Source: Candidatus Undinarchaeales archaeon (GTDB taxonomy: Archaea; SpSt-1190; JASMDC01). Taken from it: 17,384 nucleotides of DNA. The translations under genes were made by a program, and so were the position numbers. The stretch is taken from contig JASMDC010000053.1 in the NCBI GenBank assembly GCA_030753015.1, forward strand, positions 1 to 17,384, written 5' to 3'. The notes beneath the pieces were generated by a model. That model ran no database searches and was not told the DNA's origin. It worked only from the letters and a program-made list of their open reading frames with translations. Below, one piece after another: positions 1 through 17,384 of this stretch. Each line of letters begins with the position of its first letter. Positions within the stretch are counted from its first letter, which is position 1.

Positions 1-223
1 ACTATGCCCGGGCAGGGGCGGGAGCGTAGTGATGGGGTAGGGAGAGGGGGCAAACGTCGAGGTTATGCAACAAAGCAATTGTAGAGAGAGAAAAACCCAT
101 CAATGATTAGTTACGGGCCCCGGGTGGGGGGTCCACTGCGAGACTATGTGATTCGATCGGTGGCTGTGAGAACTAGCGAGGCGAGCTTGGCACGAGAGCG
201 TCGTCGGGGCCAAGGATGCGAGA
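1..223. other. Left-edge region without a supported gene
   Basis: No reading frame here looks like a gene. The stretch mixes purine-rich and G-rich runs (about 10-50 and 115-135) with a short A/T-rich part around 60-112. A stop codon at 167-169 lies in frame upstream of the first gene and no alternative start falls between it and 224. I see no well-placed TATA box 27 bases before 224, unlike most other genes in the window, so the first gene may have a leader or a promoter I cannot recognise. The end of a neighbouring gene outside the window could also lie here. Confidence 0.4.
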
Positions 224-1501
224 ATGAGCACAAGACGTGCAAAACACCGAGAGATTTGTACTGGTGGCTATGAGCGAGAGCTCTGGCTGTCCTTTTATGC
301 TACCGCGTCCCGGGCCAAGCGTACCTTCAGCAGGGCATGGTGTAACTCGCTGGTCCGGTTCTCCCTCCTTACGCTGCTCGGCGCCCTTACCGGTGTGGCC
401 GCCCACCTCACCTTTGCACTGGGCGGCCCCGTGGCCTACATCCTCGAGAACACATGGGGCGTGGTCCCCATGACAGTGGGCTACCTAGTATCCCCGTTCG
501 CGGGAGCCTGTGTCGGCGCCGCAAGCGCTCTCGCCGCCGGGATTGTCGCATTCGGCTGGTTCTTCGCCGTTCCCGGGATCGTTCCGTACATACTATCCGT
601 TATCGCGGTCCCCATGGCGACCGGTGCTCTAGTGGGCGCCCTGCCGGCAATGCTCGCTCCGCGGGTCGAATCCTCCCGCCTGCTCGCCACGCTGTTCGTG
701 TGCACCCTGTCGGTCCAGTTCGCCGGTGTAGCGCCCGCGCTGGTCGAGATAGATCTCCGTTCACCCGATGCGAGCGGGCTCGCCTCGCTCCCCCTCATCA
801 TCCTTTTTTGCTTCGGGGCGTACACCCTTGTAGCGGCACCGATCTTACGCCTCGTCGTCCTTGGTGACGGACGTGCGATTGGCCCTGCGGTCGCCGTGTT
901 CGTGGTCCTGCTCGTCGTGGCGGGCCCCCGGCTCGAACGCTCGGTTCAGAGCGATCCCGTGGACCCTCGCATATCTCACCCACGGATCATGGCGCTCGCG
1001 GACCGCCTGGCATCGTCCGACCTTCCTGACGAGGACCGCATCAGTGCCACGCTGGCGTACGTGCGTGACGACATCGGCCCGTACATCCGTCCGCCGAACA
1101 AGCTGGTGCTCCATCAACAGAGCGCTCTCCAGACCCTCGAAAGAGGCCGTGGGGACTGTGTGGACAAGGCGGTCCTGCTCGTCACCCTCCTCCGGCACGA
1201 GGGTTTCGTCGCCGAGCTCGATGAACAACCCGATCACGTCCGCGTGATGCTCTTTCGCGAGGACGGCGACCGGATCCTCGATCCGTCCCATGAAGAGCTC
1301 CTATGGTCCGATAATGATCACCTGGAGAGGCCCATAAGCACCCTGTTAATGCGTATAATTTACGGGATTGATCCCCGTTCAGTGATCCTGAGTGCGCTCG
1401 CCCTCTCACAGCTTATCGTCCTCTACGTCGTCTGGGCATATCCGGCGGTGGCACGCGACCTGATGATGGAGGCGTCCCTGCCCCGGTATAACGTCATGTA
1501 G
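224..1501 (+). CDS. Membrane protein with transglutaminase-like domain, copy 1
   Basis: First of three tandem paralogs. After about 45 mostly polar residues, roughly residues 46-245 form about six hydrophobic segments sharing a motif with its neighbours (VVP..VGY..SP..GA.VG). The part from about residue 255 is a transglutaminase-like/papain-fold domain with the triad visible: Cys312 in RGDCVD, His338 in PDHVRV and Asp353 in ILDPS. Transglutaminase-like domains in archaea act as proteases, deglycosylases or cross-linkers, and the substrate cannot be read here. Unlike copies 2 and 3 it ends with an extra hydrophobic segment (about residues 387-410), so both ends of the soluble domain would be tethered. 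ATG 224 is the only start after the upstream in-frame stop, but it lacks an obvious box at the usual spacing. The protein is 425 aa. The fold call is firm; the activity is unknown. Confidence 0.85.
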   Translation: MSTRRAKHREICTGGYERELWLSFYATASRAKRTFSRAWCNSLVRFSLLTLLGALTGVAAHLTFALGGPVAYILENTWGVVPMTVGYLVSPFAGACVGAASALAAGIVAFGWFFAVPGIVPYILSVIAVPMATGALVGALPAMLAPRVESSRLLATLFVCTLSVQFAGVAPALVEIDLRSPDASGLASLPLIILFCFGAYTLVAAPILRLVVLGDGRAIGPAVAVFVVLLVVAGPRLERSVQSDPVDPRISHPRIMALADRLASSDLPDEDRISATLAYVRDDIGPYIRPPNKLVLHQQSALQTLERGRGDCVDKAVLLVTLLRHEGFVAELDEQPDHVRVMLFREDGDRILDPSHEELLWSDNDHLERPISTLLMRIIYGIDPRSVILSALALSQLIVLYVVWAYPAVARDLMMEASLPRYNVM

Positions 1502-1526
1502 GTCCGCGTCAATGCCCGTCAAAACC

Positions 1527-1532
1527 TTTATA
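1527..1532 (+). promoter_or_regulatory. TATA box of transglutaminase-like copy 2
   Basis: The box TTTATA follows an A-rich stretch (CAAAAC) that could act as the BRE. Its centre lies 27-28 bases before GTG 1557. It sits inside the longer reading frame that begins at ATG 1512, which argues that 1512 is not the real start. The spacing from CAAAA to the GTG (37 bases) is identical in copy 3. Confidence 0.6.
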
Positions 1533-1556
1533 GACCTTCGGCGGGAGCACCGGGGC

Positions 1557-2663
1557 GTGGCCGAGGACAACAACGGCGAGGACCTCTCCGAGGAGGACTC
1601 CCGAACGGACACGGCGCCCGCGATCCTTGAGCGCTTGGAGGGAACGCGTGTCGGGGACTGGCTCCTCGCTTCCTGGGAGAATCCACGGGACCGGTGGCTG
1701 TTGCTAACGAGCCTTGGGCTCGTCTACGGAATCGTCGGTTATCTCCTTATCATGGGCGACTTCAACGTGTCCACCTTCCTCGTGTACGCCCTGGACGTAG
1801 TGCCCATCGTCGTCGGCTACAGGGTCTCGCCCGCCGCTGGCGCCTGGGTCGGAGTAATTGGTTCGCTCGCTACGGGCATCATTCTGCTCCTGAACCTTTG
1901 GGGATTCCGAGGTTTCCAATACTATCTCATCCCCGTGATCCTGGTGGCCATGATGGCCGGCGCTTTTCTGGGAGCCCTTCCCGCACGTCTTGCACCGGAG
2001 ATGGACCGCCGCCGCCTGCTCCTCGTGCTCCTTGGATGCGCCGGCGTTGTCGGCTTCACCGACGTCACTCCCGTGATCGCGGCCTGGATAATGGGCCGCG
2101 CCCATATAGTCAACCTCTGGATCTGGCCCGTGATGACGATAATGTGCTTCACAATATACGTTCTCGTCGTGGTGCCCCTTGTCAGAGTGTTTGTTCGTGG
2201 CGAAAGGAACGGATTGAGACTGGCACTGGTCTCGATCATCGCCATTATTCTCGTTGGTCTCATCCCATATGATACGCCCTCGACGGTGATGCCTGAACGG
2301 TTCGAGCCCTACATCAAATCCGACCATTCCGCGGTGATCCGGCTATCCAGCGAGATCGCACGACCGTCACTGACCGATCAGGAGCGCATCAACACCACCT
2401 ACCGGTTCGTACGCGACAACATTACCTACATAGACGATCCGCCCATTATAGGGGATTACCTCCAGCCGCCCGAGGAGACGATAGAGCGCGGTTACGGCGA
2501 CTGCGAGGACGTGTCCATCCTCTTGGTCTCCCTCCTTCGGAACCAAGGCTTCAATGCCTCGGTGGACGTCATCCCTGGCCACGCCCGTGTGGAGTTGGCG
2601 TGGAACGGCTCCATCCACCTGCTCGATGCGACGAGCATCGATGAGTTCCAGGTCGGCGGCTAG
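1557..2663 (+). CDS. Membrane protein with transglutaminase-like domain, copy 2
   Basis: Second paralog, 368 aa from GTG 1557. An acidic N terminus of about 45 residues precedes about six hydrophobic segments (roughly 45-245). A transglutaminase-like domain follows with Cys316 (GYGDCED), His342 (PGHARV) and Asp357 (LLDATS). It lacks the C-terminal hydrophobic segment of copy 1 and stops shortly after the Asp. I chose GTG 1557 rather than ATG 1512, 15 codons upstream, because a TATA box sits 27 bases before it, as expected for leaderless transcription, and copy 3 has the same arrangement. It starts 55 bases after copy 1 ends but appears to have its own promoter. The hydrophobic part resembles the small-molecule-binding S-components of ECF transporters in length and small-residue pattern; that is inference only. 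Confidence 0.85.
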   Translation: MAEDNNGEDLSEEDSRTDTAPAILERLEGTRVGDWLLASWENPRDRWLLLTSLGLVYGIVGYLLIMGDFNVSTFLVYALDVVPIVVGYRVSPAAGAWVGVIGSLATGIILLLNLWGFRGFQYYLIPVILVAMMAGAFLGALPARLAPEMDRRRLLLVLLGCAGVVGFTDVTPVIAAWIMGRAHIVNLWIWPVMTIMCFTIYVLVVVPLVRVFVRGERNGLRLALVSIIAIILVGLIPYDTPSTVMPERFEPYIKSDHSAVIRLSSEIARPSLTDQERINTTYRFVRDNITYIDDPPIIGDYLQPPEETIERGYGDCEDVSILLVSLLRNQGFNASVDVIPGHARVELAWNGSIHLLDATSIDEFQVGG

Positions 2664-2747
2664 GGCCAGGCTCACCTGCCGAGCCAAGAGAGGGGCTCCG
2701 GACCAAATGTAGGATTTGTACGTGGTCAGAACCCATCCGTCAAAAGC

Positions 2748-2753
2748 TATTTA
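2748..2753 (+). promoter_or_regulatory. TATA box of transglutaminase-like copy 3
   Basis: TATTTA preceded by CAAAAG. Its centre is 27 bases before GTG 2778, matching the layout before copy 2. The intergenic stretch 2664-2777 otherwise shows nothing recognisable. Confidence 0.55.
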
Positions 2754-2777
2754 GCCAATGGGAAACCCTCACGTCCC

Positions 2778-3851
2778 GTGGAGGACGGAGCGCGTGAAAC
2801 TGCTGGTGCGTCGGAGGAACGGCGCACGTCCTCTGGCGCTCTCTCCATCGGAAAGATGCTGGACCACCCACCTACACGCATACTGTTCCTCAGCTTGCTG
2901 GGTGTGGTGTACGGCTACACATCCTTCCTCACCCTCACCTGGAGTTCGTCAATCGCATCGCTCCTGGTCTACGTCTGGGACGTCGTGCCCGTGGTGGCAG
3001 GATACAGATTCTCCCCCGCGAGCGGTGCATTGGTGGGGATCATGGGCTCCTTCACCACCTGGTGGGCCATGTTCCATGAACCTGTCTGGTTCCAGCTGGC
3101 GATCCCCAACGTAATCCCGATCCTCGCCGTTACACTTGTCACCGGGGCGATGCTGGGAGCGCTCCCTTCGAGCTTTGCCCCCGGGCTCGAGCGGCGCCGC
3201 CTGTTCGTTGCTCTGCTCGCCTGCGCGGTGGCGGTGGGGTTCGCCGACGTAGCCCCCATAGCATTGAGCTGGGCCGTGGGCCGCACCCGCTTCATCTACC
3301 TGTGGCTATGGCCTGTAATGACTATGGTGTCCTTCAGCGTGTATGCCCTCGCTGTGATGCCTCTCACACGTTACCTCGTCCGCGGTGAGCCTCCGGGCCG
3401 GTTGCGATTGGTTCTTCTGGTGCTCGCGGCGGTCCTGGTAGGCCTCGTCCCCTTCGAGCCGGACCTCGGGCTGGACACCGATGACTTCACCGAGTACATA
3501 CGTCCTGACCATCCCGATGTGGTCGCGCTCGCCCGTCGGCTCGGCGACCCTTCCCTTCCCGATGAGGGGCGCATCAACGCCACCTTCTGTTTCGTACGCG
3601 ACAACATCACCTATCGGAGCGATCCGTTCATAGTGTACTACGACTACTTCCAACCACCCGAGGAGACCCTTGAGCGGGGGTATGGCGATTGTGACGACAG
3701 GGCGATCCTCCTCGTATCCCTCCTGAGGGCCGAGGGGTTCGAAGCAGAGGTGGACCTAATCCCAAACCACGCCCGGGCCAACCTTACATGGAACGGTTCT
3801 GTCCGTGTACTGGACCCGAGCAGTGACATCCAATTCATGTGCCCGCATTAA
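2778..3851 (+). CDS. Membrane protein with transglutaminase-like domain, copy 3
   Basis: Third paralog, 357 aa from GTG 2778. It has a short polar N terminus (about 30 residues), about six hydrophobic segments to about residue 230, then the transglutaminase-like domain with Cys305 (GYGDCDD), His331 (PNHARA) and Asp346 (VLDPSS). Copies 2 and 3 are clearly closer to each other than to copy 1: both share the DVVP..GYR.SPA.GA motif and the stretches FVRDNITY and QPPEETLERGYGDC or close variants. The GTG start is set by a TATA box 27 bases upstream; a nearby ATG at 2758 is in another frame. The last four bases overlap the end of the convergent gene on the other strand. The soluble domain probably faces outside, inferred from topology and not shown directly. 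Confidence 0.85.
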   Translation: MEDGARETAGASEERRTSSGALSIGKMLDHPPTRILFLSLLGVVYGYTSFLTLTWSSSIASLLVYVWDVVPVVAGYRFSPASGALVGIMGSFTTWWAMFHEPVWFQLAIPNVIPILAVTLVTGAMLGALPSSFAPGLERRRLFVALLACAVAVGFADVAPIALSWAVGRTRFIYLWLWPVMTMVSFSVYALAVMPLTRYLVRGEPPGRLRLVLLVLAAVLVGLVPFEPDLGLDTDDFTEYIRPDHPDVVALARRLGDPSLPDEGRINATFCFVRDNITYRSDPFIVYYDYFQPPEETLERGYGDCDDRAILLVSLLRAEGFEAEVDLIPNHARANLTWNGSVRVLDPSSDIQFMCPH

Positions 3852-4333
3852 GGACTTTCGGGACGTCCTCTCTTGGTCTCCGGGCCCCCGTCATGTTTTC
3901 CGAGGGCAAGGAACGGACCGGGGTCACCAGGGCTGATCACCAGCGTCCGTGGCCATCCCTCTCGCCGACGGACCACGATGCGGCCTGCGAGGCGTGTGGA
4001 CAGGTAGAGCGTGCCGTGGCGATAGGCGCGCACGTAGGAGGGCAGGTCGCCGAGGCCCTTCTCCACCGAATCTATGTCGTCGGCGGGCACTCGCAGACGC
4101 AGGGGGCCGTACCACACCACCAGGTCCCCCGCTTCGTCGATGACATAGCGGACGAAGATGGTTGAGAGGAAGAGGACGATGATGGGGACCCACAGGAGAA
4201 ATATGAGGGGTGTGAACAGGGGCGGGAGGAACGTCCGGGCCTGCCACAGGAAGGTCGTGATGTAGGTGCAGGCCAGCACATAGGCCACCGAGGCGGTGAC
4301 GAACCGCCGGTCGATGGGGGGGCTATCGATCAC
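3848..4333 (-). CDS. Small membrane protein with bacterial-type PH-like domain
   Basis: Predicted 161 aa. Two hydrophobic segments (about residues 11-30 and 38-59) are followed by an all-beta domain (about 62-145). Its pattern (YVIDEAGDLVVWYGPLR, then ADDIDSVE, then LVISPGDPGPFL) fits the bacterial PH-like families found in small membrane proteins. Such domains usually mediate protein or envelope interactions; the partner is unknown. GTG 4333 is chosen because it overlaps the TAG stop of trmJ (4323-4325) and the trmJ frame is intact to that point. A longer open frame running up to 4678 is only trmJ read out of frame. The overlap suggests translational coupling with trmJ. The C-terminal tail (about 146-161) is charged and probably disordered. 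Confidence 0.7.
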   Translation of the reverse strand: MIDSPPIDRRFVTASVAYVLACTYITTFLWQARTFLPPLFTPLIFLLWVPIIVLFLSTIFVRYVIDEAGDLVVWYGPLRLRVPADDIDSVEKGLGDLPSYVRAYRHGTLYLSTRLAGRIVVRRREGWPRTLVISPGDPGPFLALGKHDGGPETKRGRPESP

Positions 4334-5042
4334 CGTCAGTGTCCCGGCCCCCTGTCCGGTCAACGAGCACCCGGAAGAATCCGGCGAGCCCGAACGCCTC
4401 CTGACGCGTGAGGAACGATTTTGCCAGCACCCTGCGGAGCACGAGCCCAATCTTGTGGGCGCGCTGCTCCGAGAACGCCAGCTCGTCCATGAGCGTGTCC
4501 GCGCTCCGGAGGATGACCTCTTTCTCGACGGCACCGGCGAGCTCAAAGGATTCGGCATCGAGCTGACGTCCGACCCAGACCTCGTAGAGGATGACCGCCG
4601 CGGCCTGGGAGATGTTGAGAGTGCCGTACTCGGGGCTTGCCGGGATGGTGACCACCAGCTCGCACCGCTCCAGCTCATCGGTGTGGAGCCCCTCCCCCTC
4701 CCGACCGAGCACGAGGGCCGCCCTCCCCTTGGCGCCCGCGAGCCGCTCGCCGAGCTGACGCGGACCTATGTGTGAGCGCAGGACTTTCCGCTCCGACGCA
4801 CGGATTGCCGTGGAGCCCACGACCAGTTCGCACCCCGATATAGCCTCGTCCCACGTCGCCACCCTACGGGACGCGTCCAGGACGTCGACCGCGTGCTTGG
4901 CCCGCCGCCGTGCCTCGTCATCGAGCTCGCACTGAGGATCGAGGAGCACGAGGTCCGATACCCCGAAGTTCTTCATAAGGCGGCAGACGGCGCCGACGTT
5001 GCCCGCGGTCTGGGGCTGGACGAGCACGACTGTAAATGACAT
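4323..5042 (-). CDS. trmJ: tRNA (cytidine/uridine-2'-O-)-methyltransferase TrmJ
   Basis: 239 aa, the usual length of TrmJ, a SPOUT-class (SpoU/TrmH) enzyme that 2'-O-methylates position 32 of the tRNA anticodon loop using S-adenosylmethionine. All three family motifs are visible: motif 1 VQPQTAGNVGAVCRLMKNFG (Asn15, Arg21), motif 2 VLGREGEGL (about 111-119) and motif 3 TLNISQAAAVILYE (Asn143, Ser145), which together make the trefoil-knot SAM site. The C-terminal part (about 165-225) is helical, as in TrmJ. Archaeal TrmJ studied so far is specific for cytidine, so Cm32 is the likely product. The gene starts 15 bases after the 182-aa gene and its stop overlaps the start of the PH-like gene, so the three probably form one transcript. 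Confidence 0.9.
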   Translation of the reverse strand: MSFTVVLVQPQTAGNVGAVCRLMKNFGVSDLVLLDPQCELDDEARRRAKHAVDVLDASRRVATWDEAISGCELVVGSTAIRASERKVLRSHIGPRQLGERLAGAKGRAALVLGREGEGLHTDELERCELVVTIPASPEYGTLNISQAAAVILYEVWVGRQLDAESFELAGAVEKEVILRSADTLMDELAFSEQRAHKIGLVLRRVLAKSFLTRQEAFGLAGFFRVLVDRTGGRDTDGDR

Positions 5043-5057
5043 GGGGAACCCGTGAGA

Positions 5058-5606
5058 TCAGGGTTCCTTGAACCTGCTGTACACGTCCGCCAGGAAGCTC
5101 TCCCGCTCGAGGAACGGCCCGACAAGGTCCTCCACGCGCATTTTCTTCATACATCTGGAGATGAGGTTGCGGGAAACCTGTCGCTCGGGCGTGAGATCGT
5201 ACCGGGAGATTATGTCAAGCTCCTCGCCAACGCTCTTGGAAAAACCCTTGAAGTCCTCACCAGGGGTCTTGCTCCGGGCCCACACGCCCAGGAGTTCGAG
5301 CGCCTCGGTGATGGTCAGGTGCTCATCGCCCACCAAGATACCACGGTCGGCGATCCACACCTTGGTGACCCGCTCAAGGGCCTCCTCCTGCATCATTACC
5401 TGGATGATGAAGAAGTCCTTGTTGCGCTCACCGAGGGGTGTGAAGATGTCCAGGATCTCCTTCTGGGCAGCCACGGGCAGGATGTAGGAGTTCGAGGCGA
5501 GCCGTAGGAAGGGGAACCTGCGCTTGCTATCGAAGTCCTCCATCACCTCGGACACTCGGGAGAGGAGCTTCTGACCGAACACGAGGAGGATGACGTTCTC
5601 GTCCAT
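5058..5606 (-). CDS. Unrecognised 182-aa soluble protein upstream of trmJ
   Basis: I do not recognise the family. The protein is 182 aa, mixed alpha/beta in character, with no signal peptide, membrane segment or cysteine cluster. It begins MDENVILLVFGQKLL and carries a central stretch (about residues 52-100) of alternating hydrophobic and charged residues. A basic, helical C terminus follows, including SRNLISRCMKKMR. ATG 5606 is well supported: a TATA box on this strand sits 25-31 bases upstream, giving a leaderless start, while the longer open frame reaching 5849 is DUF371 in another frame. It is the first gene of a likely three-gene unit with trmJ and the PH-like gene. The basic C terminus and the neighbour could suggest an RNA-related role, but that is only guilt by association. 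Confidence 0.75.
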   Translation of the reverse strand: MDENVILLVFGQKLLSRVSEVMEDFDSKRRFPFLRLASNSYILPVAAQKEILDIFTPLGERNKDFFIIQVMMQEEALERVTKVWIADRGILVGDEHLTITEALELLGVWARSKTPGEDFKGFSKSVGEELDIISRYDLTPERQVSRNLISRCMKKMRVEDLVGPFLERESFLADVYSRFKEP

Positions 5607-5630
5607 GGGGGAGAAGGGGGGATGAACCAA

Positions 5631-5637
5631 TATAAAG
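5631..5637 (-). promoter_or_regulatory. TATA box of the 182-aa gene / trmJ unit
   Basis: Read on the minus strand the box is CTTTATA. Its first base is 31 bases from ATG 5606, the same spacing as CTTTATA before GTG 1557. It directly abuts the DUF371 stop codon (5638-5640), so this promoter lies in the 31-base gap between the two genes. Confidence 0.65.
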
Positions 5638-6069
5638 CTACGGGTGGCCTGTCGGGGCGCACTCGAGCACGATGCGGACGGGACCGCCCGCGCGGAGCCG
5701 GTCCACCAGTTCGCGGGAGAGGTCCTTTGCCGCCTTGTCCGCATCGATTGCCAGCGTCCTTCCGCAGACGTACCCGCTGCGGCGCACGACCATGTCGGAC
5801 GGGTCCTCGAATGTGAGGCCGGGGGCGCCCGTGGCCTCGACGACATCAAAGACGCCGTCCGCCTCGATGGTGATGCGCAGTCGCCTGCCTGCCCGCAGCG
5901 CGTCCTTCAGGTCGTCGTCCAGTCCGGGGAGCGAGCGGTCCATCGCCACGGCCACGAAGCAGTCGCCACGGGAGGTCACGGCCTCCTCCGTGGTGAACGC
6001 GAGGGTGTTGTAATGGGTGGAGAGGATGTTGGGATGCCCCTTTCCCTGCAGCACCTGACGGACCGTCAC
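5638..6069 (-). CDS. DUF371 family protein
   Basis: 143 aa, the normal length for DUF371, a family found almost only in archaea and without an assigned biochemical role. Recognisable conserved blocks are GKGHPNILSTHYNTL (about 9-23), SRGDCFVAVAMDRS (about 33-46), and MVVRRSGYVCGRTLAIDADK followed by AAKDLSRELV (about 93-122). The protein looks cytosolic, with no signal or membrane segment. GTG 6069 is the likely first codon; an A/T-rich box centred near 6095 lies 26 bases upstream on this strand. Further in-frame GTG codons exist downstream, but the conserved block begins only about nine residues in, which favours 6069. It is followed by the trmJ unit, which has its own box. It is divergent from the AIM24 gene, apparently sharing one promoter box. 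Confidence 0.85.
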   Translation of the reverse strand: MTVRQVLQGKGHPNILSTHYNTLAFTTEEAVTSRGDCFVAVAMDRSLPGLDDDLKDALRAGRRLRITIEADGVFDVVEATGAPGLTFEDPSDMVVRRSGYVCGRTLAIDADKAAKDLSRELVDRLRAGGPVRIVLECAPTGHP

Positions 6070-6084
6070 GGACCGGCGGGTCCG
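6069..6084. repeat. Inverted repeat over the DUF371 start
   Basis: A 6-base inverted repeat, CGGACC then GGTCCG, separated by four bases (GGCG). It covers the first base of the DUF371 GTG and the predicted transcription start on the minus strand. In a leaderless gene it would be well placed as a repressor operator. It could equally be chance in GC-rich DNA. Confidence 0.3.
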
Positions 6085-6091
6085 CCAAACC

Positions 6092-6098
6092 TTTTTAT
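6092..6098. promoter_or_regulatory. Shared TATA box, DUF371 (-) and AIM24 (+)
   Basis: TTTTTAT is the only A/T-rich block between the two starts. Its centre (6095) is 28 bases before ATG 6123 on the plus strand and 26 bases before GTG 6069 on the minus strand. One TBP site could therefore support leaderless transcription in both directions. On the plus strand CCAAAC precedes the box as a possible BRE. Confidence 0.6.
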
Positions 6099-6122
6099 GT
6101 CCTTGTGGGCACGCCCAAATCG

Positions 6123-6809
6123 ATGAAGGTACATATCGAGGGGAAGCTGGCGCCCATGGCCCAGATCGACCTCGATACCGGCGAGCGCATCTACGCCCAG
6201 GCCGGCAGCCTGATGTTCAAGACCGGGTCCGTCGATATGGAGCCCACGGGCCGGGGCGAGGGTGCCAGCGGTATCTTCAAGCGCCTGATCACCTCAGAGA
6301 CCGTGCTCTTCCTCGAGTTCAAGGGTCCGGGGACCGTGGGGCTGTCCCCCTTCTTCCCCGGCGAGATCAAGGAGGTCGTGCTCAGTGAGGGCGAGTCAAT
6401 CCACGTCAACCGGGGCGCGTTCCTCTTCGCCGAGCGCTCGGTGCGGTACGACGTCGACTGGGTGAGCCGCGGGTGGTGGCAGCGCGCCAAGATGGGCCTA
6501 CTGGGCGGCGAAGGGTTCTTCTTCCAGAAGCTCACCGGGCCGGGCCGCGCCTACCTCTACGTGTGCGGCGACATCGTGGAGACCGAGCTCGCCGCGGGCC
6601 AGACCGTCCAGGTGGAGCAGGGCGCTCTGGTGTACAAGGACGTGGAGGTGGGGTACGAGCTCGAGCGCGTAAAGGGACTGGGGCGCATCATATTCTCCGG
6701 TGCGGGCCTGTTCCTCGTCACGCTTACCGGTCCCGGGAAGGTGGCCCTACAGACCATGGACCTCAACCAGTTCGTCGGCCGCATCGTCGCACCCATCATG
6801 CGCTCGTAG
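6123..6809 (+). CDS. AIM24 / TIGR00266 family protein
   Basis: 228 aa. The sequence matches the AIM24 family (formerly DUF124), a beta-rich fold spread across archaea, bacteria and mitochondria; no enzyme activity is established. Typical features visible are the N-terminal AQIDLDTGERIYAQAGSLMF (about residues 14-33), GPGTVGLSPFFPGEI (about 74-88), the repeated motif LTGPGRAYLYVCGDI (about 139-153) and LTGPGKVALQTM (about 205-216), which reflects the internal repeats of the fold. No signal peptide is seen. I chose ATG 6123 over the in-frame GTG 6105 because the box at 6092-6098 places transcription initiation on 6123. It is divergent from DUF371 and followed by two small membrane-protein genes. 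Confidence 0.88.
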   Translation: MKVHIEGKLAPMAQIDLDTGERIYAQAGSLMFKTGSVDMEPTGRGEGASGIFKRLITSETVLFLEFKGPGTVGLSPFFPGEIKEVVLSEGESIHVNRGAFLFAERSVRYDVDWVSRGWWQRAKMGLLGGEGFFFQKLTGPGRAYLYVCGDIVETELAAGQTVQVEQGALVYKDVEVGYELERVKGLGRIIFSGAGLFLVTLTGPGKVALQTMDLNQFVGRIVAPIMRS

Positions 6810-6863
6810 GGTTCGCTGCGAAAGGCTTTTCAATCATCACCTCACAGAGATTGACGAGCGCCC

Positions 6864-7058
6864 ATGACCGACCAGACCACCCAGCCCCTTCCCGAAACGA
6901 AGGGCGGGGGGATGAGCCTCCTCGACCTCATCGTCATCCTCATCGAGGTGGCGGGAGTCGCGGGGGTCGTGTACATCGCGATGTGGCTCATGGGCGACTG
7001 CTACTCCTACACCCTCGCGGGGTACAAGCTGAGCTGCTGCCCCATCTCGTGCGGGTGA
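6864..7058 (+). CDS. 64-aa Cys-rich single-pass membrane peptide
   Basis: A short gene of unknown function. About 18 polar residues precede one hydrophobic helix (about residues 19-43). A C-terminal tail of about 20 residues then holds four cysteines (Cys46, 58, 59 and 63) in the ending KLSCCPISCG. With the polar N terminus inside, the Cys-rich tail would lie outside the membrane and could bind metal or form disulfides; that is inference. A T-rich element (CTTTTC, about 6826-6831) lies about 36 bases before ATG 6864, compatible with a promoter and a leader of a few bases. An internal ATG at 6912 (residue 17) is an alternative start. It lies 54 bases after the AIM24 gene. Codon use matches the neighbouring GC-rich genes. 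Confidence 0.65.
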   Translation: MTDQTTQPLPETKGGGMSLLDLIVILIEVAGVAGVVYIAMWLMGDCYSYTLAGYKLSCCPISCG

Positions 7059-7099
7059 AACCGCGCTGTATGTGTGGGCCCTGATCCTCTTTTCGAAAC

Positions 7100-7127
7100 A
7101 TTTATTACTGCGCAGTGACTAATAATA
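7100..7127. repeat. Palindrome in A/T-rich intergenic region
   Basis: The perfect 10-base palindrome ACTGCGCAGT sits in an A/T-rich stretch, flanked by TTATT on the left and, after four extra bases, AATAA on the right. It lies within the promoter region of the 157-aa gene, between two TATA-like segments (TTTATTA near 7101 and AATAAATA near 7124). It is a candidate operator; a terminator role for the preceding gene is also possible because TCCTCTTTTC precedes it. Confidence 0.35.
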
Positions 7128-7191
7128 AATAGAAGAAAAACCGCGACGAGGAGTTGAGGGGTGGGCCCCCCGCCGCCATGGGGTGCCTACT

Positions 7192-7665
7192 ATGAACCAG
7201 AAAGGAACGATAAACCTGTCTGCCGAGGCCCTCGTCGCCATCGTTCTCGCGGTGGCCGCCCTGTCTTTCGGCATATACGCCATCGAGCGTGCGAAGCCCG
7301 GTGTGAAGCATACCAGGATTACTGGAATAAGTCGTTTTCAGGAGCTCGATCCGATAACGATGCTCAAGTGCGCGGACTGGCATGACGACGAGTATCCGGT
7401 CGACGTGGAAGCGCTGGAGATCTTGTACAAGTTCCCCACGCTCTTTGAGGGATCCAATGTCAAGGGATGTGAAAAGATTCCCGCGAAGATTCTCGCCGCG
7501 AAGGGAGAAGGTCGACTCATGCTCGGGATGTCGGACAGCGACGTCCTTGATTGCATGCGGTTCTGTGCGGACGTAGCCAAGGTTCGGGATGCATGTGCTT
7601 CTGAGCGAGATTCGCAGCTATGCCGGGCTGAATCGTTCGCACGGATGCAGAACCGCCCTGCGTAG
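7192..7665 (+). CDS. Secreted or membrane-anchored Cys-rich protein with pilin-like N terminus
   Basis: 157 aa from ATG 7192; an in-frame GTG at 7183 is an alternative. The N terminus, MNQKGTINLSAEALVAIVLA and a further hydrophobic run to about residue 31, resembles archaeal class III (type IV pilin-like) signals: a short basic segment ending in KG, then a long helix with a Glu. However, the Glu is at +7 rather than the usual +5, so processing by a prepilin peptidase is uncertain. An uncleaved anchor is the alternative. The rest is soluble with six cysteines (60, 93, 121, 125, 135, 144), the last four grouped as CMRFC, then C, then C, suggesting disulfides or a metal site. A possible ribosome site GAGGAG lies upstream at about 7148-7153. 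It ends three bases before the convergent pyrophosphorylase gene. No family recognised. Confidence 0.65.
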   Translation: MNQKGTINLSAEALVAIVLAVAALSFGIYAIERAKPGVKHTRITGISRFQELDPITMLKCADWHDDEYPVDVEALEILYKFPTLFEGSNVKGCEKIPAKILAAKGEGRLMLGMSDSDVLDCMRFCADVAKVRDACASERDSQLCRAESFARMQNRPA

Positions 7666-7668
7666 GCG

Positions 7669-8412
7669 TCAGGACTTCAGCAGGAACGACATCTCCGAAG
7701 TGACCATGTCGTCGGAGAGCTTCTCCAGCCGCTCGATGGAACCCACGTCGTACCAGAACTCGTCGGTGAGGTACCCGCGGATCTTCCCGCCCTCGTCGAT
7801 GAGCCGGGGGATGAGGTGTGCGTTGAGGTCCAGCACACCGTTCGGGTCCGTCCGCATACCGGCGAACGCCGCCGCACGCACGATGTAGATGCCTATGTTC
7901 ACGGGCATGTCGATCCGGGGCTTCTCTCGGAATCCGTGGACGGTGGCCAGCGGTCCGTCCGCGTCGGTGACGTCCGCCACGCCCACGGGGACGGGGAAAT
8001 CCCTTGCCAGGGCGAGGGTCACGTCGGCCTCCGCCTCTCGGTGGAGCGCCAACATCCGGCCCATGTCTATGTTCGAGAGTATGTCACCGTAGAATATCAC
8101 CACGTCCTCGTCCCCAGCGGCCGTCAGTGCGGGGAGGATGGCGTTACCCGTGCCCTTGAGGTCCGGTTGGTCGAGGTGGTAGGTCATGCGGGCCCCGAAC
8201 CGCGAGCCGTCCTCGAAGTAGTTCGTGATCTGCTCTGCGTGCGCTCCCACGAGCACGTTCACATCGCAGATGCCGTGGTGGCACAGGAGCCTGACGATGT
8301 ACTCCATCAGCGGTTTGCCCTGTCGTCCCAGGGGCATCATGCACTTCTGAAAGTAGAACGAGAGGGGCCGGAGCCGGGTGCCTTCGCCGCCGGCGAGCAC
8401 GATGGCCTTCAT
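7669..8412 (-). CDS. Sugar-nucleotide pyrophosphorylase (NTP transferase)
   Basis: 247 aa. An N-terminal nucleotidyltransferase of the glucose-1-phosphate thymidylyltransferase / mannose-1-phosphate guanylyltransferase superfamily, which couples a sugar phosphate to NTP to make an activated sugar for glycan synthesis. The signature MKAIVLAGGEGTRLRPLSFY is at the start, followed by KPLMEYIV. GTGNAI (about residues 92-97) and the metal-binding FYGDIL (about 107-112) follow, then REKP and VNIGIYIV. The protein ends after the catalytic domain; no beta-helix acyltransferase tail is present. Sugar and nucleotide specificity cannot be decided from sequence alone. ATG 8412 is supported by a minus-strand TATA box 24-31 bases upstream. 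The gene follows the beta-propeller gene in the same direction but with its own promoter. Confidence 0.88.
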   Translation of the reverse strand: MKAIVLAGGEGTRLRPLSFYFQKCMMPLGRQGKPLMEYIVRLLCHHGICDVNVLVGAHAEQITNYFEDGSRFGARMTYHLDQPDLKGTGNAILPALTAAGDEDVVIFYGDILSNIDMGRMLALHREAEADVTLALARDFPVPVGVADVTDADGPLATVHGFREKPRIDMPVNIGIYIVRAAAFAGMRTDPNGVLDLNAHLIPRLIDEGGKIRGYLTDEFWYDVGSIERLEKLSDDMVTSEMSFLLKS

Positions 8413-8435
8413 GGAGATGAGGGGGGCGATTGAGC

Positions 8436-8442
8436 TTTAAAT
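8436..8442 (-). promoter_or_regulatory. TATA box of the pyrophosphorylase gene
   Basis: ATTTAAA on the minus strand. The C preceding it (8443) is exactly 31 bases from ATG 8412, the spacing seen before 1557 and 5606. It falls between the beta-propeller stop codon (8445-8447) and the pyrophosphorylase start, giving a leaderless transcript. Confidence 0.6.
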
Positions 8443-8444
8443 GC

Positions 8445-9677
8445 CTATGCCGGCTCGTCGCGAAGCTCCTCGACCATCCAGGGCCTCGTCCCCCTGAGAT
8501 ATGCAAGGGCAGCGAACACGATGAGGACGACGGCGAGGGCGGCTGGCCGGGGAGAGTACCACCGCCGTGCTCGGAACGCGTACACGGTACCGTCCAGGGA
8601 TGCCACGATCACGAGCCCGTCGGACAGGGCGGGAGTGACGCTCACGGGGCCGACGGAGCCGGTCCGGCCCAGGAGGGTTCCTGCCCGGGCATCGATCACA
8701 TGGAGCTCGCCCAGCTTCGAGCTCGCGTAGACGATCCCGTCGGCGATAGCAGGGGGCGCGTCCACAGCGCAATCCATATCGTGCCGCCACAGCTCGTCCC
8801 CCGTCGACGCGTGTAGGGCGTAAAGGAGGCCGCCGCTCGAGCAGGAGTACACGGCCCCGTCCGCCACGGTCGTGGCCCCCGCGGCGCCCGCTAGTTCGTG
8901 CTTCCAACGGAGCGCACCGGTGCCCGCGTCAAGGGCGTAGACCCGCCCGTCGAGCGAACCCATGTAGACGGTCCCGTCCACCACCGTGGGCGAGAACCAG
9001 TTGGATCCCGAGGTCATGGTCCTCCAGAGCTCACGACCTGTCCGTGCGTCAGAGGCGTAGACGTACGCATCGCTGGACCCGGCCACGACGGTCCCGCCGG
9101 CCACGGCGACGGGGGCGCGGACGGGCCCTCCCATCGCGGAGGCCCACCGCTGTGTCCCGTTCCCCTGATCGAGGGCGAGGAGCCGACCGGAGCTCGTGCT
9201 CACGTACACCGCATCGCCGGTCGCCTGGAGCGCGGGCAGTTCCGCCGGCTCGTCAGTGAAGAACCTCCACCGACGCTCTCCCGTGCTCGCGTCCAGCGCG
9301 TTCACGTGCATGTCCTCCGAGCCGACGACCACGAGCCCGCCGACGACCACTGGTGCGGAGTGGCGCAGGAACCCCTCGGTACGGAAGGTCCAGACCGGCG
9401 TGCCGGTGAACTTGTCGAGGGCGTAGAGATGCTCGTCCGCAGCGCCCACATAGACGAGGTTCCCGGCGACGACGGGAGTGGTGGTGACCGGGGCACCCGT
9501 CCTGAACGTCCAAGCGCGCTCAAGGTCGGCACCGGGTCCGCCGGTGGTCGCTCCTGTGTTCCTCACGTCACCCCTGGGCACGGGCCAGTCGGCCGCGGTG
9601 GCGAGGGTCACGGCGACGGTTGTGAGCAGTACCACCAGGAGGATGGGGAAGCCACCCGGCCCGGACGCACGCACCAC
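8445..9677 (-). CDS. Membrane-anchored PQQ-like beta-propeller protein
   Basis: 410 aa from GTG 9677. A hydrophobic N-terminal signal or anchor (about residues 9-29) leads into roughly eight repeats of the PQQ-like/BamB-type propeller. Each repeat reads like VYVGAADEHLYALDKFTG..VW, with recurring YALD..TG..W. A C-terminal hydrophobic segment (about 380-398) and a short charged tail follow. The propeller is therefore most likely outside the cell, held by the C-terminal helix. Such proteins usually act as scaffolds; there is no sign of PQQ-dehydrogenase catalytic or heme motifs. Start choice: the longest frame begins at GTG 9686, but the box at 9701-9707 places initiation on GTG 9677 (GTG 9674 is adjacent). 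It is divergent from the SGNH hydrolase gene and upstream of the pyrophosphorylase gene. Confidence 0.85.
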   Translation of the reverse strand: MVRASGPGGFPILLVVLLTTVAVTLATAADWPVPRGDVRNTGATTGGPGADLERAWTFRTGAPVTTTPVVAGNLVYVGAADEHLYALDKFTGTPVWTFRTEGFLRHSAPVVVGGLVVVGSEDMHVNALDASTGERRWRFFTDEPAELPALQATGDAVYVSTSSGRLLALDQGNGTQRWASAMGGPVRAPVAVAGGTVVAGSSDAYVYASDARTGRELWRTMTSGSNWFSPTVVDGTVYMGSLDGRVYALDAGTGALRWKHELAGAAGATTVADGAVYSCSSGGLLYALHASTGDELWRHDMDCAVDAPPAIADGIVYASSKLGELHVIDARAGTLLGRTGSVGPVSVTPALSDGLVIVASLDGTVYAFRARRWYSPRPAALAVVLIVFAALAYLRGTRPWMVEELRDEPA

Positions 9678-9700
9678 ATCACGCACTCGCCCCTGGTAAC

Positions 9701-9707
9701 TATTTAT
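9701..9707. promoter_or_regulatory. Shared TATA box, beta-propeller (-) and SGNH hydrolase (+)
   Basis: TATTTAT, centre 9704. On the minus strand it lies 27 bases before GTG 9677. On the plus strand it points to initiation near 9731, 12 bases before ATG 9743. It is the only A/T-rich block between the two genes, so it probably serves both. Confidence 0.6.
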
Positions 9708-9731
9708 GCTTGCATGTTGAGCTGCGGTATC

Positions 9732-9736
9732 GGAGG
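9732..9736 (+). promoter_or_regulatory. Ribosome binding site of the SGNH hydrolase gene
   Basis: GGAGG, six bases before ATG 9743. It decides that start over the longer frame from 9710, whose ATG lies only a few bases after the TATA box and would be upstream of transcription initiation. It is one of few clear Shine-Dalgarno sites in the window. Confidence 0.65.
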
Positions 9737-9742
9737 AGCGTT

Positions 9743-10810
9743 ATGGCGGAAGCCGGGAGCACGGATGACGGACCCTCTGGCGGCCTCCGCCGCCGGCGCC
9801 TTATTGTTCTGGTCAGCATCATCGCCACCCTGCTCACGCTCGAGATCGTAGTCCGAATGATACCATCACCGCAGATGCGCGATCCCATGAGCTCGTTCGC
9901 CCTGCGTTCGAGCAGCAATCCGCGCCTCGGTGTCGAGTTCGTCCCGAACAGCACCTTCGCTACCGTGTACGACGGCGATCCGGACGGCATCCTCCCTCCG
10001 GGCGGCCGGGTCGAGTACCGGATCAACTCACTGGGCCTGCGCGGTCCCGAGCAACCGGTCCTTGAAGGTGCGGACGCGCGCCGGATCCTGGTCCTCGGCG
10101 ACTCGTTTGCGTTCGGCACAGGCGTGGTCCACGAGGGGACGCTACCCGCGCAGATTGGGTCGGCCCTCCAGGAGCGCGCGCCCCCGGGTATCCGTTACCA
10201 GGTGTTCAATGCCGGCGTCCCCAGCTATACCACCCTGCAAGAGCTCGCACAGCTCGAACACTTCTCGCCCGTCGTGCGACCGCATGTGGTGGTCGTGACC
10301 TACATGCTCAACGACGTCATGTCCGAAGAGGAGGCGCAGGCGGAGCTGGAGGACCTGTTCTTCGACCGGATGAGCATGCCGGGTGAGGGGACGCCGAGCG
10401 CACTGGTGAACCTCATCAGCGACCGGCTTAGCAACCGGCTCCAGGGAGGAAGGATGAACGACATGTATCGCTCCTACTACACGGGTGACCGCCGAGAAGA
10501 ATGGGAGCGGACAGCTAGGGCGTTCGCAGGGATGGCCGAGCACTGCAAGGAGCGCAACATCCATCTGGTCGTTGCGGTCTATCCATTCCTCCACGAGTTC
10601 GACACGTACCCCTATCGCGATGTCCATGACATGATCGTAAGGACCTGCCAGGAGCTGGGGATCGATGTGATCGACCTGCTCCCGGTTCTCGAGAAGTACA
10701 ATGACCGGGATCTCTGGGTCCATCCCACGGACCCGCATCCGAACGCCAGGGCGCACGGGTATTCCGCCCGGGCCATTGCAGATGTCATCAGCGGGAAGGA
10801 TGCTGCGTGA
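9743..10810 (+). CDS. Membrane-anchored SGNH/GDSL hydrolase
   Basis: 355 aa. A basic N terminus and one hydrophobic segment (about residues 20-40) anchor the protein with the hydrolase domain outside. The SGNH blocks are in order: block I VLGDSFAFG with nucleophile Ser121, block II Gly158 in NAGVPSY, block III Asn190 in MLNDV, and block V Asp330-Pro-His332 in TDPHPNARAHG. All catalytic and oxyanion residues are therefore present. The family includes esterases and lipases, and the acyltransferase-like proteins of polysaccharide O-acetylation (AlgJ/AlgX type), which also carry an N-terminal anchor; which one applies is not decided by the sequence. It is divergent from the beta-propeller gene. 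The start is set by the GGAGG site. The nitrilase-like gene follows with its own box. Confidence 0.88.
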   Translation: MAEAGSTDDGPSGGLRRRRLIVLVSIIATLLTLEIVVRMIPSPQMRDPMSSFALRSSSNPRLGVEFVPNSTFATVYDGDPDGILPPGGRVEYRINSLGLRGPEQPVLEGADARRILVLGDSFAFGTGVVHEGTLPAQIGSALQERAPPGIRYQVFNAGVPSYTTLQELAQLEHFSPVVRPHVVVVTYMLNDVMSEEEAQAELEDLFFDRMSMPGEGTPSALVNLISDRLSNRLQGGRMNDMYRSYYTGDRREEWERTARAFAGMAEHCKERNIHLVVAVYPFLHEFDTYPYRDVHDMIVRTCQELGIDVIDLLPVLEKYNDRDLWVHPTDPHPNARAHGYSARAIADVISGKDAA

Positions 10811-10825
10811 CCGGCCCCGGAGCAC

Positions 10826-10833
10826 TTTTATTA
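10826..10833 (+). promoter_or_regulatory. TATA box of the nitrilase-like gene
   Basis: TTTTATTA, centre 25 bases before ATG 10854. It lies in the 43-base gap after the SGNH hydrolase gene, so the nitrilase-like gene can be transcribed alone and leaderless. Confidence 0.5.
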
Positions 10834-10853
10834 CTTGGCCTTCACAGTGGGCC

Positions 10854-11732
10854 ATGGTCGATGAGAGGCTCGTGGTGTCCGTGGTCCAGGCCGTCCTTGA
10901 GAGAGGCGGTGACCAGAACCTCTCCCACATTATTTCTCTTGTGAAGAAGGCCACCGCCACAGGGCGTACCGAAGTCGTCGTGCTCCCCAACCACCTCACA
11001 CGCTCGGGCCCGGTCTCCCTCCCCTGCGAGCTGACCGGCGAGCTAGCCGACATCGCGCGGGACAACCTCACCGCCATCGTCGGCGCCATCCCGGAGCGGA
11101 CCGAGGAGTGCGCGTATAACACCGCTTTCATCATCGGAAGCGATGGACGGACCATGGGCGTCCAGCGCAAGTTCATGCTCTCCCCGGCCGAGGTGCCGTC
11201 ACTAAGACCGGCCCCCTCGGTGCGGGTGTTCGACACCGACGCCGCACGCTTCGGAGTGGTCGTCGGTGAGGACATGCTCTTCCCAGATTTCTCCCGCATC
11301 GTCGGGCTCTCCGGGGCCGAGGTCGTGTTCTGCCCCTCCCTCGTCGCCGGCGAACTCGTCCGGAGCCTGCGGACGGCCTGCTGCGTCCGTGCGTTCGAGA
11401 ACAGGATGTTCGTGGTGAACGCCAACGGCATCCCCGGTGAGGTCCGCACGACCAAGAGCGCCCGGGGACAGAGCACCATAGCCACACCGTACGTAGGCGA
11501 CAACCTGCTAGCGAAGGGCCTTGCGAAGGAGGGTATCATCACCGCGGAGCTGGACCTGGCTCGCTACCGCGAGGAGAAGTCCAGGCCGCCAGAGGTGCCC
11601 GGGAAGCGCCGGGGACGGCGGCGTAAGTATCGTCTGGGCCCCGGCCCGCACAGGTGCCTCGAGCTCCTGGGCAGGGTGGGGCTCGAGCTCGAGGTCGAGA
11701 TCCGCTCAGTGAAAGGTATTCCTGAGGAGTAG
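10854..11732 (+). CDS. Nitrilase-fold protein with degenerate active site
   Basis: 292 aa. The overall pattern is that of the carbon-nitrogen hydrolase (nitrilase) superfamily, whose Glu-Lys-Cys triad hydrolyses amides or nitriles. The usual LPE carrying the first Glu reads LPN here (Asn46). The Lys is kept (Lys106 in QRKFML). The nucleophile block, normally G..ICYD..FPE, reads GVVVGEDMLFPD, so Gly138 replaces the catalytic Cys. The flanking Asp, Phe and Pro still align, so a simple misalignment is unlikely. The protein is therefore probably a non-enzymatic relative, or one with a different chemistry. A strongly basic segment KRRGRRRKYRLG (about 252-263) near the C terminus is an unusual extra that could bind nucleic acid or membrane. 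ATG 10854 fits the upstream box; a longer frame from 10701 overlaps the SGNH gene and is rejected. Confidence 0.75.
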   Translation: MVDERLVVSVVQAVLERGGDQNLSHIISLVKKATATGRTEVVVLPNHLTRSGPVSLPCELTGELADIARDNLTAIVGAIPERTEECAYNTAFIIGSDGRTMGVQRKFMLSPAEVPSLRPAPSVRVFDTDAARFGVVVGEDMLFPDFSRIVGLSGAEVVFCPSLVAGELVRSLRTACCVRAFENRMFVVNANGIPGEVRTTKSARGQSTIATPYVGDNLLAKGLAKEGIITAELDLARYREEKSRPPEVPGKRRGRRRKYRLGPGPHRCLELLGRVGLELEVEIRSVKGIPEE

Positions 11733-11733
11733 G

Positions 11734-11764
11734 GAGGGCCCCGGTGGGGCCGGGACCCACCCTC
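11734..11764. terminator. GC-rich hairpin between convergent genes
   Basis: An inner stem GGCCCC/GGGGCC (11737-11742 with 11746-11751, loop GGT) overlaps an outer pairing GAGGG/CCCTC (11734-11738 with 11760-11764). A further alternative is GGTGGG/CCCACC. It lies in the 41 bases between the 3' ends of the nitrilase-like and DUF5752-like genes. There is no T run, so it may be a transcript-end stabiliser rather than an intrinsic terminator. Confidence 0.4.
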
Positions 11765-11773
11765 TCGGGACCA

Positions 11774-12070
11774 CTACCTTCGCTTGGCCGGCCCCTTGAG
11801 GGCCGTGAGGATACGCTTCCGCTTGGTTGTGGGCGTCCGCGCCCGCTTGGCGTTCCCCATGCGCTTGGAAAGGGCCTTGTTGTCGAGGCTGTAGGCGGCC
11901 CATACGGCAAAATCGTTGAGGTCTTGGCGGAGGTGGTACTCGATAGCGTCATCGTCCACCCCCTCCACGAGCTCGGCGAACTCGTTGATGGTCCGCGCCC
12001 GGCCCACATCCGTATCGGGATCTGTGCGGAACACGAACTCCTGTCCTGGGGGTACGGCTTGTCGTGCCAT
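11774..12070 (-). CDS. Small basic protein, DUF5752-like
   Basis: 98 aa. The central part (about residues 10-72), with FVFRTDPDTD, TINEFAELVEGVDDDAIEYH, then LNDFAVWAAYSL and NKALSKRM, resembles DUF5752-type domains, short helical modules of unknown function with a conserved His and an NDF.W motif. I am only moderately sure of that family. The last 25 residues are strongly basic (TKRKRILTALKGPAKRR), suggesting contact with nucleic acid. Start choice: the longest frame begins at ATG 12094, but that codon lies within a few bases of the TATA box, so initiation falls near ATG 12070. It stands alone between convergent and divergent neighbours. Confidence 0.7.
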   Translation of the reverse strand: MARQAVPPGQEFVFRTDPDTDVGRARTINEFAELVEGVDDDAIEYHLRQDLNDFAVWAAYSLDNKALSKRMGNAKRARTPTTKRKRILTALKGPAKRR

Positions 12071-12095
12071 TGTATGGAGAAGGGGTCGTTTCATG

Positions 12096-12105
12096 GTTTA
12101 AAAAA
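12096..12105 (-). promoter_or_regulatory. TATA-like box of the DUF5752-like gene
   Basis: TTTTTTAAAC on the minus strand, centre about 30 bases before ATG 12070. Just upstream is a 15-base A/T-rich inverted repeat (CTATT, five bases, AATAG at about 12109-12123) that might be an operator. Confidence 0.5.
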
Positions 12106-12238
12106 CTACTATTTTATTAATAGTTATTAGATGTTACTTAGGGTTACGAAACTAGTTCCCGGAAGCGCCTGAAATAGTACTCTCTTACAACGTTTTTTCG
12201 AAAGCGGTGCTGAACGCGCTCTGCTGGTGGAGGTGCAG

Positions 12239-12247
12239 TATTATAAA
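12239..12247 (+). promoter_or_regulatory. TATA box of the 70-aa gene
   Basis: TATTATAAA, centre 12243, exactly 27 bases before ATG 12270. It is the best evidence that the small downstream frame is a gene. Confidence 0.5.
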
Positions 12248-12269
12248 GCATGAAACGAATTTCTTTGCG

Positions 12270-12482
12270 ATGCGTTCTTTTAGGGGGATTGCTCACGGAG
12301 TAGCACGTGCTCTCATCTCTACCGGCATGGTGAGCCACGGCATCCTGGGCGACTGCCAGCGGGTGTACGGCGACCTTCTCGTGCTCACGGGCGGGATCAT
12401 CGGCCACCGGTTCGGCAACGACCACTCTGAACCTAACGTGGACCCGGGTTCAGAGCTGCTCCCTGAGCGCTTCGAGGATTGA
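12270..12482 (+). CDS. Probable 70-aa protein of unknown function
   Basis: A short reading frame starting at ATG 12270, placed 27 bases after a good TATA box. The first 48 residues are moderately hydrophobic with alternating Gly and Ala (MRSFRGIAHGVARALISTGM, later LLVLTGGIIG); the rest is acidic and Pro-rich. No cysteine cluster beyond Cys29, no recognised family. One hydrophobic stretch (about 36-45) is too short for a confident membrane helix. Its last 33 bases overlap the end of the convergent YkgJ-family gene. A longer frame from ATG 12207 begins upstream of the box and is unlikely. It might also be a chance frame in GC-rich DNA. Confidence 0.45.
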   Translation: MRSFRGIAHGVARALISTGMVSHGILGDCQRVYGDLLVLTGGIIGHRFGNDHSEPNVDPGSELLPERFED

Positions 12483-13391
12483 GCCCGACTCGCGGTCCCT
12501 CTCGTTGATGACCTCAGTGGTCCCGCCCTGCACCGCAAGCTCACCGAGCAGGAGCGAGAGCAGCCGGACGGCGTTCCGGGGTGTGTCGTCCACGAGACCC
12601 TCACGCCCGCGTCGGCGGACTACCTCGTCGGCATGGTCCAGGAGCCTAGTGCGGTCCCGCCCGCTCCACGGCGGCAGGACCGGGACGCGGACGAACGTCC
12701 CTCGCTCCCAGTCGACCCGGACCAGGGACGGCTCCGCCTTAACCTCGCGCGGCTCTAGCGCGTCCACCATGCCCGCGTCCGGCTCCCGGTAGTCCCTGGC
12801 GAGCTCGCCCTCGAGGGCAGCGATGAGCCCGAGCCCGGACCGGAGCACGGCGACGTGGGCGGGCCCGTCGGCGGACCTCGCTCCCTCGACCACCCGGCGG
12901 AGGAACCGCTCCCTGAGCGGCGGGGCGGCCACGGTATTACCGACGAAGGGCAGCTGTTCCCGCTCCCGGGCAGAGCACCGGTCGAGCCAACGGTGGAGGA
13001 ACTGGTCTCCCTCGAGCGATGCCACGCCGTCGAGGGCGGAGCGCACCTCGTCCGCACCGACCACGGGGCCCGCACCGGCCCCCGGGCACCTGAACATGGA
13101 CACCCGCGGCCGCCCGTCGGGCGTGGCCCAGAGCCTGAAGGGGAAGAGCCTGCAGAGGAGCGGCCTCTCGTCGTGCACCGCGCACAGCGGCCCGTCGAGA
13201 TGGGGGCACCGGAGCGAAGCGAGCGGGACGTAAGAGCGGAAGAGCGGATGCGGACTCGACAGCCGGCGGAAGGGCACACGCTGCGCGTCACGCTGGGTGA
13301 GGTGGAGCCCCGTGAGCTCGGCACAGCACTTCCCGCAGCGGATGCACTCGTAGCGGCGCGGGGTGAAGGCGAGCTCAGGCAAGGTCCCCAT
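12450..13391 (-). CDS. YkgJ-family cysteine cluster protein
   Basis: 313 aa. The N-terminal domain (about residues 12-105) carries the YkgJ/CxxCxxCC zinc- or iron-chelate pattern: Cys16, 19, 22 and 23 in CIRCGKCC, then Cys62 and Cys70 in RCPHLDGPLCAVHDERPLLC, Cys80 in CRLFPF, and Cys102. The family binds a metal, probably zinc or an iron-sulfur cluster, and its role is unsettled. About 200 residues follow that are rich in Arg, Leu and Asp and show no recognised domain; most YkgJ proteins are shorter, so this extension is notable. ATG 13391 is 28 bases from the centre of a box shared with the divergent gene. No membrane segment is seen. Confidence 0.85.
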   Translation of the reverse strand: MGTLPELAFTPRRYECIRCGKCCAELTGLHLTQRDAQRVPFRRLSSPHPLFRSYVPLASLRCPHLDGPLCAVHDERPLLCRLFPFRLWATPDGRPRVSMFRCPGAGAGPVVGADEVRSALDGVASLEGDQFLHRWLDRCSAREREQLPFVGNTVAAPPLRERFLRRVVEGARSADGPAHVAVLRSGLGLIAALEGELARDYREPDAGMVDALEPREVKAEPSLVRVDWERGTFVRVPVLPPWSGRDRTRLLDHADEVVRRRGREGLVDDTPRNAVRLLSLLLGELAVQGGTTEVINERDRESGSILEALREQL

Positions 13392-13415
13392 CGGGACCTA
13401 CGATGGCTAATAACC

Positions 13416-13422
13416 TTAAAAA
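13416..13422. promoter_or_regulatory. Shared TATA box, YkgJ-family (-) and CrtC-like (+)
   Basis: TTAAAAA inside the near-symmetric CCTTAAAAAGG (13414-13424). The centre, 13419, is 28 bases before ATG 13391 on the minus strand and 30 bases before ATG 13449 on the plus strand. A second, weaker A/T block (CTAATAACC) lies just to the left, so use of two separate boxes is not excluded. Confidence 0.55.
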
Positions 13423-13448
13423 GGTGGCCCCGCTCCTGTGACCCGCCC

Positions 13449-14546
13449 ATGGAGGAGTACGGTCGCATCTGGGAGCTTCCGGACATCGAGCCGAAGAAGG
13501 GCTTCCGCTGGTGCTGGTGGTTCTGGCTGGTTTTCATCGACAATCCGGCCGATCCCGACCGACCTCGCCAGGTCATGATCCTATGGAGCTTCAAGGACTC
13601 GCCCACCATCATCCACGATACCCACTACCACCCTGGTGAGGGAGTGGACCGTACCCCCGAGAAGGACACCTTCCCCGGCGTCGTCGCCGCCTGGTATTTC
13701 GACGGGGAGGAGATGGACCACGACCTCGCTCTGGAGCAAGGCCCCGTCACGGTGGTACGTGAGCTCGACAATCCGGGGACCGGTCGCCTCTCCATCGATA
13801 CGCCCAAGGGCAACGACTACGTGTTCGAGGGCGCGCCCCGCGACTGGCGCCTACGCATCAGGAACGAGAAGCATGACATGGACTATACCATCCGGCTGGA
13901 GAAGCCCAACGTGTTCACCAGCCCCATCTACCGCACCAAGCACTTCCTCCGGGGACTGTTCATGTACAGCGTGGTCAAGCTCAACCGCTGCACAATGGAG
14001 GGGACGGTGGACGGCGAGAAGGTGACGGGCACGGCCTACCTCCAGCGCATCGGGATGAACAATCCCTGCCTCCCGTGGTTCTGGGGTGTTCTGCACTTCG
14101 CCGACGGCTCGATCCTCAAGTACTTCTTCCCCCACGTCTCGACGGCCATCTTCCGTAGCGATCCCGTCCAGCGGATGCCGGGCCACGAACGGCTGTGGTT
14201 CCCGGCAAAGCGCGAGATGGAGTTCTATCACGCGCCAACATCAACCCTCCACAACTTCAAGCGGGGGACCGTGGAGCGGCACGACCGCGAGAACGGGATG
14301 CCGGTCTTCGACATCACGTTCAGGTCGCCCACCAAGGATCTGACCGTCACCATCGACAGCTACGCCCACACCCACTGGCGCTTTCGGGGGAAGCATCCTC
14401 TCGTCCCCATCAATGACCTCTACTACAACGAGTACCCGGTCAGGGTGACCAATCTGTCCTTCACCTGCGGCGGGCGCGAGGTGACCCTGGCGGACACCGG
14501 CCCGGGTGCGGGGAACGCCGAGCACACATGGGGCGGCCTGTTCTGA
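13449..14546 (+). CDS. Lipocalin/CrtC-AttH-like protein (tentative)
   Basis: 365 aa, rich in Trp, Tyr and His, with a beta-strand pattern throughout and no membrane segment or signal peptide. Stretches such as WCWWFWLVFIDN (about 21-32), the block GTAYLQRIGMNNPCLPWFWG (about 194-213) followed by VLHFADGSILKYFF, and DSYAHTHWRF resemble the two-lobed lipocalin-like fold of CrtC (carotenoid 1,2-hydratase) and AttH. The match is by impression, so family and substrate are uncertain. A ligand-binding or hydratase role on a hydrophobic compound is possible. ATG 13449 is chosen because it lies 30 bases after the divergent box; the open frame continues upstream through the YkgJ gene only because that DNA is GC-rich. 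It is followed by a two-gene unit with its own promoter. Confidence 0.75.
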   Translation: MEEYGRIWELPDIEPKKGFRWCWWFWLVFIDNPADPDRPRQVMILWSFKDSPTIIHDTHYHPGEGVDRTPEKDTFPGVVAAWYFDGEEMDHDLALEQGPVTVVRELDNPGTGRLSIDTPKGNDYVFEGAPRDWRLRIRNEKHDMDYTIRLEKPNVFTSPIYRTKHFLRGLFMYSVVKLNRCTMEGTVDGEKVTGTAYLQRIGMNNPCLPWFWGVLHFADGSILKYFFPHVSTAIFRSDPVQRMPGHERLWFPAKREMEFYHAPTSTLHNFKRGTVERHDRENGMPVFDITFRSPTKDLTVTIDSYAHTHWRFRGKHPLVPINDLYYNEYPVRVTNLSFTCGGREVTLADTGPGAGNAEHTWGGLF

Positions 14547-14563
14547 GGCCGGCCGAAGCGCTC

Positions 14564-14572
14564 AATTTATAA
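14564..14572 (+). promoter_or_regulatory. TATA box of the zinc-ribbon / coiled-coil pair
   Basis: AATTTATAA, centre 14568, 29 bases before GTG 14597. It favours that codon over the in-frame GTG 14585, which is only 17 bases away from the box. Confidence 0.5.
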
Positions 14573-14596
14573 TGTTTAGGTCATGTGCTGAACACC

Positions 14597-14905
14597 GTGG
14601 CCAAGGAGCATCAGTTCAAGGAGATCGATATCGAACTGCACATCTGCGTGTCCTGCCTGGAGAACGACCAGGTTCACGTGGAGTTCAGGGACGTCAAGGG
14701 CGAGGAGTGCCCCTTCTGCAAGGGTCCGCTCACCCGCATAGGCCACACCCGCTCCCTCGATGGTGTTTACGAGCGCCTCTACATCTGTCCCAAGTGCAAG
14801 GAGTGCTACAAGGTGGACAACGATGGCGACTTCCTTCACATGGGCAATGCCTTCACCGAATGGTTCCTCAAGGTGTTCGGCGGACACGGCGAGAACGTCA
14901 AGTAA
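14597..14905 (+). CDS. Small zinc-ribbon protein
   Basis: 102 aa from GTG 14597; GTG 14585 would add four residues. Cysteines are arranged as CVSC (17, 20), CPFC (38, 41) and CPKCKEC (64, 67, 70), enough for one or two zinc ribbons. The middle region (IGHTRSLDGVYERLYIC) and the tail (MGNAFTEWFLKVFGG) suggest an adaptor or nucleic-acid-binding protein. No known family is recognised with confidence. The coiled-coil gene follows after 14 bases, so the two are probably one transcript. A complex of zinc ribbon and coiled coil is a reasonable but untested idea. Confidence 0.7.
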   Translation: MAKEHQFKEIDIELHICVSCLENDQVHVEFRDVKGEECPFCKGPLTRIGHTRSLDGVYERLYICPKCKECYKVDNDGDFLHMGNAFTEWFLKVFGGHGENVK

Positions 14906-14910
14906 CAGGG

Positions 14911-14916
14911 GGAGAC
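14911..14916 (+). promoter_or_regulatory. Ribosome binding site of the coiled-coil gene
   Basis: A purine run GGGGGAG around 14908-14914 ends five bases before ATG 14920. It is typical of an internal cistron in this window, in contrast to the leaderless first genes. Confidence 0.5.
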
Positions 14917-14919
14917 CGC

Positions 14920-15180
14920 ATGCATCCGCCCCTGGAGGCCGACAAGGAGACCTGGGAGTTCGAGTGGAACCCCAAGCGACGCTTCGAGGAGTACTGCAAG
15001 CTCGTCGAGGCCTACAACGGCCTTCGCAAGCATAACAAGGTGCTAGAGGTCAAGTACGAGGAGATGAAGCAGCTCATGCTCGAGCTGCGGGACCAGGTCG
15101 ACCGGGGCACCAATGACCAGCAGAAGCTGTTCGACCGGCTCAACGCTATCAAGACCATCGCCACACCCAAGGACCTGTAG
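14920..15180 (+). CDS. Short coiled-coil protein
   Basis: 86 aa. After a polar N terminus with several Trp and Glu residues (LEADKETWEFEWNPKRRFEE), residues of about 24-76 form a probable coiled coil with heptad-like hydrophobics (LVEAYNGLRKHNKVLEVKYE, then MKQLMLELRDQVDRG). No cysteine pair, signal or membrane segment. The role is unknown; it could dimerise or pair with the zinc-ribbon protein encoded 14 bases upstream. The ribosome site in the gap supports ATG 14920. Confidence 0.7.
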   Translation: MHPPLEADKETWEFEWNPKRRFEEYCKLVEAYNGLRKHNKVLEVKYEEMKQLMLELRDQVDRGTNDQQKLFDRLNAIKTIATPKDL

Positions 15181-15309
15181 GGATCCGTGCGCGAGTTCCG
15201 CTACGCGGACTGGTCTGTTTGTATTGTATGGATGTACATATCGTAATGTGTCCTTTGGCCGAAACGACCCTATGAGAATTGAAAACGAATTGACGTTCAA
15301 GGTGCTACT

Positions 15310-16053
15310 ATGAGACCAGATCCAACAAGACTATTGGAAATAGCAGCTATAGAAAATCCACTTGTCGGGTTCTATGATGTGCCGGATCCCAAGCCTTTCG
15401 AGCCCTTTGTCAGACCTGAACGATGTTTCTTTTCCTACTACGAGAATTGGCAAAAGGGCGAAAGTATCTGCATATCTGAGAATGGATCGAGTTGCAGGGG
15501 GGGCGGGTACTGGATTGGCGGCGTTGAATTCAAAAACCGTGACAATTTCGCAAAGGATCTCAACGAAAGAGAAGGTTTCAAGTCCTCACAGGAACTGATG
15601 GAACAATGGCTCGATAATCAGAAACCTTACCGGATAGAGCATGGATACGTTGTGATAGGGCCTTTGAGAGATGAACAATACGACTTCCTGAAGACCGTTA
15701 CCTTTTTTGTCAATCCCGATCAGTTAAGCCTCTTGCTGCTGGGAACAGAATATCACAATGCATCCGTTGACATCCATCCAGCATTTACCGCTTTTGGGTC
15801 TGGTTGCGGACAGCTGGCGGCATTGTTCGAGAATCACGATCCCGATATCCCGAAGGCGATCATCGGCGCGACCGATATAGCTATGAGAGTGCATCTACCG
15901 CCTGACATTCTTGCCCTAACAGTGAACAAGCCTATGTATGGACAGCTCTGCGAACTAGATGAGGACAGCTTTCTCTATAAGTCATTTTGGAGAAGGCTCA
16001 GAAGAGCAAGAGGGGTGGCAATGAATGAAGCCCAATCCACCGACGGGAAATAG
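15310..16053 (+). CDS. DUF169 family protein
   Basis: 247 aa. It matches DUF169 (COG2043), a family of unknown function widespread in archaea and anaerobic bacteria. Seen here are LVGFYDVPDP (about 18-27), RPERCFFSYYENW (about 36-48, Cys39), the GESICISENGSSCRGGGYWI block (about 50-69, Cys54, Cys62), a central IGPLRDEQYDFLKTVTFFVN, and a C-terminal region with GSGCGQL and GATDIAMRVHLPPDILALTV. The conserved cysteines fit a metal or cofactor site, not proven. An AGGTG ribosome site at 15299-15303 supports ATG 15310. Codon use (AGA, ATA, CTA, AAA) is clearly more A/T-rich than in genes before 15.2 kb, so this gene may come from another genome or region. Confidence 0.85.
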   Translation: MRPDPTRLLEIAAIENPLVGFYDVPDPKPFEPFVRPERCFFSYYENWQKGESICISENGSSCRGGGYWIGGVEFKNRDNFAKDLNEREGFKSSQELMEQWLDNQKPYRIEHGYVVIGPLRDEQYDFLKTVTFFVNPDQLSLLLLGTEYHNASVDIHPAFTAFGSGCGQLAALFENHDPDIPKAIIGATDIAMRVHLPPDILALTVNKPMYGQLCELDEDSFLYKSFWRRLRRARGVAMNEAQSTDGK

Positions 16054-16104
16054 TCGAGGATCGTCTTTGGGCAGGCCGGTCAAGTAAGGCCGCAGACCTG
16101 ATAG

Positions 16105-16137
16105 AACACTCATTTCTCCAAATCCAGAGTGTTTTTT
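16105..16137 (+). terminator. Intrinsic-type terminator after the DUF169 gene
   Basis: A 7-base inverted repeat AACACTC/GAGTGTT (16105-16111 with 16127-16133) with a 15-base loop runs into six consecutive T (16132-16137), about 50 bases after the DUF169 stop. Stem and T run are the standard layout. Confidence 0.5.
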
Positions 16138-16261
16138 CAATGACAGATGTGTGCGGTCATTACGCTCGATTCTGGGGCTCATTTTATCACTTCAAGAGGA
16201 TATACCAACTATCAGAGTAGGTGATCAATTGTTCTCAGGATTAATTCTATCAGGATTCACG

Positions 16262-16381
16262 ATGCCGATCAAGATGCCAAAACGCGCCCGTTGCAGGAAA
16301 TGCGGCAAGGTCGTTTCCACACCGGATTTGATCAATGGTATGTGCCCGAAATGTGCAGGCGAACAGAGTAAAGGAGCATAG
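16262..16381 (+). CDS. Tiny zinc-ribbon protein
   Basis: 39 aa from ATG 16262, or 35 aa from ATG 16274. Two CxxC pairs, CRKC and CPKC, separated by 16 residues (GKVVSTPDLINGM within), make a single zinc ribbon with a basic start (MPKRARCRKCGKVV). Such mini zinc ribbons are common in archaea and usually unassigned. An AGGA ribosome site ends about six bases before 16262; an A/T-rich element near 16241-16250 instead fits leaderless initiation at 16274. The longer frame beginning at 16151 has no promoter or ribosome site that I can see and its first 37 residues are not zinc-ribbon-like. Composition is A/T-richer than the left part of the window. Confidence 0.6.
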   Translation: MPIKMPKRARCRKCGKVVSTPDLINGMCPKCAGEQSKGA

Positions 16382-16915
16382 CTCCTGTCTATTCTGCTCC
16401 ATTCCGGTATAGAAGGTAAGTGCCCCGCACATCCAAGGACCATCGGCAACGGTCGAGGATCTACCCTTCATTCTTACTAGCTACTACTCAAGAGATCACG
16501 TTCGGATGATCTGCGGTCCTGTTGAACTGTCGCCGATGTCCGATAACGACCCATGCATCCATAATGGATGTCATCATCTGTATAATGGTGTCAGGCCTTT
16601 GTCAGGTCCCGGTACGGGCGGGCAATTGCGTTCATGGAATTGTCGAGGAGCAATGAAGTCAAATCGATCCACAGGTCATCAGTGTGTTCTCATTCCGATC
16701 TTCACGATGATCGAAAGAAGGGCGAGCTTCATTCTTTTATGGAAAATTCAGGGATCCGTTTACAAGTTATGCGAATATGCTTGATTTTCATACGTCTTCT
16801 TCGGATTCCTCTCAGTATCCTTTATTCTTTTTCAGTCCTCCAACCGTATTTCAGGTCGGGCTTCCAGGCTTATACTTAAAAAAATCAGACTTCAAGTAGG
16901 GTCCTGGGGATTCAA
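16382..16915. other. About 530 bases without a convincing gene
   Basis: Open frames here (for example plus-strand frames starting at 16506 and 16634) overlap one another, have mixed composition and no recognisable motif, promoter or ribosome site. Short dyads are visible: CATCCAT-A-ATGGATG (16556-16570) and CAATT/AATTG near 16622-16642. The stretch is long for a genome that otherwise packs genes with gaps under about 200 bases. It may be a decayed gene, an unrecognised RNA gene, or regulatory DNA for the CBS gene. Near its right end TATACTTAAAAAAA (16871-16884) could be the CBS promoter. Confidence 0.4.
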
Positions 16916-17314
16916 ATGTTCGACAAACAGGTAAAGGATGTAATGTCCAAGGAGATTCTATCAGCGAGACTCAAATCAACTCTCAAAGAGATATCGGCGA
17001 TATTGATCAAACACAAGATAAGTGCAGTCCTAATCCGGGATGAGAGCGGCAATCCGTGGGGCGTGATCACCACGAGGGACATTGTGGGCTCCATGACAAA
17101 GCCCAATTTCAACGACCTGACCGCAGAGGATGTAATGACACGCAATCTCGTTACGATAAAACCCGCATCGACCTTGCTTAGAGCGGCCAAGAAAATGATG
17201 GAAGAAAGAGTGCAGAGGTTGATCGTTGCCCACCCTAGCCATCTCAAGGGGCAGCTCAGGATCGTCGGGATAATATCCATGTCAGATTTGGTAAAGACGA
17301 TATCCGAGGGTTGA
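16916..17314 (+). CDS. Two-CBS-domain protein
   Basis: 132 aa, consisting almost entirely of a tandem pair of CBS domains: CBS1 at about residues 7-60 (VKDVMSKEILSARLKSTLKE, ending with GVITTRDIVGSM) and CBS2 at about 69-128 (AEDVMTRNLVTIKPASTLLR, ending with VGIISMSDLVKTI). Such pairs form a Bateman module that binds adenine nucleotides or related ligands and regulates a partner. No effector domain is fused, so the partner must be a separate protein. A GGGGA element five bases before ATG 16916 is a possible ribosome site. The A/T-rich stretch at 16871-16884 is a possible promoter with a leader of about 9 bases. Confidence 0.88.
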   Translation: MFDKQVKDVMSKEILSARLKSTLKEISAILIKHKISAVLIRDESGNPWGVITTRDIVGSMTKPNFNDLTAEDVMTRNLVTIKPASTLLRAAKKMMEERVQRLIVAHPSHLKGQLRIVGIISMSDLVKTISEG

Positions 17315-17384
17315 ATCGTATCTCGCACAGGCACACTTGGATGTAGTATCGCCCATACATCATCCCTCACAGGGTACCGGGCGT

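Follow-up and report, generated by a model that had tools for sequence, protein, structure and literature searches.

Three tandem archaeal membrane proteins with a predicted surface transglutaminase-fold enzyme and a platform possibly related in part to ECF S-components

What kind of system is encoded where an archaeon keeps, side by side, three membrane proteins that each carry a transglutaminase-like enzyme? The window analysed here, a stretch of 17,384 nucleotides from a Candidatus Undinarchaeales archaeon (assembly GCA_030753015.1, contig JASMDC010000053.1), holds three adjacent plus-strand open reading frames (Table 1), each encoding a polytopic membrane domain with a Transglut_core domain C-terminal to it. 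An earlier, sequence-only reading had described them as tandem fusions of a six-helix, S-component-like part to an intact transglutaminase domain, and had suggested an envelope system. Copies 2 and 3 are 48% identical, while copy 1 shares 32-36% with either, and we propose that the three genes arose by an old, lineage-specific expansion from which copy 1 branched off first. The C-terminal anchor that was said to set copy 1 apart is real by hydropathy and is found in no other copy.

Table 1. Coordinates of the features discussed, in positions of the window
Feature	Position	Strand	Details
Copy 1	224..1501	+	425 aa: membrane domain, transglutaminase-fold domain, C-terminal transmembrane helix
Copy 2	1512..2663	+	longest ORF from ATG 1512, 383 aa; probable true start GTG 1557, 368 aa
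Copy 3	2778..3851	+	357 aa, GTG start
Membrane domain, copy 1	359..934	+	about residues 46-237; hydropathy and alignment
Membrane domain and linker, copy 2	1680..2306	+	alignment
Membrane domain, copy 3	2880..3458	+	about seven helices; TM1-TM3 bear the S-component-like signal
VVP...GY..SP..GA.VG motif (TM2-loop-TM3)	461-517 (copy 1), 1797-1853 (copy 2), 2982..3038 (copy 3)	+	invariant
Transglutaminase-fold domain, copy 1	962..1294	+	C312 1157-1159, H338 1235-1237, D353 1280-1282; PF01841 E 8.2e-7
Transglutaminase-fold domain, copy 2	2310..2639	+	C331 2502-2504, H357 2580-2582, D372 2625-2627; PF01841 E 3.4e-8, PF04473 E 1.3e-4
Transglutaminase-fold domain, copy 3	3495..3827	+	C305 3690-3692, H331 3768-3770, D346 3813-3815; PF01841 E 1.5e-7; LapG-like fold Z 11.3
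C-terminal transmembrane helix, copy 1	1382..1438	+	residues 387-405; absent in copies 2 and 3
BRE/TATA-like promoter element, copy 2	1516..1537	+	CCGTCAAAACCTTTATAGACCT; CAAAA at 1520; 37 nt before GTG 1557
BRE/TATA-like promoter element, copy 3	2737..2758	+	CCGTCAAAAGCTATTTAGCCAA; CAAAA at 2741; 37 nt before GTG 2778

All three copies match Pfam Transglut_core (PF01841) above its curated cut-off of 23 bits, scoring 29.7, 34.2, and 32.1 bits for copies 1 to 3, and the Cys-His-Asp triad is invariant in their alignment, so the fusion to an intact catalytic domain was rightly called in every copy. In the structure model most of this domain has a pLDDT of 75-85, and it aligns to LapG, to TglA (Z 10.9), and to further papain-fold enzymes. 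Most likely, judging by these sequence features, all copies are enzymes of the transglutaminase/papain (cysteine-protease) superfamily with a predicted activity; the intact triad would work via a thioester, giving either a hydrolase (peptidase or amidase) or a transamidase acting on envelope proteins.

The archaeal TATA/BRE-like elements of copies 2 and 3 are identical at 16 of 22 bases, and in both the CAAAA lies exactly 37 nt before a GTG, an agreement equalled by none of 20,000 random window pairs; the parallel promoters with identical spacing described earlier are thus genuine by this test. Because the elements sit exactly 37 nt before both GTGs, copy 2 probably starts at its GTG and not at the upstream ATG. 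Copies 2 and 3 thus each have a promoter of their own. Intact triads throughout the triplet, together with separate promoters for two of its members, suggest surface-processing enzymes that matter to the organism.

The membrane domain matched no Pfam or NCBIfam family, and both AlphaFold models of this part are low-confidence (mean pLDDT < 60). The VVP...GY..SP..GA.VG motif was correctly recognized as conserved (3 of 3 copies), while the count of six helices needs amending, as hydropathy and the models indicate about seven, that is, six plus a seventh running into the enzyme. Topology was assigned from hydropathy and charge only: the loops after TM4 and TM6 are Arg-rich and the outer loops have few charges, in a positive-inside pattern, and in copy 3 the linker preceding the enzyme is acidic. 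Four N-x-S/T sequons also lie in the enzyme domain of copy 2, and four in that of copy 3. An outward-facing enzyme with a cytoplasmic N-terminus is supported by this pattern but not proven; in such an arrangement the chain would start in the cytoplasm, six helices and the seventh would carry the enzyme to the outer face, and copy 1 would re-cross the membrane via its one extra helix. The earlier suggestion of an envelope system thus keeps a plausible surface location, from topology and sequons, while its function is speculative. A cytosolic placement of the enzyme was also considered, and is disfavoured by the charge pattern and the sequons.

Does the membrane domain descend from the S-component fold? 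Against a profile built from 31 archaeal ECF S-components, the three-copy membrane profile aligned in register over TM1-TM3 (score 32.3, P = 1.9e-4, probability 48%), and TM1-TM3 alone gave P 3.4e-5, with 0 of 60 shuffles as good. The score exceeded those of 105 of 106 control membrane segments, the lone exception being a true S-component: 72 segments from the same genome reached at most 22.7, and other archaeal segments at most 20.4 save one true S-component. Shuffled (200, at most 22.0) and reversed (16.7) profiles also fell below it. This test, with 31 sequences and unselected controls, replaced a 12-sequence profile (P 0.026) whose controls had been picked partly by the same family, and P ranged from 3e-5 to 0.01 when half-sets of the S-components were used. 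The cut-off of Pfam ECF_trnsprt (PF12822) was not reached (one copy, E 1.6), and a whole-genome PF12822 search at E 0.1 did not report the three genes. Structure comparison, proposed earlier as a check, was carried out on the low-confidence models, with which unrelated helical folds scored as well as S-components did (Z 7.5 and 5.8, Foldseek E 0.6); a PanT S-component ranked 20 (E 0.61) in the first Foldseek search, and other helical proteins ranked ahead when the membrane-only model was used. That TM1-TM3 are a remote, divergent relative of the S-component fold is supported by the profile comparisons but not proven, and the S-component-like label given earlier has support for these three helices and not for TM4-TM7.

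Our preferred reading, on what we consider an evenly balanced judgement, is that the three copies are membrane-tethered surface cysteine hydrolases or transamidases, with activity predicted from the triad, on a 6+1-helix platform whose TM1-TM3 are S-component-related and which is not an importer. Its chief competitor, possible though in our view somewhat doubtful, sees in the membrane domain an anchor of several helices, specific to the lineage and unrelated to S-components, in which small-residue-rich helices have made TM1-TM3 resemble S-components by convergence, and in the enzyme a surface peptidase or transglutaminase with a TgpA-like layout. Profile comparison detected no similarity to S-components in TM4-TM7, which, with the weak structure models and the lack of a Pfam or NCBIfam match, fits such an anchor, and TgpA is a precedent for a polytopic transglutaminase enzyme with a different membrane part (PMC3507681). 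However, convergence has to account for an N-terminal half that matches in register and outscores both shuffles and composition-matched controls from its own genome, and for the related 5TMR profile (PF07694) selecting the same segment. The 5TMR match is in the same register and weaker (P 0.0044) than that to S-components, and three control segments, one a true S-component, outscore every single copy with this profile.

Could the platform instead be a working S-component, binding a small nutrient that the fused surface enzyme frees from peptides or conjugates and importing it with an ECF module? The S-component-like TM1-TM3 and the presence of one EcfT in the genome speak for it. In S-components, an AXXXA motif in helix 1 serves docking to EcfT (PMC11109136), and its columns in our S-component profile hold 94% and 90% small residues; at the aligned positions, read by eye, the three copies have S/T/T and V/L/A instead, although a GxxxG lies in TM1 three residues past the AXXXA position. 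No ECF module for sharing was found in the genome (estimated completeness 98.9%), whose sole clear EcfT sits in a CbiM/Q/O operon beside CbiM and CbiO genes, and the scanned ORFs of the window include no ECF gene. Because the helix-1 AXXXA is absent and the only clear EcfT belongs to the CbiM/Q/O operon, a transporter role looks unlikely; as the seventh helix and the surface domain would also need to follow the toppling motion, we rate a true S-component as very improbable, and any substrate-binding or transport role of the membrane domain is speculative.

Returning to the surface-enzyme reading, the membrane part is probably an S-component-type domain put to a new use, as a platform that holds the enzyme in position, and perhaps regulates it, without acting as an ECF importer; catalytic activity, substrates, and such regulation are all predictions. 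A more specific and distinctly unlikely version is a surface "transceptor enzyme," in which the ligand state of the S-component-fold domain would control the outer-face cysteine hydrolase or transamidase through the seventh helix. If true, a fold hitherto described with transport or cytosolic signalling would here have an output that faces outward.

The fusion itself, which the sequence-only reading had proposed to seek in other archaea, was seen only in the source genome among the ~1,185 archaeal genomes searched. These covered its own phylum (9 other genomes) and the phyla of genomes G010 (23), G047 (371), G050 (389), and G038 (392), and the membrane-domain profile gave no convincing match outside the source genome. 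One match at E 9.8e-4, in G303, is a fragment with two stops. Searches for full-length relatives in genome contigs, with copy 3 or the three-copy alignment, returned nothing or only bacterial transglutaminase domains, and viral contigs, plasmids, and phages gave transglutaminase-domain matches only, or none. No PADLOC anti-phage defence model matched at E 0.01.

Among known systems, archaeal transglutaminase-like proteins (PF01841, DUF553/PF04473) have the catalytic domain in common with the triplet, and copy 2 passes the DUF553 cut-off. In most of the other such archaeal proteins that we saw, at most a single N-terminal helix is present; a few have between one and three hydrophobic stretches in other places, and none has such a multi-helix domain. 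In fold, the enzyme domain comes closest to LapG-type periplasmic cysteine proteases (Z 11.3), with other papain-fold enzymes within 1 Z unit; NCBIfam LapG matches copies 2 and 3 weakly, far below the family cut-off, and no LapD or adhesin partner was seen in the window.

The S-component fold is known from ECF S-components (PF12822), 5TMR-LYT sensor kinases (PF07694), and MreD (Partipilo and Slotboom 2024, PMC11109136). The copies resemble S-components, and more weakly 5TMR, in the in-register TM1-TM3 profile, and further shared traits are a size of ~190 residues and a predicted N-in topology, but the copies differ in an unrecognisable TM4-TM6, the extra seventh helix, and the missing AXXXA and NXR motifs; the 5TMR NXR motif between helices 1 and 2 is replaced by YVW, YAL, and NTW at the aligned positions, and PF07694 gave no Pfam match in any copy. 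Whereas 5TMR outputs are cytosolic, the enzyme of the copies is predicted outside. If the relationship is confirmed, an outward-facing enzyme would join a fold described as serving vitamin transport, cytosolic signalling, and cell shape (PMC11109136); neither transglutaminase nor protease domains come up in the main text of that paper.

In layout, the three copies as read here are analogous to TgpA (PA2873) of Pseudomonas aeruginosa, a polytopic transglutaminase enzyme combining DUF3488 (PF11992) with PF01841 and important for viability in Pseudomonas (PMC3507681). Both have an N-terminal polytopic membrane part and a transglutaminase-fold domain that is extracytoplasmic in TgpA and predicted to be so in the copies, and copy 1 also shares the C-terminal helix. 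However, the archaeal copies are shorter, copies 2 and 3 stop after the transglutaminase domain, and this domain comes immediately after the last helix, lacking TgpA's large region (aa 180-544, transglutaminase at 396-467; PMC3507681). Actual membership of the TgpA family (DUF3488, transglutaminase domain, and C-terminal helix) is scarcely credible, since the shared part order, extending in copy 1 even to that helix, is set against a missing large region and the failure of PF11992 to match any of the three copies at E 10. Should the S-component relationship be confirmed, archaea would gain a polytopic counterpart of TgpA.

The C-terminal domain of all three tandem copies (table) matched Transglut_core above the Pfam cut-off, with copy 2 also exceeding that of DUF553, a transglutaminase-like family, and the Cys, His, and Asp of the catalytic triad are invariant in 3/3 copies, so the intact triad proposed by the sequence-only reading stands, as does its C-terminal anchor on copy 1, an extra hydrophobic helix absent from copies 2 and 3. 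Copies 2 and 3 share 48% identity and copy 1 only 32–36% with either, and thus copy 1 diverged first, given equal rates. The three paralogs are predicted membrane-tethered cysteine enzymes, probably surface-exposed.

Open reading frames of the three tandem genes
Feature	Position	Strand	Domains
Copy 1 ORF	224-1501	+	hydrophobic N-terminal domain + Transglut_core
Copy 2 ORF	1512-2663	+	hydrophobic N-terminal domain + Transglut_core
Copy 3 ORF	2778-3851	+	hydrophobic N-terminal domain + Transglut_core

The transglutaminase (TG) domain of copy 3 was modeled with pLDDT mostly 75–85 and aligned structurally to LapG (Z 11.3), TglA (10.9), and other papain-fold enzymes; because these matches are tied, the fold cannot distinguish peptidase, amidase, and transglutaminase. 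N-x-S/T sequons in this domain number four each in copies 2 and 3 and none in copy 1. Elsewhere in the genome, two nearby TG-fold proteins (contig C41, at 31811 and 39462; locus L045) carry DxDxDG repeats of calcium-binding type (thrombospondin type 3-like) and are likely surface proteins, and a 749-aa protein (contig C25, at 33206; locus L004) shows a further unusual TG architecture, its TG domain being accompanied by a Cys-rich stretch, a C-terminal helix, and a zinc-ribbon-like tail.

The suggested parallel promoters of copies 2 and 3 hold up: CCGTCAAAACCTTTATAGACCT (before GTG 1557) and CCGTCAAAAGCTATTTAGCCAA (before GTG 2778) lie at equal distance from the start codon and are identical at 16/22 bases, a level reached by 0/20,000 random pairs. 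Their CAAAA followed by an A/T-rich octamer has the form of an archaeal BRE/TATA box, and the promoter-to-GTG distance fits nearly leaderless transcripts. Since ATG 1512 would place the promoter within the coding region, GTG 1557 is more probably the start of copy 2. No comparable element was seen upstream of copy 1.

No Pfam or NCBIfam family matches the membrane domain; at E up to 10, Pfam returned only three hits, each to a single copy: DUF2070 (E 0.05), Herpes_US9 (0.21), and ECF_trnsprt (1.6). We compared a three-copy profile with S-components (31 archaeal sequences collected with PF12822) and 5TMR domains, other membrane families being covered by the Pfam scan alone. Predicted helices TM1–TM3 aligned in register with S-components (query 13–77 to profile 7–69; score 32.3, P 1.9e-4, probability 48%), while controls scored lower: 34 membrane segments of other archaea (≤20.4, bar one S-component-like at 124.8), 72 own-genome segments (≤22.7), 200 block shuffles (≤22.0), and the reversed profile (16.7). 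Single copies scored 25.6, 23.7, and 21.1, the N-terminal half on its own gave P 3.4e-5, and random half-sets of S-components gave P 3e-5 to 0.01 with the TM2–TM3 segment present every time. The S-component likeness of the sequence-only reading has statistical support as a remote relationship for TM1–TM3; the second half gave no signal against this profile.

MreD and the 5TMR sensor kinases also have the S-component fold (PMC11109136). When compared with 30 archaeal 5TMR domains, the three-copy profile again aligned at TM2–TM3 (34–71 to 33–70; P 0.0044; positive control of S-components versus 5TMR, P 5e-8), a weak match because unrelated segments score as high as single copies. Structure comparison recovered S-components (5edl, Z 7.5, model residues 29–169; 3p5n, 5.8), but from low-confidence models (mean pLDDT 55.6 over the full-length protein and 57.8 when the membrane part was modeled alone) and amid unrelated helical folds that score alike.

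The membrane part is polytopic as first read, but with a predicted seven rather than six helices: averaged hydropathy of copy 3 peaks at 35–53, 57–75, 81–99, 112–130, 142–160, 179–197, and 209–227, with a smaller maximum at 69–87 between helices 2 and 3, and structure models place helices similarly. Given these maxima, the Arg-rich loops after helices 4 and 6, the nearly uncharged loops after helices 1 and 3, and the acidic linker ahead of the enzyme domain in copy 3, the predicted topology fits N-in, enzyme-out.

An import role appears unlikely. S-components dock to EcfT through AXXXA of helix 1, which 5TMR and MreD lack (PMC11109136); in the alignment the copies read S/T/T and V/L/A at these positions, the one clear EcfT of the genome shares its operon with genes judged by sequence to encode CbiM and CbiO, and no ECF gene occurs among the window ORFs scanned. 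An invariant GxxxG lies three residues after the AXXXA-aligned position, and a three-residue alignment shift is possible. Directly after the CbiM/Q/O genes, a membrane protein gene with a His-rich loop (locus L079, 6278–7858) by eye resembles NiCoT/RcnA-type metal transporters.

The membrane domain was found only here across the own genome, own phylum, and four other phyla (23, 371, 389, and 392 genomes), so the fusion sought in other archaea did not appear in these, large sequence collections being scanned by short peptide patterns only, which limits this absence. TG-domain proteins of the own genome and 60 others lack a comparable multi-helix N-terminal domain. DUF371 and DUF169 genes, together with a TrmJ that shares 43% identity with its closest counterpart in the searched archaeal genomes, support an archaeal origin of the contig.

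The window covers bases 1–17,384 of a contig of 20,767 bases in an archaeal assembly of 3.85 Mb, about four to six times the size of nine other phylum genomes (0.6–1.1 Mb), with estimated contamination of 5%. GC drops from about 63% to 46–49% at 15001–17000, possibly a region of different origin, where genes continue (DUF169 protein, CBS-domain protein); an N-run (scaffold gap; locus L042, about 3390–3430) just past the window end appears as XXXX in translations. Convergent with copy 3, the minus strand at 3848–4324 encodes a small membrane protein that may contain a PH-like domain, the longer ORF there matching PF06713 under the cut-off (E 0.025).

Together, these comparisons most likely describe a putative cysteine enzyme carried by a membrane platform that would derive partly from the S-component fold and serve no transport role. 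The nearest described layout is TgpA, a polytopic TG enzyme of Pseudomonas aeruginosa (PMC3507681), from whose membrane domain that of copies 1–3 differs.
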